This document shows positions 1 to 64,000 of a stretch of DNA of 64,000 nt, one piece after another. The DNA is from Ectothiorhodospiraceae bacterium BW-2 (GTDB lineage: Bacteria > Pseudomonadota > Gammaproteobacteria > Thiohalomonadales > Thiohalomonadaceae): the NCBI GenBank assembly GCA_008375315.1, contig CP032507.1, positions 186,001 through 250,000 of the forward strand, given 5' to 3'. The notes beneath the pieces are model-generated. The model made no database searches. It was not told where the DNA came from and saw nothing but the letters and a program-made list of their open reading frames with translations. Positions within the stretch are counted from its first letter, which is position 1; every line of letters begins with the position of its first letter. A program made the translations under genes and the position numbers.

Positions 1-756
1 AACAGCACAAACTACAAGGTGCGCACCGCCACCCTGGGCAAGATGGGCCGCTGGGGCATCATCACCCGTCAGACCTACATGGAGGGCGTGCTGCTGGAGA
101 GCTCCAACGCCGAGACCTGGACGCCGCTCAACGGCTCCGACCTTGCGATGAAGATCTACGGCTACAACTTTCAGTCCGAAGGGATGATCCGCTTCCAGCC
201 GATCACCGGCGTGCAGTTCTCCGACATCAACCTCGACGAATACTCGGCCATCCCGCAGGGCACCGGCCTCGACTGGGAATACTCCACCGACGGCGGCGTG
301 ACCTGGGACGCCATGGTTCCCGCCGAGGAGGAACGGTTGCCCAACCTCGCCGCCCGGGTCCAGATCCGCGTGCGCCTGAGCAGCTCGCTTGCCAACGACA
401 CCCCAGCCATCAACTTTCGCGACGTCAACCTGGTGGGCTACCTCAACAAGACCACCGGGGCCTACCTGACCCGCGAGAACGAGCTGACCCAGGGGGTGGA
501 ATCGACCAAGGCCTATGTGCAGATGCAGATCCCCAGCGGCACCACCCTGCAATGGTTCGCCAGCAACGACGGCGGCCTGACCTGGGAGGCGATGACCATC
601 CAGGACACCCGGCCCATCGACGAGAACTGGACCGAGTACACCCTGGTGCGCACCTTCACCGACAACACCGGCAACAAAGTCCGCTACAAGGCCGAGATGA
701 CCGGCACGCCGCTGATCTACCCGCGCATCCATTCGCTGGGCGCGACCCTGAGCTAA
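1..756 (+). CDS. Phage-like tail/structural protein, C-terminal part
   Basis: The reading frame is open from base 1 (N-S-T-N-Y-K-V-R...), so the real start lies upstream and only about 251 C-terminal residues are seen. Two similar beta-rich modules each carry a W-x(2-4)-D-G-G-x-T-W-x-A-M motif (around residues 94-105 and 186-199 of the visible part), as in beta-sandwich repeats of phage tail or fibre proteins. No catalytic motif is visible. It is followed 12 bases later by a small gene with a strong ribosome binding site, and then by a hairpin terminator. This fits the end of a structural operon of a tailed phage or prophage. I do not recognise the exact family; it could also be a non-phage surface protein. 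GC-rich, like the following 11 kb. Confidence 0.5.
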   Translation, partial: NSTNYKVRTATLGKMGRWGIITRQTYMEGVLLESSNAETWTPLNGSDLAMKIYGYNFQSEGMIRFQPITGVQFSDINLDEYSAIPQGTGLDWEYSTDGGVTWDAMVPAEEERLPNLAARVQIRVRLSSSLANDTPAINFRDVNLVGYLNKTTGAYLTRENELTQGVESTKAYVQMQIPSGTTLQWFASNDGGLTWEAMTIQDTRPIDENWTEYTLVRTFTDNTGNKVRYKAEMTGTPLIYPRIHSLGATLS

Positions 757-768
757 GGAGGCACGGCC

Positions 769-1026
769 ATGATTGTTCGACGCAAAGGCGGCCTGACCGA
801 GTTCATCCCCACGCCGCAGGAGAAGCGCGACGGCCTGATCCGCGACCACGCTCTGGGCCTGCTGGAAAATCTGCACCAGCGCCTGGCGCGGCTGGAACGG
901 GCATCAAAGCTCCCGGCCGACGAAGCGGAGGCCTTCACGGCGCTGCTGGCGCGGATGCGGGCCGACGAGTCGCGCAACCTCGAGCTGCACGCCAGCCTGA
1001 TCACCGGCGAAACCGCTTCCGGCTGA
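769..1026 (+). CDS. Small phage-associated protein of unknown function
   Basis: An 85-residue protein preceded by a clear AAGGAGG ribosome binding site (753-759). It is charged and almost wholly alpha-helical by composition: residues 20-60 hold leucine-rich segments (ALGLLENLHQRLARLER) followed by LARMRADESRN. It has no signal peptide or membrane segment. It sits 12 bases after the tail-like gene and just before a hairpin, so it is probably the last gene of that operon. Short helical proteins at this place in phage modules are often chaperones or tape-measure-related, but nothing in the sequence proves such a role. Function unknown. Confidence 0.55.
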   Translation: MIVRRKGGLTEFIPTPQEKRDGLIRDHALGLLENLHQRLARLERASKLPADEAEAFTALLARMRADESRNLELHASLITGETASG

Positions 1027-1049
1027 CCGGCTCACTGCCACCGCTAACC

Positions 1050-1089
1050 CAGAAACCCCGGATACGGCCAGCCCGTTCCGGGGTTTCTG
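1050..1089 (+). terminator. Hairpin closing the phage-like operon
   Basis: A 12-bp perfect stem (CAGAAACCCCGG, 1050-1061, with its complement at 1078-1089) surrounds a 16-base loop, 24 bases after the stop of the 85-residue gene. There is no T-run behind it, so it may be an imperfect or bidirectional terminator. Bases 1090-1274 hold no gene that I can support. Confidence 0.6.
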
Positions 1090-1274
1090 CCGCCTGTGCG
1101 CCGCTCAATCCGACCAAGTTCGCAAGTCATTGAAAATAAACGTGTTAAATGTCGGCTTCGGCTGTTCTTCTACTTGATTTGTGTCCGGAAAGAAGCATTC
1201 ATTCATGGTGTAAGCAGAGGCTAAAAAGCCCTGCCAGACAACGACTTAGAAGCGCTATGAACGACGGAGGCACC

Positions 1275-2237
1275 ATGAACCTGAAAGAGATCCACTACGG
1301 GATCGAGATCGAGACCGTAAAACGCACCCGGGAACAGATCGCCTGGGCCATCCACTCGGTGGTGGGCGGCACGGTCCGCCATGTCGGCATTCCCAGCAGC
1401 TATGACCCCTGGGAGGTCGAGGACCTGCGCGGCCGTGTCTGGAAGGTGGTGGGGGACGCCTCCCTGACCAGCGTCCCGGCCCATCTGCGGGCCGAGGTGG
1501 TCAGCCCGGTGCTCGGCTACGACGACATCCCGCAACTGCAGGAGGCGGTCCGGGCCATCCGCCGCGCCGGGGGCAAGATCAACAGCCAGTGCGGCATCCA
1601 CATCCATATCGACGCCGCGCCCTTCGACGGCAGGCACCTGGGTAACCTGGCCAAGATCATCTACAAGCAGGAACCGCTGATCCTCCACGCCCTCGGCATC
1701 AGCCGCGACCGGCTCAACCGCTACACCCGGCCGGTCAGCGACGAGCTGATCCAGCGCATCGAACAGCATCGCCCCCGCACCAAGGACCAGCTCAACCGCA
1801 TCTGGTACGGCTACCACAACCGCCAGCCCCAGCACTACGACAACAGCCGCTACCACGGGGTCAACCTGCACAACGTCTGGTACCGGGGCACGGTGGAGTT
1901 CCGCTGGTTCGAGGCGACCCTCCACGCGGGACGGATCAAGGCCTACCTGCAGTTCTGCCTCGCCGTCGCCGCCAAGGCGCTCAATGGGCGGGCCGCCTCC
2001 AGCCGCAAGCGGGACTTCGATCCCCAGAGCGCCAAGTACGACTTCCGGGTCTTCCTGCTCCACCTCGGCCTGATCGGCAACGAGTTCAAGACCGCCCGCA
2101 AGCATCTGATGGCCAACATGCCCGGCGACGCCGCCTTCAAGAACGGACGGCCCAAACCGGAGGACGTCCTTCCAGATGAAACCGAAACCACCACTCTCAC
2201 CAACGAGGCCGGGCAAGTTCCCGGCCTCACTGTTTAA
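1275..2237 (+). CDS. Amidoligase family protein
   Basis: A 320-residue protein of the amidoligase family (glutamine-synthetase-like fold). Visible are the N-terminal strand H-Y-G-I-E-I-E-T typical of the GS-like metal site, the signature C-G-I-H-I-H-I-D (about residues 113-120), and the later V-E-F-R-W-F-E motif. The family is predicted to form amide bonds between a carboxylate and an amine using ATP. I chose the ATG at 1275 because it has a GACGGAGG ribosome binding site; longer reading-frame extensions upstream have no such support. The downstream neighbours are a class II glutamine amidotransferase and a gamma-glutamylcyclotransferase. This gene grouping is known from comparative genomics of amidoligases and suggests a tagging pathway with ammonia supply and a removal enzyme. 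The substrate cannot be told from sequence. Confidence 0.82.
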
Positions 2238-2248
2238 GGAGGTGCCCA

Positions 2249-2770
2249 ATGAAGATCCTGATCCGCTCCACCACGCTGGACGGCGAACCGATCCCTGGCA
2301 GCGGGGAAACCCTGCAAGCCGCCGACTGCCTCGAAGTTGTCGAGCTGATGCGCGGTCAGACGCCGTTTACCGCCAGCCGAGCGCCCCGGGACTACATGAC
2401 CGAGGTGCTCTCCGGCATCGAAGGCGGGCCGACCCAGCCATTGCCGGAGGACGCCGCTGCTGCGGCCGCCGAGTTTCTCACCCGTCTGGCCCGGCACGGC
2501 CTGATCGAGTTTCTGCCCGACGACAAGGCCAGCGATCCCTGGCCGGAACGCTTCCTCGAAGCCCTGGAGACGGTGCGGCTCTCCGGTCGCACCAACATGC
2601 TCGACCACCCGGAGGTGACCCGGCTGACCGCCGAGATAGGCTACCCGGAGGTGGCCGAGTGGCTGGCCGACCACCGGCGCGAATACGCGGCCTTCGTCCT
2701 TGAGGGGACGAGACCGCTTGGCAAGAACTTCGGCGGCAAGGAGGACCCGGCTCCATGTGCGGACAAGTAG
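2249..2770 (+). CDS. Uncharacterised protein of the amidoligase cluster
   Basis: A 173-residue, mostly acidic and helical protein starting 11 bases after the amidoligase stop with an AAGGAGG ribosome binding site. It has a short beta-type start (M-K-I-L-I-R-S-T-T-L-D-G) and an alanine-rich helix at about residues 71-80. No catalytic motif, signal peptide or membrane span is visible. Its end overlaps the start of the glutamine amidotransferase by 16 bases, so the two are very probably translated together. It could be a substrate or adaptor for the amidoligase, but that is inferred only from position. Family not recognised. Confidence 0.6.
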   Translation: MKILIRSTTLDGEPIPGSGETLQAADCLEVVELMRGQTPFTASRAPRDYMTEVLSGIEGGPTQPLPEDAAAAAAEFLTRLARHGLIEFLPDDKASDPWPERFLEALETVRLSGRTNMLDHPEVTRLTAEIGYPEVAEWLADHRREYAAFVLEGTRPLGKNFGGKEDPAPCADK

Positions 2771-3552
2771 GCATCATCTTCGGCCGCAAGCGCAGACGGC
2801 CCGACGAGCGGGATTACCTGCGCGAGGTCTTCATCCGCATGCTGCTGCACAGCGAGGAGCGCGGCCCGCACGCCTCCGGTCTGGCCTGGCTCAAGACCGA
2901 CGGCAGCCACCGCATCTTCAAACGGCCGATGCGGGCGCACGAGCTGGTGTACGAGAAGCCATTCCAGGAGCTGCTCGGGCAGGTCAACAACGAGACCACC
3001 ATCCTCATGGGCCACACCCGTTGGCGCACCCGAGGCAACGAGTTCAACAACCGCAACAACCATCCCATCCGGGCCGGGATCGTCATCGGCACCCACAACG
3101 GCACCATCTATAACGCCGATTATCTGTTCCGCCGTCTCGGACTGCCGCGCTACGCCGAGGTGGACAGCGAGCTGATCTTCCGCCTGGCCGACCGCTTCGC
3201 GCCCGAAGGCCCCATTGACCAGCAGGGGCTGAAGAAGGCGCTCGCCCTCTGTCGCGGCCAGATGAGCGCCGTGCTGGCCTCGCGGCTCGACCCCGGCACC
3301 ATCACCGTGCTCAAGGGCAACAAGCCGCTCTCCCTGCGCATCCACCGCCAGCACCGGGTGGTGCTCTACGCCTCGGACGACGCCTTCATCGACTTTGCCG
3401 TGGACAGCGAGAAAGGCTGGCGCGAGCTGGAGGTGCCGCCCATGACCATGCTCACCATCCGTCACGGGGATGTGCGGGCCATCGAAAACAGCGAATTCCG
3501 CTTCATCCCCCAGGAGCGCAAAGGGATTTTGCCCGAAGGAGTGAATGCATGA
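2755..3552 (+). CDS. Class II glutamine amidotransferase
   Basis: A 265-residue Ntn-type glutaminase domain. The protein begins M-C-G-Q-V-G, placing the nucleophile Cys at position 2, as is usual once the initiator Met is removed. Other family motifs are visible: R-G-P-H-A-S-G near residue 37, G-H-T-R-W-R-T near residue 84, N-N-H-P-I near residue 100 and H-N-G-T-I-Y near residue 113. The domain releases ammonia from glutamine. No synthase domain is fused to it, so it presumably feeds a partner; the amidoligase two genes upstream is the obvious one. It overlaps both neighbours (16 and 4 bases), a tight operon. GC-rich like the whole module. Confidence 0.88.
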   Translation: MCGQVGIIFGRKRRRPDERDYLREVFIRMLLHSEERGPHASGLAWLKTDGSHRIFKRPMRAHELVYEKPFQELLGQVNNETTILMGHTRWRTRGNEFNNRNNHPIRAGIVIGTHNGTIYNADYLFRRLGLPRYAEVDSELIFRLADRFAPEGPIDQQGLKKALALCRGQMSAVLASRLDPGTITVLKGNKPLSLRIHRQHRVVLYASDDAFIDFAVDSEKGWRELEVPPMTMLTIRHGDVRAIENSEFRFIPQERKGILPEGVNA

Positions 3553-4073
3553 ACATTGGAGACAGCGTAAAGCTGAACACAAACCCGGAAGACAGTCCCG
3601 AGACCATCCTCCGGCTCTTCGTCTACGGCACCCTGAAAAGGGGCTACTGGAACCATCAACGCTTCTGCGCCCAGGCCCGCAGCATCGAACCGGCCGTGGT
3701 CTGGGGCAGGCTCTATCATCTCCACGCCGGTTTTCCGGCCCTCGAAGTGCCGGAGGGACTGATCCTGGCCAGGGGCACCGCCGATCCACTGACCGACGCT
3801 CGCAGGCAGCAGGAGGTCGGCACGCCACGATTCGGCCGCCCGACCGGTGACTGGGATCTGATCCATGGGGAGCTGATGACCTTCACCGACCCGCAGCGCG
3901 ACCTGCCGCCCATCGACCGGCTGGAAGGCTTTCGGCCCGGTGGGCAAAGCATGTATCAGCGAGTGATGGTGGCGGTGTTGTGTGGGCGCACTTCGATCCC
4001 AGCTTGGACCTACTGGATGCCATGCCCCTCTTACGCGGAGAGAGTCGCCAGCGGCGAGTGGTTACGCCCGTGA
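3549..4073 (+). CDS. Gamma-glutamylcyclotransferase-like (AIG2/GGCT) protein
   Basis: A 174-residue AIG2-like fold protein. The signature Y-G-T-L-K-R-G (about residues 27-33) binds the gamma-glutamyl group in this family, and a conserved acidic position lies in the R-L-E-G-F motif near residue 131. GGCT enzymes release 5-oxoproline from gamma-glutamyl amines. The ATG overlaps the glutaminase stop by 4 bases. In this cluster the likely task is removal or editing of the amide tag made by the amidoligase; that is inference from neighbourhood. The C-terminus (W-T-Y-W, then G-E-W-L-R-P) is also family-like, so the gene looks intact. Confidence 0.85.
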   Translation: MNIGDSVKLNTNPEDSPETILRLFVYGTLKRGYWNHQRFCAQARSIEPAVVWGRLYHLHAGFPALEVPEGLILARGTADPLTDARRQQEVGTPRFGRPTGDWDLIHGELMTFTDPQRDLPPIDRLEGFRPGGQSMYQRVMVAVLCGRTSIPAWTYWMPCPSYAERVASGEWLRP

Positions 4074-4107
4074 GCAGACCTTTGCGGCTTTATCCGGACG
4101 AAAACGT

Positions 4108-4136
4108 TTGACAATCGGCCCCTGCCTAAATATATT
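4108..4136 (+). promoter_or_regulatory. Sigma-70-type promoter of the R-M operon
   Basis: TTGACA at 4108-4113 and TATATT at 4131-4136 are separated by exactly 17 bases. The first gene downstream starts at 4231, after a GAGGAGTTGGAGAT ribosome binding region. This gives a leader of about 90 bases with no evident open frame. Confidence 0.75.
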
Positions 4137-4230
4137 AAAGGATGTTTTAACTTGGGGAAGCTCCGCCCAGCATCCCCGTTACCGCCTCTGGCGTGGCAAG
4201 AAAACCAATCGCCCTTGAGGAGTTGGAGAT

Positions 4231-4464
4231 ATGGCCGAGATAGAAGACCGCTGGTTATCAGTAGACGAGATAGGCAAGTACCTCGGTGTCAGTAGTGACA
4301 CCGTTTACCGCTGGATCGACAAGCATGCGATGCCCGCCCATCGCATGGGCCGTCTTTGGAAATTCAAGAAAGACGAAGTGGACGATTGGGTGAAGGCTGG
4401 CGGCGCGGCGGAACAGGGTAAAACAACCTCAAAAACCACCGCTGCAACAAAGAAGAGCGAATAG
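4231..4464 (+). CDS. MerR/excisionase-type HTH protein
   Basis: A 77-residue protein with a winged-helix excisionase-type domain: L-S-V-D-E-I-G-K-Y-L-G-V-S, then T-V-Y-R-W-I and a wing with G-R-L-W-K-F-K-K-D-E-V-D-D-W. The last 20 residues are a flexible Thr/Lys-rich tail. Such proteins occur both as phage excisionases and as the first gene of type I restriction-modification operons. Here it lies directly behind the promoter and in front of hsdM, so it is probably a regulator of the R-M operon. A role in excision cannot be excluded, since no integrase is seen nearby. Confidence 0.8.
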   Translation: MAEIEDRWLSVDEIGKYLGVSSDTVYRWIDKHAMPAHRMGRLWKFKKDEVDDWVKAGGAAEQGKTTSKTTAATKKSE

Positions 4465-4517
4465 TTATATGAGAATACAAAAAAGAGGTTTTAACGGAAG
4501 GATTCACGAGGTGCCGA

Positions 4518-7500
4518 ATGCCTAAGCTGTCATTAGCCAAACTCGAACGCCATCTCTATGGCGCTGCTGATATCCTCCGCCGCGAAGGAATGGATGCGGC
4601 CACCTATAAAGATTTCATTTTCGGGATGCTGTTCCTCAAGCGATGCTCTGACGTTTTCGAGCCAGCCTATGAAAAAATCGTTGCGAGAAAAGTCGCTCAA
4701 GGAATGAGCCGAGAGGATGCCGAAGCGAATTATGGCGAGAATCCTGATTTTTATGATGAATTCTTTGTCCCTGGTCGGGCTCGCTGGTCGCACCTGCAGG
4801 GCAAGCTAAACGATGCTTCGGAGCCGTTTGGTGCAGTTCTGGACAAAGCGCTGGCGGCCTTGAGTGAATCCAACGAGTCGTTGCAGCACGTTCTGGACCA
4901 CATCCAATTCATGAAGGTCCAGAGCAACAAGCGCATTGTGTCCGATGAGGCTTGTAAAGAACTGGTGCGTCATTTCAATCGCTACCGCTTGCGCAGTGAG
5001 GACTTTCAATTTTCCGACCTGCTTGGCTCTGCGTATGAGTTCCTCATCAACATGTTTGCGGAATCGGCTGGTAAGAAAGGCGGGGACTTCTATACACCCC
5101 GTGATGTGATCCGCTTGATGGTCCGGGTACTGAATCCCACCCCAGGAATGAGTATCTATGATCCCACGTGCGGTTCCGGCGGCATGCTAATCATTAGCCG
5201 CGAATATATTGAACAATCCGGCGGCGATCCGACCAACCTCCGCCTCTGCGGCCAGGTGAATGATGCCTCTGCTTGGTCAATCTGCAAAATCAACATGCTC
5301 CTGCACAGTATTCGCGGCTCTGATATTCGGCTAGAAGATACCCTGCTGCATCCTCTGCACCGGGAAGGCGGGGAACTCGAACGTTTTGACCGAGTGATCG
5401 CAAACCCTCCTTTCAGTCAGAACTACACCAAGAGCAACATGGAGTTCCCGGAGCGTTATCGCTGGGGATGGTGTCCGACTTCAGGGAAAAAGGCGGACCT
5501 CATGTTCGCCCAGCACATGTTGGCGGTCTGTAAACCCGGCGGCATGGTGGCGACCGTCATGCCGCATGGTGTGCTTTTTCGTGGCGGCGCGGAAAAGGAG
5601 ATCCGCAAGAAGTTCCTTCAACAGGATTTGCTCGAAGCCATCATCAGCCTGCCGCAAAATCTCTTTTATGGGGCGAGTATTCCAGCCTGCATTCTGATCA
5701 TGCGATCCAACATCACAGGACAACCCCTCAACCCCAACAAACCGGAAAACCGGCGCGGCAAGGTGCTTTTTATCAATGCGGATGCCGAATATCTGGCAGG
5801 TCGGGCACAAAATTATCTGCGGCCTGAAGATATCGAAAAGGTCGCGTCTACCTTCGAGCGCTACGCCGAAGTGCCCGGATATTCCAAGATAGTGACGTTC
5901 GACGAAATTGCGGATGGAGCCAATGACTTCAACCTCAATGTCCGCCGCTATGTCGACAATTCACCGCCGCCGGAGCCGCATGATGTCCGTGCGCATCTTG
6001 CTGGCGGCATTCCAGTAGCCGAAATCGAAGGGAACAGTGCCCTTTTCGAATCGCTCGGTTTCTCGCCGGATGTCCTCTTCGCTCACAGGCCTAATGATGA
6101 GCGATACCGTGACTTCAAGCCGAGCATTACCGAGCGGCCAGCCATCGCCAGACTGATAGAGGCGGATGCCGGATTGCTGGCCCGGACGGGAGCGCTAAGA
6201 GACGCGCTTACAGAGTGGTGGGCCTCACAGACTGGCAGCCTGGTCGCGCTGCCACATGGCCGTAACTTGAATGCTGTGCGCTCGGAATTTCTTCGGGGGT
6301 TTACCGAAGCGCTGCTGCAACTTGGAGTTCTGAACAATTTCAAGTTATCCGGAGTGGTCGCCGCTTGGTGGACCGAGACCCTGCCGGATTTCAAAACCCT
6401 TATTGAAAACGGCTTTTGCGGTGTGGTCGATGGATGGGTCGATGCCATTGCCGACGCCGTGGAAGATGACGACAACGTGGGACCGGCTTTTGATCCTTTC
6501 TGTCACAAACTGGTCAAGCGGACTATGGCCGATTACCTCCAGAGAATCGACGATGCCAAATCGGAGATCGCCCGGCTGAAGGGGGAAAAGGAAGCCTTTG
6601 AGCAGAGCAATCCGCCGGATGATGCGGATGATGAAGATCTGGCTTCCTGGAACTACGCCAAGGATCTTGAACGCCAGGTCAAAGAGCTGAAGGCTGAATT
6701 CAAAGACGCCATCAAAGATCTGACCAGACTTGAAAAGGCCGCGACTAAAAAGAAGGCTACCGATGCCGACCGCCGGGCCGCAGAGGCCGCCAGGCGCGAA
6801 CTGCAACCCTATTTTGATCAGATGGCAGTCCTTGAGATGGAGCTGGCTCCCTACGAGCAGATCAAGACAGACCTTGCCGCAGCCAGAGCCACTTTCCGCG
6901 CCCTTACTAACGCCTTTGTCGACGAGCTGAAAAATCGATGCGCGGCCATGGGCGAGGATGAGAAGCAGGCGCTGGTACTCGAACTTTTTGCTCAGGATCT
7001 CCAGGCGGGGCTGGACGGTGCAGTAAGAGACAAGCAGCAGGAACTGACGCGGTTTGCTGAAAACTTGTGGGACAAATATGCTAGATCTCTGTCAGTGCTT
7101 ACAGAAACCCGGGAGAAAATCTCGATTCTACTTAAAGGCAAATTGAACAAAATGCCTGTCTACAACTCAGATGGCATTGAGGAAACAGCTTCTAATGAAA
7201 GCGATGGTGATTGGCAGAAAATGCCGCTGTCTTCGGTTGCCGACATTCGTTTCAGCAGCGTCAATAAGGTTTCTCTACCTGGAGAAGACCCTGTTCGTCT
7301 ATGTAATTATATCGATGTTTATAATAACGACTATGTCACTAAAGACATGGATTTCATGCGGGCAACCGCTACAAAGTCTGAAATTGATCGCTTTAGGCTG
7401 CAGGTCGGCGATGTCATTATAACCAAGGATTCCGAAAAACCTGATGACATCGGAATTCCGACAGTGGTCGACTCAACCGCCTCGGATCTTGTATGTGGGT

Positions 7501-7844
7501 ATCACTTGGCTCTACTTCGTCTAAACCAAGCTGAGGTTGATCCAACCTTTCTATCTAAACAACTGGCGCATCATAGAATCGCTCGATATTTCGGACAACA
7601 GGCTAACGGTACAACTCGCTACGGTTTATCTGCGGCAGCTATCGCAAACACTCCTTTACACCTTCCTAGACCAGAAAGCCAGAAAGCGGCAAGCAAACTA
7701 ATGCGTATGCTGGACGAACACATAAATCAGTCCGAAGCAGTAATTGAGAAGCTCAAGCGATTACGGGCGGGGCTTCAGGAGGATCTTCTAAGTGGGAGCG
7801 CAAGTGCTCCAGAGCCAAGCGAGGGAGGGTCAACAGAGGAATGA
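4518..7844 (+). CDS. hsdM: Type I R-M methyltransferase fused to a specificity domain (HsdM-HsdS)
   Basis: A 1,108-residue protein. The N-terminal helical HsdM_N domain (about 1-160) is followed by an N6-adenine methyltransferase domain with the SAM motif D-P-T-C-G-S-G-G-M at 215-223 and the catalytic N-P-P-F at 296-299. A long charged region (about 680-850) with coiled-coil character follows. From about residue 900 the chain is HsdS-like: one target recognition domain (K-M-P-L-S-S-V-A-D-I... G-D-V-I-I-T-K) ending in a conserved helix (E-K-L-K-R-L-R-A-G-L-Q-E-D-L-L). Canonical HsdM is about 500 residues and HsdS has two TRDs, so this is an M-S fusion with half a specificity subunit; two chains could recognise a bipartite or symmetric site. 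No separate hsdS is seen. Its stop overlaps the next ATG. Confidence 0.88.
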   Translation: MPKLSLAKLERHLYGAADILRREGMDAATYKDFIFGMLFLKRCSDVFEPAYEKIVARKVAQGMSREDAEANYGENPDFYDEFFVPGRARWSHLQGKLNDASEPFGAVLDKALAALSESNESLQHVLDHIQFMKVQSNKRIVSDEACKELVRHFNRYRLRSEDFQFSDLLGSAYEFLINMFAESAGKKGGDFYTPRDVIRLMVRVLNPTPGMSIYDPTCGSGGMLIISREYIEQSGGDPTNLRLCGQVNDASAWSICKINMLLHSIRGSDIRLEDTLLHPLHREGGELERFDRVIANPPFSQNYTKSNMEFPERYRWGWCPTSGKKADLMFAQHMLAVCKPGGMVATVMPHGVLFRGGAEKEIRKKFLQQDLLEAIISLPQNLFYGASIPACILIMRSNITGQPLNPNKPENRRGKVLFINADAEYLAGRAQNYLRPEDIEKVASTFERYAEVPGYSKIVTFDEIADGANDFNLNVRRYVDNSPPPEPHDVRAHLAGGIPVAEIEGNSALFESLGFSPDVLFAHRPNDERYRDFKPSITERPAIARLIEADAGLLARTGALRDALTEWWASQTGSLVALPHGRNLNAVRSEFLRGFTEALLQLGVLNNFKLSGVVAAWWTETLPDFKTLIENGFCGVVDGWVDAIADAVEDDDNVGPAFDPFCHKLVKRTMADYLQRIDDAKSEIARLKGEKEAFEQSNPPDDADDEDLASWNYAKDLERQVKELKAEFKDAIKDLTRLEKAATKKKATDADRRAAEAARRELQPYFDQMAVLEMELAPYEQIKTDLAAARATFRALTNAFVDELKNRCAAMGEDEKQALVLELFAQDLQAGLDGAVRDKQQELTRFAENLWDKYARSLSVLTETREKISILLKGKLNKMPVYNSDGIEETASNESDGDWQKMPLSSVADIRFSSVNKVSLPGEDPVRLCNYIDVYNNDYVTKDMDFMRATATKSEIDRFRLQVGDVIITKDSEKPDDIGIPTVVDSTASDLVCGYHLALLRLNQAEVDPTFLSKQLAHHRIARYFGQQANGTTRYGLSAAAIANTPLHLPRPESQKAASKLMRMLDEHINQSEAVIEKLKRLRAGLQEDLLSGSASAPEPSEGGSTEE

Positions 7845-8023
7845 AGTCACGGTCAAAGGAGCTGCTGGATCGGGCGATAGCGGCAATGATTGCCGCCATC
7901 GAAATCTACAACAAGCCGGGGTTCCCCTATCGGACGGAGTCGTTTGCCATCCTTGCCATCAATGGCTGGGAACTTCTGTTCAAGGCCAAGTGGCTCGCCG
8001 CAAACCGAGCCGGGAGGATGTAA
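7841..8023 (+). pseudogene. DUF3644-type protein, truncated after 60 residues
   Basis: The frame starts with ATG overlapping the hsdM stop (ATGA) and encodes a clear DUF3644 N-terminus: K-S-R-S-K-E-L-L-D-R-A near the start, and later S-F-A-I-L-A-I-N-G-W-E-L-L-F-K-A-K-W-L near residues 35-52. Members of this family usually have several hundred residues; here the frame ends after 60, two bases before the next gene. An internal deletion that fused the neighbour's ribosome binding site (GGGAGG) to the remnant is the simplest reading. DUF3644 genes are common passengers of R-M and other defence islands. Confidence 0.6.
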
Positions 8024-8025
8024 CC

Positions 8026-9195
8026 ATGAAACAAACGAATGAAAACATCTCGATCCGTCTCAATACCACCGGCGATCTATTCAGCCGCGTCGCCTCCATT
8101 CTGGAACAGGCGCGCGCCAATGTTGTCCGCTCGGTCAACTCCAACATGGTGCTGGCGTACTGGCTGATCGGACGGGAGATTGTGCAGGAATTGCAGCAGG
8201 GTGAAGAACGGGCGGAGTATGGAAAAAAGATTATTGACGATCTCTCTACACGATTGAAAAGTCGATTCGGGCGTGGTTTCTCCACGACCAATCTCCGTTA
8301 CTTTCGCACCTTTTACACCGTCTATGCGGATCGTCTCCCCGAAATTCGCCATATCGGATCTGGCGTTTCCGCGCCCGATCAAATTCGCCAGACTCAATCC
8401 GGCGTTTTGGATGACCTGGCGGAGGCCGTGGATGCGGTCTCGGAACCTCGCGGATTTTCTGCTGTGCTGGGCTGGTCGCACTATCAAGTGCTGATGGGGG
8501 TTGAAAACCGCAATGAACGGCTGTTCTATGAAATCGAGGCCGAAAAGGAGGGGTGGGAGGTCAAGCATCTTGAACGACAGATTCACACCTGTCTTTTTGG
8601 CCGGTTGCTGAAAAGCCGTGACAAGGCAGGGGTCATGAAGCTGGCCGGCGAAGGGCAGGTGCTGCAAACGGCGCAGGATGCGATTCGCAACCCCTATGTT
8701 CTGGATTTTCTTGGCATACCTGAAGCCGATGTGTTGCATGAATCGGCACTTGAATCGGCGATCATCTACAACCTTCAGTCGTTTCTGCTCGAGTTGGGCA
8801 AGGGATTCGCCTTTGTCGGACGTCAAAAGCGGCTGCAATTCGATGCGGATTATTTCTATATCGATCTGGTCTTCTACAACTGCATCCTGAAGTGCTACCT
8901 ACTGATCGACCTGAAGATCGGCGAGCTGACCCATCAGGATGTGGGACAGATGGACAGCTATGTTCGGATGTTTGACGATAAATACCTGACGTCCGGGGAC
9001 AATCCAACTATCGGCCTGATTCTGTGCGCAAAGAAGAACGAAACGATTGCGAGGTATTCCGTGTTGAACGAGAGCCGTCAGATTTTCGCCTCGAAATACA
9101 TGCTCTATCTGCCGACCGAAGAAGAACTCAGGCTCGAAATAGAACGGGAGCGTCGATTGATTGAACCCGCCCTGAACAGAGAGGACAAACCATGA
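8026..9195 (+). CDS. PDDEXK nuclease family protein (DUF1016/YhcG type)
   Basis: A 389-residue protein. The N-terminal DUF1016 helical region shows V-L-A-Y-W-L-I-G-R-E-I near residue 45. The C-terminal nuclease region holds Y-F-I-D-L-V-F-Y-N (acidic residue near 283) and L-I-D-L-K-I-G (Lys near 300), consistent with a PD-(D/E)xK core. I chose the ATG at 8026, which has GGGAGG 8 bases upstream; the same frame is open further upstream but only through the out-of-frame hsdM and DUF3644 remnant. The stop overlaps the hsdR ATG by 4 bases. Such nucleases are frequent inserts in type I R-M operons. Whether it cuts DNA here is unknown. Confidence 0.85.
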   Translation: MKQTNENISIRLNTTGDLFSRVASILEQARANVVRSVNSNMVLAYWLIGREIVQELQQGEERAEYGKKIIDDLSTRLKSRFGRGFSTTNLRYFRTFYTVYADRLPEIRHIGSGVSAPDQIRQTQSGVLDDLAEAVDAVSEPRGFSAVLGWSHYQVLMGVENRNERLFYEIEAEKEGWEVKHLERQIHTCLFGRLLKSRDKAGVMKLAGEGQVLQTAQDAIRNPYVLDFLGIPEADVLHESALESAIIYNLQSFLLELGKGFAFVGRQKRLQFDADYFYIDLVFYNCILKCYLLIDLKIGELTHQDVGQMDSYVRMFDDKYLTSGDNPTIGLILCAKKNETIARYSVLNESRQIFASKYMLYLPTEEELRLEIERERRLIEPALNREDKP

Positions 9196-11567
9196 GTAAG
9201 ATCCAATGGGAATACAATCTGGTCGAACGGCCTTTTTGCGAACAACTTCAAACCATGGGCTGGTCGTGGATCGAAGGCGATGTGGATGTGGCCGAACTCA
9301 CTGAACGAGAGAACTTCCGTGAGGTGCTCCTGAAGGGCCGCTTGGCGGAAGCGCTAAGGCGGATCAACCTTCGCGATGGGCAGCCCTGGCTCGACGAAGC
9401 CCGCATCACCAAGTCTATTCGTGATCTGTCACCCCCCACCGTTCATCGGGTGATGGAGGTCAATCAAGCCGCGACTGAACTCTTGCTCAAGGGAACCGTG
9501 GTGGACGGGCTGCCGGATTGGGACAACTGCAGGCCCCAGCCGATTCGCTATATCGATTTTGAACACCCTGAAAAGAACGACTTTTTGGTCGTCAATCAAT
9601 TCAAGGTCGAGCTGACCAGCGGTCGGGGTCATGTCATCCCCGATGCGGTTCTGTTCATCAACGGTATTCCGATTGTTGTAGCCGAATTTAAGAGCCCCGG
9701 CATTGAAAATCCGATGCATGAGGCGATCAATCAATTACTCCGTTATTCAAACCAGCGCCGCGAGCTGTTCCCAACCCTTTATACCGATAACGAAGGCGTC
9801 GAGAAGCTGTTTCATACCAACCAGCTTCTGATCGCCAGCAACTTCTTCGAGGCACGAGCCGCAACCATCGGCGCTCCCCCTGAGGCATATCTGGAATGGT
9901 CCGATACCAGCCCGGTTCCCATGAGCACGGTTGCCGAGGAACTCGGGATCATCTCGGCCAATGATGACCTTGAAGAGGCCAAAGGTGAACTGTTGGCCGT
10001 TGGGCCAGAGCAGACAGAGCGCGTAGGCACGCCTCTCTTTTTCCGGCATACGGAACAGCGCCCCGAGGCGTTAAGGAGTGCTCACGGTGCTGGGCTGCAA
10101 AGTCAGCAGATACTGACGGCTGGCATGTTGCGCCCGGTGCATTTGCTGGACCTGATCCGCAATTTTACCGTTTTTCAGCAGGTTGATGGCAAGACCCGCA
10201 AAGTCGTGGCCCGTTATCAGCAGTTCCGTGCCATTCAGAAGGCAACCATCAGGCTTCAGGAGGGGCGGACAAGATCGCAGGGAGCTGAACGGGACGAAAG
10301 GGGCGGCATCATCTGGCATACCCAGGGCTCCGGTAAGAGTCTCAGTATGGTGTTTCTGGTTCGCAAAATGCGGACCCTGGAGCGGCTCAAGCGCTACAAG
10401 ATTGTTACCGTCACCGACCGTACAGATCTGGAAGGTCAGCTTCGTGAAACGGCTCGGCTCTCCGGCGAGGCCGTGCGGCCCACGGACAAGGACCGGAGTA
10501 CCAGGGAATCCTCAACCGCTCTGACCCAGCGGATACTGTCCGAGACAACTCCGGATATTGTTTTTGCCATGCTGCAGAAGTATCAAGATGTTGACCGGCA
10601 GGCCAAGAACGATGAAAAGATCGCCATGACCATCGTCCGCAAGGAAAAGAAACCGGGCAAGGATGAGCCAGTCGTGGAAAAAGAGGTGACCTTCGAAGAG
10701 AGCATCCGCTTCGAGGAGTTTCCTGTCCTCAATGAATCGGACGAGATCCTGGTGCTGGTGGATGAGGCTCACCGTTCACACACCCGATCTCTGCACCGCA
10801 ATCTGCGCAGAGCCCTGCCCAATGCGGCAATCATTGGATTCACCGGCACGCCGATTCTGAGCAAGGAAAAAACGGAAACCCGGGAAATATTCGGCGACTT
10901 CATCGATAAATATCTGCTGCAGGATGCCGAGTTGGATGGCGCAACAGTGCCGATCCTCTATGAAGGCCGGACGGCTGATGGCCTCGTCAAGGATGCTCCG
11001 AGCCTCGATCAACTGTTCGAGGATATGTTCCGCACCTATTCAGAGGAAGAACTGGCGGTTATCAAAGCCAAGTATGGTACCGCTGGCGATATTCTGGAAG
11101 CACCTTTGCTGATCGAACAGAAAGCAAAGGATATGCTGCGCCATTATGTAGGTGTTGTTTTGCCTGAGGGCTACAAGGCCCAGGTTGTTGCAACCAGTCG
11201 CCGCGCCGCCATCGTTTACCGCGAAAAATTGTTGGCCGCCAGGGATGAGCTTGTCAGAGATCTGGAAGGCATTCCTGCCGCGACGCTGGCGCTCCCGGAC
11301 CATGAGATTGAACTGCTTGATCCGCAACCACGATTCCTTGTGCGTGCGCACGCGCTGCTTCCGCTGATCAGAGGGCTGGATGTAGCGGTCGTCATTTCTG
11401 GGAACCATAATGATCCGGAATCCTGGTGGGATTGGTCAAACAAGGAAAAGCAGGACGAATACACCAAGCGTTTCAAGCGCAAACTGGCGGCAGAACGGAC
11501 AGAAAAAACTGATCCGCTCGCCATGATGGTTGTGAACAACATGCTTCTGACTGGTTTCGATGCTGCT
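9192..11567 (+). pseudogene. hsdR: Type I restriction subunit HsdR, C-terminus lost
   Basis: About 790 HsdR residues are present. The N-terminal nuclease domain has H-V-I-P-D-A-V and V-V-A-E-F-K-S (about 152-170). The SF2 motor has Walker A G-S-G-K-S (379-383), D-E-A-H (524-527), F-T-G-T-P near 553, and N-N-M-L-L-T-G-F-D-A near 780. In intact HsdR this last motif is followed by roughly 200-300 more residues. Here it runs straight into transposase DNA read from the wrong strand, and the frame closes at 11624 with unrelated residues. A microhomology (GCTCCA, about 11565-11570) marks the join. Motif VI-type sequence and the C-terminal HsdM-docking region are missing, so DNA translocation is probably lost. 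Confidence 0.85.
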
Positions 11568-12205
11568 CCAACCAAGCCCACCAGAGGCTGTTTAATTGGG
11601 GCAGCGTCATCGACTCAAGCCTGAGTTCCGACAGAAATTGGGCTCTGACGGTTCGGTGCCACCGTTCCAGTTTGCCTTTTCCTTGCGGGGCGTAGGGGCG
11701 GCAGTGGATTAAAGCTATCCCTAACCGGGCGCAAATCCCTTTTAGCGAGTCAGCCCGATAGGCCGCTCCGTTATCAATGACCAGTTTTTTGGGGAGGCCG
11801 CGTTTTAATACCGCCTGTTTGAGTACCCCTTCCACATCCAGAGCCGTTTCGCCTAAACAGAAAGCGCCATGGGGCACCAGCCGGGAGGCATCATCCATCA
11901 GGCTGATAAGATAGACTTTGCGCAAGCGACCCTCATGCATCACCTTGGGGCCATGCATCGCATCACTGTACCAAATATCACCGGCAAACTCCGCCTCAAA
12001 GGCGCGATACTCTTGAGGTTCTGACTCACCGCCACGCACCGCAGAGAGCCCGTGCTGTTGCAGCAAGCGGTGTACGGTCGAGCGCGACAGCGACCCTTTT
12101 GGCACCTCGCCCCGCTCCTCCATCAGTCGAACCAACTGTCGGACAGAGCGCTTGAGGTTCTCTTTTTTCGCTAAAATGATTTGCTGCTGCAGTGAGGGCG
12201 GAAGC
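11563..12205 (-). pseudogene. DDE transposase (IS481/integrase-core type), central fragment
   Basis: Read on the minus strand from 12204, the frame gives L-P-P-S-L-Q-Q-Q-I-I-L-A-K-K, then an HTH (S-R-S-T-V-H-R-L-L-Q-Q-H-G-L-S) and an integrase core: W-Y-S-D-A-M-H-G, V-I-D-N-G-A-A-Y and the E in K-L-E-R-W-H-R-T, i.e. the three acidic residues. Both ends are missing: the N-terminus is cut at the IS3 boundary (12206), and the C-terminus stops at W-W-A-W-L-E-Q where hsdR begins. A related N-terminal fragment lies at 14081-14355 on the other side of the IS3 element. Confidence 0.75.
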
Positions 12206-12435
12206 TGTCAAGCAATTTGAGACCAGTTGTTAAAAAAATAAAGCTCTAAATCTAGCCGGTGATTGCCACTGCCCTCACCGGCAAATTTCGCCTATGTTGA
12301 GTCATGACGCAACAAGGAGCGAACATGACCCTCATGGCCCTTTGCCGCAAGAGCCAAGCCCTTCAGCAAGGGGGAGCTGCAAGGCGAACTGCAACCCCTA
12401 ATCTAGGAACCTCCCTCCTGCACCGCGTTACCCAC

Positions 12436-12480
12436 AGCCCGCCCCCCTACGATAATAAGGGGGTCTCCGGGGGGCGGGCT
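12436..12480. other. Strong GC hairpin inside the IS3 element
   Basis: AGCCCGCCCCCC (12436-12447) and its exact complement (12469-12480) form a 12-bp stem with a 21-base loop. It lies about 75 bases downstream of the IS3 orfB stop and may be its terminator, or a barrier to transcription reading in from outside. The rest of 12206-12556 shows no supported gene. Confidence 0.55.
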
Positions 12481-12556
12481 ATGGATAACGCTCTGTCATT
12501 CAGCCACCACAACCGGCTAAAGCCATCGACGATAGACCCACTAGCGGCACCGTCAC

Positions 12557-13606
12557 TCATCTCTCCTTCGCTCTATTCAGGGTTGGATAGTTGACCTCCA
12601 GCGACCCCACCCCCTCCTCCGGTAGAGCGGGGTTAATCCATACCTCAGTAGGGGGTTGCTTAACCTTGGGCTCACCATGAATAAAGCGTTTCGGATGCTG
12701 CTGATAGGCCTGCTTCAGCGCCTGTTCACGCTGCTCGCTAACCTCCTTGTAACGACCGGTAAATACCTGCTCTGGAGTGAACCACGCAATCCCTCGATGG
12801 TGGTGGTGGAAACAGTACCAGTCAACATAGTCACTAAACCATATTCTGGCATGGTCAACTCCTGTCAATCGTTGAGGATAATCGGGTTGTTGCTTGAGTG
12901 TTTTAAATTGACTCTCGCTAAACGGATTGTCGTTACTGACTCGTGGACGGCTGTGGGAGCAGGTGATCCCCAGTTCGGCCATCAAGTCGAGATAGCCTCT
13001 GGCGGTCATCGGCACACCTCTATCCTGATGCAGTGTTAAGCCACTGAGCGCGACCCGATAGCGAGCCGCTGCGTCACTGATTAACAGCTTGGAGAGCTCA
13101 CTATTCTCCTTCCTTGAGACCATCCAAGCCACAATAAAACGGCTGTAGAGATCCATCACCACATAGAGATTCAAGAAGTTACCCTGCTCTGTGGTGGGAA
13201 GCTTAGTGATATCCCATGTCCAAACCTCATTCGGGCGGGTCGCCCGTAATCGGGGGATAGCGTGTGATTTGGCCGGTTTTTGAGCTCGCCGCTCTCCCGT
13301 CTGTTGATTAGCACGAAGGATCCGATACATCGTACTGATTGAACAGTAATATTTCCCTTCATCCAGCAGGCTAGCATAGATCTCTGCCGGAGGTTGGTCA
13401 TAGAATCGTTCGCTGTTCAAAAGCCCCAGAACGGCTTGCCTCTCTGCCTCACTCAGCGCATTGGCTGCGACGGGTCTTGGAAGGCTCGCTCGGGGGGAGA
13501 CAACCGGAGCCTGTCGGCGGTAGTAGCCTGCACGCGAGAGCGCTAGGCTATCGCAAGCGGCTCTTATGCTCACCGAACTGGGGCACTCTTTTTCAACTAA
13601 TCTCAT
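12557..13606 (-). CDS. IS3 transposase OrfB
   Basis: A 349-residue DDE transposase. It has an N-terminal HTH_21-like region (Y-Y-R-R-Q; later S-E-R-F-Y-D-Q-P-P) and the catalytic core: W-T-W-D-I-T-K-L (first D), H-Q-D-R-G-V-P-M (second D) and N-D-N-P-F-S-E-S-Q (E). Its ATG overlaps the OrfA stop (ATGA), the usual arrangement in which OrfAB can be made by frameshift. It looks intact and could still be active. Confidence 0.88.
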   Translation of the reverse strand: MRLVEKECPSSVSIRAACDSLALSRAGYYRRQAPVVSPRASLPRPVAANALSEAERQAVLGLLNSERFYDQPPAEIYASLLDEGKYYCSISTMYRILRANQQTGERRAQKPAKSHAIPRLRATRPNEVWTWDITKLPTTEQGNFLNLYVVMDLYSRFIVAWMVSRKENSELSKLLISDAAARYRVALSGLTLHQDRGVPMTARGYLDLMAELGITCSHSRPRVSNDNPFSESQFKTLKQQPDYPQRLTGVDHARIWFSDYVDWYCFHHHHRGIAWFTPEQVFTGRYKEVSEQREQALKQAYQQHPKRFIHGEPKVKQPPTEVWINPALPEEGVGSLEVNYPTLNRAKER

Positions 13607-14007
13607 AAGCTTATCTCTGTGTTCATCTGCTCCAATAAGCTGAAGGCTTTTTTTTGGAGCGCAATCACCCCTTCGGTCTGCTGTAACCGTTGGCTAAGAC
13701 GCTGAATTTCCTTCTTTAAACGCTCTATCTCCTTATCTCGCTTGTCTAGGCTCGGTTTGCGACCACTCTGTTTCCCTTTCAGGCCAGCCTGCCCCTGTGC
13801 TTGCAGTTGTCGGCGCCATTTGGTCAGATGGGAGCTGTAGATCTGCTCTTTGCGCAGCAGCTCGCCTAGCTGACCCGGCTCCTTGCACTGCTCTGCTTCT
13901 GCTAGGATCCGAAGCTTCTCTTCCTCACTAAATTTGCGGTAGGAGCGCTTCTCTTCATCGGGGTCGGTAACCTCGTTGGAGGGTAAAACGGTAGTATCTT
14001 TGGGCAT
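13603..14007 (-). CDS. IS3 transposase OrfA
   Basis: A 134-residue protein starting M-P-K-D-T-T-V-L with AGGAG seven bases upstream; a longer frame reaching 14046 has no ribosome binding site. It carries an HTH (F-S-E-E-E-K-L-R-I-L-A-E-A-E) and a C-terminal leucine-zipper-like coiled coil (E-I-E-R-L-K-K-E-I-Q-R-L-S-Q-R-L). This is the DNA-binding and oligomerisation half of the IS3 transposase. Confidence 0.82.
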   Translation of the reverse strand: MPKDTTVLPSNEVTDPDEEKRSYRKFSEEEKLRILAEAEQCKEPGQLGELLRKEQIYSSHLTKWRRQLQAQGQAGLKGKQSGRKPSLDKRDKEIERLKKEIQRLSQRLQQTEGVIALQKKAFSLLEQMNTEISL

Positions 14008-14080
14008 CGTGTATCTCCTCTGTTGCCCCCCTGATTCTACATTCATTTCTCATCAGGGGTGGTCTCAGGGTATCTTGACA

Positions 14081-14355
14081 CTCAGGGAGGGGGATAATTT
14101 AGAGGCACCTTTGTCGAGCCTGGGCTTGGGAACGAGCCCTTCCAGCCCCTGTTTGAGGTAGAGATAGTACCACCCCTCAATGGTTTTGGCGCTTAACTGC
14201 GTACGGTGACTATTGGGAATCGCCCAGGTTCTCTGCGCCAGTTTCTCCAGCTCTTGTTTTAAATCGCCCTGCCGCAGTGTCTGGCTGATTAAACTGCCAA
14301 TCACGCTAAAGCGAAACAGGGCGATGGGATCATTGCTATTCATGTGTTGCTCCAA
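14081..14355 (-). pseudogene. IS481-like transposase, N-terminal fragment
   Basis: The frame begins M-E-Q-H-M-N-S-N-D-P-I and contains the family N-terminal HTH: H-R-T-Q-L-S-A-K-T-I-E-G-W-Y-Y-L-Y. It ends in K-L-S-P-S-L at the IS3 terminus and then reads into IS3. The counterpart at 12204 starts again with L-P-P-S-L, but with different codons (TTATCCCCCTCCCTG against CTTCCGCCCTCACTG). The two halves are therefore not simply one gene split by IS3; they look like pieces of two diverged copies. Confidence 0.7.
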
Positions 14356-14475
14356 TGGTTAATTAAAGAGCGAGGGATTAAATAACAAACGATCTAAAAG
14401 CGGGAGTTGCTAAACAGTGTGGGGTTAATAATAACAGTAGGTTATCGTATCTTAACCCGCAAAAAAGTTGTCAGT

Positions 14476-15015
14476 TCACGGGACAATCACCCCTGTTCTA
14501 TCGAGGGTTGCCATACATTTTGACAACCCTACACTCTTCAGCGCTTGCTGCCAGTAAGTTTCAAAATGGCTGTAGCGCTCCTGCTGTGGGAAAAAAGTGG
14601 CCAGCCTGAAACGGTACAGCTGACTCTTCTCGTCCAGCCAGCCCCACCAGCGGGTTAAGGTGCGACGCGACGGCAAAAATTGTTGACTGACGGCATTAAA
14701 TGACTGGCCACATAGCACGGCTAACAGCATCTGTTGCTGGATAATCCAAAGATACCAGCGTCGGGGCGGAATACATTCGGGTAAACGGGAGCAGGTTCGC
14801 TTACATGCCGGGCAAAAAAAGCGGGGAATTGGGCAAGGGTTATAAACCCCCTGACTCTCCAACCCTCGATCCGGATAGCGAAAATAGACGCCATGGCTCC
14901 ACAGTTGTGTTTTGCCACAGTGCGGGCAGCAATCCGGAAAATATTGCTCCGGTTCGGCCTGAAGTTGCTGATGGTGTTGCTCAAGAGTAGTGATATTGGG
15001 CATAATACGCGACAT
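14476..15015 (-). CDS. Zinc-ribbon protein of the IS481-like element
   Basis: A 179-residue protein starting M-S-R-I-M-P with AAGGAG upstream. Two CxxC pairs form a zinc ribbon (C-C-P-H-C-G near 30 and F-F-C-P-A-C-K-R near 68), followed by an HTH-like segment (F-N-A-V-S-Q-Q-F, S-R-R-T-L-T-R-W-W-G-W). Proteins like this (DUF6431 type, as far as I can judge) lie upstream of DDE transposases in the same kind of element. It is the first gene of the element on this strand. 14356-14475 holds no further gene. Confidence 0.55.
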   Translation of the reverse strand: MSRIMPNITTLEQHHQQLQAEPEQYFPDCCPHCGKTQLWSHGVYFRYPDRGLESQGVYNPCPIPRFFCPACKRTCSRLPECIPPRRWYLWIIQQQMLLAVLCGQSFNAVSQQFLPSRRTLTRWWGWLDEKSQLYRFRLATFFPQQERYSHFETYWQQALKSVGLSKCMATLDRTGVIVP

Positions 15016-15156
15016 GGGTACTCCTTTCGGTTGCGTGCGATGACGGCAAATTGTCACATTTTACCGCAGGGAGATACCCTCTGTTTTCCTCCTATCCGTC
15101 CCAGAATGCTAGCAAGTGAATTGAAAAAGAACCTCTTTGTCAGAGCGGGTCATTTC

Positions 15157-15191
15157 GGCTGTAGTGCCCTTTGATTTTGTGGGTCGTTACA
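15157..15191 (-). repeat. Probable terminal repeat of the IS481-like element
   Basis: Read on the minus strand from 15191 the sequence is TGTAACGACCCACAAAATCA followed by AAGGGC. It starts with TG and lies upstream of the zinc-ribbon gene, at a point where composition changes. The matching opposite end is lost with the truncated transposase, so the assignment cannot be confirmed within the window. Confidence 0.35.
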
Positions 15192-15256
15192 CCCCCAATT
15201 ATCAACTCTCCTTAAAAAAGAGACAGGGGCAGGGGTTCTATGAGGGATGGTAAGTT

Positions 15257-15360
15257 ATGTCCTAATAAATGGCTACACCGGACATCCAAAAGCTACGCGG
15301 CTTTCCGCTACGCTTCAAGTCGCTCCGCTTTCGGCTACCGGTGAGCCCAAGTGTTATGCG
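15257..15360 (+). other. attC-like recombination site
   Basis: The segment can fold as integron attC sites do: GGCTaCACCGG (15271-15281) pairs with CCGGTGAGCC (about 15339-15348), leaving one unpaired A, and the outer ends are CCTAATAAA and GTGTTATGCG (15351-15360; R-box-like GTTATGC). The interior holds further small inverted repeats (AGCTACGCGGC, GCTTTCGGCTAC). A gene starts 24 bases later, as in gene cassettes. The left core is imperfect (TAATAA instead of TAACAA) and no integrase or second site is seen. Confidence 0.4.
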
Positions 15361-15384
15361 AAATGAAGCCGAACGAGGTAATAC

Positions 15385-16893
15385 ATGCTCAAGAAAATCA
15401 CACTGAAAGGTGAGCAAAAAAAAGTACTTTTTTTGCCAGCGATGAATCCGATACAAATAAAAGGCGTTGCAGGAAGTGGAAAAACGACAGTTGCTCTTTA
15501 TCGAGCAAAGCACCTGCTTGAAACACAAAATACTCTGTTTCAAGAGGCAAAAGTAATTATTTTTACCTTTAACAAAACTCTTGCTGCCTATATCAAAGCT
15601 GTAAGCCCCCATATAAACGGAGGTTACAACAGCCAAAGTGATGAAATAAGACCTAAAACAGCTAATGGGCTAAATGTTCAGGTCGTCAACTTTCATAGCT
15701 GGGCTTATAGGTTTGCTGGAATAGGATATAATCAAACCATTATGCAATGGGATCAAATTGATATTATTAGAGACATAATTACTAGAATGGACTCAGGCAC
15801 ATCAAATGTTTTAGGTAAAAGCCCCGAGTTTTTTCAAGAGGAAATATCATGGATTAAAGGAAAGTTATTTACAGATAAGAACGAGTACTTTGATGCTAAA
15901 AGAGTTGGTAGGGGTACGTCTGACCGGATTACAAAGAAAGACAAAGTGGTTATTTGGGATGTATACAGTAGATATAGTGCGGTTCTAAAAAATAGAGGAA
16001 ATGTGGATTTTGATGATTATGCAATTTTGTGTCTTAAAAAAATTAGCAGTACACCAAATTTTATACCACCTTACACGCATATTATAATTGATGAGGCGCA
16101 AGATTTAAATAAGGCTCAAATTCTAACTATATCCAAAATAGTCGACCAAGAAACAAATAGTCTTTCAATAATTGCCGATGCGGCACAAAGAATATATAAA
16201 AGTGGTTTTGTGTGGAGTGAGGTTGGAATAAATGTACGTGGTGGAAGAACTATAGAATTCAAAAAAAATTACCGAAACACAGTTCATATTGCCAACGCTG
16301 CTTTATCGTTGTTGAATCATGAAAGTGACAAATCAGAGTTTACGGAAGTAAAAACAGCTTTGAAAGGTGGTAGTAAACCTAAGGTTGGTTATTTCAACAA
16401 CTATAATGAACAACTTAATTGGGTGAAATCAGAGCTTGATAAACTTAGCAATGATGATGAAATTGGTAATACTGTTATCCTACATAGAACTAATTCAGGC
16501 GTTAAGGCCTTGCAAAGTTTTTTATCTAAGCATGGTTATGCCACAGAGTTTGTTAAATCAAGCCAGTCCGTTAATTATGAAAGTGAAAGCATAAAGATAT
16601 GCACCATGAGCTCAGTAAAAGGATTGGAGTTTAGAAATGTTTTTATTATTGATTTGAATGATGATGTTATCCCATTTCCTCCTGGGTTCATAAGTGAAAA
16701 TGATGAATTTCATATTTCTACGGAAAGACGATTGCTATATACATGCATGACAAGGGCAATAATAAACTTATATCTGCTTAGTAGCGAAACACCGTCTCGT
16801 TATTTGGGTGAGATTAGTAGTAAATTTCTTGATGTATTCAGAAAATCAGAACTATCGAATAATGTACTCTTTGATGATGATATTCAATTTTAG
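15385..16893 (+). CDS. UvrD-like superfamily 1 helicase/ATPase
   Basis: A 502-residue protein with SF1 helicase motifs: Walker A G-V-A-G-S-G-K-T-T near residue 30, D-E-A-Q-D near 235, A-D-A-A-Q-R-I near 268, K-N-Y-R-N-T near 292, M-S-S-V-K-G-L-E-F near 408 and Y-T-C-M-T-R-A near 452. The N-terminus opens directly with the motor, so there is no accessory nuclease domain. It starts just after an attC-like site and is followed 11 bases later by a DarT1-like toxin fragment in the same AT-rich stretch. A defence role together with DarT is possible but inferred. The gene appears intact. Confidence 0.82.
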   Translation: MLKKITLKGEQKKVLFLPAMNPIQIKGVAGSGKTTVALYRAKHLLETQNTLFQEAKVIIFTFNKTLAAYIKAVSPHINGGYNSQSDEIRPKTANGLNVQVVNFHSWAYRFAGIGYNQTIMQWDQIDIIRDIITRMDSGTSNVLGKSPEFFQEEISWIKGKLFTDKNEYFDAKRVGRGTSDRITKKDKVVIWDVYSRYSAVLKNRGNVDFDDYAILCLKKISSTPNFIPPYTHIIIDEAQDLNKAQILTISKIVDQETNSLSIIADAAQRIYKSGFVWSEVGINVRGGRTIEFKKNYRNTVHIANAALSLLNHESDKSEFTEVKTALKGGSKPKVGYFNNYNEQLNWVKSELDKLSNDDEIGNTVILHRTNSGVKALQSFLSKHGYATEFVKSSQSVNYESESIKICTMSSVKGLEFRNVFIIDLNDDVIPFPPGFISENDEFHISTERRLLYTCMTRAIINLYLLSSETPSRYLGEISSKFLDVFRKSELSNNVLFDDDIQF

Positions 16894-16904
16894 GTTATAA
16901 GAAT

Positions 16905-17282
16905 ATGGCGTTAAAAAACAAATTTAATGATTTTGTAAAGGAAATCAAAGAGAGAGAAATTGAATATTTAGTTCATTTTACTCCAACTTTAAATCTTTAC
17001 AGTATTCTTGAGCAAAAACAATTAATGAGTAGTTCAGTATTGGAGAGATTGGATATTGAACAGTATGATATCCTTGATTATGTGCAATTCACGGACGATG
17101 TTAGATACGATGACAAGAGATATATTAACTTATCAATTTCATCGCCAAATACTTTTTTATTCTCTAAATTCATGAGTAAAACAGCTAATGATATGACAAT
17201 TAATTGGTGCGTGTTGAAAATAAAACCCAAACATATATATGACTTAGATACATTAAAGTTGTTTCCCAATCAAACCATATAG
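16905..17282 (+). pseudogene. DarT1-like ADP-ribosyltransferase toxin, truncated
   Basis: About 117 true residues remain. Y-L-V-H-F-T-P-T-L-N-L near residue 21 matches the NAD-binding start of DarT (DUF4433), and Y-I-N-L-S-I-S-S-P-N (near 72) with I-N-W-C-V-L-K-I-K-P matches the DarT1 core. The catalytic Glu region normally lies further C-terminal and is missing, because the IS5-type element begins at 17252. DarT toxins ADP-ribosylate thymidine in single-stranded DNA and are paired with a DarG macrodomain antitoxin; none is visible, so the loss of the C-terminus may be what made it tolerable. AT-rich. Confidence 0.65.
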
Positions 17283-18258
17283 TTTATAATTAATTTTTTT
17301 AAACAATTTTTTGAAAGGTTTTAATGATGAAATTTAGCACATCAGAGTTAAATACTGATAGAGGTTGGGCTGCTGCTACTGGCATAAAGAAAAAGCAGTT
17401 TTACTTAATTTTGGAAACTTTCGAAAAAAGCCACTCTAGTATTATCGAATCGAAATTACTTAAAAATACGATTGAAATTGGTGATGAATTCTGTATCAAA
17501 AACACAGAGGAACTTTTATTTTTTACGCTGTTCAGTTTAAAGAGTGGATTAACTTATGATAACTTGGGTTTTGTGGCTGGAATATCATCATCTTATGCGC
17601 ACAAAATTCAAGCATTTGGTCTCTCTGTTTTGGAGCACGCATTAAATGAGTTAGAATGTATGCCAATTAGAAAATTTAAGGATCCCACTGAATTTAAAGA
17701 GTTTTTTGAGAAAAATAATATCGAAAACATACTCATAGACGCAACCGAGCAACCGAAACAAAGACCATCAGAATATGATAGACAAAAAGAACATTTTTCA
17801 GGTAAAAAAAAAGGCATACAGTAAAGGCTTTAGTGATTGCAACCTCTGGAAGAAATATCCCATATATAAGTATGCCATATGCAGGTAGTGTACATGATTT
17901 TTCAATGATGAAGCAAGAATTTGATCCGATGGAAAACTGGTTTGAAAATATGAATGCAAATGTTGATTTAGGGTTTCTTGGTATTGAGTCTGTTTATGAT
18001 TTTAACTCAATAAAAATTCCACATAAAAAACCTAAAAATGGCTCATTGACAGATGAGCAAAAAGCAGAAAATAAAATGGTTGGTTCTGAGAGGATTTTCG
18101 TTGAACATAGCATTGGTGGGCTAAAACGTTTTAGAGCTTTAGCTGATAGATTAAGAACTCATTCCGTCAAGTTATATAGCAAAATACTAGGAATATGCGC
18201 TGGAATCTGGAATTTCTCTCTCGCTAACCCATTGATTTAAAAAAAGAAACATGTCTAT
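17252..18258 (+). mobile_element. IS5-type insertion sequence, copy 1
   Basis: A segment of 1,007 bases repeated without visible difference, in inverted orientation, at 18492-19498. The ends are ATTAAAGTTGTTTCCC on the left and, read inward from the right, ATAGACATGTTTC. It truncates the darT-like gene on its left and abuts a cmr1 fragment on its right. The exact ends could be a few bases shorter, since target duplications cannot be separated from the repeat. Confidence 0.8.
17324..18240 (+). CDS. IS5-family transposase made by programmed frameshift
   Basis: Two overlapping frames form one transposase. The first (17324-17824) has an HTH domain and the first catalytic Asp region (I-L-I-D-A-T-E-Q-P) and ends in a run of nine A (17804-17813 region). 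A -1 slip there gives S-G-K-K-K-R-H-T-V-K, the conserved continuation in this family. The second frame ends at 18240 and has D-L-G-F-L-G-I and the catalytic E region (E-H-S-I-G-G-L-K-R-F-R). Neither half starts anew with a ribosome binding site, which supports frameshifting. Confidence 0.8.
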
Positions 18259-18491
18259 GGTAGAAGAGCGGTGAACCTCTGCGATTATTTTCATCAAATC
18301 TTGCTAAGGGTAGTCCAAGTGGGACTTTACCCATACCGCTTCCTAAACCAGAACGAAACTGCTTGTATGCTATTCCCACAGAGTCAAGCAGACTTTTATA
18401 ATCACTATCTGTGCCGCACTGTGCCGCACGAGTATATTGACTAAATGTCGTGAACGGAGGAAGTGACTTAACTGCTTCCATTCTCGGTTGA
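18259..18491 (-). pseudogene. cmr1: cmr1, C-terminal fragment trapped between two IS copies
   Basis: On the minus strand the fragment encodes Q-P-R-M-E-A-V-K-S-L-P-P-F-T-T-F-S, then G-I-A-Y-K-Q-F-R, then L-G-L-P-L-A-R-F near the end, and R-R-G-S-P-L-F-Y-H. The last two match the C-terminal Cmr1 pattern in which an L-G-L-P segment is followed by R-x-S-P-L. It fits as the continuation of the N-terminal fragment at 19499-20110. The final residues are cut off by IS copy 1. Confidence 0.65.
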
Positions 18492-19498
18492 ATAGACATG
18501 TTTCTTTTTTTAAATCAATGGGTTAGCGAGAGAGAAATTCCAGATTCCAGCGCATATTCCTAGTATTTTGCTATATAACTTGACGGAATGAGTTCTTAAT
18601 CTATCAGCTAAAGCTCTAAAACGTTTTAGCCCACCAATGCTATGTTCAACGAAAATCCTCTCAGAACCAACCATTTTATTTTCTGCTTTTTGCTCATCTG
18701 TCAATGAGCCATTTTTAGGTTTTTTATGTGGAATTTTTATTGAGTTAAAATCATAAACAGACTCAATACCAAGAAACCCTAAATCAACATTTGCATTCAT
18801 ATTTTCAAACCAGTTTTCCATCGGATCAAATTCTTGCTTCATCATTGAAAAATCATGTACACTACCTGCATATGGCATACTTATATATGGGATATTTCTT
18901 CCAGAGGTTGCAATCACTAAAGCCTTTACTGTATGCCTTTTTTTTTACCTGAAAAATGTTCTTTTTGTCTATCATATTCTGATGGTCTTTGTTTCGGTTG
19001 CTCGGTTGCGTCTATGAGTATGTTTTCGATATTATTTTTCTCAAAAAACTCTTTAAATTCAGTGGGATCCTTAAATTTTCTAATTGGCATACATTCTAAC
19101 TCATTTAATGCGTGCTCCAAAACAGAGAGACCAAATGCTTGAATTTTGTGCGCATAAGATGATGATATTCCAGCCACAAAACCCAAGTTATCATAAGTTA
19201 ATCCACTCTTTAAACTGAACAGCGTAAAAAATAAAAGTTCCTCTGTGTTTTTGATACAGAATTCATCACCAATTTCAATCGTATTTTTAAGTAATTTCGA
19301 TTCGATAATACTAGAGTGGCTTTTTTCGAAAGTTTCCAAAATTAAGTAAAACTGCTTTTTCTTTATGCCAGTAGCAGCAGCCCAACCTCTATCAGTATTT
19401 AACTCTGATGTGCTAAATTTCATCATTAAAACCTTTCAAAAAATTGTTTAAAAAAATTAATTATAAACTATATGGTTTGATTGGGAAACAACTTTAAT
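18492..19498 (-). mobile_element. IS5-type insertion sequence, copy 2
   Basis: Inverted copy of the element at 17252-18258, the same length (1,007 bases), with the same two transposase frames. It is inserted in the cmr1 reading frame after A-L-S-Q-L. The two copies form a long inverted repeat with a 233-base centre. Confidence 0.82.
18510..19426 (-). CDS. IS5-family transposase, copy 2
   Basis: Same protein as encoded by copy 1: a 166-codon first frame (19426 to 18926), a nine-A slippery run, then a second frame (to 18510). Residue for residue I see no change between copies, so transposition or duplication was recent. Both could be active if frameshifting works. Confidence 0.8.
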
Positions 19499-20110
19499 AA
19501 GTTGGGATAACGCTGTTGTGTACGCATTTTCATCCGCAAAGCAACAAGATTCACCATTCAGCATTTGAATGGCTACTGAGCCAAAACCACGCCGGGAACG
19601 ACTACCTAAGCCGCCAACCATACCCCATAACTTTAAAGCATCTTTTAGTTGCTGAAGCTGCTCTTCGTCAACACTATTTTTTAAAATCAGCTGTAAGGTA
19701 AATTCACCCTGTTTAATAGCATAACGATGACTTGACTCTTGGGTCCTATCTAGGCCATAGCCAATATAACCTGAACCACCATCATTGTTTTGGGGCCAAT
19801 CACTAATCGTTCCTCCCGTTTTTGATTGCTCTGACAGCTTCAGATAAACTTTCGACTGCCCTTTACGGGCATCATTAGGATCGGCAGCACTGCCAAATAG
19901 AGTGGCCTCCTGAGAATGCAGTTCTTTTAATGCAGCTTCACTATCATCACCAAAATATTCTATCAGTGAGTACCAACGCAAAGCCCGCCACCAAAAACGC
20001 AAAGCCCCTTTAATTGAGGGTGGACGCAGTTGTGGTGAACTAGTATGACTATCGCCATCACCAATAAACATCGGTGTCACAATAGAAAATTTTGCTTCAA
20101 CACAATCCAT
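19499..20110 (-). pseudogene. cmr1: cmr1, N-terminal fragment (type III-B RAMP protein)
   Basis: I chose the ATG at 20110 (AGGAG 11 bases upstream). About 204 residues are present up to the IS copy 2 border. Family signs: F-S-I-V-T-P-M-F-I-G-D at the start; L-R-P-P-S-I-K-G-A-L-R-F-W-W-R-A near residue 28; E-A-T-L-F-G-S; and the glycine-rich loop G-G-L-G-S-R-S-R-R-G-F-G-S near 170. Cmr1 is the peripheral RAMP subunit of the III-B effector that contacts the 3' part of the target. No other cmr genes are in the window, so this is the remnant of a second, decayed type III system. Confidence 0.8.
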
Positions 20111-20166
20111 AAACAACTCTCCTATGATTATTTAGCGCTCTCATTTTAGCTCCTTTTTAAACAATT

Positions 20167-21279
20167 TTAATGCAACGCCTTATCCAATCTATCCAACACA
20201 AACACACCGCCTTCAAAATGGCCATAAATACGCCGCGCATCGCCATCCGCCCAGCCATCCATCTCATGGGTTGAAGGCAACATCGATTTGCCTTTTAACT
20301 GTTTAAAATCGAGCGACGCCGGGTTATAACTCTCCTGATAAAGGTGCTTAACCAACTGGTCGATACGCTCATTAACCTGCTTGCACCGCTCTGCTGGGAG
20401 TTTGCTCACCGATGGTTGCCAGCGCTCACCATAGATCACTTTGCTGTCCGGCGAAGGATAGATGGCCGCTCGGTAAAGTTCGTTTTTAGCCTCTCGCCAC
20501 AATAGCTCACCCCAGGCCGATAGCGCTAACTCCCCCTCGACCTCAAACAGCAGGGTATCGGGAATGAGTCCATCGAGCTCCTGGCGCGTGACGGCAAGAT
20601 CGTTGCCTAAGCGGCGAAACAGCGTCAGGTTCTGCTCGATAATCTCTGTTGCATCTAGTTTGATCGGTAAGCGCGGAATACGCAGCAGATCACCGGTTTC
20701 AAAAATATAGACCGTCTCATCGGCATAGAAATTAGCCATGCTCTGCAAAAAGCCCTGTACCCCTTTAAAGCCACCGGTCAGATTAAAGATAACCCTATAA
20801 CCCGACTGTTGATAGGCGGGTAACTCCTCTGCAAATTTTTTCACTAAATCGGAGAGTGATATCTGGAACTCATCTAGGCGTGCCGTCTGCAGCCCAGAGT
20901 GGCGATAGACATCAACCACCAGATCGCTACCCTGGCGCTGCAACCACTCCTGCACTAGCAGTGCGGTCTGTTCGCCTATCCAAGTATCGGTACTTAGCAG
21001 CAGATGGATATCGTTACGCCGGGGAATTTCGCCCTCATAGCAGCCTAAAATACCGTTTAACTCAGCCGAGGCGCGGCGTGCTTCGGTAATATCCGCCTGA
21101 TTCAAGCGTTCTCTAGCTTCAGCTATCAGCTGCTGCAATATGATCTGTGATTCAGGGGGAATGTCAGCTAAATTTTTAGCATTCGCATGATAAAAAATGA
21201 GTCGTTTCTGGTCGCCGTTTTTTACCAAATTACTCAATGATGATGTTCCGCAAGGAGAGAGAATATAGTGTAATGACAT
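20167..21279 (-). CDS. CARF-domain effector with a RelE-like C-terminus
   Basis: A 370-residue protein. The N-terminal half resembles the APE2256-type CARF family: S-P-C-G-T-S-S-L at residues 8-15 and I-F-N-L-T-G-G-F-K-G near 165, the nucleotide-binding loop. The last 90 residues have a RelE/YoeB-like pattern: P-A-S-L-D-F-K-Q-L-K-G, then H-E-M-D-G-W-A-D-G-D-A-R-R-I and F-V-L-D-R-L-D-K-A-L-H. CARF-RelE proteins are known to be ribosome-dependent mRNA cleaving effectors activated by cyclic oligoadenylate. The neighbour upstream is a second CARF gene, and an intact Cas10 with GGDD lies elsewhere in the window to make the signal. The RelE assignment rests on pattern only. Confidence 0.75.
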   Translation of the reverse strand: MSLHYILSPCGTSSLSNLVKNGDQKRLIFYHANAKNLADIPPESQIILQQLIAEARERLNQADITEARRASAELNGILGCYEGEIPRRNDIHLLLSTDTWIGEQTALLVQEWLQRQGSDLVVDVYRHSGLQTARLDEFQISLSDLVKKFAEELPAYQQSGYRVIFNLTGGFKGVQGFLQSMANFYADETVYIFETGDLLRIPRLPIKLDATEIIEQNLTLFRRLGNDLAVTRQELDGLIPDTLLFEVEGELALSAWGELLWREAKNELYRAAIYPSPDSKVIYGERWQPSVSKLPAERCKQVNERIDQLVKHLYQESYNPASLDFKQLKGKSMLPSTHEMDGWADGDARRIYGHFEGGVFVLDRLDKALH

Positions 21280-21313
21280 CAGTTTTTACCCCAAATTTTA
21301 AACATAGAATTGG

Positions 21314-22450
21314 TCAAAGTGGTACATTGTCAAATCCACGACACTGTGACAAGTCAATTTTGGCACGATATTGACCCGAACCTCGTTTTCCGGCCATAAA
21401 AATAATATAACCACTATCGGCTACTTTTTTGCCTAACTGCTCCCTTAACCGTTTATTAATCCGGGCCACTCTTTCACTAAAGAAATTTTGGCTCATCCCC
21501 TGTTGTAATGATTTTTCGGTGCGTTCTGTGCTATCCATATCACCATAAATCCAGCGATATATAGGCACAAATGATTCGCTATAAGCCTGTTCCGGTTCCA
21601 GTTCATGCGGTTTAACCAAGTCCCCCTCTCTGTCTGACATCATAATGACCCAAAGATAGAAAGCCATATCAATGGGGGGGAGATCCAGTCGCTCCTCATT
21701 CGCATAGAGCTCTCTCTTTTGATCTAAATAAAGATGGGGCTCCTGCTGCTGCTGTCGGGTGGTTCGGTTTACAATTTCAGCAAAACCACTCTCTCCTAAT
21801 AATAGCGACTCTGGAATATCCTCCCGTAATCTTAAAAAGGGGATATCGGCAAGCATCACGGTCGCATCTTTGGTGTCCAGAGGACGATTATCACGAGTGT
21901 GTATTACCCGACTATGTAGTGTGGGGTAGAAAAACTCCTTATGGCTCTCATAGTGCTCCTGCACCAGAACATGACTTAAACGATCCTGAGTGCGCCCGAA
22001 TAGCGACATGGCATAGCCCAAATAGTAGCCCATCGTCTTTCTGCCACCGGCAATAGAGGCGTGAATAGCGCTCTTCGGATCGTTACATAGTTGACGAACG
22101 ATCGCTGTAATGGTGTCAGCCGCTATTTCATTATCTGTTTCGGTGCGAATATCGCTAAGTAGCGCTGCTCCATCACTAATCGTATGGATCTCTGATTCAC
22201 CAAATGTAATTGATGGTAGCTCGTACTCCTGACACAGCCGATGGAAATAGCCATCCTGTTGATGCAGTAAATTCAGTCTTGCGCGATGCGCTCCCTCTTC
22301 AGTGGTGATTAGGTGTATCTCGGTAGGGATAAAGGGTTTGTCGCGATTAATCGCTAAACCGTACAGCGTTTCTGTGACAATTTGGGGCGATAGGCCACTA
22401 ACGGCCAGCAGAATGCGGCGAGTGTAGTTTTGATTCGGTTCTGGTGACAT
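21314..22450 (-). CDS. CRISPR-associated CARF protein, NE0113 family
   Basis: A 378-residue protein. R-I-L-L-A-V-S-G-L-S-P-Q-I-V-T-E-T-L-Y near the N-terminus and S-I-A-G-G-R-K-T-M-G-Y-Y near residue 133 are hallmarks of this family (TIGR02584 type). They form the Rossmann-like CARF core with its ligand loop. The region from about residue 245 is helical and ends in a winged-helix-like part (R-V-A-R-I-N-K-R-L-R-E-Q-L-G). No HEPN motif R-x4-6-H is evident, so it may be a sensor or transcription factor rather than an RNase. It is in the same direction as the CARF-RelE gene, 34 bases upstream of it, and probably co-transcribed. Confidence 0.85.
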   Translation of the reverse strand: MSPEPNQNYTRRILLAVSGLSPQIVTETLYGLAINRDKPFIPTEIHLITTEEGAHRARLNLLHQQDGYFHRLCQEYELPSITFGESEIHTISDGAALLSDIRTETDNEIAADTITAIVRQLCNDPKSAIHASIAGGRKTMGYYLGYAMSLFGRTQDRLSHVLVQEHYESHKEFFYPTLHSRVIHTRDNRPLDTKDATVMLADIPFLRLREDIPESLLLGESGFAEIVNRTTRQQQQEPHLYLDQKRELYANEERLDLPPIDMAFYLWVIMMSDREGDLVKPHELEPEQAYSESFVPIYRWIYGDMDSTERTEKSLQQGMSQNFFSERVARINKRLREQLGKKVADSGYIIFMAGKRGSGQYRAKIDLSQCRGFDNVPL

Positions 22451-23210
22451 AATTACTCTTGTCTTAAGCTTAGTTAATCTAGCCGTCCTGTAACGCTACC
22501 CGGAGCCGGCAACAAGCAGCAAGTAGGATCAAAGCTCGCATTATCGGGCTCTGCCATAGGTATTTTAATATAGGACATCGCGTAACTCCCTGATTTAGTC
22601 TGAATAGGTACGAATAACTTTTAAAATCAACGCACCTATCCTACCACCTCGCAGCGATCGGGGCTACCCTTGACAAGGTTGTGGGGATTATTTCATTTTA
22701 TGCTTAAAAACAGTCATTACGAGAGCATCAATAATGGCCTGTCGTTTCACAGTCATGACGCTATCATTTGTATGATACTGTTTAACATTTGCTGGCATTT
22801 GGAGGCTTTATGAAAACCGAAATGCGAGGAGGTGGGCTTAAGTCCATCCTAAGCAATTAAGATTTTTGCTAGGGCGGTCATTAATCATGGTGACATTCCC
22901 TGTGCTTTGACCCTTAATCAACCTAATAGATTAACAGTCTCAGCTATTATGCAAATAATACTACATCACTCTAGGTTTTCCATCACGGATAAAACATGAA
23001 TTCTTGTCTTAATCCCCTATCACACGGAGAAGGTTTCATACATAGAGTTCACAAGGCTGTGGCACAACACAAAAGATGGCGACTCAAGCAGCAGCCCATT
23101 TTTTCACCGTGCGATAGACTTTTCCAAACCTTTTGCTGCCACAGCGCCATCAAGGGGGTAGCGCTCGGGCAGCAGCGCGGCAAAATATACCATCCTTGCT
23201 CCAGCGCCTC
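22451..23210. other. Gene-poor stretch between CARF genes and ligA
   Basis: No gene of normal size is supported. One tiny frame (22810-22860, 16 residues, M-K-T-E-M-R-G-G-G) has a GGAGG ribosome binding site and could be a leader peptide or a decayed antitoxin start. A TTGACA at about 22669 lacks a clear -10 box. The rest shows nothing I can name. Confidence 0.4.
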
Positions 23211-25178
23211 CTACAACCCAAAACGCACCCCATACTCCGCCTCAGTCAATACCTCTACCCCCTTCTGCCGCGCACTATTGAGTTTAGTTTCGCCCACCTT
23301 CTCCCCCACCACTAAATAGTCGGTCTTCCCCGTGACGCTAGTAGCTACTTTAGCTCCGAGTGCTTTAGCCTGCAGCTTCATCTCCTCACGGCTACCGTGC
23401 TGCATGGTGCCACTAAAAACGACTATTTTACCGGCCAGCGGCAGCGCCGCGTTAGCCGCTGTCTGCTGTGGCGTCGTAATCAGGTTAAAACCTAACTGAT
23501 AGAGCTGGTTAAACTCCGCCTCTACTGCCGCTAACCCTTCACAAATGGCCGCAGCAGTTATCTCGGCAAACCCCTCTATATCACTTAACTGCGCTTCAGT
23601 TAGGGTAAAAATATCCTCCAACTTAACCTGCTGTAGCAGCTTTTCACAATTCCCCGGCCCAAGCCGCATCACCCCAAAAGCAGCTAAAAAGCGCCAATCG
23701 GCCAAAGGTTCGGTACGGCTGCGCTGTAGCTGTGCTAACAGATTCGCGGCTGTTTTATCACCAAAGCCCATCTCTGTCAGCTGCTCGTGCCGGAGCCGAT
23801 AAATTTCATCGACCCGCCGTATGCCGTGCTGATAGAGCTTAGTCATCGTTTTAGTTCCAAAACCATCCACATTACCGAGTTGGCGAAAAAAGTGCTCCAA
23901 GGTATGAGTCATCTGCGCCGGGCAGTCGATACGATTCGGACAGAGCAGATAGTCGCCATCCCACACTAAAGGGTGCTCACAACTAGGGCATTGGGCTGGA
24001 ATATCGGCTGTGGCCGGCTGCACCACCCGCTCAATTTTCGGAATCACTAAGCCGCTACGCACCAGCTCAATAATCGCCCCGGCGCCAATTCCGAGCTGTT
24101 TCACCATACTATAGTGGTGTACCGTAGCGCGGCTAATGGTGGCACCACTTAATCGAGTCGGTTCTAATTCAGCTACCGGATTAACCCGACCGGAGCGGGA
24201 GGTCTGCGGCACCACAGCCACCACCGTCACTTCAGCCGACTCGTGATTATTTTTAAAAGCAATTTGCCAACGGTGGTGGTGACGAGTCGCCCCCATCGCC
24301 TGTTTTAACGGCTCATCCAGCGCCTCAAGCACCACGCCATCGACATCAAAATCGACACTGCTACGAATCTGCTCCACCTGCTGTGCAAACTGTGACTCTA
24401 GCTGCGCGACAGTACCATACCAGGCAGGTAGCCGGGCAAACGGCATAAACAGAGCCGCGCCGGCATCGATCGCCTGCTGCACCCGCTCATCTTCGCGCTT
24501 TTCAGCTAAAATCGCCGCCTGAAAGTTACGGCTGTTATCAAAATGGTCGGCCAGATGGCGGGCAAAATAGCTACGGCTGACCACAATTTCACCAGCGCCC
24601 CCGCCGCGTTCACCATCCCCGCCAATCTGTAACCCGCGCTGCAATACGCGGCTAATATCGCTGCCTCGGCGCCCGTCACCACGGGTATAGAGCCGTTCAC
24701 CATCATCAAAGGCGGCAAAACCATCCAGTTTCGGGGTCATTTTTAGCTCTAACTGCTCCGGTTCGAGCCCTAACCGAAGCGCCGCTTTCTGTAGCCGTTT
24801 TAACCAGCGCTCGATCTCCTCCCAACTATAGGCCTTTTCGGTCGAAAGCATCCGCTGCGGCAGCTCAACCGTTTTGGTATCGGCTATCTCCGGCTCAGCT
24901 TCCACCTGTTGTAACCACGGATGATCAGGATAGCGCCGCTGTAATTCGGCCAAAAATATCGCATCATAGTCATTATCCGTAATTAACGGATAACCGGCGC
25001 GGTAGAGGGCGTTAGTTAGCTCTAAAAAGGCGAGTAACGCCTCATCACTTAAGCTTGTCGCCTCAGGCTCTCCTGCGGCTATCGCGACTAACTCTGCCGC
25101 TGTTAGCTGTTCAGCAGCCACTAATCCGCAGCGTTCTAAAATATGCTGCTGTTCAGAGTTTAATATCATTTTGGACAT
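23211..25178 (-). CDS. ligA: Divergent NAD-dependent DNA ligase
   Basis: A 655-residue protein with the full LigA order. An N-terminal NMN-binding-like region (Y-P-L-I-T-D-N-D-Y-D, about 63-72) is followed by the adenylation domain with K-L-D-G (Lys150), an OB fold, a four-Cys zinc finger (C-P-S-C and C-P-N-R-I-D-C), helix-hairpin-helix repeats, and a C-terminal BRCT domain (I-V-V-F-S-G-T-M near 572). The motifs deviate from housekeeping LigA: the usual P-M-L-S-L-x-N-A-F is R-M-L-S-T-E-K-A-Y, and K-L-D-G is followed by F-A-A-F. It therefore looks like a secondary, accessory ligase. Its place between CARF genes and the RNA polymerase operon suggests a link with the island, perhaps in integration or repair; that is inferred. 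Confidence 0.85.
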   Translation of the reverse strand: MSKMILNSEQQHILERCGLVAAEQLTAAELVAIAAGEPEATSLSDEALLAFLELTNALYRAGYPLITDNDYDAIFLAELQRRYPDHPWLQQVEAEPEIADTKTVELPQRMLSTEKAYSWEEIERWLKRLQKAALRLGLEPEQLELKMTPKLDGFAAFDDGERLYTRGDGRRGSDISRVLQRGLQIGGDGERGGGAGEIVVSRSYFARHLADHFDNSRNFQAAILAEKREDERVQQAIDAGAALFMPFARLPAWYGTVAQLESQFAQQVEQIRSSVDFDVDGVVLEALDEPLKQAMGATRHHHRWQIAFKNNHESAEVTVVAVVPQTSRSGRVNPVAELEPTRLSGATISRATVHHYSMVKQLGIGAGAIIELVRSGLVIPKIERVVQPATADIPAQCPSCEHPLVWDGDYLLCPNRIDCPAQMTHTLEHFFRQLGNVDGFGTKTMTKLYQHGIRRVDEIYRLRHEQLTEMGFGDKTAANLLAQLQRSRTEPLADWRFLAAFGVMRLGPGNCEKLLQQVKLEDIFTLTEAQLSDIEGFAEITAAAICEGLAAVEAEFNQLYQLGFNLITTPQQTAANAALPLAGKIVVFSGTMQHGSREEMKLQAKALGAKVATSVTGKTDYLVVGEKVGETKLNSARQKGVEVLTEAEYGVRFGL

Positions 25179-25277
25179 AATAACTTTTTAATAATATATA
25201 AAAATTTATAATCCAAACTTTTGGCATACTGGACTATAAATTATGACTGATGATTTATTTACTATTGGCTGATAAGT

Positions 25278-25492
25278 GGGCCTTGTTCATCGTTTCGTCA
25301 GCCCGTTGGTCAGGGTAGCCAAGGCCAATTATCGGCCTTGTTCATCGCTTCGTCAACGGCAACCATACACTGCGACTGATACTGGTGACGGGAATACGCC
25401 ATTCCCCCGTTGAGAAAATGATTTCCATTCTGAGCTTAGGCTCGTTGGAGCTCCTATGACAGCCAAGCCTGACGAATCGATGAACAAGGCCC
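25278..25492. repeat. Palindromic dispersed repeat, first cluster
   Basis: GGCCTTGTTCATCGNTTCGT occurs directly at 25278-25300 and 25333-25355 and inverted at 25470-25492. The 25333/25470 pair can form a 21-23-base stem with about 115 bases between. A related pair lies at 26995-27108. The elements flank a block of a decayed ATPase gene and a fic gene. The remaining intergenic bases (25179-25595) hold no supported gene. Confidence 0.65.
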
Positions 25493-25595
25493 AAGCCACC
25501 ATTCGAGACCTGACCCCGTCTCTTTCACTTTTATGCGCATAAAAGTGCAAAGTAGGTTATAGTATAGGCCAATTAACAACCTTAATTGACGGAAA

Positions 25596-26335
25596 ATGAC
25601 AGTGCAACGCAACTTACTCAACACCCTAATGGCATGGAAAAACCAACCTGTGCGCAAGCCATTATTGATTGATGGCGCAAGGCAAACGGGTAAAACATAT
25701 CTGCTGCAAGAGTTGTTTGCTAACGCCTTTGCCAATGTTCTTCGAATCGACCTTCTTGAAAATCCAGCCTACAAAGAAGCGTTCAATGGCTTACTGTCAC
25801 CTGATGAGCTATTAATGAATATTGAGCTTTTGATCAATCAGGCGTTCAACCTAGAAACCGATCTGCTGATATTAGATGAAATTGGCGAATGTGAACGCGC
25901 CGTTACCTCACTAAAGTATTTTGCTGAAAAAGCGCCTTGCAAGAGTTTATTTACGCATCAAATAAGCAAGCACTGATCAAAGCGTTTGAAGCCTAGGCAA
26001 GCACACCGGCAATACACACTAAATTGATAGATAAACTAACAGACTACTTTTTTACCGGTGGTATGCCGAAAGCCGTTTCTGCTTGGTATTGGTTTAAAGA
26101 TTCAAGCATTTTAGAGCGCGTTGCAAGAGTCACTAAAATCCATGCCGATTTAGTGGAAGGTTATCGCCGCGACTTTGGTAAGTATGCAGGCAAGATCGAT
26201 GCTACACTGATTGAATCGGTGTTTAATAGCATTCCTGCGCAGCTATCACTTGTGAGCGATGAGTCCGTTAAGCGCTATCGGCTCAGGGCAGACATTGATG
26301 CGATTGTTTTCGAAATAGAAAGGGGTGCTGAATGA
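25596..26335 (+). pseudogene. AAA_14/DUF4143-type ATPase, degraded
   Basis: The first part (25596-25976) has a good start and Walker A (G-A-R-Q-T-G-K-T, residues 27-34) and Walker B (L-L-I-L-D-E-I-G-E near 87-95), then loses the frame after K-Y-F-A-E-K-A. The second part (26024-26335) carries the middle of the same kind of protein (D-Y-F-F-T-G-G-M-P-K-A-V, then G-Y-R-R-D-F-G-K-Y) and ends in unrelated residues. Sequence between is lost or frameshifted. These ATPases with DUF4143 are common, poorly understood accessory genes. Confidence 0.7.
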
Positions 26336-26937
26336 TTTTAGAAAACAAATTGGGTATTAGCGAACAGATAGAACTCGCTAAGGCCGAAGAAAAAATCAGC
26401 AAACAAAAAGCGAAGCGGCTTTTTGATTCGGGCGATATCGCCATGGTTGAGGTCGGCACCTATGCTGGGTTAGCGTTTATCCATGCCTATCTATTTGAAG
26501 ACATTTACCCTTTCGCCGGAAAAATTCGCGATGTGAATATCGCTAAAGGCGATTTCCGTTTTGCGCCGCTGATGTACCTTGAAGCCTCGCTGAAGCATAT
26601 CGACGCTATGCCACAAAGCACATTTAATGAAATCATCGAAAAATATGTCGAGATGAACATCGCCCACCCCTTTCGCGAAGGCAATGGCCGCGCCACTCGC
26701 ATCTGGTTGGATATCATACTCAAAGCAGAAATCAAACAGGTTATCGACTGGAATTTAGTGGATAAAGAGGAATACCTTTCCGCCATGCAGCGCAGCCCCG
26801 TTAAAGACCTTGAAATCAAGAGTCTACTCAAGCAAGCCCTCTCCGATCGAACCGACGACCGCGCCCTGTTTATGAAAGGCATTGATGTGAGCTATTACTA
26901 CGAAGGCTATAGCGAATTCAAGATGGAGGAGCTATAG
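26332..26937 (+). CDS. fic: Fic-family AMPylase, class III self-inhibited
   Basis: A 201-residue protein with the Fic motif H-P-F-R-E-G-N-G-R at 112-120 (catalytic His112). The C-terminal inhibitory helix S-Y-Y-Y-E-G at 187-192 corresponds to the S-x-x-x-E-G motif of the Neisseria meningitidis Fic protein, including its surroundings (F-M-K-G-I-D-V before, Y after). Class III Fic proteins AMPylate targets such as DNA gyrase and inhibit themselves through this helix, so no antitoxin gene is needed; none is present. The ATG overlaps the end of the broken ATPase frame by 4 bases. It looks intact. Confidence 0.9.
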
Positions 26938-26994
26938 GGATGCGGATTGAACGGGATCAGGTCTTGAATCAAAGCATTACTAGGCAAAGTGTTT

Positions 26995-27108
26995 CGGCCT
27001 TGTTCATCGTCTCGTCACCCTCATGAGGCATGATTCTCTCGCCTTTCCTCTCCGCCTCTCCCAGTGGGAAGGGGGTGGAGGGGAGCTGACGAAGAGATGA
27101 ACAAGGCC
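26995..27108. repeat. Palindromic dispersed repeat, second copy
   Basis: CGGCCTTGTTCATCGTCTCG at 26995 and the inverted form TGACGAAGAGATGAACAAGG at 27087-27108 bound a 114-base element with a further pyrimidine/purine stem inside (CCTCTCCGCCTCTCCCAGTG and GGGAAGGGGGTGGAGGGG). It resembles a small non-autonomous hairpin element, and its left cluster counterpart is at 25278-25492. Confidence 0.65.
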
Positions 27109-27437
27109 AAGAAGCGGATCCAGCGCTGCGCTTCGCTGGAGACCGTATCGCCTGTAAATTCAAAACGGTGCAGCTCACAGACCGAAATCCCACCACACTG
27201 GTCACTTATCGCTCTGCCCGACTCATCTTGTATGGCAACCTGGCTTGGTGATACAGCACTATTTATTAAAGATAGGAGCAGCTGTTGCAGTAGCGCCAGT
27301 TTTGCCGCAGCCACTTGAGGCATGTCGTTCTGTTGTTGAAGCGCCCGTTGCAAAGTTGAACAGCTTACCTCCGTCGCATAGCTCCCCTCTTCAGCATGGC
27401 GGGGGAGCTCAGTCATCAATTTTTCCAGCAACCGCAT
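27109..27437 (-). pseudogene. Uncharacterised protein, C-terminus replaced by repeat
   Basis: The frame starts M-R-L-L-E-K-L-M-T-E-L-P with AAGGAG seven bases upstream. About 109 residues are plausible coding sequence: a helical segment R-A-L-Q-Q-Q-N-D-M-P-Q-V-A-A-A-K-L-A-L-L, then a beta-like stretch V-A-I-Q-D-E-S-G-R. From 27108 onward the frame only translates the palindromic repeat and runs to 27021, so the true end seems lost. No family recognised. It follows a 69-codon frame with an internal stop on the same strand. Confidence 0.45.
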
Positions 27438-27466
27438 CTCCTTAGTTCAGTTCAAGCTACCACCGT

Positions 27467-27673
27467 TTAGAGTCGTTTTCGTTGGGTATATGCCTGAGAA
27501 GCTACCCCATCTAGGTGATTAGGGTGCCGATTATAGCCATAGTTATCCTCCAAATCATCACGCCTACTGCTTTCACGCCGCTTTAAGTCAGATCGGGTGT
27601 CGGGTGGCAGCACCTTTTTAGCGACCTTACCCGCTAGCTACCAAAAAGCCTCTGTCTGCTGTGGTGGAGTCAT
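27467..27673 (-). pseudogene. Small frame interrupted by one in-frame TAG
   Basis: Starting at the ATG at 27673 the frame runs 69 codons to a TAA at 27467, with a single TAG at codon 12 (M-T-P-P-Q-Q-T-E-A-F-W-stop-L-A-G-K-V-A). The following residues are charged and continuous (D-L-K-R-R-E-S-S-R-R-D-D-L-E-D). A CAG to TAG change would explain it. It lies 29 bases upstream of the next frame on the same strand. Function unknown; it may also be chance. Confidence 0.35.
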
Positions 27674-27761
27674 AAGAACTAACCTAAGACAAATGAGCAC
27701 GAAGGGAGACCCCGACCTCGTGATTTTGGCCGGTTTACGGATTGATTGAGCAGACATTGCG

Positions 27762-27780
27762 CACTCTTTTTTTAAGAGTG
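27762..27780. terminator. Hairpin ahead of the RNA polymerase operon
   Basis: CACTCTT-TTTTT-AAGAGTG, a 7-bp stem with a 5-T loop, 85 bases upstream of the polymerase start. It may end transcription from outside or be a regulatory structure. I see no convincing sigma-70 promoter between it and the gene; the rest of 27674-27864 is unassigned. Confidence 0.35.
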
Positions 27781-27864
27781 ATGAAGTGGTACCATCCTGT
27801 CTCAGGAACACTGAATTAAAAAGGGAAAAGCGGCGCTACGGCCCATCACCGGGAGAAATTGTCT

Positions 27865-30800
27865 ATGACTCTAAACCAACGGGACATCTCCCGACTTAGC
27901 TTCATTGTCATCACCGACACTCATGCATCCGCCAAGCGCTATTGGCTACAGGGAAATTGCCACCTGAGGGGGATTAATTTTTTTGGTGGCCATATTGAAG
28001 AGGGTGAGCGTGCCGCCGAGACAGCGCTTCGAGAGTTCATGGAAGAGATTGGTAACCGTGAGCTGGAGTCTAAGTGGCATTTAGATACAGACACCGCCCC
28101 ACAGCTCGCCACTTCTATAGATAGGTTACGGAATGAGCTGATACCGTTATGGCCAGATCGGGTTCACCGTTTTCCGTTTTACTCGCTGCGTATGGGGCGA
28201 GAACGCATCGCTGAATGCTACTTTTTTGAGCTCTGCATTGAGAGCTTTAACGATATTATTGCCCGGCTAGAGTGGTTAGCTGAACACTCTCTGCATTGCG
28301 ACAAACTCGATCGATCACTACCGGGGGCAGAGCCGCTCACTATGGAACAGCTAAACCAGCTCCGGCTAACTCAACCCTATAACCCCTTTATACGCTACTT
28401 TTTTAAGCAGCAGCTTATCCACACTTCGTCTCAGCAGCAGTGGGCAGAGCTGGCCTGCGCGATTGAGTGTCACTTACGAAACTGGTTTACCGTGTCTGAG
28501 CAGGCGCTCACTGCCGAATTTTTACTCCCTGAGCCCGGTGAAGTAGCACAGGCACTGCGTTATAACCGCACCTTAATGATGAACCTTAACCTCTATTACG
28601 GAGAGTCAGAACCGCTCTGTTTGACACTGCCCTACCCCGAAGCGGGACTGTTTATGCGCGAGAGTAGCGCCTCATCACCCGACTTTTATCACTGGCTCCC
28701 GACCCTGCGCCTTCGTCCCGGTATTTGGGCACTACAACGGTGGCAAGGTGACGGTCAAACCATTGCCCAGCGTAAAATCGTCATCTCTTTGCCACAGGGC
28801 ACGACCGTAACCCTGCCGTGGCCGCTACCTAAAAACGCTATAACCGCGACCGATCTAGCTGAAAAAAAGTTCACGCTACCACCGCAATGGGACTCTAACC
28901 TCAACCAAAACCACATTAACCACTTTAAACAGCAGCAGTGCTGGAGTCGGGAGCAGCTCATTGAGTACTTTAATCGCTTCTTACCTAAAGATAGCGAACT
29001 TAAAGAGAGTGAAGCCGTCGTCGATCCTGCTCTGATTAGCGACCATTGGCACGATGAAGATGATCTGGCACACCAATGCATTAACCACTACCCGCGTTAT
29101 ATTCTCGACCAACTCACTGACTATCTACTACAACAGAGCGACGATCAGATCACCCCGATAGATGTCGAACAGTGGCAGCGACTGATTGCACCTAAATTGC
29201 TCTATTCACTCCAATCCCGACTCCAGTTTCAACGCCTGAGCCAGAGTGAACCCCGCTTTATCTTGCCGTTTGATCCACTCAACGGTGTCGATGCCCTCTC
29301 TCGTCTGAATCAACTCACACGATACCCTTGGCCCGGCCATGTACTTGAACAACTCCCCGGGCAGTTTCGCCAAAATCACCCTAGTTTTCGCAACCTCATC
29401 TGTCCGTTTGAGACCCCCGAATCGAAACGAATCGGCCTTAATCTCTACCTAAGTGCCGGCACAAGCGTTGATGTTGAAGGCAGACTCACCCCGGCACCCG
29501 ACGGCCATAATGCCATCGGTCATGCAGCACAACTGGTACCGTTTAGCGCTCACAATGATGCACCTCGGGTGATGATGGGCGCCAAAAACATGAAACAGGC
29601 GGTGACACTCAAACAGCCTGAGCCTCCCCTGCTGACGACCGGTAACGAAGCCGAATGGATCACACGGTTAAAACCACTACATCGACTCGGCTTGATTGAT
29701 AGCGAACACGCTCTAGCCGATGGGCGCAACCTGCTGGTCGCTTATATGCCATTTGATGGCTGGAACTTTGAAGATGGCATGGTTGCTAACCAAAGTTTGC
29801 GCGAGAGTGGTGACTTCACCTGGCTCAGTGATCGCCAGACTGCCGGCCACTATATTCAACCGGGTTGGGAACCGGATTTAACCCCCAGAAAAGATTTTGA
29901 TAACGGACTACGGCAAGTGGGCAGCGAGCTCTATCCGGAAGGCAAAGAGGGTGCCATTATCGGCTGGTTTCGCCATTGTAGCAGCGGCACCACAGCCCCT
30001 CTGCGCCTCGCCCTAACGCATCCGGTCACGCTGTTAAAGTGTCACTACACGCCACCACGCCATACAGGCTGCGGCGGCTATTTGAGCTGGGAGAGCGAGC
30101 GCCGACTACCGTTGACAATCGGCGATAAACTGATGGCACGACACGGCAATAAAGGGGTGATGACCCGCTTTGTGCCCACCGAGCAGATGCCGCGCCTGCC
30201 GGATGATCCTAAGCTTCCACCATCGCTGCGGGGCAGAGCCGTTGATTTGGTACTGAACCCCAACGGGGTGATTTCCCGCATGAATCTCGGCCAATTGATT
30301 GAGACCCAACTGACACTTGCTAATGCGTTAGGAGAGACTCCGATTGTCACCGAAGTCGGTATCCAACTTACCGAAATGGAACGACAAGCAATGCAACAAC
30401 GGTTTCAACAGCATCCGGCTTTTGATGAGCATGGACGGATTCCGTTACAGCTAAGCGATGGCACCACCACCGAATTGGGCGTTGTGGTCGGCTGGCAATT
30501 TTTTATGCGCCTGAAGCAGTCACCGCTGCTCAAAAGCCATGTTCGCGGTCAGCCCAAACTAAACGACTCCCACTACGATACCACTACCGGTCAACCCTAT
30601 GGTGGCAAACGCCACGGTGGCGGCCAGCGCATCGGTGAAATGGAGATTTGGGCACTGGCGGCCCATCAGGCCGACCACCTGCTTCAGGCGATATTGACCG
30701 ATAAAAGCGATCCCACTCAACAGAGCTGGCAAGCGATTTGTGATCACCTTGCCGCACTACCTAACTGGCCGGAGCCTAAAACAGCGAAACAGCGGCAGGC

Positions 30801-33699
30801 GCTGCAACCATCGCTTATCCCCGGTTTTTTGCTTGAGCTGGCACATAACACCTTACACTATCGTCCGAAAAGCGCCACAGATTGGCAAACCACCCCAAAA
30901 ATCATCAACGCAGCTACCCTTGAGTTGAACAAAAAGGGCTCATTTAGCGGCTCCTTTCGCTGTAGCAGATCCGGTTGTGACTATCATCTAGCTCTCACTC
31001 AGGGGATTAGTGTCACCGAACGCGGCAAACTGCAACTGACACTTGAGGGGTGGTTGCAGCACCATGCTACGCATTGGCACCAACTAGAGCTGCATGAGCT
31101 CGATGCCTGTTTAAACCGCGTTGGAGATAACCCATTCGCCGAACAAGCGGTCACGCTCTATGCCGAGGATAAAGCGTTCACTCTGGAACTGACCCGTAAA
31201 CCGGGTAAATCGCCCAATCAATTCACCCTCAATGGCACTGTGTCATACAACGATGAGAGTGTCGGACTGAAACTTAACTGGCAAAGGGGTCAAGGCAAAA
31301 ACAGCCCTACCTTCAGCACAACCGATATTAAGCGTGCCGAAATCCGCTGCCCACGCCGACTGCACGGTTCCGCAACGCCCGATATAAGCGCCCAAACCGA
31401 CCATCAAACAACCTTAAATCCGGTCAGTGGCGGTCTCTACGACCCCGCTATTTTTGGCGAAAGCGGCACACAAGTGGGTCTCATTGAACTAACCCCAAAA
31501 ATCGTGGTTCCGGTACTGCCACCACGCTACCGCATGAGCTCACAGCAACAGCGGCAACTGCAACAAAAAGTCGAACAACTCGGCTATCTACCTCGCCCCG
31601 AAGGGCTCGATAGTGCCTATCTACAACTACTTAAAGCAAAAAACGATGCTGATAAACTCATCCCCTCCTCACTGTGGGACGAATGTGTCACGACTGCTCT
31701 CCAAGGGTTAAGCGACCCGACAAGCGCCACACTACTTATCGCCGCAGCACAACCCCACACACTTGAATCGGGCTATATCGAAAAACCGGTATTATCAGCA
31801 ACCCTCACAGCCGATCTCTATTGGGGGCTCAAAACGCTGCGCGATGGTCGTAAAGGTTCCAAACCGGTTAAAGGGCTATTAGAGCGCTTAAAAGGCAAAT
31901 TTGGCCTGTTACGCCGCCACGGTTTAGGGCGGCGGGTCGATCTCTCTGGCCGATTTGTGATTGTGCCCGACCCGACGATGGCGTGGGATGAGTGTGGCGT
32001 GTCGCCCAACGCACTGGCGGTACTACTAGGTAAACAGATTGCACAGTGGTTTGTTCTGCCACTACAACCCGATCTGCCCGATAAGGTTAAATCGGCGCAG
32101 CATTGGCAAAAAATGGGAGCCCGTAGCCACCTGCCACGCGATATTCACCCCGATGAAATCACCATCATTGCCAGCTATCTTGAAGCCCATCCTGATCTCC
32201 ATCTGCTGCTGAATCGTGCCCCTTCACTACACCGCTATAGCATGATGGCATTTCGACCTAAATGTTTGCCGATAGACGATGGTGCCGTTTTGCGCATCCA
32301 CCCGCTGGTCTGTAGCGGTTTTGGTGCCGACTTTGATGGCGATGAGATGAGTCTGCATCTGCCACTAACTGAAGCCGAACAACAGCAGGCAAAACATCTA
32401 CTCTCACCACTCGCGCCCCATAACCTGCTCTCGGTAGCGGATGGTCAACCGCTGGCCGGATTCAGTCAGGACTTTGTGTTGGGTTTCTATCTGGCGGGTG
32501 AGAAGAGATCAAGTCGGCAGGCGATAAAAACGCTACTGCCAGAGCCCTGCTGCCAAGAACTTCTAGCTGCAACCCATTGGGATAAAAAAGTGGGCGCAAA
32601 GCTCATCAACCATCTCTGCAAAACACATCAAACCGAAGCCGGCCAGGTTATTCCCGCACTAATGCGCAACTGCATGGAGCTTGCAACGCGCTATGGGGTC
32701 TCGTTCGGCTATCTGGAGCTATCTCAACTCGCTCAAAACCTACCGCCTTTTGATTTCAGTATCGACTACCTTAAATGGGCACAACCACCTGAACCAGAGC
32801 AGGAGCCAAAGCCGATAGAGTCGGCCGAACCTAATAGCGCACTGAATCGCAGAGTCAATGACGCGGTTCGCCAGCTTGCAACCCAATGGCAAACCGATTC
32901 CGCGCTCGGTTTTGCTCTGCTTGCCCACAGTGGCGCTCGGGGGGGTGCGGAACAGACCCGTCAGGTTCTGATAGCGCGCGGCGAGTTAGATGGCGGCATC
33001 ATCGGTTTTGATCGCCATGCCGCCCGATTTGAACACGCCAGCACACTGGTCAGCGGAGTCGATGCAGATGAGCAGTTTTGGGGTGCGTTCAATGGCCGCT
33101 CCTCGATGATTGATAAAAAGCTCGGCACCCCACAGGCCGGTTACCTTACCCGTCAACTGGTTTTGGCAGCTTGGGGTTGGACCGTGGTCGATGAGGATTG
33201 TGGTCAGGTTTCAGAGCGATCACTATTAACCTGCCAACTGCATAGCCAACAACAGCGCCGCGCTATCTGCCGCCACTGCTATGGCGAACCGCTTAACGGC
33301 TCGCCGCCGCACTACCCCTATCCGGCAGGACTCATCGCCGCCCAATCGTTTGGCGAACGCGGCACGCAGCTGTCGATGCAGAGCTTTCATACCGGTAAAA
33401 AGGCGATCTCTCTGGCAGGGGTACAGCAGATTATTCTCAGAGCCCGTCAAGGTGAGCTTAAGCCCGACGATTTTGTAACCGAACTTAGCGACATCAGCGC
33501 CTATCAAAAACTCGATCGACGCCATCTTCAGCTTATCGCTCTGGCACTGGGGTGGCAGAGTCAATACCTGAGACTCGATCAGTTACTGGTCGGCTACCCG
33601 CAGCAGTTTGCCAATGTTGAGACCGATCTTAGTCAGCCATTAGCTGAATCCCCACTACTCCAACTACTGACCGCACACTGGGAGAGAGACCGTGGCTAA
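27865..33699 (+). CDS. Single-chain RNA polymerase (beta plus beta-prime) with N-terminal NUDIX domain
   Basis: A 1,944-residue protein. The ATG at 27865 is chosen over a TTG two codons earlier because GGGAG lies 10 bases upstream. Residues 41-63 form a complete NUDIX box (G-x5-E-x7-R-E-x2-E-E-x-G). Beta-subunit motifs follow: P-F-E-T-P-E-S-K-R-I-G-L-N (514-526), N-L-L-V-A-Y-M-P-F-D-G-W-N-F-E-D-G (622-638), R-H-G-N-K-G (759-764) and G-G-Q-R-I-G-E-M-E (919-927). Beta-prime motifs follow in the same chain: G-L-G-R-R-V-D-L-S-G-R (1353-1363), N-R-A-P-S-L-H-R, the catalytic A-D-F-D-G-D (1488-1493), a CRHC zinc site, and bridge/trigger region T-Q-L-S-M-Q-S-F-H (1834-1842). Housekeeping beta plus beta-prime is about 2,750 residues, so this is a minimal, third-lineage enzyme. 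No alpha, omega or sigma gene is near. It is translationally coupled to the next gene. Confidence 0.92.
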   Translation: MTLNQRDISRLSFIVITDTHASAKRYWLQGNCHLRGINFFGGHIEEGERAAETALREFMEEIGNRELESKWHLDTDTAPQLATSIDRLRNELIPLWPDRVHRFPFYSLRMGRERIAECYFFELCIESFNDIIARLEWLAEHSLHCDKLDRSLPGAEPLTMEQLNQLRLTQPYNPFIRYFFKQQLIHTSSQQQWAELACAIECHLRNWFTVSEQALTAEFLLPEPGEVAQALRYNRTLMMNLNLYYGESEPLCLTLPYPEAGLFMRESSASSPDFYHWLPTLRLRPGIWALQRWQGDGQTIAQRKIVISLPQGTTVTLPWPLPKNAITATDLAEKKFTLPPQWDSNLNQNHINHFKQQQCWSREQLIEYFNRFLPKDSELKESEAVVDPALISDHWHDEDDLAHQCINHYPRYILDQLTDYLLQQSDDQITPIDVEQWQRLIAPKLLYSLQSRLQFQRLSQSEPRFILPFDPLNGVDALSRLNQLTRYPWPGHVLEQLPGQFRQNHPSFRNLICPFETPESKRIGLNLYLSAGTSVDVEGRLTPAPDGHNAIGHAAQLVPFSAHNDAPRVMMGAKNMKQAVTLKQPEPPLLTTGNEAEWITRLKPLHRLGLIDSEHALADGRNLLVAYMPFDGWNFEDGMVANQSLRESGDFTWLSDRQTAGHYIQPGWEPDLTPRKDFDNGLRQVGSELYPEGKEGAIIGWFRHCSSGTTAPLRLALTHPVTLLKCHYTPPRHTGCGGYLSWESERRLPLTIGDKLMARHGNKGVMTRFVPTEQMPRLPDDPKLPPSLRGRAVDLVLNPNGVISRMNLGQLIETQLTLANALGETPIVTEVGIQLTEMERQAMQQRFQQHPAFDEHGRIPLQLSDGTTTELGVVVGWQFFMRLKQSPLLKSHVRGQPKLNDSHYDTTTGQPYGGKRHGGGQRIGEMEIWALAAHQADHLLQAILTDKSDPTQQSWQAICDHLAALPNWPEPKTAKQRQALQPSLIPGFLLELAHNTLHYRPKSATDWQTTPKIINAATLELNKKGSFSGSFRCSRSGCDYHLALTQGISVTERGKLQLTLEGWLQHHATHWHQLELHELDACLNRVGDNPFAEQAVTLYAEDKAFTLELTRKPGKSPNQFTLNGTVSYNDESVGLKLNWQRGQGKNSPTFSTTDIKRAEIRCPRRLHGSATPDISAQTDHQTTLNPVSGGLYDPAIFGESGTQVGLIELTPKIVVPVLPPRYRMSSQQQRQLQQKVEQLGYLPRPEGLDSAYLQLLKAKNDADKLIPSSLWDECVTTALQGLSDPTSATLLIAAAQPHTLESGYIEKPVLSATLTADLYWGLKTLRDGRKGSKPVKGLLERLKGKFGLLRRHGLGRRVDLSGRFVIVPDPTMAWDECGVSPNALAVLLGKQIAQWFVLPLQPDLPDKVKSAQHWQKMGARSHLPRDIHPDEITIIASYLEAHPDLHLLLNRAPSLHRYSMMAFRPKCLPIDDGAVLRIHPLVCSGFGADFDGDEMSLHLPLTEAEQQQAKHLLSPLAPHNLLSVADGQPLAGFSQDFVLGFYLAGEKRSSRQAIKTLLPEPCCQELLAATHWDKKVGAKLINHLCKTHQTEAGQVIPALMRNCMELATRYGVSFGYLELSQLAQNLPPFDFSIDYLKWAQPPEPEQEPKPIESAEPNSALNRRVNDAVRQLATQWQTDSALGFALLAHSGARGGAEQTRQVLIARGELDGGIIGFDRHAARFEHASTLVSGVDADEQFWGAFNGRSSMIDKKLGTPQAGYLTRQLVLAAWGWTVVDEDCGQVSERSLLTCQLHSQQQRRAICRHCYGEPLNGSPPHYPYPAGLIAAQSFGERGTQLSMQSFHTGKKAISLAGVQQIILRARQGELKPDDFVTELSDISAYQKLDRRHLQLIALALGWQSQYLRLDQLLVGYPQQFANVETDLSQPLAESPLLQLLTAHWERDRG

Positions 33700-34642
33700 C
33701 CAATATAGCCGGGATAAAACCCAAAGCCAAAAACGCTACACCACTCAGGAACAACGCCAATATCTGGACAATAAACGAGCCGCAACCCAAGGCCAACACG
33801 CCAGCCAGGCACGCGATCAGCTCAGTCAGGCGGCCGAACTGCGGCAAGAGTCGTGGCAAGATGAACTGCCATATGCCGAACTGCCCGATAGCGATCTCTT
33901 ATTAGATATAGAGTATGACCCTGATGAAACGCGACCTGAAGAGCCGGCAGATAGCGATAAACCTAATCGAGCCGTGGACGCCTTCTCCCCGCCTTCGTCC
34001 CATATTAACGCTATGGTCATTGAGCCAGAGCAGAGTTACTGGTTGGAGGTAGTTGAATACAATGGCACCATGCAGTGCCGCTTTCGTCAACCTGACTGGT
34101 TAAGTAACCCAACGCCCCAAGGGACAGCCCGACGCACCGTTGAGCGTATCTTAACGACGACGGCCTCCTGGCTGGAGCAGCATGGACAAGACTATCTACG
34201 CGAACCGACTGCGGAACACTATGCCCGGTTACAAGGAGCGTATCATAAAGAGATAAAAACCGAATCGATTGTCACTAAAGAGGGGCTCATCACTAAGTTA
34301 GACCTATTACCCGACAAAACGGAACCGAAAAAGTCTGATCTTAAAAATCTCAACACCGATTTAACCCGGATTTTCAATCATAGCTACCTCATCTGGCCAC
34401 AGCAGATGGCACTTCCTCTGACGATTTGGCTTGAAAGTGCTGACTATAGCCATGCCTGGATCGCAGAAGTGCTTAATGCCTATGGTACCTTTAAGAAGAG
34501 ATCATTTGACTGGTTTCAAATTGCGACAGAAAAACAGGGGATTCGCTACGCTGTATTGACCGATCTATTAAAAAATATCGGTAACGGTGTTAATCTGGCG
34601 TCAATCACAACCTACTTACAAAAATTGAGCGAACCGGAGTAA
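33692..34642 (+). CDS. Uncharacterised partner of the NUDIX-RNA polymerase
   Basis: A 316-residue protein starting with GTG inside the end of the polymerase gene (8-base overlap), so it is made together with it. Residues 1-60 are Gln/Arg-rich and helical, 60-110 are acidic and probably disordered (D-E-T-R-P-E-E-P-A-D-S-D). From about 115 there is a folded domain: a short beta part (S-Y-W-L-E-V-V-E-Y-N), then helices A-R-R-T-V-E-R-I-L-T-T-T-A-S-W-L-E-Q-H-G. This last segment loosely recalls the core-binding helices of sigma-54, which would suit the AAA+ neighbour; that likeness is weak and unproven. A role as a specificity or assembly factor of the polymerase is my inference. No known family recognised. 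Confidence 0.7.
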   Translation: MANQYSRDKTQSQKRYTTQEQRQYLDNKRAATQGQHASQARDQLSQAAELRQESWQDELPYAELPDSDLLLDIEYDPDETRPEEPADSDKPNRAVDAFSPPSSHINAMVIEPEQSYWLEVVEYNGTMQCRFRQPDWLSNPTPQGTARRTVERILTTTASWLEQHGQDYLREPTAEHYARLQGAYHKEIKTESIVTKEGLITKLDLLPDKTEPKKSDLKNLNTDLTRIFNHSYLIWPQQMALPLTIWLESADYSHAWIAEVLNAYGTFKKRSFDWFQIATEKQGIRYAVLTDLLKNIGNGVNLASITTYLQKLSEPE

Positions 34643-34645
34643 ACC

Positions 34646-36070
34646 ATGGCAAAAGAAGCGCTTCGTATCTTTGGGGAGTGGGATGACCACTCACTACAGG
34701 ATGCAGCAACTGAGTTATCCACCCAGGAGGGTATTGGTTTTATCGCTATTCCTGCCGGGGATGAGCTCTCCGAATGGTTAAAACAGAAAAAAGACGACAC
34801 CTGCCAACGCTGGGCTATCCTCTACGCCACTGGCGACAAACCCGATAGCACGCAACTGCTACAAAACCGCTCCACTGCGATTGAGCAGAGCGCCCTGTTT
34901 CGCCATCTGCAGCTCCCTATCGCTGAACCGAATGAGGGGTGGGTAGTCTGGTTAAAGCGGCAACTTAATGATTGGCTGTTTCCCGATGCGTGGTCGAGTG
35001 AAACGGCTGATCTGCAACAGGTCGGCTCATTAGTGGCGATTGATCCGAAAGATGCCACCACCCACTTCATGGTCGGCAATTCCACCCAACTCACACAACT
35101 ACTGGATCAGCTCGATACCATTAAACGCCGGTTTCGGCTACAGATTGGCGGAGCTGTCGGAGAGCGGCGCAAAAAAGTCCATGAAGCATTGAAATATCTG
35201 CTCGATAAAAATTGTAAGACAGAAGAGTCCAAACTCTATGCTGAAATAGCAAAAGCACTCAATAGCGAAAGCAAAGCCACAATTAACCGCACTTTTGCCC
35301 AAGTCCAACCGGAAGGGCTGCCCAAAGTGCTGGTCATGGGGCCATCGGGCGCAGGCAAATCCTTCGTTACCCACTATCTGCGCCGCCGCACTTCGGCCAA
35401 ACCCAGAGAATCACTTTATCGCCCCTACAGTCGGGTGGTGATTCCCGACTATCTCGGGGCTGAAGAGCGGCTGGAGTATGATCTGTTTGGCTACCGCAGT
35501 GGCAGTTATACCGGTGGACGCGATGAGGGCGATATGGGACTGCTGCTAAACCATATTGGTGGGGTGATCTTTATGGACGAAATTGGCGAGGCCTCCCCTG
35601 CCCTGCAAGCGAAGCTATTAGCGTTTATGGACGATTATCAGGTCAAGCCACGCGGCTGGTATGGCGAGGGGATATTCTGTCCGGTACTGTTAGTCGCCGC
35701 CACCAATAAGCCGATTGATGAGTGGGCCATTAACGATGAAAGCACAGAGGTTAACGATAAACCCCGTTTTCGTCACGATCTATTTCAGCGCTTTGATACC
35801 GTTATTCGTCTGCCGGGATTAAATGACAGGCGCGATGATCTACCGCCAATTATTGATGCACTGCTACAACTCGACTCGGTCAACCCTAACCAAGCGGTTA
35901 ACGCTATCACCACAGGTGCTGTGAGCTACCTGCAACAGGTTGACTACCAGCAGGGCAACTTTCGTCAACTACGCCGCCTGCTGATGCAGGGGTGTCAACG
36001 AGCCATTCAACGACAACAGGCCGTTATCCTTAAACAGGACATCGAGCATAGTTCCCCATCAAAGGCGTAA
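34646..36070 (+). CDS. Enhancer-binding-protein-like AAA+ ATPase
   Basis: A 474-residue protein starting 3 bases after the preceding stop. The C-terminal two thirds is an AAA+ module of the sigma-54-activator group: Walker A G-P-S-G-A-G-K-S (232-239), L-F-G-Y-R-S-G-S-Y-T-G-G (GSYTGG at 286-291, in place of GAFTGA), Walker B M-D-E-I-G-E (310-315) and R-F-R-H-D-L-F-Q-R-F with arginine-finger positions near 370-380. No C-terminal Fis-type DNA-binding domain is present. The N-terminal 200 residues are unknown and may be a sensor. In sigma-54 activators the GAFTGA loop contacts the sigma factor; the altered loop suggests a different partner, perhaps the 316-residue protein or the polymerase itself. 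Confidence 0.82.
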   Translation: MAKEALRIFGEWDDHSLQDAATELSTQEGIGFIAIPAGDELSEWLKQKKDDTCQRWAILYATGDKPDSTQLLQNRSTAIEQSALFRHLQLPIAEPNEGWVVWLKRQLNDWLFPDAWSSETADLQQVGSLVAIDPKDATTHFMVGNSTQLTQLLDQLDTIKRRFRLQIGGAVGERRKKVHEALKYLLDKNCKTEESKLYAEIAKALNSESKATINRTFAQVQPEGLPKVLVMGPSGAGKSFVTHYLRRRTSAKPRESLYRPYSRVVIPDYLGAEERLEYDLFGYRSGSYTGGRDEGDMGLLLNHIGGVIFMDEIGEASPALQAKLLAFMDDYQVKPRGWYGEGIFCPVLLVAATNKPIDEWAINDESTEVNDKPRFRHDLFQRFDTVIRLPGLNDRRDDLPPIIDALLQLDSVNPNQAVNAITTGAVSYLQQVDYQQGNFRQLRRLLMQGCQRAIQRQQAVILKQDIEHSSPSKA

Positions 36071-36099
36071 AAAAGCAGTGGAACCTGTGTCGCAAAAGA

Positions 36100-36222
36100 G
36101 GCTAAAATTAACCTCGATTCAGAACCCCCCGCTATTCTCAGTCGATTTGGCTGAAAATCGGGGAGGTTCTGAATTTTTGTTCCGTAACTTGTTGAGCGCA
36201 AAGGGCGCTTTCAGGGGTAGGG
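36100..36222 (+). promoter_or_regulatory. Leader of CRISPR array 1
   Basis: Directly before the first repeat lie 123 bases that recur, with few changes, before array 2 (58197-58318). Contained is a long hairpin at 36118-36173: TTCAGAACC pairs with GGTTCTGAA, then CCCC with GGGG, with an inner TCAG/CTGA part; it is followed by ATTTTTG and may double as terminator of the AAA+ gene. The last 45 bases (TTCCGTAACTTGTTGAGCGC...) are also nearly conserved. Confidence 0.8.
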
Positions 36223-37416
36223 GCCGAGAGGCATATCCTTACCGGTAGGGGTTGGAACACAATGAAAGTCCATTGACTCTGGATTAATGGGCCGAGAGGC
36301 ATATCCTTACCGGTAGGGGTTGGAACCTTCTATTTTGACCAACCATAGCGTACTGGCTATGGCCGAGAGGCATATCCTTACCGGTAGGGGTTGGAACAAT
36401 CCTTTAGATAAATAGTTCTCGGCACCCGCCGAGAGGCATATCCTTACCGGTAGGGGTTGGAACACAATGAAAGTCCATTGACTCTGGATTAATGGGCCGA
36501 GAGGCATATCCTTACCGGTAGGGGTTGGAACCTTCTATTTTGACCAACCATAGCGTACTGGCTATGGCCGAGAGGCATATCCTTACCGGTAGGGGTTGGA
36601 ACAATCCTTTAGATAAATAGTTCTCGGCACCCGCCGAGAGGCATATCCTTACCGGTAGGGGTTGGAACTGTATTAGCCTCGCTTGATAACGAGTTTAAAC
36701 TGCCGAGAGGCATATCCTTACCGGTAGGGGTTGGAACTGGTTCGGACATAAATTCATCCTCATGTGATTGCCGAGAGGCATATCCTTACCGGTAGGGGTT
36801 GGAACTCAATAGAACAGCTAATCGGCATTCCCAATATAGCCGAGAGGCATATCCTTACCGGTAGGGGTTGGAACCTTTTCGCCAAACCCAACTTTGTCCG
36901 TAGACATCGCCGAGAGGCATATCCTTACCGGTAGGGGTTGGAACTTTCAGCGACTTGATAGCTACTTCTACCCTCCAGGCCGAGAGGCATATCCTTACCG
37001 GTAGGGGTTGGAACCTTTGTCGGGTCAAACCTCTCCTTTTTAGAGCCGAGAGGCATATCCTTACCGGTAGGGGTTGGAACGATTTCCGCATCAACCTGCC
37101 TATAGGTGTGTGTGCCGAGAGGCATATCCTTACCGGTAGGGGTTGGAACTGTATGTCTGCAGTACCTCGTGTTAACGAGCCGAGAGGCATATCCTTACCG
37201 GTAGGGGTTGGAACCATAGTCAGACAAGTCAAACTTCAAATATGGGCCGAGAGGCATATCCTTACCGGTAGGGGTTGGAACCATCTTTCTCTGTAATAAC
37301 CAATAGCTCCATGCCGAGAGGCATATCCTTACCGGTAGGGGTTGGAACATTTTCTAATAACTCTCGTATTTCAATCATTTGCCGAGAGGCATATCCTTAC
37401 CGGTAGGGGTTGGAAC
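36223..37416 (+). CRISPR. CRISPR array 1: 18 repeats, 17 spacers
   Basis: The 36-base repeat starts GCCGAGAGGCATATCCTTAC, continues CGGTAGGGGTTGGAAC, and is unchanged in all 18 copies. It contains the palindrome TACCGGTA. Spacers are 30-35 bases. Repeats start at 36223, 36291, 36362, 36428, 36496, 36567, 36633, 36702, 36770, 36839, 36909, 36979, 37045, 37114, 37179, 37246, 37313 and 37381. Spacers 1-3 are repeated exactly as spacers 4-6 (a 205-base tandem duplication). Leader position and the terminal eight bases GTTGGAAC as a 5' handle both indicate rightward transcription. Short frames read through the array are artefacts of the 36-base repeat. Confidence 0.98.
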
Positions 37417-37449
37417 GGGTGGCAACACCCAGCCTGCCACTGCTGGCTA

Positions 37450-37480
37450 TTGCCATCAACTGTAATTACACTATAATTAC
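37450..37480 (+). promoter_or_regulatory. Promoter/operator of mazEF
   Basis: TTGCCA (37450-37455) and TATAAT (37472-37477) are 16 bases apart. TGTAATTACA (37461-37470) is a perfect palindrome and TATAATTACA repeats half of it over the -10 box, a likely MazE binding site for autoregulation. A small hairpin (GGGTGGCAACACCC, 37417-37430) lies just after the last CRISPR repeat. Confidence 0.6.
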
Positions 37481-37506
37481 AATCAACCATCGCTAGGAGA
37501 AGGAAA

Positions 37507-37761
37507 ATGGCGCAATTAATTCAAATTGGTAACTCGCAAGGCATTCGCATTCCAAAGCCGATAATAGATCAAGCCCAACTAAGTGGTGCTGAGCTTGAGC
37601 TTGAGATTGTGCAGGAAGGGTTATTAATTAAACCGAAAAAAAAGGCGCGTTCAGGTTGGCAAACCGCCATAGAAGAGACACTATCCCGCAATAAAAAACA
37701 GGAGGTCGATCAGGAGTGGCTCAACGCCCCCCTTACTGATAATAGAGAGATAGAGTGGTGA
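37507..37761 (+). CDS. mazE: MazE-like antitoxin (AbrB fold)
   Basis: An 84-residue protein with an N-terminal swapped-hairpin AbrB/MazE DNA-binding domain (I-G-N-S-Q-G-I-R-I-P-K-P near residues 7-18) and an acidic C-terminal tail (V-D-Q-E-W-L-N-A-P) that normally wraps the toxin. AGGAGAAGGA precedes the ATG. The stop overlaps the toxin start. Sits between CRISPR array 1 and the NYN gene, probably an island stabiliser. Confidence 0.88.
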   Translation: MAQLIQIGNSQGIRIPKPIIDQAQLSGAELELEIVQEGLLIKPKKKARSGWQTAIEETLSRNKKQEVDQEWLNAPLTDNREIEW

Positions 37762-38084
37762 CACCAAACATCCAACGATTTGAAGTCTGGCTTATCGGAC
37801 TAAACCCCACCACAGGAAGAGAGATAAACAAAACACGCCCCTGCGTTATCATCTCCCCGAATGAGATGTCAGCCCTATCAACCGTCATTGTTGCCCCGAT
37901 GACCACAAAAGGCTTTACATACCCTTGCCGGGTGCCGGTAGAGTTTCAGCAAAAAAACGGACTGATTTTGATTGACCAAATCAGAGCCCTTGATAAAAGC
38001 CGCTGTATAAAAAAACTGGGAATAATCGATCAACCAACCCAACACGCCCTGTGCCAATGTTTGCAAGAGATGTTCGCCTACTAA
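37755..38084 (+). CDS. mazF: MazF/PemK-type mRNA interferase toxin
   Basis: A 109-residue toxin: R-F-E-V-W-L-I-G-L-N-P-T-T-G-R-E (usually G-D-V-W-x-V-x-L-x-P), K-T-R-P-C-V-I-I-S-P, V-A-P-M-T-T, and L-I-D-Q-I-R-A-L-D near residue 75. These correspond to the MazF core with its substrate-binding Arg and Thr. It starts with GTG at 37755 (or the next GTG), overlapping the mazE stop. It cleaves mRNA at short sequences in the family. Intact. Confidence 0.88.
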   Translation: MVTPNIQRFEVWLIGLNPTTGREINKTRPCVIISPNEMSALSTVIVAPMTTKGFTYPCRVPVEFQQKNGLILIDQIRALDKSRCIKKLGIIDQPTQHALCQCLQEMFAY

Positions 38085-38141
38085 AAAAATCACCCGCCAC
38101 AAACTTTACACCCCCGCTTTGAATTGGGACTGATATTTTTA

Positions 38142-38178
38142 TGTGAGTTTCTTTTGTTGGTGATACCCAACGGTATCA
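38142..38178 (+). promoter_or_regulatory. Shared motif plus hairpin, upstream of the NYN gene
   Basis: TGTGAGTTTCTT (38142-38153) followed by TGATACC-CAAC-GGTATCA (38161-38178), a 7-bp stem with a 4-base loop. The same arrangement recurs before the vWA gene (TGATGCC-CTAC-GGCATCA), where one stem pair is changed on both sides. The start codon is 32 bases further. Confidence 0.6.
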
Positions 38179-38209
38179 ACCCCCATTAGCCCACAAAAGG
38201 AGCACAGCT

Positions 38210-39100
38210 ATGTCTTTTAAGCGTCGTTTTACCCAACTCTTCACTCGTTCAAAGCCACAGGCCACCCGACTACCGAACCAACCTGTGGCTGCAAATCCCC
38301 CGCCAACACTATCTGTACCACCGATCACGCCACCGCTACACAGCGAGGTCTTTATCGATACCGATAACTGCTTTGGGGCGCTAAACCAGATCAATCGCGA
38401 TCTGGCACTGCTCTTTTTGCACCATCCTCAGCAGCTCGAAGCGTTTATTCAGCAGCAGATTGGCGGCACGCTCACCTTTCGTTACTACGGTAACCCTGCG
38501 TTTCTGATCCAGCGGGGATTTACCCGCCCGCTACAATCCAACCCTTCGACACACCGGGGCAAAAACTCCGATGACATTCAGATTGCCCTCGATGTGGCTC
38601 ATCTGCCAGCCTCGGTGACATCGGTAGTGATTGTTAGCGCCGACAGCGACTTTATTCCGGTAGCTCAACGCTGCCAGCAGCAACAGAAGCAAGCGATTAT
38701 GGTGCCACTTGGCCGTTTTAAGCCGCACAACTACGGTGAATATGATCGGATCATCAACCCAGATAGGCTGATTCAGCAGTTGCAGCAGCTGGTTGAGATT
38801 CGCCACAACGATCACAACCCGCCACAGCCCGCACTACCGAAAAAGCCATCCTCGCCTCCGGTACCAAAGAGCCAACACCGCTTAAAGGCCGCGCAAAAGA
38901 TCGCCGTGCGTAACTTTTTGCACGATGAGTTGCGCGAGCGCCACCAACTGAATCTGGCCGAAACCGGCTATCAGCTGCGGCAGCGTTTTAACCTGCATGA
39001 CCACCACTGGTACGGTTATGGTAGTTGCAAAAAGCTCTGTCTGGCTCTGCTCGATAGCGTTAAGCTGGATGAGACGGGATACAAGTTGCTGCCACGCTAA
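38210..39100 (+). CDS. NYN-domain (PIN-like) RNase
   Basis: A 296-residue protein with an N-terminal low-complexity linker (1-45) and a NYN nuclease domain: V-F-I-D-T-D-N-C-F-G (Asp50, Asp52), N-S-D-D-I-Q-I-A-L-D (Asp121/122) and V-S-A-D-S-D-F (Asp145, Asp147), i.e. the acidic metal site of this PIN-related fold. After a Pro-rich linker (about 205-225) the C-terminal 70 residues form a helical domain, possibly LOTUS/OST-HTH-like (R-N-F-L-H-D-E-L-R-E-R... G-Y-G-S-C-K-K-L). NYN-LOTUS proteins bind and cut RNA. AAAGGAG precedes the ATG. It is an accessory of this CRISPR island by position. Confidence 0.82.
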   Translation: MSFKRRFTQLFTRSKPQATRLPNQPVAANPPPTLSVPPITPPLHSEVFIDTDNCFGALNQINRDLALLFLHHPQQLEAFIQQQIGGTLTFRYYGNPAFLIQRGFTRPLQSNPSTHRGKNSDDIQIALDVAHLPASVTSVVIVSADSDFIPVAQRCQQQQKQAIMVPLGRFKPHNYGEYDRIINPDRLIQQLQQLVEIRHNDHNPPQPALPKKPSSPPVPKSQHRLKAAQKIAVRNFLHDELRERHQLNLAETGYQLRQRFNLHDHHWYGYGSCKKLCLALLDSVKLDETGYKLLPR

Positions 39101-39116
39101 CTGCGCCTAAACCGTT

Positions 39117-39140
39117 CACCCTCTTCCCCCGAAGAGGGTG
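39117..39140. terminator. Hairpin after the NYN gene
   Basis: CACCCTCTTC-CCCC-GAAGAGGGTG: a perfect 10-bp stem with a 4-base loop, 16 bases after the NYN stop. There is no T-run. Confidence 0.6.
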
Positions 39141-39155
39141 ATTTACAAAATAAAA

Positions 39156-39185
39156 TTGTGAGTTTCTTCTATAGGTATCTTTTTT
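39156..39185 (+). promoter_or_regulatory. Shared motif upstream of cas2
   Basis: TTGTGAGTTTCTT (39156-39168), then GGTATCTTTTTTACC, a weak GGTA/TACC hairpin. The cas2 start is at 39207. This is the second of four occurrences; the 13-mer is identical to the third. Confidence 0.55.
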
Positions 39186-39206
39186 ACCCACACCGGAGAT
39201 ACCGCC

Positions 39207-39488
39207 ATGAAGAGCCCGCAAAACTTTGTTGTCGCTTACGATGTCAGCTCCAACAGAGAGCGCAGCCGCATTAGTAAACTGCTCGAAGGCTACGGTTTTC
39301 GCGCCCAAAAGAGCCTGTTTGAGATCCGAGCTGACAAAACCACACTACGCCGCCTGACCCGTGCGCTACAGGCGCTGAATCTGACCAGTGGTTTTGCCCG
39401 CATCTACCCGCTCGGTTATCGCGTTGCCCCGGTCTCAATTGGTGAAGCACCGCCCGCGAGTGATGCCGACTCGCTCTATCTCTGCTGA
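39207..39488 (+). CDS. cas2: CRISPR integration protein Cas2
   Basis: A 93-residue ferredoxin-fold protein. V-V-A-Y-D-V-S-S-N-R-E-R-S-R (Asp11) and L-L-E-G-Y-G-F-R-A-Q-K-S-L-F-E are characteristic of Cas2, as is the dimer-forming C-terminal strand region. Cas2 dimers bridge Cas1 dimers during spacer integration. Its partner Cas1 is here fused to Cas6 and a reverse transcriptase, 16 kb downstream; cas2 stands alone with its own upstream motif. A GGAG ribosome binding site precedes the start. Confidence 0.92.
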   Translation: MKSPQNFVVAYDVSSNRERSRISKLLEGYGFRAQKSLFEIRADKTTLRRLTRALQALNLTSGFARIYPLGYRVAPVSIGEAPPASDADSLYLC

Positions 39489-39511
39489 GAAGCTATTTAC
39501 TCTCAATTTAT

Positions 39512-39573
39512 TTGTGAGTTTCTTAAATAAACAGAACAACCGTTAAACCGGCAATTATTTATCGGTTTCCTAG
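39512..39573 (+). promoter_or_regulatory. Shared motif upstream of the small protein and kinase operon
   Basis: TTGTGAGTTTCTT (39512-39524), followed downstream by AAACCG...CGGTTT (about 39545-39570), a 6-bp stem. The gene start is at 39617. Confidence 0.55.
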
Positions 39574-39616
39574 ATAACCCAATCCCCCCTTTAACCTATC
39601 TTCCTAGGAGTGAGCC

Positions 39617-39871
39617 ATGCGCCATATCGACCGTAACATTATGAAAATTCTGCGTCCGTTTTTGAAGCAAAATAGTGCATTAAGCATCGAAAACGGTTCC
39701 AAGCACAACAAGCTGCGCCACCGCCTCACCGGTGACTGGCTGCTGCTGGCCGGCTCGGTGAGCGATCATCGGGCTATGAAAAACTTTCAAGCCGATCTGA
39801 AGCGTTTCGTCACTACCGGCGAAGGCTTTATCTACCGTCAGACCGGTACTTTACCGTTGCAATCTGCCTAA
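39617..39871 (+). CDS. Small basic protein, HicA-like pattern
   Basis: An 84-residue basic protein. The segment N-G-S-K-H-N-K-L-R-H-R-L-T-G-D-W (about residues 26-41), with S-D-H-R-A-M-K-N-F-Q-A-D-L-K-R after it, follows the HicA arrangement of a Gly-Ser-x-His strand and a final helix, a dsRBD-like RNA-binding fold. It is not a convincing HicA toxin, since no HicB gene is beside it. It is followed 10 bases later by the kinase with AAGGAGG, so the two are co-expressed. Function unknown. Confidence 0.6.
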   Translation: MRHIDRNIMKILRPFLKQNSALSIENGSKHNKLRHRLTGDWLLLAGSVSDHRAMKNFQADLKRFVTTGEGFIYRQTGTLPLQSA

Positions 39872-39881
39872 GGAGGCTACG

Positions 39882-40973
39882 ATGTGGTTCCCATTTACCG
39901 CTATTTTCTCTTCGCCGACAACACCCGCTCCGGCTCAGACTTTACACAGGCCAAAGCCGGTGGTGACCCCTCCCCCTTTAACGACTATCATCGATCCACA
40001 AGGCCAACAGCGTCAACTCGATTCGGAACTGGCCCGTGGTGGTGAAGGGAGTATCTATCCCCTGCAAGATCGGCCTGAGGTGTTGATCAAGCTCTACCAC
40101 CCAGAGGTGTTGCAAAAGCGTGGTGCGCTGTTGCAACAGAAGGTTGAGCAGATGACCACCCTTGCAACGACCCTGCCCGATTCATTGAGCTGGCCTAAAT
40201 TGTCGGTCTTCCACCCGAACCATCCCGACCGCTGGCTCGGCTACGCCATGCGCCGCATGGAGGGTAAACCGATGAAGCTAATGGCGCACGCCGTCGCTTA
40301 TCGTAAACACTTTCCCGGACTGGATCGGATTGCGATGGTGAACTATCTGCTCCAGCTGTTAAAGCTGCTCGATGAGCTGCACCAAAAGCAGATTTTTATT
40401 GGCGACTACAATCTCAATAACATCCTCTGCCAGCCGGGTAGCAATCGCGTCGGCTTAATCGACTGCGACAGCTATCAGGTTAGCCTGAATGGTAAGCACT
40501 ACCCCTGCCCCGTCGGCAGTCCCGATATGACACCGGTCGAGCACCATGGCCAATCGTTTGAACAGCTGGTCCGCACCCCAGAGAGCGAACGCTTTTCGGT
40601 CGCCATGATTCTGTTTAAGGCGTTAATGCTCGGTCGCCACCCCTACGACATTGTCGGGGGGGATGATCCGGTGACTAACCTTAAGCGCGGGAATTTTCCC
40701 TATGGCAAGGGCAAATATGGCATTCCAGAAGGACATTGGTACAACATCTGGAGCCATATGCCCCACAAGCTTAAGTCGATGTTTATCTCCACCTTTACTG
40801 ACGGCGTTCACGATCCGGCACTGCGCCCTACGCTGCAGCAGTGGCATGACGAGCTGAAGCTCTATCGCAAGAATATGCAGCGCGACTGGCACGATACCCG
40901 GGTGATTCCGCCTGAACCGAAGAGCAGTGAATACCGGGGCAATCGCAGCGATATCTCCCGCGAATCGTGCTAA
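39882..40973 (+). CDS. Eukaryotic-type protein kinase of a TerY-P-like triad
   Basis: A 363-residue protein kinase. After a Pro-rich N-terminus, A-R-G-G-E-G-S-I-Y gives the glycine loop (52-59), V-L-I-K-L-Y the ATP Lys (about 70), I-G-D-Y-N-L-N-N-I-L the catalytic loop (Asp175, in place of HRD-x4-N), and L-I-D-C-D-S-Y the metal site (DCD in place of DFG, Asp194). No transmembrane segment. Kinases of this shape are linked to TerY-type vWA and PP2C genes, and both lie directly downstream. They are thought to form a phosphorylation switch in stress and defence systems. Substrate unknown. Confidence 0.82.
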   Translation: MWFPFTAIFSSPTTPAPAQTLHRPKPVVTPPPLTTIIDPQGQQRQLDSELARGGEGSIYPLQDRPEVLIKLYHPEVLQKRGALLQQKVEQMTTLATTLPDSLSWPKLSVFHPNHPDRWLGYAMRRMEGKPMKLMAHAVAYRKHFPGLDRIAMVNYLLQLLKLLDELHQKQIFIGDYNLNNILCQPGSNRVGLIDCDSYQVSLNGKHYPCPVGSPDMTPVEHHGQSFEQLVRTPESERFSVAMILFKALMLGRHPYDIVGGDDPVTNLKRGNFPYGKGKYGIPEGHWYNIWSHMPHKLKSMFISTFTDGVHDPALRPTLQQWHDELKLYRKNMQRDWHDTRVIPPEPKSSEYRGNRSDISRESC

Positions 40974-40992
40974 CCCCTAACCCTGTTCACCT

Positions 40993-41020
40993 GAGCGGCA
41001 CCCCTTGCCGCTCTTTTTTT
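40993..41020 (+). terminator. Intrinsic terminator after the kinase gene
   Basis: GAGCGGCA (40993-41000) pairs with TGCCGCTC (41006-41013) and is followed by seven T. A classical rho-independent terminator. Confidence 0.85.
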
Positions 41021-41045
41021 GTCTAAACCACTGAGGAACCTAGCT

Positions 41046-41123
41046 ATGTGTACCCTCTCTATTCTCTTTAACCTGCTTATTCTCGGCCTGATCATTTTGG
41101 CCGCTTTGAAGATGAACATGTAA
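41046..41123 (+). CDS. Very small membrane protein
   Basis: A 25-residue frame: M-C-T-L-S, then an uninterrupted hydrophobic stretch (I-L-F-N-L-L-I-L-G-L-I-I-L-A-A-L), ending K-M-N-M. GAGGAA lies about 10 bases upstream. It could be a type I toxin-like or regulatory membrane peptide. The frame is short enough to be fortuitous, but the hydrophobic run and the ribosome binding site argue for a real gene. Confidence 0.4.
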   Translation: MCTLSILFNLLILGLIILAALKMNM

Positions 41124-41127
41124 TTAT

Positions 41128-41165
41128 TTGTGAGTCTCTTAATTAACTGATGCCCTACGGCATCA
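41128..41165 (+). promoter_or_regulatory. Shared motif plus hairpin, upstream of the vWA gene
   Basis: TTGTGAGTCTCTT (41128-41140) and TGATGCC-CTAC-GGCATCA (41148-41165). Compared with the NYN copy the stem pair A-T is G-C here, a compensating change. The gene starts at 41207. Confidence 0.6.
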
Positions 41166-41206
41166 TCTGACTATCATTCATCTCTATCACACTACGGAGT
41201 TATACC

Positions 41207-41851
41207 ATGAACGATCTGATCGACAACCCCTCTCCCCGCTGCGCTTGTGCTCTGGTACTCGATACCTCTGGCTCTATGATGGGCGCTCCCATTGCTGAGC
41301 TCAATCAGGGTCTGCTGGAGTTTATCCACACCATTAAGGAGGATGATACCGCCGCCTACTCAGTTGAGCTGGGTATCTTTACTGCCGGCGGTCAGGTGCA
41401 GGAGCTGCTCCCTTTCACCACGCTGAACGAGCTGGAGACGCTCGCCCCTCTCTCCGCTCGTGGAGGAACACCACTGGGCGAAGCGGTCGAGTTGGCAATT
41501 AAGCGGCTAGATGAGCGCAAGCAGGCCTATAAGCAGAACGGTGTGCCCTACTATCAGCCGTGGATGGTGATGATGAGCGATGGTGAGCCCACTGATACCT
41601 GGCAAGGGGCAGCGGCAACGGCGCGGATGCTCTCCGAGAGCCGCAAGCTGGTTTCGCTCCCGGTGGGGGTGCAGGGGGCTAATCTTAACACCCTCGGCCA
41701 GTTCTCCCATCGTGGCGCTAAGGCGATGGCCGGGCTGAAGTACCATGAGTTCTTCCAGTGGCTCTCAGCCAGCATGAGCCGTGTCTCAACTTCAGCTTCC
41801 ACCAGCTCTGCGGTCGCGCTGCCGCAGACCGCTTCGTGGGACACCATCTAG
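41207..41851 (+). CDS. TerY-like von Willebrand A domain protein
   Basis: A 214-residue vWA domain with a complete MIDAS: L-D-T-S-G-S-M (DxSxS, residues 19-23), the Thr in G-G-T-P-L-G-E (near 87) and M-S-D-G-E-P-T-D (near 124). It binds a divalent ion and usually recruits protein partners. The gene overlaps the PP2C start (TAGTG) and follows the kinase, giving the TerY-P-type triad of vWA, phosphatase and kinase. Such triads accompany tellurium-resistance-like and phage defence systems. Cytoplasmic; no signal peptide. Confidence 0.85.
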   Translation: MNDLIDNPSPRCACALVLDTSGSMMGAPIAELNQGLLEFIHTIKEDDTAAYSVELGIFTAGGQVQELLPFTTLNELETLAPLSARGGTPLGEAVELAIKRLDERKQAYKQNGVPYYQPWMVMMSDGEPTDTWQGAAATARMLSESRKLVSLPVGVQGANLNTLGQFSHRGAKAMAGLKYHEFFQWLSASMSRVSTSASTSSAVALPQTASWDTI

Positions 41852-42813
41852 TGGGCGCACTGCATAAGTGGCTGCATCTGCCCAATCCTGCGCCACCATC
41901 GGTACCGTTAATGGCTGCCGATGCGTGGCAGATCATGGAGGAGGCGGTGGTGGGGCTGGCTCACCGCCGTGTCAATCTTCCTTGTCAGGATGCCGTCCGT
42001 GCCGTGAACCACCCCCGTCCGGCGCTGGTGGTCGCTGACGGTGCCGGTAGTTCGCCGCTGTCGCATCAGGGCGCCCAAGCGGTCGTGGCCGGATTGATTC
42101 GCCTGTTTGAAACGCTCGATAAGCCGCTCTATGAGCTGCTTGATGCCGCCGACACCCCCGATAGCAATTTGGGACGTAGCTGGGCGCTGGTCATCGTTAA
42201 GCACGCCATGGGCTTGCTGACCGATTTGGCAGCTCAGCAGCAGCGTTCCGTCAGCGATTTTCGTTCCACTTTGCTGGTAGTGCTGGCCGGACAGCAGCGG
42301 CTCTTGTGGCTCAAGGTGGGTGACGGGGCGCTGGTCATTGAGCGCTGTGCCCCCTCTGACACCGAACCGTTCGAGTCGATGCTCTCAACCCTCGGTGAGG
42401 TCGGCAAGGGTGAGTTTGCCAATCAGACGCAGTTTCTCGATGCGATTGAACCGGATGATGTGCAGTCGGATCTGCTCGATATGGGCAATATCTGCGGCAT
42501 GGCACTCATGAGTGATGGCGCGGCCGAACGCTTAATCTCCCACGATGGCACACAGGTTGCCGCTCGCTTAACCACGCTGTTACAGCAGTTGCGCCAAGGT
42601 CGTCTGGCTCGCTCAACCCTAACGCAGATGTTCTATGAGGAGTCATTTTGCAAGGGTACTAGCGGTGATGATCGCTCTTTAGCACTCGCTGCACTGCCGG
42701 TGACTTTCTGTGAAACGACACAGCCATCGCATGAGCCTGCCACTTCGTCTGAAGTGCAACCGGAACCGAAAAAGAGTCCCCCTCGTAAGCGGCGGCGTAA
42801 AAGCCGTCAATAG
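41851..42813 (+). CDS. PP2C-family protein phosphatase
   Basis: I chose the GTG at 41851, which overlaps the vWA stop; M-A-A-D-A-W at 41911 is an alternative. About 320 residues. PP2C motifs: L-P-C-Q-D-A-V (metal Asp), L-V-V-A-D-G-A-G-S-S (metal DG), a V-G-D-G segment near residue 156, L-M-S-D-G-A-A-E and G-D-D-R-S-L-A-L at the end of the domain. The last 30 residues are a Lys/Arg/Pro-rich tail (P-P-R-K-R-R-R-K-S-R-Q), perhaps for nucleic-acid binding. It opposes the kinase of the triad. Confidence 0.85.
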   Translation: MGALHKWLHLPNPAPPSVPLMAADAWQIMEEAVVGLAHRRVNLPCQDAVRAVNHPRPALVVADGAGSSPLSHQGAQAVVAGLIRLFETLDKPLYELLDAADTPDSNLGRSWALVIVKHAMGLLTDLAAQQQRSVSDFRSTLLVVLAGQQRLLWLKVGDGALVIERCAPSDTEPFESMLSTLGEVGKGEFANQTQFLDAIEPDDVQSDLLDMGNICGMALMSDGAAERLISHDGTQVAARLTTLLQQLRQGRLARSTLTQMFYEESFCKGTSGDDRSLALAALPVTFCETTQPSHEPATSSEVQPEPKKSPPRKRRRKSRQ

Positions 42814-42905
42814 CCGCTAACCCATCCACTCTAACCGCTGCTCTGCTGCAGTATCTGCTACGGCAACTAGGACTCCCTCCGCTTGCCTAATCCCCCTCCT
42901 CTCTG

Positions 42906-42931
42906 TTACCGCCTGTTTTAGCAGGCGGTAA
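42906..42931. terminator. Hairpin after the phosphatase gene
   Basis: TTACCGCCTG pairs with CAGGCGGTAA around a 6-base loop (TTTTAG). No T-run follows. It separates the triad from the next operon (start 43046). The intervening 42814-43045 has no further supported gene. Confidence 0.6.
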
Positions 42932-43045
42932 TGCCCTCCTCTCTCTCAAAAATAGCTATTTCCCCCCTGTTTCCCTCGTTTTAGGCTTAAGCTATGCCAT
43001 AATAGCGGCTATCCTAGACACTCTAAATTGAACTTAGCTATACCC

Positions 43046-46000
43046 ATGAATATCGCTTATAAACCCATTATCTATCTACTCTGTAGCCAGGATTCTCCAA
43101 CAGTGGAGTCGGCAGCACTCTTTCAGGTGATGAGCATTCGGCCTAATGATAATTCATCTAATAAGTCGGTAAAGCCCTACCAGCTGCTAGATCAGTTGCC
43201 GCTTGAGGAGATGCGGCAGAAGCGAAGTCAGATTGTTGCGATTCTCTATGATTTTGAAGCATGGGAAGGTGATGGCAAAATTGAGACTGCCGTAAAATAT
43301 GATTTTTTTCGTTCTATCTGCCGCAAATTCTTTATTACCGAATTCAAGGGTATCCCTTTTTTTGGTATTGGTGATACAGCTGGGCGTTGGGGACTGACCT
43401 ATGCCGATCTTCAATGTAGTGGAGTAAGTAAACTTAGCGCCAAGTTCTCAGAAGCTATGCGTGATCTTAATGTGGGCTATTTTGATAACCCTTTTCCACA
43501 TCAAATTGAAGCAGAAATGTTCAAAGAGATTCAACCAACACCACCCATTTACACCGAAGATCGACTACGCCGCGCCATCGCTTCCACCCTTGGCTGGGTT
43601 AACGGCACCGTCACTCTTAAGGCAATGAGCAACGGGTTGTCGGGCGCACGGGTCTTTATCGCCTCAGCGCAGGATAAAGCACCGATTCTGATTAAGGTCG
43701 CGCCGTGGCTCACCGCCCAGCAGGAGTATAACGGCTTTCAGTTTGTGATCTCGCCTAAACTCAAAAACTACATCGCCAATATTATTCCCGTAGGCAACAA
43801 TCTTGGACCAATTCTGATTCATGATGATCACAAAGGGGATGACGACACTATACATCTGAATGATCAGCTCGGTGTATTAGCCTACTCCATTGTCGGCTAT
43901 ACCAGTCAAAAGCCCAACATCAAGAGTCTCAAAGAGCTACTGCAACAGGCACAGCACCCAGAAAATCTGCAAACGCGGCTCAAACTCACCTTTAAGCGAC
44001 TTATCGCCCAACTCCATAGCGAAGAGAGTGGCTTAAAGCCACAACAGCAGACACTGTGGGGCTGGCTTGGTGAAGCGCTCCCGATCCCCTATAGCGCCAA
44101 AATCGTTACCGATACCACTAAGCCGATTGTATTGCATAACTACCAAAACGCCCCCTATCGACTCAAACTCGCCAGTGCTGCCCGACTGGCGGAACTGGCA
44201 TGGCACAAAATGTGGCTAGAGCTGCAACAGAACCATAAACAGCCGGTCACACTCGACAGCTTTGTGTTAACCGAACTCGACACTGCAACCCATACCCTAC
44301 GCCTGCGCCACCCCAATCTCGGCTTTCGGATTGAGTGCCGCAGTACTGAGGCGATTAAAGCCGATTTTTGGGTACGGTTAGGGATGCCGGTCACGGTAAC
44401 GGTTCAGTTTGATCGCAGTGCAACCGGTGCACAGGGTTATCGTAAACTAAAGGATAACACTCTCTACCCCCAGCTCTTTAACAGCTACACCGATACCACA
44501 CCAGCGCTGCCCCCGCTTAGCCTCACCTATCCGGCCTATAGTGGCACCATTCATGGCGATCTTAATCTCGACAATATTATCTTTACCCTCAGCGAAGAGG
44601 CGGCCGAAACCAGCGGCGATAGCGGCTGGCTTATCGACTTTGAGAAGAGCCGCAGCGACGGCTTAATTGCCTTTGATTACGCCAAACTGGAGATTGAGCT
44701 GTGGCACCACACCCTGCTCGATGCCCTGCATCCGCTCATGCTGGAACTCGACAGCGAACCACGACAATCGCTGATTACCGAGCTACTAAGCGATATTGAC
44801 AAAAGTGCAGACGATATCCTGCCACGCATTGAGCAGCGACTTAAAGCCTGGGTCGGTGACTGGATTACCCAAAGCCAACACTACCCCCGCTTTACCGAGC
44901 TGCTCAAGATTCACGCCACTATCCGTCAAGCGGCACTGAAGAGCCTCAAGAGCTCAACGCTGCCAACAGAGCTGTCACTGGCTCTGTCTCTCTATGCCTT
45001 TACCGCCATCAAATTCAGACCGGCTAAAGAGAGCGGTAAGCATCGTGAAGGGTTAAAGCAGATTGCCGAACACTACGCACAGCAGTGGCAACTTGGGCAA
45101 AACACCTCCTTGCCTGAAGTGGTGGATACAAATTGGCAGGACAAAATAGCCACACTATGCGAAAACGCCAGCGAGGAGCGGCAATGGCTGGAGTTGGATC
45201 GCACTTTAGTCGCTTTGACACAAAAACCGCTCGACTATGCTATTGCCACACTGCAAGGTTCGGTAACGCCACTTCATTGGGGCGAACAACAGGCGTGGGA
45301 TATCGCTTCAACCGGCTCAGTCGCTAACATCACCCCTATCATCGGCTACCTTTGGCTTCAGGTGAAGCGCCTGCAGCAGAGCGAGAAGAGCATCGTGATT
45401 CCCAAAATCTCCTCCAGCGGCAATAGCTGTGGCACGGTCGATATTCTCGCAGCAGGGGGCTATAGCTTTACCAGCGATGAGGAGGAGATTCGGGAACGAA
45501 TTGAAGCCGATGGCGGTCTCTTCTGCCGCCAGGATGAGGAGCGGGTATTGGTCGATAAGGTGACCATGGCGCGGCGCAAGGCGCTTAATTTAATGAAAGA
45601 CCCCAAGCTCACCTTCGCCTCGATTTTGGCCAAAAAGGTACTGATGGGCTGTAGCCACGCCGTGATCGATATTAAATTAGGACGCGATACCAAACTGATT
45701 CCGACCCACAGTGCCTCAGTGCAACAGATCGAGACGCTGTGTGGTTTAAGCCGTGAACCCCCCAATCCGCTACCACAGATTACACCGGAGCAGTACCGGG
45801 CCGCTATCGATCTGCTACAGCCGTTGCTAACAGCAAACCATCTCTACGCAATAACAGCTAATGAAACAGACAATCATCTGCTAAAACTGGAACCACCGGA
45901 AAATAGCCCAGCTCCTACAACACATCTTCCTCGCCAGTTAAATCTGCTCTTTACCAATGCTGATACCCCTCAGTGTCGCGCTATCGGCCGCAAGCTGATT

Positions 46001-46543
46001 TTAATTCACTTAGAGCGGCTATTAGAGTCAGATACCCCGTTTAGCGATCTCCCCGACAAATGGAAACAGCTCTTTTATCAGCAGCTACCGCAGGCGTTGG
46101 AGATAACCCATCCCGATCAGGCACAACTGAAGCAGGCATGGAGTACGCTCAAAACGCAGCTACCCGAGCTTGAGCAAGATAGCGTTATAGCAGCGCTAAA
46201 GCGCCACCTTGTCGATAATAGACCCTCAGAGAAGTTACTCAACGACGATAACCTGTGCGCCTGTACAATCAATGCAGAGCATGATGGGACGATTACCTCA
46301 ATCGATGCCAATGCTCTGGATCAACTATTTGAACGCCTGAGTGATACCGGCATTCAACACGATCCCGACGTCGGCATCTGGCTGCATAAGCTCCCCACTG
46401 AAGCGTTTTGCAAGGGCGATGCGCTATTAACCCTCTTCTATCGCCCTGATAACCCGTTTAATCCGCAACAGCTCCCTGCCTATCTGCAGCGCTGGCAACA
46501 GCAGGTGATTCTCGTTCACAAAAGGGATAACTCATGCGCTTAA
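43046..46543 (+). CDS. Kinase-like/nucleoside-phosphorylase fusion protein of the CRISPR island
   Basis: A 1,165-residue protein (ATG at 43046; a TTG six codons earlier is also possible). Residues 1-160 are an alpha/beta domain that I do not recognise. About 170-620 resemble the phosphotransferase-type domain called TCAD9: N-G-L-S-G-A-R-V-F near 200, G-T-I-H-G-D-L-N-L-D-N-I-I-F (HGD at 503-505) and W-L-I-D-F-E-K-S. About 765-920 match the thymidine/AMP phosphorylase core: S-S-S-G-N-S-C-G-T-V-D-I-L (near 788), G-G-L-F-C-R-Q, V-D-K-V, and I-L-A-K-K-V-L-M-G-C-S-H-A-V-I-D-I-K-L-G. The final 240 residues are unassigned. It heads the operon running to Cas6-RT-Cas1. A nucleotide-processing or signalling role is likely; the reaction is unknown. 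Confidence 0.75.
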   Translation: MNIAYKPIIYLLCSQDSPTVESAALFQVMSIRPNDNSSNKSVKPYQLLDQLPLEEMRQKRSQIVAILYDFEAWEGDGKIETAVKYDFFRSICRKFFITEFKGIPFFGIGDTAGRWGLTYADLQCSGVSKLSAKFSEAMRDLNVGYFDNPFPHQIEAEMFKEIQPTPPIYTEDRLRRAIASTLGWVNGTVTLKAMSNGLSGARVFIASAQDKAPILIKVAPWLTAQQEYNGFQFVISPKLKNYIANIIPVGNNLGPILIHDDHKGDDDTIHLNDQLGVLAYSIVGYTSQKPNIKSLKELLQQAQHPENLQTRLKLTFKRLIAQLHSEESGLKPQQQTLWGWLGEALPIPYSAKIVTDTTKPIVLHNYQNAPYRLKLASAARLAELAWHKMWLELQQNHKQPVTLDSFVLTELDTATHTLRLRHPNLGFRIECRSTEAIKADFWVRLGMPVTVTVQFDRSATGAQGYRKLKDNTLYPQLFNSYTDTTPALPPLSLTYPAYSGTIHGDLNLDNIIFTLSEEAAETSGDSGWLIDFEKSRSDGLIAFDYAKLEIELWHHTLLDALHPLMLELDSEPRQSLITELLSDIDKSADDILPRIEQRLKAWVGDWITQSQHYPRFTELLKIHATIRQAALKSLKSSTLPTELSLALSLYAFTAIKFRPAKESGKHREGLKQIAEHYAQQWQLGQNTSLPEVVDTNWQDKIATLCENASEERQWLELDRTLVALTQKPLDYAIATLQGSVTPLHWGEQQAWDIASTGSVANITPIIGYLWLQVKRLQQSEKSIVIPKISSSGNSCGTVDILAAGGYSFTSDEEEIRERIEADGGLFCRQDEERVLVDKVTMARRKALNLMKDPKLTFASILAKKVLMGCSHAVIDIKLGRDTKLIPTHSASVQQIETLCGLSREPPNPLPQITPEQYRAAIDLLQPLLTANHLYAITANETDNHLLKLEPPENSPAPTTHLPRQLNLLFTNADTPQCRAIGRKLILIHLERLLESDTPFSDLPDKWKQLFYQQLPQALEITHPDQAQLKQAWSTLKTQLPELEQDSVIAALKRHLVDNRPSEKLLNDDNLCACTINAEHDGTITSIDANALDQLFERLSDTGIQHDPDVGIWLHKLPTEAFCKGDALLTLFYRPDNPFNPQQLPAYLQRWQQQVILVHKRDNSCA

Positions 46544-47412
46544 TGAGCTGGAATATTCAGTGGGCCAAAGGCGCTGATGGTCGGGTCGAGCCGGTGCGGA
46601 TTGCAGACTATCTCACCGCACAACAGCCCGATATCATTGCGCTACAGGAGGTATGCAACAACTATCCTGCTAACACCGGTGACTCGTTTGCCGATCAACC
46701 GGCTTGGTTTGAACAGGCCTTCAGGCAGCAGTCTGGTGCGGTATGGCAGACGCTGTTTAGCCCGGCCACTGACCGTTTTCATCCCGAAAGCGGTCTGCGA
46801 CAGCAGTTTGGGAACCTGATTGCCACCCACTACCCCATCGCGGAGGTGCGCCACCACACCTTGCCCCGCCCCGTTGACGCCGCTCACCCCGGCTCTCCCC
46901 GCGCAGCACTGGAGCTGCTGCTACAGACACCACTTGGCTGGATACGGTTTATCACCACGCATCTGGAGTACTACTCAACCCGGCAGCGCACCGCCCAGGC
47001 GGCCTACCTCTATCGCCTGCATGAAGAGGGGTGTGGCTGGCACCGTGATCCGATTACCCCGCCTAATATCAGTGACACCCCACTACGCACCCTACCGACC
47101 ACCGACCAGACGCTAATTTGCGGCGATCTGAATGCACCACCGGATAACCCCGAAATTATGCAGCTGTTAGCGCCTGCTGAGCTGACTTGTGTCGGACTCT
47201 ATGATGGTTGGCGTCTCACGCATCCTGATCAGCCCCACCCGCCGACACTCGGGTTGAATACTTCCGGCTTTAGTCGTGAACAAGCTTTTTGTGCCGACTA
47301 TCTGCTAGGTAGTCGCTGCACCCTCAACCGAATTGAATCCTTCACTGTTGATGATCAGGTGACTTTCTCAGATCATCAACCTCTTATTATCGACTTTAAG
47401 GAACCCACCTGA
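46534..47412 (+). CDS. Endonuclease/exonuclease/phosphatase (EEP) family protein
   Basis: A 292-residue EEP-fold enzyme with M-S-W-N-I-Q-W-A-K-G (Asn), I-A-L-Q-E-V (Glu metal ligand, near 38), T-T-H-L-E-Y, C-G-D-L-N-A-P-P-D (near 193) and S-D-H-Q-P-L (catalytic His, near 280). All catalytic residues are present. The fold covers AP endonucleases, phosphodiesterases and phosphatases. The ATG overlaps the preceding gene by 10 bases and the stop overlaps the cas10 start, so it is embedded in the effector operon. A role in cyclic oligoadenylate or nucleotide turnover is an inference worth testing. Confidence 0.85.
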   Translation: MRLMSWNIQWAKGADGRVEPVRIADYLTAQQPDIIALQEVCNNYPANTGDSFADQPAWFEQAFRQQSGAVWQTLFSPATDRFHPESGLRQQFGNLIATHYPIAEVRHHTLPRPVDAAHPGSPRAALELLLQTPLGWIRFITTHLEYYSTRQRTAQAAYLYRLHEEGCGWHRDPITPPNISDTPLRTLPTTDQTLICGDLNAPPDNPEIMQLLAPAELTCVGLYDGWRLTHPDQPHPPTLGLNTSGFSREQAFCADYLLGSRCTLNRIESFTVDDQVTFSDHQPLIIDFKEPT

Positions 47413-48983
47413 TGAGTTTTACCACCGCTTATGCCTTTGAGGCAAAGGAGATTCAGGGCTATATCCTCGACCGAACCCGAATGCGGGAGATGGTCGGCGC
47501 CAGTGGCATTATCGATTCGCTCTGCAACGCCCCCCTTGATCAGGCTCTTGACGCACTTAACCTGACCGAAAACAGCGACTACCAGTTCTGCCGTCGAGGT
47601 GGCGGCGGCTTTACCCTGCTGTTTCGTGAGAAAAATCAGGCGAGCGCCCTGCGTGATCTGATAAGCCTGATTGTGCCGCACTACGCTCCCCACCTTCCCT
47701 TCGTTCATGCCGTAGCCAGTGCGGCATCATCGCTAGAGGCGATTGAAGATGCGCTAAAACAGTTAAAAGTAGCCGAGCAACAACCCCAAGTTGACCTACC
47801 GCTTGCCGGCCCGTTAACCGAACGATCACGCCGTACCGGTCTGCCGGCAGTGGCACAACAGCACGGTGAGTATGTTGATGCAGCTGCCAGAACCAAACAG
47901 CGGTTCGCTATAAAAGATGACACACTTGCAGCCAAATTTTTAACTCAGGAGCAGCTTAACCATTACCGCTGGCCGGTCGATCTCAATCCCAAAGAGTTTA
48001 ACGATAAAAGCGATCCAACAGACCGCCCCACCTTCCCCTATCTTGACGGCGCGGTACGCTATCTGGCGATTATCCATATCGATGGCAACGGTTTTGGTCA
48101 GGCGCTTAAATCCCTACGCGATGCGATTAAACAACGCGCTGATTATGCCGAAATTGAGTATGCCTTCTCACAAACCATTAATGAAATAGGCCAAACAGCG
48201 GCGCAACAAGCAACCACCCAAATACTCATTCCTGCGGCGCAAGATGGAGCTCTCCCCGCTCGTCCCCTGCTTCTCGGCGGTGACGATCTCACTCTGCTGG
48301 TTCGTGGCGATGTGGCACTGCCGTTTGCCACCGCCTTTATTGAAGCGTTTGAACGAGAGTCACAGCAGCAGCTACGCGATTTAAGTGAACTTTACACTAT
48401 CCCCCTGCCCGATGGGTTTACCGCCTGCGGTGGTATCGCCTACATTGGTGCCAAGCAGCCGTTTTATCGCGCCTACCACCTGACGGAGAAGCTGTGTGAT
48501 CGCGCCAAAACCCAGGCTAAAGCCGTTATCGCTCAAAATGGTGACAGGGTGCCTTCTGCCATCGCCTTCGATCGGATTACCAATCTAATGGAACAGGGAT
48601 CTGGTAGAGCTGACTTAACCCTTGCCGGTGCCGTATATGCCACCGATACCCACATCAAAGGACTCCCGCCTCTCAATAACCTGCTCTCACTGCAGCGCGA
48701 AGTCGCTCAAGAGAGTGGTGAGTTACAGGGCTTAGTCAAAAAGCTCCACACCCAGTTAAGCCAGCAAAGTGGTGATGTTGCCCTCTATCGCCGCTGGCGT
48801 GAAACCCATTCCAAAGGTTGCGCAACGCTTGATAATCATCTGCACGCATTAGGTTCTGCCGATACCGATCGCCCTGTTGTTCGCTGCGCCCAGCAATATT
48901 TTAGCCCCTTAGGCGATGTTAAAAACCTGATCATGGTCCATAACCACCACGGAGAGAGCCACGATGCCGACACTCAAAATTGA
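47412..48983 (+). CDS. cas10: Cas10, short type III form with intact GGDD palm
   Basis: A 523-residue Cas10. The cyclase palm has I-H-I-D-G-N-G-F-G (first metal site, near 220) and L-L-L-G-G-D-D-L-T-L-L (GGDD at 289-292). An N-terminal E-I-Q-G-Y-I-L and G-A-S-G-I-I-D are typical of the Cmr2-like palm. There is no N-terminal HD nuclease domain; usual Cas10 has 700 or more residues. It should therefore make cyclic oligoadenylate but not cut single-stranded DNA itself. The two CARF genes at 20-22 kb are possible receivers. It overlaps its neighbours. Confidence 0.88.
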   Translation: MSFTTAYAFEAKEIQGYILDRTRMREMVGASGIIDSLCNAPLDQALDALNLTENSDYQFCRRGGGGFTLLFREKNQASALRDLISLIVPHYAPHLPFVHAVASAASSLEAIEDALKQLKVAEQQPQVDLPLAGPLTERSRRTGLPAVAQQHGEYVDAAARTKQRFAIKDDTLAAKFLTQEQLNHYRWPVDLNPKEFNDKSDPTDRPTFPYLDGAVRYLAIIHIDGNGFGQALKSLRDAIKQRADYAEIEYAFSQTINEIGQTAAQQATTQILIPAAQDGALPARPLLLGGDDLTLLVRGDVALPFATAFIEAFERESQQQLRDLSELYTIPLPDGFTACGGIAYIGAKQPFYRAYHLTEKLCDRAKTQAKAVIAQNGDRVPSAIAFDRITNLMEQGSGRADLTLAGAVYATDTHIKGLPPLNNLLSLQREVAQESGELQGLVKKLHTQLSQQSGDVALYRRWRETHSKGCATLDNHLHALGSADTDRPVVRCAQQYFSPLGDVKNLIMVHNHHGESHDADTQN

Positions 48984-49629
48984 ACTACTCGACTACAGCC
49001 TGCCCGGCAGCGGCAAAGGTGACTCTGCTGACTTTGATGAGACAGTCAGACGCGATAGTGATGGCCTGCCGCTAATTGCCGGTAAACACCTTAAAGGGTT
49101 AATCCGTCAGGCGCTGCGCTGTGGCAGTGAGTGGGGCTGGCTACCGACCATTGCGGATAGCTATCAACAACCGGATGAGCAGAACAGGCCGCTTGACTGG
49201 AGCCGATTACTATTTGGCGCCTCGCTGCTCGAAGATGGTCGCAACCAGAGTGACACCCATATTGATGAGAGCGAACGCGGCATGACTGCCGATGAGGGCT
49301 ACGCCGGCCGACTCCATATTAGTAACGCCCTGCTGCCTCAGGCGGTTGCCGACCATCTACGCAATCACCCGGAACAACAATCACTGCTGTTTGTCCCTAT
49401 CGGCAGTAACCGCATTAATGAGTATGGTGCTACCGTAGAACATAGTCGCCGCCGGATTGAGGTGGTCATCCCCCTCACCTTCTACGCCACCCTCACCCCG
49501 ACCGATGAGCTTCCTACTAACTGGCAAGCGGTGATTCAAACGGTGCTACCCCTGATTAGTGCCATCGGCAAACAGCGACGACGCGGCTATGGGCGTGCTC
49601 AACTGACTTTGCTCACTGAAGGAGTCTGA
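48964..49629 (+). CDS. RAMP protein, Csm3-like (Cas7 group)
   Basis: A 221-residue single-RAMP protein. D-F-D-E-T-V-R-R-D-S-D-G-L-P-L-I-A-G-K-H-L-K-G-L-I-R in two parts: the loop with acidic residues (about 21-30, candidate target-cleaving Asp) and the conserved K-H-L-K-G-L-I-R helix. The C-terminal glycine-rich loop is I-G-K-Q-R-R-R-G-Y-G-R. It forms a backbone subunit on crRNA in type III effectors. It overlaps the cas10 end by 20 bases and is followed 2 bases later by csx10. Confidence 0.82.
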   Translation: MPTLKIELLDYSLPGSGKGDSADFDETVRRDSDGLPLIAGKHLKGLIRQALRCGSEWGWLPTIADSYQQPDEQNRPLDWSRLLFGASLLEDGRNQSDTHIDESERGMTADEGYAGRLHISNALLPQAVADHLRNHPEQQSLLFVPIGSNRINEYGATVEHSRRRIEVVIPLTFYATLTPTDELPTNWQAVIQTVLPLISAIGKQRRRGYGRAQLTLLTEGV

Positions 49630-49631
49630 AG

Positions 49632-51176
49632 ATGCTAATTTATCAATGCCACCTCACTTTAACCCTTGTTGATGATTTGGTACTTAGCGCCCATAGTGGC
49701 TCTCAGGCGGAGCACCACTGTCTTGACACCATTCCCGGTGCCAATCTGCTCGGTATTGCTGCCGCCAGACTCTATCGGGACAGCACTATTAACCGGGAAG
49801 AGCAGATATGGCTGTTTCAGTCGGGCCGGTGTCGCTTTGGTTATGGCCATTTAATGCTTGATGATCATCAGTGCGCCGAACCGACCTCTTGCTCATTTCA
49901 TTATGTTAAGCGCGACGGCAATCCATTAGATAACAGAACGGCACTTATCGGTCAGCAGTTAAGGGATTGCGCCGATGCCCGTTTCCAACCAGAGGATGGC
50001 GTTCAGCTTAAATCGCTGCCGGTGACCCTGATTGATCCGCGTAACGGTGTCATTAGCGAACCCAAACAGAGTATGGATCAAAAGACGGCAATTAATCCTA
50101 ATAATGATCGCGCCGCCGATGGCAAACTGTTTAACTACCGCTATCTGCTGGCCGGTCAACGATTCCGCGCCACACTGACCATTAGCTGTGATAATGAAAA
50201 TGAGTGGCAGCAGCGCCAACCTCTGCTGGACAAACTCCACCAGGCACTACAGGGAACCAAACAGTTCGGTAAAAGCCGCAGTAGCGAGTATGGGCGGGTT
50301 GAAGTTACTGTAGGTTCATGGTCTCCTCTGCCCTCCTCCCAAAACAGTGACACCGTAGAGACCCTATCACTCCGCCTGCTGGCCGATATGGCCGCCTTTG
50401 ATGCGTACGGTAACCCGACTTTCACCCCACAACCAGAGGAGATTGGTCTGCCCAAAGGCGATTTAATACCTGAACAGAGTTTTATCACCCAGCGCCGCTA
50501 CAGCCCCTACAACGGCTATTTAAGAAGTCGTGATACCGAGCGACAAGTGATTGAGCGCGGCTCGCTACTGACATTCCGTTTTAGCGAACCACAATCACAG
50601 GCGACATTAGAACCCTTACTGGCTCAGGGACTGGGTGCCTATCGGCGTGATGGTCTCGGCGAAGCCAGTTTAACTCCGTTGCCACTGTCACAATGGCAAG
50701 GAGAAGTCACTGCGTCACAAGCTGTGCTGACATTAGCTCGCCCGAAGGGTGATTCAACCGCCAATCACGCTCTGATTGAGTGGCTAAAACATCAACCGAC
50801 CGCTGCCAATCGTTATGACGACAGCAAGGTTCGTCGCCGACTTAGCGCCCTGCGCGATCTCTATCTGCAAATTAAGGCGTTTCATGGTCAACCGCCTGAG
50901 AGTGAGTTTGGACCCGGTCGCAGTCAGTGGTCGATGGTGCAAAATAGACTCAAAGAGGGAACCGACCGAAATGGAATAGCTAACATGCTTGAGAACGAAC
51001 TTAAAGATGAGTTCTGGACGCTGGAAGCGTTACGCAGCGACGAAACAATCACCTTCAAAAGCTGGCTATTGGATGAAATACGCACCTCAGAACTGAACCT
51101 AACCGAACTGGCTCTGCTCGCGAAAGGAGCCAAAGAGGAGCGCAATCGTGCCGTAGCTCAAAAGGAGAAAAGTTGA
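49632..51176 (+). CDS. csx10: Csx10-like RAMP protein (type III-D signature)
   Basis: A 514-residue RAMP of the Cas5-like group. The N-terminal half shows I-P-G-A-N-L-L-G-I-A-A-A-R-L-Y near residue 34 and the G-loop F-G-K-S-R-S-S-E-Y-G-R (near 213). A second RAMP-like half has G-L-G-A-Y-R-R-D-G-L-G-E-A (near 334). The last 120 residues are helical. Csx10 binds the 5' handle of crRNA in III-D systems. The stop overlaps the next ATG (TGATG). Confidence 0.75.
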   Translation: MLIYQCHLTLTLVDDLVLSAHSGSQAEHHCLDTIPGANLLGIAAARLYRDSTINREEQIWLFQSGRCRFGYGHLMLDDHQCAEPTSCSFHYVKRDGNPLDNRTALIGQQLRDCADARFQPEDGVQLKSLPVTLIDPRNGVISEPKQSMDQKTAINPNNDRAADGKLFNYRYLLAGQRFRATLTISCDNENEWQQRQPLLDKLHQALQGTKQFGKSRSSEYGRVEVTVGSWSPLPSSQNSDTVETLSLRLLADMAAFDAYGNPTFTPQPEEIGLPKGDLIPEQSFITQRRYSPYNGYLRSRDTERQVIERGSLLTFRFSEPQSQATLEPLLAQGLGAYRRDGLGEASLTPLPLSQWQGEVTASQAVLTLARPKGDSTANHALIEWLKHQPTAANRYDDSKVRRRLSALRDLYLQIKAFHGQPPESEFGPGRSQWSMVQNRLKEGTDRNGIANMLENELKDEFWTLEALRSDETITFKSWLLDEIRTSELNLTELALLAKGAKEERNRAVAQKEKS

Positions 51177-52597
51177 TGTTTACTACCACCACCTCACAAC
51201 TCAAGATCGCCCGTCTGGTATTGGAAGCCGCTACACCGCTATCGATTGGCTCAGGGGAGTATGACCCGCTCTACGATACGCCGTTGATGCACGATGCTAA
51301 CGGTCTGCCCACTATTCCAGCTACCGCCCTGACCGGAGTGCTGCGCCGGGCAGTGGCCGAGATAAGTGGAGATAGTCACTGTGAAGAGCGACTATTTGGC
51401 AGTGATGAGACCCCCTCGCCACTGCGGCTGTCTTTTGGCCATATTCATAACCATCAAAACAGAGCCGTTGATGGGTTGCTATTGCGCAGCGAAATCGAAC
51501 ATGATCCCATATTAAAACCGCTGTTAAGCTCCACCCCGGCAGTTCGTGAACGCAATCGCCTCAGCGAAAAAGGCGTAGTCGACGATCGTGGCAAATTTGA
51601 TCGCAATATCACTCCGGCTGGTCACCGCTTTACGCTACAACTGACGCTTGCTTACAAACCTGAAGAGAGTGATCAGATTAACGCTGACTGGCAACAGCTA
51701 CAACAAGCGGTGCAGTCGGCAGCACTGCGTATTGGCGGTGCCAGTCGCAGTGGTCTGGGCGCACTCAAGCTGCATCAATGGCGCGAACTGACGCTCGATT
51801 TAACCCAAAAAACCGGTCGGAACCTCTTTACTCAACTCTCGCCGCGTTTAAGTGATACCTTCTCGCAGGCCAAAATAGTCCCGCCCTCTGATACCTCACA
51901 CTTACCCCAGTCGTGGCAGCAATTGACCCTGGTTCTGCAACCGATATCCACCTGGCGTACCGGTCATGGCGGTAAGTCATTAACTGATGCTGAAACCCGC
52001 GCCGATGGTAAAACTAAAGACCCCGATATGTTGCCTCTAACCGAGCAGATCGTAATCTGGCAAGGAGATCGGGCAACACTGCAATCGCACCTGCTCTTCC
52101 CCGGTAGCAGCATTAAAGGGGCGATAAAAAGCCGGTTTGAGTTCCACTACCGCTGCCAGTTGCTTAATAGTGAATTAACCGAAGAGGAACAAAATGCCCA
52201 TGCTACTCAAACAATGCAGCAACTATTTGGCGCGATAGAAGATGACAATGGAGCACAGTTTGCCACTGCCGGTCAGCTCATTATTGATGACTGCTATATG
52301 GCTGAGCCCGAAAAAGAGCAGGTACAAAACCAAATCCATAACAGCATCGACCGCTATACCCAAGGGGGACGCCACGGGGCGCTGTTTACTGAACAATTAG
52401 TTAAAGAGAAATTAACTATCAACCTGATCATCACCTGTAAGCTGGATGAAGCGGCACAAAACGCCCTTAATGCAACTTTTGATGATCTAAAGCAGGGTCG
52501 GTTGGCACTTGGGGCGAGCAGTGGTCGCGGTCATGGCTATTTTCTGGAAACAGAGACAGAGGAAGAAGGAGATACCCCCCATGCAACAACTGATTGA
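51176..52597 (+). CDS. Double RAMP protein (two Csm3-like domains)
   Basis: A 473-residue protein (ATG at 51176 with AAAGGAG upstream). First domain: L-P-T-I-P-A-T-A-L-T-G-V-L-R-R near 46 and G-G-A-S-R-S-G-L-G near 190. Second domain: F-P-G-S-S-I-K-G-A-I-K-S-R-F near 312 and G-A-S-S-G-R-G-H-G near 448. Fused Cas7-like subunits are known in III-D and III-E systems and reduce the number of separate backbone genes. Acidic loops ahead of each helix (Y-D-P-L-Y-D-T-P; K-D-P-D-M-L-P-L) may be target-cleavage sites. Its 3' end overlaps csx19. Confidence 0.8.
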   Translation: MFTTTTSQLKIARLVLEAATPLSIGSGEYDPLYDTPLMHDANGLPTIPATALTGVLRRAVAEISGDSHCEERLFGSDETPSPLRLSFGHIHNHQNRAVDGLLLRSEIEHDPILKPLLSSTPAVRERNRLSEKGVVDDRGKFDRNITPAGHRFTLQLTLAYKPEESDQINADWQQLQQAVQSAALRIGGASRSGLGALKLHQWRELTLDLTQKTGRNLFTQLSPRLSDTFSQAKIVPPSDTSHLPQSWQQLTLVLQPISTWRTGHGGKSLTDAETRADGKTKDPDMLPLTEQIVIWQGDRATLQSHLLFPGSSIKGAIKSRFEFHYRCQLLNSELTEEEQNAHATQTMQQLFGAIEDDNGAQFATAGQLIIDDCYMAEPEKEQVQNQIHNSIDRYTQGGRHGALFTEQLVKEKLTINLIITCKLDEAAQNALNATFDDLKQGRLALGASSGRGHGYFLETETEEEGDTPHATTD

Positions 52598-53093
52598 ACA
52601 CTATCAAACCATCGCTAAAGCGCTGGCACTACCCTCTATGGCTCAGGGACAACTGCTTCGCAGTCACGAACAAATCGACCCTGCCGAACTGGGTACGGAA
52701 CTGAATCGATACTCCGATCTAATCGGCGGCTGGTGGATATGGGAGCAGGCCAAAACGCCGCTGTTTGCCACCGACAGCCAAACTGAACTGCAACAGCAGC
52801 TAGCGGCTATCCGCTACCCCGACTACTGGCCTCTGGAGGGCGAGCTCTATGGCAGCGACTATGCTATTCGGTGGAGTTATCGTGATGGAACGATAACGCT
52901 AACCCGCACCGAAGAGCCGGAAGATAGCACCACCGGTGAGCCTGTACTGATCGATAGCGTCACCCTAATGGGTAAACGCCATACTCCTGGCAAACTGTAT
53001 TATCGCCGCTACTGGTCACACGATTCTGGCCATGGGTTCCGGCCTATTGCCACCCGTTTTATTGGATTTTCTGCAACTCAAGGAGAACGATAG
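52581..53093 (+). CDS. csx19: Csx19-type CRISPR protein
   Basis: A 170-residue protein from the ATG at 52581. It is rich in aromatic residues: G-G-W-W-I-W-E-Q-A near 45, Y-P-D-Y-W-P-L-E-G-E-L-Y-G near 73, then Y-Y-R-R-Y-W. The pattern and the place between RAMP genes match the TIGR03984/Csx19 family of type III-D loci, a non-RAMP effector subunit. The start overlaps the preceding gene by 17 bases; the stop overlaps the next GTG by one base. Identification is by memory of the family, not by a search. Confidence 0.65.
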   Translation: MQQLIEHYQTIAKALALPSMAQGQLLRSHEQIDPAELGTELNRYSDLIGGWWIWEQAKTPLFATDSQTELQQQLAAIRYPDYWPLEGELYGSDYAIRWSYRDGTITLTRTEEPEDSTTGEPVLIDSVTLMGKRHTPGKLYYRRYWSHDSGHGFRPIATRFIGFSATQGER

Positions 53094-55111
53094 TGAGTGA
53101 CGCGCCCTATAATTTTGTTCCATTATCCAACCAAATTGTCATCCCACTATGGGGCAGCGATGTGAGCCACACTAAACCCTTTGCTGATGGGATTAGTGGT
53201 GTCATTCCCTATACGCTCGAAGCACTCACACCCATAATGGTCGGCGGCAATCAGACCGGTCAGGCGCCGGCGACTATCCACTTCTATCAGGAGAGTGGTC
53301 ACTACGCCATTCCTGGTAGCTCGATTCGCGGCATGTTGCGTAGTGTATTGGAGATTGCCACCTTTAGCCGCATGGCGCTGGTGGATGATCAGCGTAAGGC
53401 ATTCCGCGATCTACAACATGATGACTATAAAGATTATTTAACTAACAAAAACCGTAAAGATGCATTTGAACCGTTGGCCAAAGGGGGATGGCTCAAATTC
53501 AATGCTGCCGAGAATATTTGGCAAATCACTCCCTGCGACTACGCCAAGATTGATCATCATCTATTAGGTATGGGTAATATCAAAAGTTTATCGATGACGG
53601 AAAAATATAATCTATGGCGCCCCAAACCGCTTACTGTCAAGTTTACTCCAGGCAGACCTGATAGACATAAACACAGTAAAGATAAGCACGGAAAAGATAA
53701 ATATCTTTATTACATTAAAGCTGAATCCTTCAATTCAGGCAGTACTGATGGAACACTCGTTTTTACCGGCTCCTCACCAACTAAACACATGGAGTTTATC
53801 TTTTTCAATCCAACACATTCAAAGATAACGCTCGAACAGAAAGTGATGAATGACTTTCTTGAAATTCATAAGGATAGAGAAAATTGGAAATATTGGAAAA
53901 AACATCCTGAAATTCCGGTTTTCTGCCTTGTTGATAAAAATAATCCGAATCGAATTGCATCACTCGGATTAGCACAGATGTATCAACTCCCTTTTGCTAA
54001 CAGTACCCATGAATTAATCTCTCATACCAAACCAGAACATATCCATTTTGACGAAAATGAGTTCGATTTTGCTCAACTACTATTTGGTGTTGATGGGAAA
54101 CTGAAAGGACGTATTGATTGCCTTACAGCTCCATTAGAAGGAACAGAACAATGGGCAACTCAACAACAAGGTGTGCTCTCTGCTCCCAAATCAAGTTATT
54201 ACCCAAACTACCTGACTCAAACAAAACGTAACCCAAACAATAATCTCAAAACAGCGATGGATGAGGATGCGACTATTAGTGGCTGGAAGCGCTATCCTGT
54301 ACGCGATAAAGAATCACCAGTTACACACTCACCGAATGGTAATCTCGACACTGAATCGAAATTTACCCCTTTAGCTAAAGGCTCAAACTTTAACGGCAAA
54401 ATTGTGTTTCATAATCTACTTCCCATTGAATTAGGTGCTCTGTTTTGGGCACTCACATGGGGACAAGACCCCAAATTACGCCATTCTCTTGGTCTGGCTA
54501 AATCTTTCGGGTTTGGCCAATGTCGCATTACAATTAACAATGATAATTTAAGAATTAAGCCAAACCACCCACAGCACCAAACGCAATCAATTGAAAATTA
54601 TATTCAATGTTTCATGGTTTACATGAATCATCAATTAAAAAAAACCACCTGGCAAGATAGTCCGCAAATTACCCATTTATTAGGTATGGCTGATCCAGCT
54701 AATGCCGTAAAGTTTGAACAGCATGCTTCACTTAGTCACATGGAATTAAAGGATTTTACCCAAAACAAAAAGGACAAAAAGTCGTTACCGGTTTATCCAA
54801 CCACTGCATTACTGCATCAACCAGATATAGAGCTTGTAACTGAATGTAGCGACTATTTAACAAAAAAACGCGAAGTTCCGCCTGAAGAAGCCGTAGCGTT
54901 ATGGATAGAAGAACAAATTCCCATCATTAAGTCAGAGACAAAAAACGACAGCGACCTGGAGGCAATACGCAGCGTCAATATGGCAAAAGCATGGTTATTG
55001 CTTGAAGGAGATATAAAATCCGATGTGCTCAAAAACCTTCAGGAACGGTGGGCACAGGCTAATACTAAACCTTCCAAAAAAGCTAGCCAAATATATAACT
55101 CAGGAACCTAA
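53093..55111 (+). CDS. Large RAMP protein, TIGR03986-like
   Basis: A 672-residue protein starting with GTG. A-I-P-G-S-S-I-R-G-M-L-R-S-V-L near residue 76 is the RAMP helix; P-I-M-V-G-G-N-Q-T-G precedes it, and L-A-K-S-F-G-F-G-Q-C-R near 470 is the glycine loop. A long basic insertion (about 190-300) separates the RAMP halves (K-H-S-K-D-K-H-G-K-D-K). The middle of this gene is more AT-rich than its neighbours. This type of large RAMP is found in III-D operons; it probably takes the 3' side of the crRNA backbone. Confidence 0.75.
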   Translation: MSDAPYNFVPLSNQIVIPLWGSDVSHTKPFADGISGVIPYTLEALTPIMVGGNQTGQAPATIHFYQESGHYAIPGSSIRGMLRSVLEIATFSRMALVDDQRKAFRDLQHDDYKDYLTNKNRKDAFEPLAKGGWLKFNAAENIWQITPCDYAKIDHHLLGMGNIKSLSMTEKYNLWRPKPLTVKFTPGRPDRHKHSKDKHGKDKYLYYIKAESFNSGSTDGTLVFTGSSPTKHMEFIFFNPTHSKITLEQKVMNDFLEIHKDRENWKYWKKHPEIPVFCLVDKNNPNRIASLGLAQMYQLPFANSTHELISHTKPEHIHFDENEFDFAQLLFGVDGKLKGRIDCLTAPLEGTEQWATQQQGVLSAPKSSYYPNYLTQTKRNPNNNLKTAMDEDATISGWKRYPVRDKESPVTHSPNGNLDTESKFTPLAKGSNFNGKIVFHNLLPIELGALFWALTWGQDPKLRHSLGLAKSFGFGQCRITINNDNLRIKPNHPQHQTQSIENYIQCFMVYMNHQLKKTTWQDSPQITHLLGMADPANAVKFEQHASLSHMELKDFTQNKKDKKSLPVYPTTALLHQPDIELVTECSDYLTKKREVPPEEAVALWIEEQIPIIKSETKNDSDLEAIRSVNMAKAWLLLEGDIKSDVLKNLQERWAQANTKPSKKASQIYNSGT

Positions 55112-55112
55112 G

Positions 55113-55517
55113 ATGGGCAAAGTCACCACCAACATTAAGCTACGCAATTTCAATGACACCACCGCTACACCACTGGAGCTAAACAATGTGATTGTCGATA
55201 GCGGCGCCACCCTGCTCTGCCTCTCACCGCGACTGATTCAGCAGCTCAATTTAACCCGCATCCATAGCGTCAAGGTCAACACCTCTATGGGCGTTGAGCA
55301 ACTTAGTACCTATGGCGCGGTTGAGCTGGAGATCGAACAGCGTAAGGGAATCTTTGAAGTCATGGAGCTAAAGCATCCGAAAATCGAAGCACTGGTCGGC
55401 CAGATCCCGCTTGAGCGGCTCGATTTTTTAATCCACCCCGGTATTAACCGCCTGATTCCAAACCCGGAGCACGATAACCAGCTCATTTTGGATCAACTGG
55501 TGCTCGATCTCTGGTAA
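55113..55517 (+). CDS. Retropepsin-like aspartic protease
   Basis: A 134-residue protein (ATG at 55113; no longer frame has a better start). I-V-D-S-G-A-T-L-L-C-L-S places the catalytic Asp at residue 29 in a D-S-G-A motif, as in retroviral and clan AA proteases. The hydrophobic-hydrophobic-Gly motif near the C-terminus is less clear (A-L-V-G-Q-I-P, residues 90-96). Being single-domain, it would have to dimerise. It lies between the RAMP genes and Cas6-RT-Cas1, 6 bases before the latter. A protease in a type III locus may process one of the fused proteins or act as an effector; no substrate is known. Confidence 0.8.
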   Translation: MGKVTTNIKLRNFNDTTATPLELNNVIVDSGATLLCLSPRLIQQLNLTRIHSVKVNTSMGVEQLSTYGAVELEIEQRKGIFEVMELKHPKIEALVGQIPLERLDFLIHPGINRLIPNPEHDNQLILDQLVLDLW

Positions 55518-55523
55518 TCCGCT

Positions 55524-58166
55524 ATGCCTTCTTCCTCATTACGACCACCACCCCATCTGCGCTGGCACCGAATTACGGCAGAACTGGTTTGCAACCGGGC
55601 ACGGGGTTCACAGCAGTCACTGCTATCGGTATTTGAAGCGATGATGAAGCAGACCAGTGGCCAGTTAGCGCGCCACTTCCACTGCTCTAAAGACCACCTG
55701 GCGACACAGCTTAAAATCATCTTCCGCCTGCCGCACCGCTATGCGCTTAAACATCTGCCGATTATGAATCAACACCATCGGTTAGAGATTCGCCTGTTCG
55801 GTTCGCGCGGGCTGGCAGAGCAGTGGTGCGAGCAGTTTTGCCACCTCTTTTATAGCGAGCAGGTTAATAACTACCACCTGCTACGACTGAGTGAACTGAA
55901 TACACTGGCTCCTGATCGGCTCTCACTGCCTCATCTGCCCCACACTGAAGTGGCACTGGAGTTTTTTACCCCCTTCTTTCAGCGTAAGGGACAGCGGGAG
56001 CAGATCGATCTGCCGCTATTTATCACCACTCTCGAAAATCGCCTTGGGACTCTGTTTAATCAACCGTTTGATCTCTCCTCTGTAACTGAAGAGGTCTATC
56101 TTGTGCCCTGGTACTGGCGTTATGAAAAACACGAACGCCAACCCAAAAGCCAACCGGGACGACAGTATCTTAATGGTGCGGTAGGGCGACTCTACCTTAA
56201 AGGCAATCTACAACCCCTGTTGCGGTGGCTGGTATTGGCTGAAGAGGTACAGTTAGGCAGTAAACTGGGATTTGGGTTAGGCCATTTTGAGCTACAACCG
56301 CTATCCCCGCCCTACTTTGCTCCCACTCTATTTAACCCTGCCACTTTAAACCATATTACCCATGACGCCTTAGAGCGCTATGATGATGCTGCTGAAGCAT
56401 TGGCAAAAATTGGCGATAACAACGAACAGGCACTGGTCGACACCTTACTGGAACAGATGCGGGATACTGACCATTTAGCTGAGCCTCACACCGCTTATCT
56501 GCTTGAACGCCCCGACCATTCCCCACGCCAAATTGAACGGCTTCATCTGCACGAATTAACGCTCCATCTCCACCTTAATCGTCTGCTGCAACCCATATTT
56601 AATAAGCTGTTTACCCCCGACTCTATCGGTTATCGTAAAGGCTATTCGCGTGAAACGGCCGCCAAACGGATCCATCAGGCGATTGAAGCGGGTTATCGCT
56701 TTGTGGTGAAAGCCGATATTCACGACTTTTTCCCCTCTATCGATCTAAACCGGCTCACTCTTTTATTAGAACGCCACATTCCGGCCGCTGATAGTGAGCT
56801 GCTACGATTACTGCAACGCGCACTGCATACCGGCTACCGTTTAGGGGGGATTATCCATGAACGCAGTAACGGTCTGGCACAGGGCAGTCCCCTCTCACCG
56901 TTGTTAGCTAATCTCTATTTAGATGAGTTTGATCGCGCTCTTTGTACCGCACACCCCACTATGCGTTTGATCCGTTATGCCGACGATTTTATCTGTTTAG
57001 TCAAAGAGGAGTTTCAGACCGAGCAGGTGCTAGCCAGTGCCGAAGCTATTTTGGCTGACATCGGCCTGACACTGGCACCGGAAAAGAGCGAAATTCACCC
57101 GATTCAGGCCGGATTTCGTTTCTTAGGCATCGATTTTGGGGCCGATACCAACGAAGAACCCCCTGCCCCGTTACTAAAAAAACCGCTCTATGTGACCACT
57201 CCTGGCTATTTTTTAGGTGTGACAGGGGATGTACTCGATATTCGTCATCAGGGGAAATTGGTCGAGTCGCTACCGCTACACCGTATCTCAGAGTTAATCG
57301 TGCTCACCCACGCCTCATTCTCAACCAGTATGGTGCGAAAATGTTCCGAGCTCAATATTCCTATCGCCTTAACCATGCAGTCGGGCTACCACACTCTGAC
57401 CATTACCCCGGATTCGGGACGCTATCAACAGATCGCTTACCAACAGGCGATTAAGTACCATAACATGAGTGATATTGACAAACTGGCGCTGGCCAAATCG
57501 TTTGCCTGCGCTAAAATTGCGACTTACCGTTATCTGTTTCGCCAGCGCTATCGCACCGGGCTTAATGAGCTACTCGATAAACTGAGCGAGACTATCGGTT
57601 CTATTGAAGCTGCCGAAAGCGTCAATGCGGTGCGTGGTTACGAGGGCATTGCCGCTCGCGCCTGCTTTGCTGAATTAAATCACCATATCTCTAATCCGGA
57701 ATTTCATATCACTAAACGGGAACGAAAAAATCCTGACCGAATTAATTCACTACTCAATTTTGGCTACTACCTACTCTTCTCCCGTATCAATTTAACGATA
57801 AAAGCGATGGGGCTTAACCCCTATCTCGGTTTTTTGCACGAGAGCGGTCAGCGTTATGAGACGCTAAGCTGCGATGTTGAGGAGCTATTTCGGGCGCGCG
57901 TAGATCGGTTGATTATTCGGCTCATTAACCTGAAGACGATTACCGAAGCCGATTTCTATGAGCGTGAAGGCGGCGGACTACGCTTAAGCCGAGAAGCAAC
58001 ACAACGCTTTGTCACTCACTTTGAACGGGAAATGGCGACTCCACCACGGGGAGGAGATGAGTCAATGGGTAAATTGATTCATGCTCAAGCCGTTGCGCTG
58101 CGTAGCTTTTTTACCGATGATAAACCACTGCTCTTTTTTACCTGGGGGTCGGGATGGCGATTGTGA
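55524..58166 (+). CDS. cas1: Cas6-reverse transcriptase-Cas1 fusion
   Basis: An 880-residue protein. Residues 1-265 are Cas6-like (ferredoxin folds; glycine-rich L-G-S-K-L-G-F-G-L-G-H near 245). Residues about 340-550 are a reverse transcriptase: V-V-K-A-D-I-H-D-F-F-P-S-I, G-L-A-Q-G-S-P-L-S-P-L, and catalytic Y-A-D-D at 485-488. From about 553 it is Cas1: G-D-V-L-D-I-R, then V-R-G-Y-E-G-I-A-A (Glu707), G-F-L-H-E (His772) and C-D-V-E-E-L-F (784-790). All metal ligands are present. Such fusions acquire spacers from RNA in Marinomonas, and the Cas6 part supports crRNA processing. It is the last gene of the operon and is followed by the leader of array 2. Confidence 0.93.
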   Translation: MPSSSLRPPPHLRWHRITAELVCNRARGSQQSLLSVFEAMMKQTSGQLARHFHCSKDHLATQLKIIFRLPHRYALKHLPIMNQHHRLEIRLFGSRGLAEQWCEQFCHLFYSEQVNNYHLLRLSELNTLAPDRLSLPHLPHTEVALEFFTPFFQRKGQREQIDLPLFITTLENRLGTLFNQPFDLSSVTEEVYLVPWYWRYEKHERQPKSQPGRQYLNGAVGRLYLKGNLQPLLRWLVLAEEVQLGSKLGFGLGHFELQPLSPPYFAPTLFNPATLNHITHDALERYDDAAEALAKIGDNNEQALVDTLLEQMRDTDHLAEPHTAYLLERPDHSPRQIERLHLHELTLHLHLNRLLQPIFNKLFTPDSIGYRKGYSRETAAKRIHQAIEAGYRFVVKADIHDFFPSIDLNRLTLLLERHIPAADSELLRLLQRALHTGYRLGGIIHERSNGLAQGSPLSPLLANLYLDEFDRALCTAHPTMRLIRYADDFICLVKEEFQTEQVLASAEAILADIGLTLAPEKSEIHPIQAGFRFLGIDFGADTNEEPPAPLLKKPLYVTTPGYFLGVTGDVLDIRHQGKLVESLPLHRISELIVLTHASFSTSMVRKCSELNIPIALTMQSGYHTLTITPDSGRYQQIAYQQAIKYHNMSDIDKLALAKSFACAKIATYRYLFRQRYRTGLNELLDKLSETIGSIEAAESVNAVRGYEGIAARACFAELNHHISNPEFHITKRERKNPDRINSLLNFGYYLLFSRINLTIKAMGLNPYLGFLHESGQRYETLSCDVEELFRARVDRLIIRLINLKTITEADFYEREGGGLRLSREATQRFVTHFEREMATPPRGGDESMGKLIHAQAVALRSFFTDDKPLLFFTWGSGWRL

Positions 58167-58196
58167 AAAAATGGGTTGTTAATCTGCCGGCTACAG

Positions 58197-58318
58197 GGCT
58201 AAAATTAACCTCGATTCAGAACCCCCCACTATTCTCAGTCGGTTTGGCGGAAAATCGGGGAGGTTCTGAATTTGTGTTCCGTAACTTGTTGAGTGCAAAG
58301 GGCGCTCACAGGGGTAGG
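58197..58318 (+). promoter_or_regulatory. Leader of CRISPR array 2
   Basis: 122 bases nearly identical to the array 1 leader, including the hairpin TTCAGAACC.../...GGTTCTGAA (58215-58270). Differences fall mostly in the loop and in the last 20 bases. It begins 31 bases after the cas1 stop. Confidence 0.8.
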
Positions 58319-59386
58319 GCCGCGAGGCATATCCTTACCGGTAGGGGTTGGAACAATTTAATTTTGCGCACTAGGTTTTCCTTAGAGGGCCGCGAGGCAT
58401 ATCCTTACCGGTAGGGGTTGGAACACAGCTTGCCGCTCAAGCTCACGGAGCCGCTGAGCCGCGAGGCATATCCTTACCGGTAGGGGTTGGAACTTAGGAG
58501 TCGAGGAGCTCAGTATATGAGCTCGCCGCGAGGCATATCCTTACCGGTAGGGGTTGGAACAGTTTCCACTTACCGTTCTCTGCAGTTTTTATAGCCGCGA
58601 GGCATATCCTTACCGGTAGGGGTTGGAACTTTTAGGAAGTTCTAGTTTCATGTTTCTCTCCGCCGCGAGGCATATCCTTACCGGTAGGGGTTGGAACTAC
58701 TACTCTGGATTCTTTATTATTGAATCCTATTGCCGCGAGGCATATCCTTACCGGTAGGGGTTGGAACGATGAGCAGTAGTTAGTACTGGCTTTTCGCCAA
58801 GCCGCGAGGCATATCCTTACCGGTAGGGGTTGGAACGATAACTCTGTATAAGCCACGCTGTTGTTGGCCGCGAGGCATATCCTTACCGGTAGGGGTTGGA
58901 ACGTTGTGTTTGCTCGTTACAATACTGTAGCCCTTTTGCCGCGAGGCATATCCTTACCGGTAGGGGTTGGAACTCATCTACGTCACGGTAGTATCCCCCA
59001 ACTGCCGCGAGGCATATCCTTACCGGTAGGGGTTGGAACCGTCTTGATCATCACCATCTTCAAGATCATCATGCCGCGAGGCATATCCTTACCGGTAGGG
59101 GTTGGAACGCTTAAATATAGTTTGCATCATCTTCAGCTATTGCCGCGAGGCATATCCTTACCGGTAGGGGTTGGAACGCTTTCTCAGTCAATTCCAGCCC
59201 CAGAATTTTGCCGCGAGGCATATCCTTACCGGTAGGGGTTGGAACGGTGTTATCTCTAATGGATTTTTCAGGTTCTACTGAGCCGCGAGGCATATCCTTA
59301 CCGGTAGGGGTTGGAACGTATTGTTTTCTTTAGAGTAAGTCTGTCGATTTGCTGCGAGGCATATCCTTACCGGTAGGGGTTGGAAC
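58319..59386 (+). CRISPR. CRISPR array 2: 16 repeats, 15 spacers
   Basis: The 36-base repeat differs from array 1 at one position (GCCGCGAGG here, GCCGAGAGG there). Repeats start at 58319, 58389, 58458, 58525, 58594, 58662, 58732, 58801, 58867, 58938, 59004, 59073, 59142, 59210, 59282 and 59351. Spacers are 30-36 bases and all different. The last repeat has a base change (GCTGCGAGG), as expected for the end far from the leader. GGGTG follows the last repeat in both arrays. Confidence 0.98.
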
Positions 59387-59491
59387 GGGTGTTTGTGTAT
59401 AACCGTATTGTAACCTTACGCCACCATAGCGTAAAAAGCCCCGAAAAATTTGTTTCACTACTCCCCTGATGAACCACAGAGGAGAACAGAG

Positions 59492-59878
59492 ATGCCGAAC
59501 CCCACCCTAGCAGCCGTATCACAGGCCTTTAAAGATTGGCGGGAGAACCCAGAAAAGAGCGCGCGAAGCCGAATTCCCGAGGCGCTGCAACAACAAGCCG
59601 TAGCGTTAATAGGCCACTACCCGGTGAGCCACATACTCAAAGCGCTGCGCATCAATTACCGTCAACTCAGTAGCTGGAAGAAGAGCCGGGAGGAGAACGA
59701 CACCATCCCGGGATTCATCGCGCTTGAGCCGTCAGAGCCGACTAGCGAACCTCTTTTGGCTCTCAAGTGGACGACCGAAACCACTACCGGCCGGCCATTG
59801 AGTGTGGAGGGCGAGTTATCACCGGAACAATGGCGGCAACTGCTTCCCCTGCTCAGTCAGATGGGAGCTAACTCATGA
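59492..59878 (+). CDS. tnpA: IS66 TnpA-like protein
   Basis: A 128-residue protein (ATG at 59492, GAGGAGAAC upstream). The HTH lies at about residues 40-60 (V-S-H-I-L-K-A-L-R-I-N-Y-R-Q-L-S-S-W-K). Its C-terminal part (G-E-L-S-P-E-Q-W-R-Q-L-L) is helical. ATGA overlap with tnpB. It is required for IS66 transposition. Confidence 0.8.
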   Translation: MPNPTLAAVSQAFKDWRENPEKSARSRIPEALQQQAVALIGHYPVSHILKALRINYRQLSSWKKSREENDTIPGFIALEPSEPTSEPLLALKWTTETTTGRPLSVEGELSPEQWRQLLPLLSQMGANS

Positions 59879-60186
59879 TCTACCTCACAGAACAGACTCC
59901 GGTGATGATAGCGACAGCACCGGCTGATTTTCGCCGTGGCATCGACGGCTTTGTCGCGCTGTGCCAACACCAACTCGGCCAACAGCCGCGCTCGGGCACC
60001 GTGTTTGCCTTTATTAACCGCTCTAAAACGATGATTCGCCTGCTGGTCTATGAGAACAATGGCTACTGGCTGATGACCAAACGCCTCTCCAAAGGCAAAT
60101 ACCGGGGTTGGCCTCGCCCGGCAGAGCCGATAAGTGCGATTAAGGCACAACAACTACGCCAACTCCTCTCAAATTTGGTAAAATAG
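59875..60186 (+). CDS. tnpB: IS66 TnpB protein
   Basis: A 103-residue protein of the IS66 Orf2 type: P-A-D-F-R-R-G-I-D-G-F near 18, S-G-T-V-F-A-F-I-N-R-S near 40, and L-L-V-Y-E-N-N-G-Y-W. Typical full length. It is an accessory transposition protein of uncertain action, encoded between tnpA and tnpC. Confidence 0.88.
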   Translation: MIYLTEQTPVMIATAPADFRRGIDGFVALCQHQLGQQPRSGTVFAFINRSKTMIRLLVYENNGYWLMTKRLSKGKYRGWPRPAEPISAIKAQQLRQLLSNLVK

Positions 60187-60190
60187 TGCC

Positions 60191-61915
60191 ATGACAGAGT
60201 TTAAAACATTGAGTAAAACCGAGATTGAGGAGCTGATTGAGCGTGTTGAGAGAGCCATTGCAGAAGATTTGGCCCTCTCTAAAGCCGATATGCAGCTACT
60301 GTTGGGTGTTTTGTTAATGGTCACAGAGCTACAGATCTCATTGTCTCTGAAAGATGTCACGATACACAAATTGCGTAAACTGGCTGGGATAATCAGCAGC
60401 TCAGAGAAACACTCTGCGGTTATTCCTGATGGCGATGCGTCAAACGACTCGGATGGCACCCAAAAGAGCGATGCAGCTACTTCAAAACCCGACGGTAACA
60501 GCGAGTCAACCGCATCAGGCAAGCCGAAGAAAAAGCCATCGACTCAAAAAGCAGAGCGGGTGATTCGGTTGCAGTGCCATCACAACCATGATGAGCTGAA
60601 GGCGGGACAGCTCTGCCCAGAATGCGGTCATGGCCGGCTCTACATCTATCAGCCGGTGATACGGGTACGGATTCAGGGCGAGCCCCCTTTAAGTGCGGTC
60701 GAACATATTTTCGAGCGGCTGCGCTGCAATAGCTGTGGCGCCTACTTTACCGCGACCCCTACAGACGATTTTCAGCAAGATGGCGGCATGAATCAGCTCT
60801 ATGGCTACAGCGCCCGGGCTATTATCGCGCTTCACCGCCACTTTGCCGGTCTGCCGCTTCACCGGCAGCAGACGCTACAGCAGATATTAGGGGTGCCACT
60901 GACTGCGTCGTCACTCTATGACCAGACCGAGTCTGTCGCCAATGATGGCTTCGTGGTATTTAAGGCACTCAAACAACGGGCTGCTGATGCGCCCCACTTC
61001 AATCTGGATGACACACCCAACCGGATTTTGAATCAGGGCACGATTCTGAAGCCTGACAGACGGAGCGGTCAACTTAAACCCCGCAGCGGCACCTTCACTT
61101 CCGGCGTAATCGCGACACTGGAGAGTGGCCAACAAATCGTGCTCTACCAGACCGATATTGGCCATGCCGGAGAGTTGATCGATGAGATTCTGCGTCTGCG
61201 CCATCCTGGGTTACCCAAACCCACTATCATGTGCGATGCGCTCAGTCGCAATCTGCCTACGGTGCTGGATGAAACACAGCGACACGATACATTCTGCAAC
61301 AGCCACTGTAGGCGGGGGTTTGTGGATGTGGCAGAGCTGCATCCGGATAACGGCCCATGGGTGTTAGCGCTCTACGACCCGGTGTGGCGCCACGATGCTC
61401 ACTGCAAGGAGGAGAAGTACACCCCGGCAGAGCGGCTGGCTTACCATCAGCAGCACTCACTGCCGCTGATGGCGCAGCTCAAACAGTGGGGCGAGGCGCA
61501 GATTGAGAGTGGCGATGTCGAGGAAAACAGTCCGCTGGGCAAGGCGATCCGCTATCTGCTCAACCACTACGACAAATTGACCGGATTTTGCCGCATTGAG
61601 GGGGCGCAAATCGATAATAACCAGATGGAGCGCATGCTCAAGCTGGTGATTCGGGGACGGCGTAACAGTCTCTTCTCCAGAACGCTCGGCGGAGCCGGTG
61701 TCGCCGCCGACTTTCGCCTGCTGCGTAACGATAATGGCCACCGCTTTTACCGCAAGCACCGTAAGCGAGCCAAACAGTTTGCCCAGGATAAAATGACCCT
61801 GCAACAGGCGCAAATAGCGATGCAGAGCTGGTGCGCCCATGCGGCTCACGCCGATACGGTAGGCTTGCGTCATCATCTGCTCGGCGCTACTATCTTTAGC
61901 AGGGAGAGTGCCTGA
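60191..61915 (+). CDS. tnpC: IS66 transposase TnpC
   Basis: A 574-residue transposase. The N-terminal helical and Lys/Ser-rich region (1-120) is followed by a zinc-binding part (C-P-E-C-G-H, C-N-S-C-G-A-Y-F) and the DDE core: H-F-N-L-D-D-T-P-N, I-M-C-D-A-L-S-R-N and A-Q-I-D-N-N-Q-M-E-R. The chain ends I-F-S-R-E-S-A; since foreign DNA starts there, the final residues may not be native. Otherwise intact. Confidence 0.88.
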   Translation: MTEFKTLSKTEIEELIERVERAIAEDLALSKADMQLLLGVLLMVTELQISLSLKDVTIHKLRKLAGIISSSEKHSAVIPDGDASNDSDGTQKSDAATSKPDGNSESTASGKPKKKPSTQKAERVIRLQCHHNHDELKAGQLCPECGHGRLYIYQPVIRVRIQGEPPLSAVEHIFERLRCNSCGAYFTATPTDDFQQDGGMNQLYGYSARAIIALHRHFAGLPLHRQQTLQQILGVPLTASSLYDQTESVANDGFVVFKALKQRAADAPHFNLDDTPNRILNQGTILKPDRRSGQLKPRSGTFTSGVIATLESGQQIVLYQTDIGHAGELIDEILRLRHPGLPKPTIMCDALSRNLPTVLDETQRHDTFCNSHCRRGFVDVAELHPDNGPWVLALYDPVWRHDAHCKEEKYTPAERLAYHQQHSLPLMAQLKQWGEAQIESGDVEENSPLGKAIRYLLNHYDKLTGFCRIEGAQIDNNQMERMLKLVIRGRRNSLFSRTLGGAGVAADFRLLRNDNGHRFYRKHRKRAKQFAQDKMTLQQAQIAMQSWCAHAAHADTVGLRHHLLGATIFSRESA

Positions 61916-62045
61916 CCGAGCCAGCGTGTGCTGCGGGGTGGCTCGTGGAACAACAACACGAACAACCTGCGCGCGGCCAACCGCAACAGGAACAACACCG
62001 ACAACCGCAACAACAACAACGGTTTCCGTCTTCTCCAGTCTGCCT
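61916..62045 (+). other. DGR template/variable-repeat-like sequence
   Basis: In one frame this reads V-L-R-G-G-S-W-N-N-N-T-N-N-L-R-A-A-N, then R-N-R-N-N-T-D-N, then R-N-N-N-N-G-F-R: the C-terminal motif of FGE-sulfatase-type (C-lectin-like) target proteins of diversity-generating retroelements. The Asn residues are almost all AAC codons, as needed for adenine mutagenesis. One base seems missing upstream (GCCAGC-GTGTGCTG), and the protein upstream is absent, so it is either a template repeat or a broken variable region. No DGR reverse transcriptase is in the window. 62046-62238 shows no gene. Confidence 0.6.
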
Positions 62046-62238
62046 GTGGGTGCAAACCACCAACCAGAACTGCCCACTTTACGGAGTCGGCAGGCGTGAT
62101 CACAGGCATCCATGAGCACTCTTCCTGGTCGTGCAGGGTTGCATGGTCAAATAGCGTTGTCACGGATGACGGGCAGCCGGGCTGGTAGCAGTTGCGAACG
62201 CCCGATGCCATTTTATTAACAGAGGTTCAGATACGCTT

Positions 62239-62463
62239 ATGCAAGCCATCGAGATCAAAACTGAAATTACCGAAGCCCATCAAATTCATCTGCAACTGCC
62301 CGATACCATCCGTTCCGGCCCGGCCAGAGTGGTGATACTGCTGGATAACCCACCCGAAACCGATGCGAGAGAGAGTGCGGAGCAGAATTTCATAGCGGCA
62401 CAACAGACGGTCATGACGCATATTTGGGATAATCAGGAAGATGAGGTCTGGAATGCGCTATAG
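62239..62463 (+). CDS. Probable antitoxin of a PemK-type pair
   Basis: A 74-residue protein starting M-Q-A-I-E-I-K-T-E-I-T. The beta-type start and acidic end (W-D-N-Q-E-D-E-V-W-N-A-L) fit small antitoxins. Its end overlaps the start of a truncated PemK-like toxin frame by 11 bases, the usual antitoxin-toxin arrangement. No clear DNA-binding motif is visible. It may be expressed without a functional toxin. Confidence 0.6.
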   Translation: MQAIEIKTEITEAHQIHLQLPDTIRSGPARVVILLDNPPETDARESAEQNFIAAQQTVMTHIWDNQEDEVWNAL

Positions 62464-62524
62464 CCGCGGTGATTTGGTGCTGATTCCTTACCCATACACC
62501 GATTTAACCGCACAAAAATTCTGA
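62453..62524 (+). pseudogene. PemK/MazF-type toxin, truncated after 23 residues
   Basis: M-R-Y-S-R-G-D-L-V-L-I-P-Y-P-Y-T-D-L-T matches the start of PemK-like toxins (R-G-D-V-V-L-I-P-F-P-F-T-D). The frame stops at 62524, whereas the family has about 110 residues. The rest is missing, so the toxin is dead. Confidence 0.65.
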
Positions 62525-62597
62525 AAACAGTAACCGGAGTTAGTCTATCTTTCCTCACACAGATTATCAGCCATCTTTGCCATACACTGGAGTCATC

Positions 62598-63275
62598 ATG
62601 AGATCACTTTTAGCCCACTACACACTGCCCGCGATTATGTTGCACTGTCTGCTCATTTCCGGCCAAAGTTTCGCCTTCAGCCTGGATGATATGGACAAGC
62701 TGGATCAGCTCGACCGCATGGATCAACAGGAGCTACTGGAGCTGGCCAAACAGGCCGCCAAAAGCTGGAACTTCAGCAAGGCCAACGGCTATCTGGAGCA
62801 GGCGCGTAATAAAGCCTACTCACCCGATGCGATTAAAGCCACCGAACAGGTGATTGCCAGCAGTCGCCGTGACTACGAGGCGGAGCAGCAGCGCAAGCGG
62901 GATGAAGCAGAGCGGCAGCGGCGTGAGGAGGAGGCGCGGCGTTTGGCGGCACAGCAACAGCAGTATAGTGGTGGTTCCTCAGGTGGTGGAAGTGACTATG
63001 TGTTAATTGATTCCGAGTTTGTTTGTCATTTATGTCTTGCACGGGATCTATCCGTATCCGGGCCTAATACCTTTGAACCCTCTTGGAATCATGCCCCTAG
63101 CGGCTCTATATTCAAGGGCTATTCCGGCTCAGTGGCAGGAACTTATTCATATAGTGTGCGCACCGATGATAACCGCCACTACTGTTCGGGTAGTTTCCGC
63201 TTAAGCAGCTCTACTCAACGCTATACCATTCGAGTGTATGGTGATTGTGGTGATGCCGGAAGTGGTGAATGGTAA
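62598..63275 (+). CDS. Secreted protein of unknown function
   Basis: A 225-residue protein (ATG at 62598 rather than seven codons upstream, to give a proper signal peptide). Residues 1-27 form a signal peptide with probable cleavage after S-F-A. Then come a leucine/Asp-rich helix, a long charged coiled coil (about 90-120: R-K-R-D-E-A-E-R-Q-R-R-E-E-E-A) and a Gly/Ser linker. The C-terminal beta-rich domain has four Cys (C-H-L-C; C-S-G-S; G-D-C-G-D) that could form disulfides. Probably periplasmic. Family not recognised. Confidence 0.65.
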   Translation: MRSLLAHYTLPAIMLHCLLISGQSFAFSLDDMDKLDQLDRMDQQELLELAKQAAKSWNFSKANGYLEQARNKAYSPDAIKATEQVIASSRRDYEAEQQRKRDEAERQRREEEARRLAAQQQQYSGGSSGGGSDYVLIDSEFVCHLCLARDLSVSGPNTFEPSWNHAPSGSIFKGYSGSVAGTYSYSVRTDDNRHYCSGSFRLSSSTQRYTIRVYGDCGDAGSGEW

Positions 63276-63374
63276 ATAGCGTTCGGTTTCGTCATGTTTA
63301 ATAAGCTGAGTATCAGAAAATAGAGCTACAGCAATCGTTGGTTGTGCCGTGTTTTAACCCAAAGGAGCCCGCTT

Positions 63375-63695
63375 ATGAACTCACCCTCTACTATTAATCC
63401 ACAATTTGAAAAACAGGTTACGCCGCTACTCTCCGAATTTGGCTATCAAGGCGGCATTAAAGAGCTGGTGCAGGATCAACTCACCCTGATGTTGCAAAGC
63501 AAAATCGACCACTATCAGGCCGAAATTGCCCTCTATCGCCAGCAAAGCGGAGATGATTATGAGCAGATTCTGAACTATGCAGAGTCAGCCACAAGCGAGG
63601 ATTTTGATCTGGAAGATCGGCTGAACGACTGGCGCTTTGCCCGCGAGATGTTGAGTCACTATCAGGCACAAATGGCACAACTGGCTGATGATTAA
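63375..63695 (+). CDS. Small helical protein paired with DUF6516
   Basis: A 106-residue protein with AAAGGAG eight bases upstream. It is helical and acidic: T-P-L-L-S-E-F-G-Y near 18, L-Q-S-K-I-D-H-Y-Q-A-E near 42, and E-D-F-D-L-E-D-R-L-N-D-W near 80. The stop (GATGATTAA) overlaps the ATG of the next gene. Such small helical genes before DUF6516 genes look like toxin-antitoxin partners. Function inferred only from this arrangement. Confidence 0.6.
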   Translation: MNSPSTINPQFEKQVTPLLSEFGYQGGIKELVQDQLTLMLQSKIDHYQAEIALYRQQSGDDYEQILNYAESATSEDFDLEDRLNDWRFAREMLSHYQAQMAQLADD

Positions 63696-64000
63696 ACTGC
63701 TTCAGCGGTTTACGCCGCCGATTGTCCATTACCGTATTGAGCAGTATGAACATGACGGCACACTGCTGCGCCTGAAAATGGTCATAGAAATGAACGATAA
63801 CAGCCTGCTGCATGTCAAAGAGTACCGTTTTGCCGATGGTTCCCGCAAATACGCCTACCACTGGCTGGATGCAACCGGTCAGTTACGGACTCGATGGGAC
63901 AATGCCCACCACTGGCCGCACATTGCCACTTTTCCGCACCATCAACATATAGAGCGCAACGATAATGTCCATCCATCCACCGCAACATCTCTGGAGGCGG
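63688..64000 (+). CDS. DUF6516-like protein, cut by the window end
   Basis: The frame is open from the ATG at 63688 to the last base (104 residues). It begins M-I-K-L-L-Q-R-F-T-P-P, with K-E-Y-R-F-A-D-G-S-R-K-Y-A-Y-H-W near residue 45 and R-W-D-N-A-H-H-W-P-H near 69. The Y-H-W and D-N-x-H-H segments are typical of DUF6516 proteins, often seen as toxin-like partners of small helical genes. The start overlaps the preceding stop. The C-terminus is outside the window. Confidence 0.65.
   Translation, partial: MIKLLQRFTPPIVHYRIEQYEHDGTLLRLKMVIEMNDNSLLHVKEYRFADGSRKYAYHWLDATGQLRTRWDNAHHWPHIATFPHHQHIERNDNVHPSTATSLEA

Follow-up and report, generated by a model that had tools for sequence, protein, structure and literature searches.

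Many phages shut off or take over the RNA polymerase of their host. RT-linked type III CRISPR-Cas loci comprise Cas10, RAMP proteins, Cas2, a Cas6-RT-Cas1 fusion and CRISPR arrays. According to the sections consulted of PMC7598289, jumbo phages with their own polymerases each possess a conserved motif upstream of the presumed early operons, which differs from phage to phage and proved to be an early promoter where transcripts were profiled. We analysed a 64,000-nucleotide stretch of the genome of Ectothiorhodospiraceae bacterium BW-2 (hereafter the window), which holds an immune island that carries all of the above type III components together with its own RNA polymerase. The same short motif precedes four of its gene sets, which suggests that a dedicated transcription machine of the island may switch them on, much as some phages do with theirs.

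The repeated motif named in the original prediction is real. It has four copies in the island, all on the forward strand, three of which are exact matches to the 12-nt TGTGAGTTTCTT, whereas the fourth has a single change of T to C at motif position 8 (TGTGAGTCTCTT). Copy 1 (38142..38153) precedes an NYN-domain gene (38210..39100; Pfam PF01936, 3e-11), and copy 2 (39157..39168) precedes cas2 (39207..39488; Pfam PF09827, 4e-12). Copy 3 (39513..39524) precedes a HicA-like and a kinase-like gene (39617..40973; PADLOC HicA-like 5e-9; Pkinase 6e-4, under its cut-off), and copy 4 (41129..41140) sits before vWA and PP2C genes assigned by Pfam (41207..42813), which start the fourth unit, and the genes after them; all four units are encoded on the forward strand. 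As predicted, each copy lies upstream of a start codon, at distances of 56, 38, 92 and 66 nt from motif end to ATG for copies 1 to 4. Each ATG has an upstream GGAG, and the sequence to either side of the motif appears AT-rich by eye.

In the whole 4.07 Mb genome, TGTGAGTTTCTT has three exact matches, all inside the island, compared to ~0.3 expected at window composition. Allowing one mismatch, the genome holds eight matches: the three exact copies, copy 4, and the places at 76165, 201391 (window position 15391), 1986928 and 2599794. As the reversed control gave nine matches, these places outside the island are at chance level. The original prediction had reckoned with a motif that might be widespread in the genome; the full-genome scan found that it is not.

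A 30-nt matrix scored copies 1 to 4 at 38.0, 37.2, 39.9 and 38.6 bits, against 13.3 and 10.9 bits for the next window positions. The 13.3-bit position (39560..39571, forward strand), the best non-site of the window, is 47 nt past the start of copy 3 and might be a degenerate motif copy in the leader of that unit. In leave-one-out scoring the four sites retained 22.4, 22.0, 28.3 and 25.2 bits, scores reached nowhere else in the window, whichever strand was read. The matrix is unspecific in AT-rich DNA: its best score was 17.4 bits or more in 36 of 240 control loci (viral and archaeal-type, 4.44 Mb), with a top score of 27.3, and the eight top-scoring control loci are 61-75% AT. The exact 12-mer count is free of this weakness.

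Four of the six gaps longer than 50 nt between co-directional genes contain the motif; it is absent from the 233-nt gap at 42813-43047, and from the region before the polymerase gene (27400-27900, forward strand; best score -2.0 bits). An intrinsic-terminator-like hairpin with a T run is located at 40993..41013 on the forward strand, after the kinase-like gene and upstream of copy 4. It has six G-C pairs and a run of seven T; the region holds seven such sites, compared to 5.9 expected. TTGACA/TATAAT pairs spaced by 16-18 nt were found at seven sites in 37400-43200 (4.3 expected), none of them in the four motif gaps, in agreement with the earlier observation that no sigma-70 box is nearby; a sigma-70-like site with 11/12 matches lies at 37450, before a toxin-antitoxin-like pair. 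The -24/-12 pattern (TGGCAC-N5-TTGCW, up to two mismatches) occurs 39 times in the window against 38.95 expected and is likewise missing from these four gaps. With no such match there, the motif was rejected as a sigma-70 or a -24/-12 (sigma-54) promoter.

The island polymerase (27859..33699, forward strand) is a NUDIX and beta/beta' fusion, identified from Pfam, PDB sequence matches and its relatives. It is a single chain of 1946 aa in which beta and beta' domains are recognisable, and its catalytic motif is GADFDGD. Pfam returned no match for Rpb1 domain 1, which holds the main sigma contact in cellular RNA polymerases. The next gene encodes protein X (33692..34642, forward strand), a candidate initiation factor of the polymerase, and is followed by a gene for an AAA+ protein related to sigma-54 activators (34646..36070, forward strand; Pfam, PADLOC, PDB and alignment with relatives). 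The AAA+ domain matches Pfam Sigma54_activat (6.5e-22), PADLOC RtcR_PspF2 (4e-27) and PDB ZraR (1e-20), and has GSYTGG where sigma-54 activators have GAFTGA. The PADLOC match spans residues 212-467 of the 474-residue protein and positions 178-411 of the 481-position profile, ending ahead of the last 70 positions of the profile, and the lid match stops at residue 450, so that a C-terminal DNA-binding domain would not fit. Pfam and PADLOC scans gave no CARF match in the first 200 residues. Of the CARF-AAA-HTH architecture of the RtcR/PspF type, the protein shows the AAA+ domain; the PADLOC coverage and alignment with four relatives revealed neither the N-terminal CARF nor the C-terminal DNA-binding domain.

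A diverged sigma-54 identity of X was kept as a lead only, as X has no significant match to RpoN profiles. The suggestion arose by eye, from a WL..G helix together with an SR...P.G..L...F stretch that resemble the RpoN helix-turn-helix. Comparison with RpoN by hhalign returned the same stretches without significance (probability under 2%), and RpoN profiles scored ~0 bits against X, confined to an acidic linker. For the single X sequence, one of up to 60 shuffles scored better. A six-member X profile came narrowly above all 150 column shuffles (21.88 vs 21.81), although in a different segment; for the C-terminal part of the profile, 12 of 150 shuffles scored as well. The comparison failed in a background of 5463 natural decoy frames and 280 shuffles: 13 of 14 X proteins were reported, the best two at ranks 13 and 25 with E values of 12-15. 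Pfam had no match among five X proteins, and the predicted structure of X (with one homolog) has a pLDDT of 37, useless for fold comparison.

The polymerase, X and AAA+ genes recur together. X adjoins the polymerase in 12 of the 13 polymerase-bearing contigs examined; eight of these 12 had no part in building the X profile. In 11 of the 13, a related AAA+ gene is found at most 4.3 kb from X. One trio is located next to the BREX genes PglW and PglX. One relative of the trio encodes a full RtcR-like CARF-AAA protein (2e-93), and others appear similar when aligned. Contig G592, whose polymerase gave the best single alignment among the contigs, lacks both X and the AAA+ gene and appears by eye to have an integrase-bearing context; G1254 possesses X and ends 1.7 kb past it. 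Three further loci were left outside the 13: L124 (= G385), which has an X-like gene before the contig ends, L128 (= G386), where the contig also ends, and G1293.

These relatives are distant. The first whole-polymerase scans, of genome and viral contigs, found none, and only the own genome was recovered at E up to 1e-60 among 274 genomes from its class and at E up to 1e-100 among 398 from its phylum. In plasmid records, the 20 matches listed of 36 were all short, covering 10-14% of the query. Polymerase segment and alignment queries against viral contigs matched at least 80 loci each, which are 22-55% identical over segments and were not counted as members. A query with conserved pieces of the polymerase found two true relatives among its best 80 matches, the remaining 78 being archaeal according to their titles and far weaker among the matches listed. 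The two led to polymerases in 2/68, 5/387 and 13/161 genomes; these groups overlap one another, contain the genomes used as starting points and supplied the 13 contigs. In the AAA+ search, 313 of 369 genomes matched, mainly through what look like ordinary activators, and outside the own genome the best identity over the AAA+ domain was 36-37%; a search with the TCAD9 protein found nothing in two genomes.

The motif was found in none of the 13 polymerase-bearing contigs at up to one mismatch, the relatives being distant and having other genes. The best matrix site of these contigs (17.4 bits, in G1273) is at chance level, this score being reached in the 36 of 240 other loci mentioned above; it exceeds the 14.8 bits reached in the reversed contigs. 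Comparison of four relatives gene by gene revealed no motif repeated before more than two genes. In G732, a 19-of-20 element stands before two genes and appears by eye to belong to a longer inverted repeat. In addition, relatives share a conserved block ahead of a DUF932-like gene; it does not resemble the motif and is single-copy at close match.

Copies 1 and 4 are each followed, exactly 7 nt downstream, by the palindromes originally described, TGATACC-CAAC-GGTATCA (38161..38178; fold z -2.1) and TGATGCC-CTAC-GGCATCA (41148..41165; fold z -2.4), both on the forward strand. The pattern TGATRCC-CWAC-GGYATCA occurs exactly at these two genome places alone; the looser TGATNCC-N4-GGNATCA also has two exact places, and 12 with up to one mismatch compared to four in the control. 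Such an 18-bp palindrome at a fixed distance resembles a dimer site, and TGTGAGTYTCTT and/or the palindrome might be bound by an island or host regulator, with the host RNA polymerase using weak or unusual promoters. The confinement of the motif to the island agrees with this, as does a sigma-54-activator-type AAA+ protein beside the one ordinary rpoN of the host genome. However, the 12-nt motif itself is not palindromic, the dyad is missing at copy 3 and spaced differently at copy 2, and the motif gaps offer no -24/-12 or sigma-70 match to act on. The proposal that the AAA+ protein binds an operator is weakened further by the missing CARF match and C-terminal DNA-binding domain. Overall, we regard regulator binding as rather unlikely.

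The same elements could instead act in the mRNA leader, in control of translation, in stability, or in processing, for example by the NYN nuclease or Cas6. Predicted hairpins begin 5-7 nt past copies 1, 2 and 4 (5, 5 and 7 nt in the three leaders), differing in sequence and similar in place. That of copy 2 (39174..39203, forward strand; fold z -2.9) starts 5 nt past the motif and has nine pairs, a 12-nt loop and a sequence unlike copies 1 and 4; its 3' arm extends into the GGAG that precedes the ATG. Of the two copies originally described as having weaker stems, copy 2 thus has a strong hairpin, and copy 3 is not above shuffles. From motif to ATG, the RNA fold z values are -2.1, -2.9, -0.1 and -2.4 for copies 1 to 4 (Fisher p 0.0012). 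Between copies 1 and 4 a compensating change keeps both arms of the palindrome; this covariation amounts to a single pair seen in two sequences, compatible with an RNA hairpin and a DNA palindrome alike. Against a leader function, copy 3 is the top matrix match but has no hairpin there, Rfam gave no match up to E 1 over the leaders (36000-43200), and the terminator-like site upstream of copy 4 calls for a promoter nearby anyway. We consider it improbable as the main role, though it may be compatible with a promoter. Most improbable is a functionless remnant of intergenic pieces copied during gene assembly: around the motif, 21 of 23 bases are identical between copies 3 and 4, and the palindrome is common to copies 1 and 4, but the likeness of copies 3 and 4 stops beyond the core (12/40 and 10/40 bases in the two flanks) and the palindrome has changed yet been kept on both arms.

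We therefore favor, with a probability of about 0.5, the reading in which the motif forms a promoter core for a transcription machine that the island itself encodes. Among the functions proposed originally, that of a promoter for the island polymerase is the best supported, owing to the position of the motif, its restriction to the island and the place of the polymerase in a recurrent trio; its absence from the 13 relatives does not fit. The same motif stands before four units of an island that encodes a polymerase, and exact copies are absent elsewhere, as would be expected of a promoter for an element-borne polymerase. The separate units behind exact copies, the terminator-like site before copy 4, the lack of sigma-70-like and -24/-12 matches, the AT-rich flanks, the motif-free polymerase upstream region, and the recurrence of the trio, once beside BREX, argue for this assignment. 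Arguing against it, besides the relatives, are G592 without X and AAA+, the negative sigma tests of X, the undetected Rpb1 domain 1 and the motif-free 233-nt gap.

In the model we propose, the NUDIX-beta/beta' fusion polymerase would read the motif with X bound as an initiation factor, and the AAA+ protein would remodel or activate this machine. The polymerase-X-AAA+ operon, itself motif-free, would depend on transcription from elsewhere. The active machine would then transcribe the NYN nuclease, Cas2, HicA-like and kinase-like, and vWA-PP2C units, the last possibly extending along the gene run to Cas6-RT-Cas1. Transcripts would start a few bases past the motif, so that a hairpin would open the RNA at three of the four units and might protect its 5' end. 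A bolder and doubtful extension is a recurrent immunity transcription machine that can pass between systems, in which a one-chain polymerase, X and a signal-gated, ATP-driven AAA+ protein read TGTGAGTYTCTT with its initial hairpin and activate type III CRISPR genes in this island and BREX-type genes in other places, without relying on a host polymerase that phage may have seized or shut off. If true, an island equipped with a polymerase, an initiation factor, an activator and promoters of its own would evade such shut-off, as an immune counterpart of phage-encoded polymerases. The motif names four DNA places where initiation would be expected, which with a three-protein mixture makes the promoter assignment directly testable. 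Motif aside, a trio found in distant bacteria, by CRISPR here and by BREX in one other, is a transcription module worth describing.

Compared to RT-linked type III loci, the island adds a dedicated polymerase trio and a motif common to its units; we know of no other such locus with both, and none was named among the publications listed in literature searches. The AAA+ protein resembles, through its RtcR_PspF2 match, the RtcR-type CARF-AAA activators of sigma-54 promoters, as portrayed in the sections consulted of PMC9650030 and PMC7790460; it differs in the GSYTGG loop and in lacking a CARF match and a C-terminal DNA-binding domain, and the motif is not of the -24/-12 type. Like YonO of the SPbeta prophage, as presented in the consulted part of PMC5467207, which gives no promoter sequence for it, the island enzyme is a DNA-dependent polymerase that consists of one chain, belongs to the multisubunit lineage and would serve the genes of its own element; YonO is prophage-borne and ~100 kDa, whereas the island polymerase has 1946 aa, combines beta/beta' with NUDIX and resides in an immune island. 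The jumbo-phage multisubunit polymerases, as far as PMC7598289 describes them in those sections, share with it an element-borne beta/beta'-type enzyme and short motifs before several units of the element. As these phage motifs vary between phages, absence of the motif from relatives is no bar to this class of promoter. In contrast to the phage systems, the island polymerase is one chain with NUDIX, sits in a bacterial CRISPR island and is accompanied by X and an AAA+ protein, and its motif differs from the jumbo-phage promoters and is a candidate promoter only.

The motif TGTGAGTTTCTT occurs in three exact copies, starting at 38142, 39157 and 39513, and in a fourth copy that starts at 41129 and differs at one position; each lies on the + strand, which confirms and sharpens the original prediction of a motif at four places before genes. 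A scan of the whole genome (4,074,140 bases) revealed no exact copy beyond these three, all of which lie in the island, whereas about 0.3 matches would be expected at the composition of the window. With up to one mismatch, the genome has 8 matches and the reversed control pattern has 9; the four one-mismatch places beyond these copies are therefore at chance level, and the motif is not widespread in the genome. A 30-nt weight matrix built from the four sites scores them at 37.2 to 39.9 bits, followed in the window by positions of 13.3 and 10.9 bits; when each site in turn was left out of the matrix, it still scored 22.0 to 28.3 bits, unmatched by any other window position on either strand. The best scores in 240 other loci of viral and archaeal type reached up to 27.3 bits, and the matrix is less telling in AT-rich DNA. 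On the + strand, nothing motif-like was found by matrix before the polymerase gene (27400-27900), the two CRISPR arrays (36070-36230 and 58166-58900) or the gene of the TCAD9-domain protein (42813-43060); the best score over all these stretches was 1.5 bits. The first array itself (36223-36632) contains an exact 205-bp tandem duplication covering three repeat-spacer units.

All genes taken into account between 38084 and 58166 lie on the + strand. They are separated by six intergenic gaps longer than 50 nt, or five if the 24-codon ORF at 41046-41120, a gene assigned by eye, is dropped, and four of these gaps carry the motif. The units behind it are an NYN gene, cas2, the HicA-like and kinase-like genes, and the vWA and PP2C genes with those that follow, while Cas10, RAMP proteins and a Cas6-RT-Cas1 fusion lie farther downstream in the run. 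The two motif-free gaps are 40973-41046 and 42813-43047. By the former, a hairpin and T run that resemble a terminator (40993-41013, + strand) sit upstream of copy 4, and no motif stands just after this gap. The latter, 233 nt long, has room for another promoter, so transcription from Cas10 to Cas6-RT-Cas1 could start either there or at copy 4. A promoter scan of the + strand from 37400 to 43200 returned sigma-70-like sites only at 37450, 37825 and 39963 and none in the four motif gaps, in keeping with the earlier remark that no clear sigma-70 box lies nearby; −24/−12 matches were at chance and likewise absent from these four gaps.

Several further features of the window were recorded. A toxin-antitoxin-like pair (37450-38084, family assigned by eye), which separates the CRISPR array from motif copy 1, is preceded by the near-consensus sigma-70 site at 37450 (11/12). 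The TCAD9-domain protein (43047-46543) is encoded within the type III CRISPR island behind the longest, motif-free gap of the run. The ORF at 55023-55517, which overlaps the gene before Cas6-RT-Cas1, resembles by eye an aspartyl protease of the retropepsin type (VDSGAT). At 17324-19426, transposase-like ORFs form two identical pairs, inverted relative to each other, and adjoin a RAMP-like ORF (19457-20116) that looks by eye like a Cmr1 fragment. In addition, the divergent gap at 25178-25596, between a DNA-ligase-like and an ATPase-like gene (names by eye), holds a 20-nt repeat read from both sides and 19/20 identical.

The palindromes TGATACC-CAAC-GGTATCA and TGATGCC-CTAC-GGCATCA follow copies 1 and 4, respectively, by exactly 7 nt on the + strand, and both arms have changed together as originally described. 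The pattern TGATNCC-N4-GGNATCA has only these two exact places in the genome, and 12 with one mismatch allowed, against 4 for the control. Taken alone, the palindrome of two copies would also fit a DNA operator; an operator used with the host polymerase is a clearly less probable reading than a promoter of the island's own unit. RNA folding of each leader from motif to start codon predicted hairpins at copies 1, 2 and 4, at distances of 5, 5 and 7 nt from the end of the motif, where only 6, 2 and 4 of 200 shuffles, respectively, fold as well. The leader of copy 3 is no better than its shuffles (86/200), and the four folds combined give p 0.0012. The weaker stem described for copy 3 agrees with this, whereas copy 2 does form a strong hairpin. 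That hairpin differs in sequence from those of copies 1 and 4, has a longer loop and overlies the GGAG of its own leader. A hairpin that keeps its place while its sequence varies is consistent with an RNA structure at the 5' end. No matching family was found in Rfam, and an RNA element, slightly less probable than the operator, is compatible with a promoter at the same sites. That the four copies are functionless remnants of duplication appears quite improbable.

The polymerase encoded at 27859 is a single chain of 1946 residues with NUDIX, Rpb2 and Rpb1 domains, and its catalytic stretch GADFDGD aligns with the bacterial β' of solved structures. Rpb1 domain 1 was not detected in it; alignment with two relatives revealed that the start of the β' part and PVLPPRYR are only a short stretch apart. 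In cellular enzymes, the clamp and the main sigma contact are located in the region of Rpb1 domain 1. The protein encoded at 34646 has an AAA+ domain of the sigma-54-activator type (Pfam 6.5e-22; ZraR 1e-20; PADLOC RtcR_PspF2 4e-27), reads GSYTGG at the position of GAFTGA in ZraR, and extends 24 residues beyond the Pfam lid match. Because the AAA+ protein is of this type, protein X (33692) suggests itself as the factor on which it would act. Two stretches of X are RpoN-like by eye and both are returned by hhalign; this similarity is non-significant, and X was not assigned as a sigma-54 factor.

The polymerase is rare. With overlapping groups and starting genomes included in the counts, it was found in 2 of 68 genomes from the phylum to which G386 (source of locus L128) belongs, in 5 of 387 from that of G385 (L124) and in 13 of 161 from the order that includes G735; among 274 genomes from the window's class and 398 from its phylum, the window's own genome alone carried it. 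Thirteen polymerase-bearing contigs, leaving out those of G385, G386 and G1293, were compared. X directly follows the polymerase in 12 of them (E 9e-19 or better; four contributed to the X profile and eight are independent of it). In 11, a related AAA+ gene (E 2e-75 or better; four used for the profile) is no farther than 4.3 kb from X: it adjoins X in five and is 2.8 to 4.3 kb distant in six. The two misses are G1254, whose contig ends 1.7 kb past X, and G592, which has neither X nor the AAA+ gene. The AAA+ protein of G735 is a full RtcR-type CARF-AAA (2e-93). In G406 (L286, 3-13976; phylum sampled around a Hydrogenedentota record), the three genes stand in the order of the window and run directly into BREX genes: PglW (E 0) comes next, then a PDC-S02-type gene, then PglX (E 0), which the contig end truncates. 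The trio is hence not confined to CRISPR loci. The polymerase thus recurs as a unit with X and the AAA+ protein, with CRISPR neighbours here and BREX neighbours in one relative. Separately, contig C6 of G592 (L300, L297, L298) encodes a 2013-residue polymerase relative, 31% identical, in an integrase-bearing context, possibly a mobile-element version of the enzyme.

Altogether, the motif is best read as a promoter of the polymerase-X-AAA+ unit, with a probability of roughly one half; this unit would then initiate transcription at the motif copies. The placement of the copies and the terminator-like site before copy 4 support this reading, as do the absence of matches to ordinary promoters, the AT-rich DNA that flanks the motif and its restriction to the island that encodes the polymerase. 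The scan of related loci went against it, with no match of up to one mismatch in any of the 13 relative contigs. The best matrix score there was one site of 17.4 bits in G1273, which was rejected as a lead since 36 of the 240 other loci equalled it. When four relatives were compared gene by gene, no motif recurred in front of more than two genes, the case of two being an element in G732 that agrees at 19 of 20 positions. The relatives are only distantly related (27-40% identity in the aligned segments), differ in gene content and might manage with one promoter copy, and their lack of the motif therefore argues only moderately against a promoter. Five of them (L293, L313, L315, L317 and L319, from G732, G1259, G1256, G1231 and G1252) share a conserved AT-rich block with the core AATTCAGAAAACTTGAAAG, upstream of a DUF932-like gene (name by eye) that follows X. 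This block is more altered in G1252, was not found in G735, and might serve these relatives as a promoter.

Among the open-access papers listed in the literature searches, none dealt with a CRISPR- or BREX-linked RNA polymerase, which is weak evidence of absence. According to PMC7598289, every jumbo phage that encodes polymerases of its own has a conserved motif upstream of presumed early operons, and these motifs vary from phage to phage. The parallel is close in kind: a motif before several units of an element that encodes its own polymerase.
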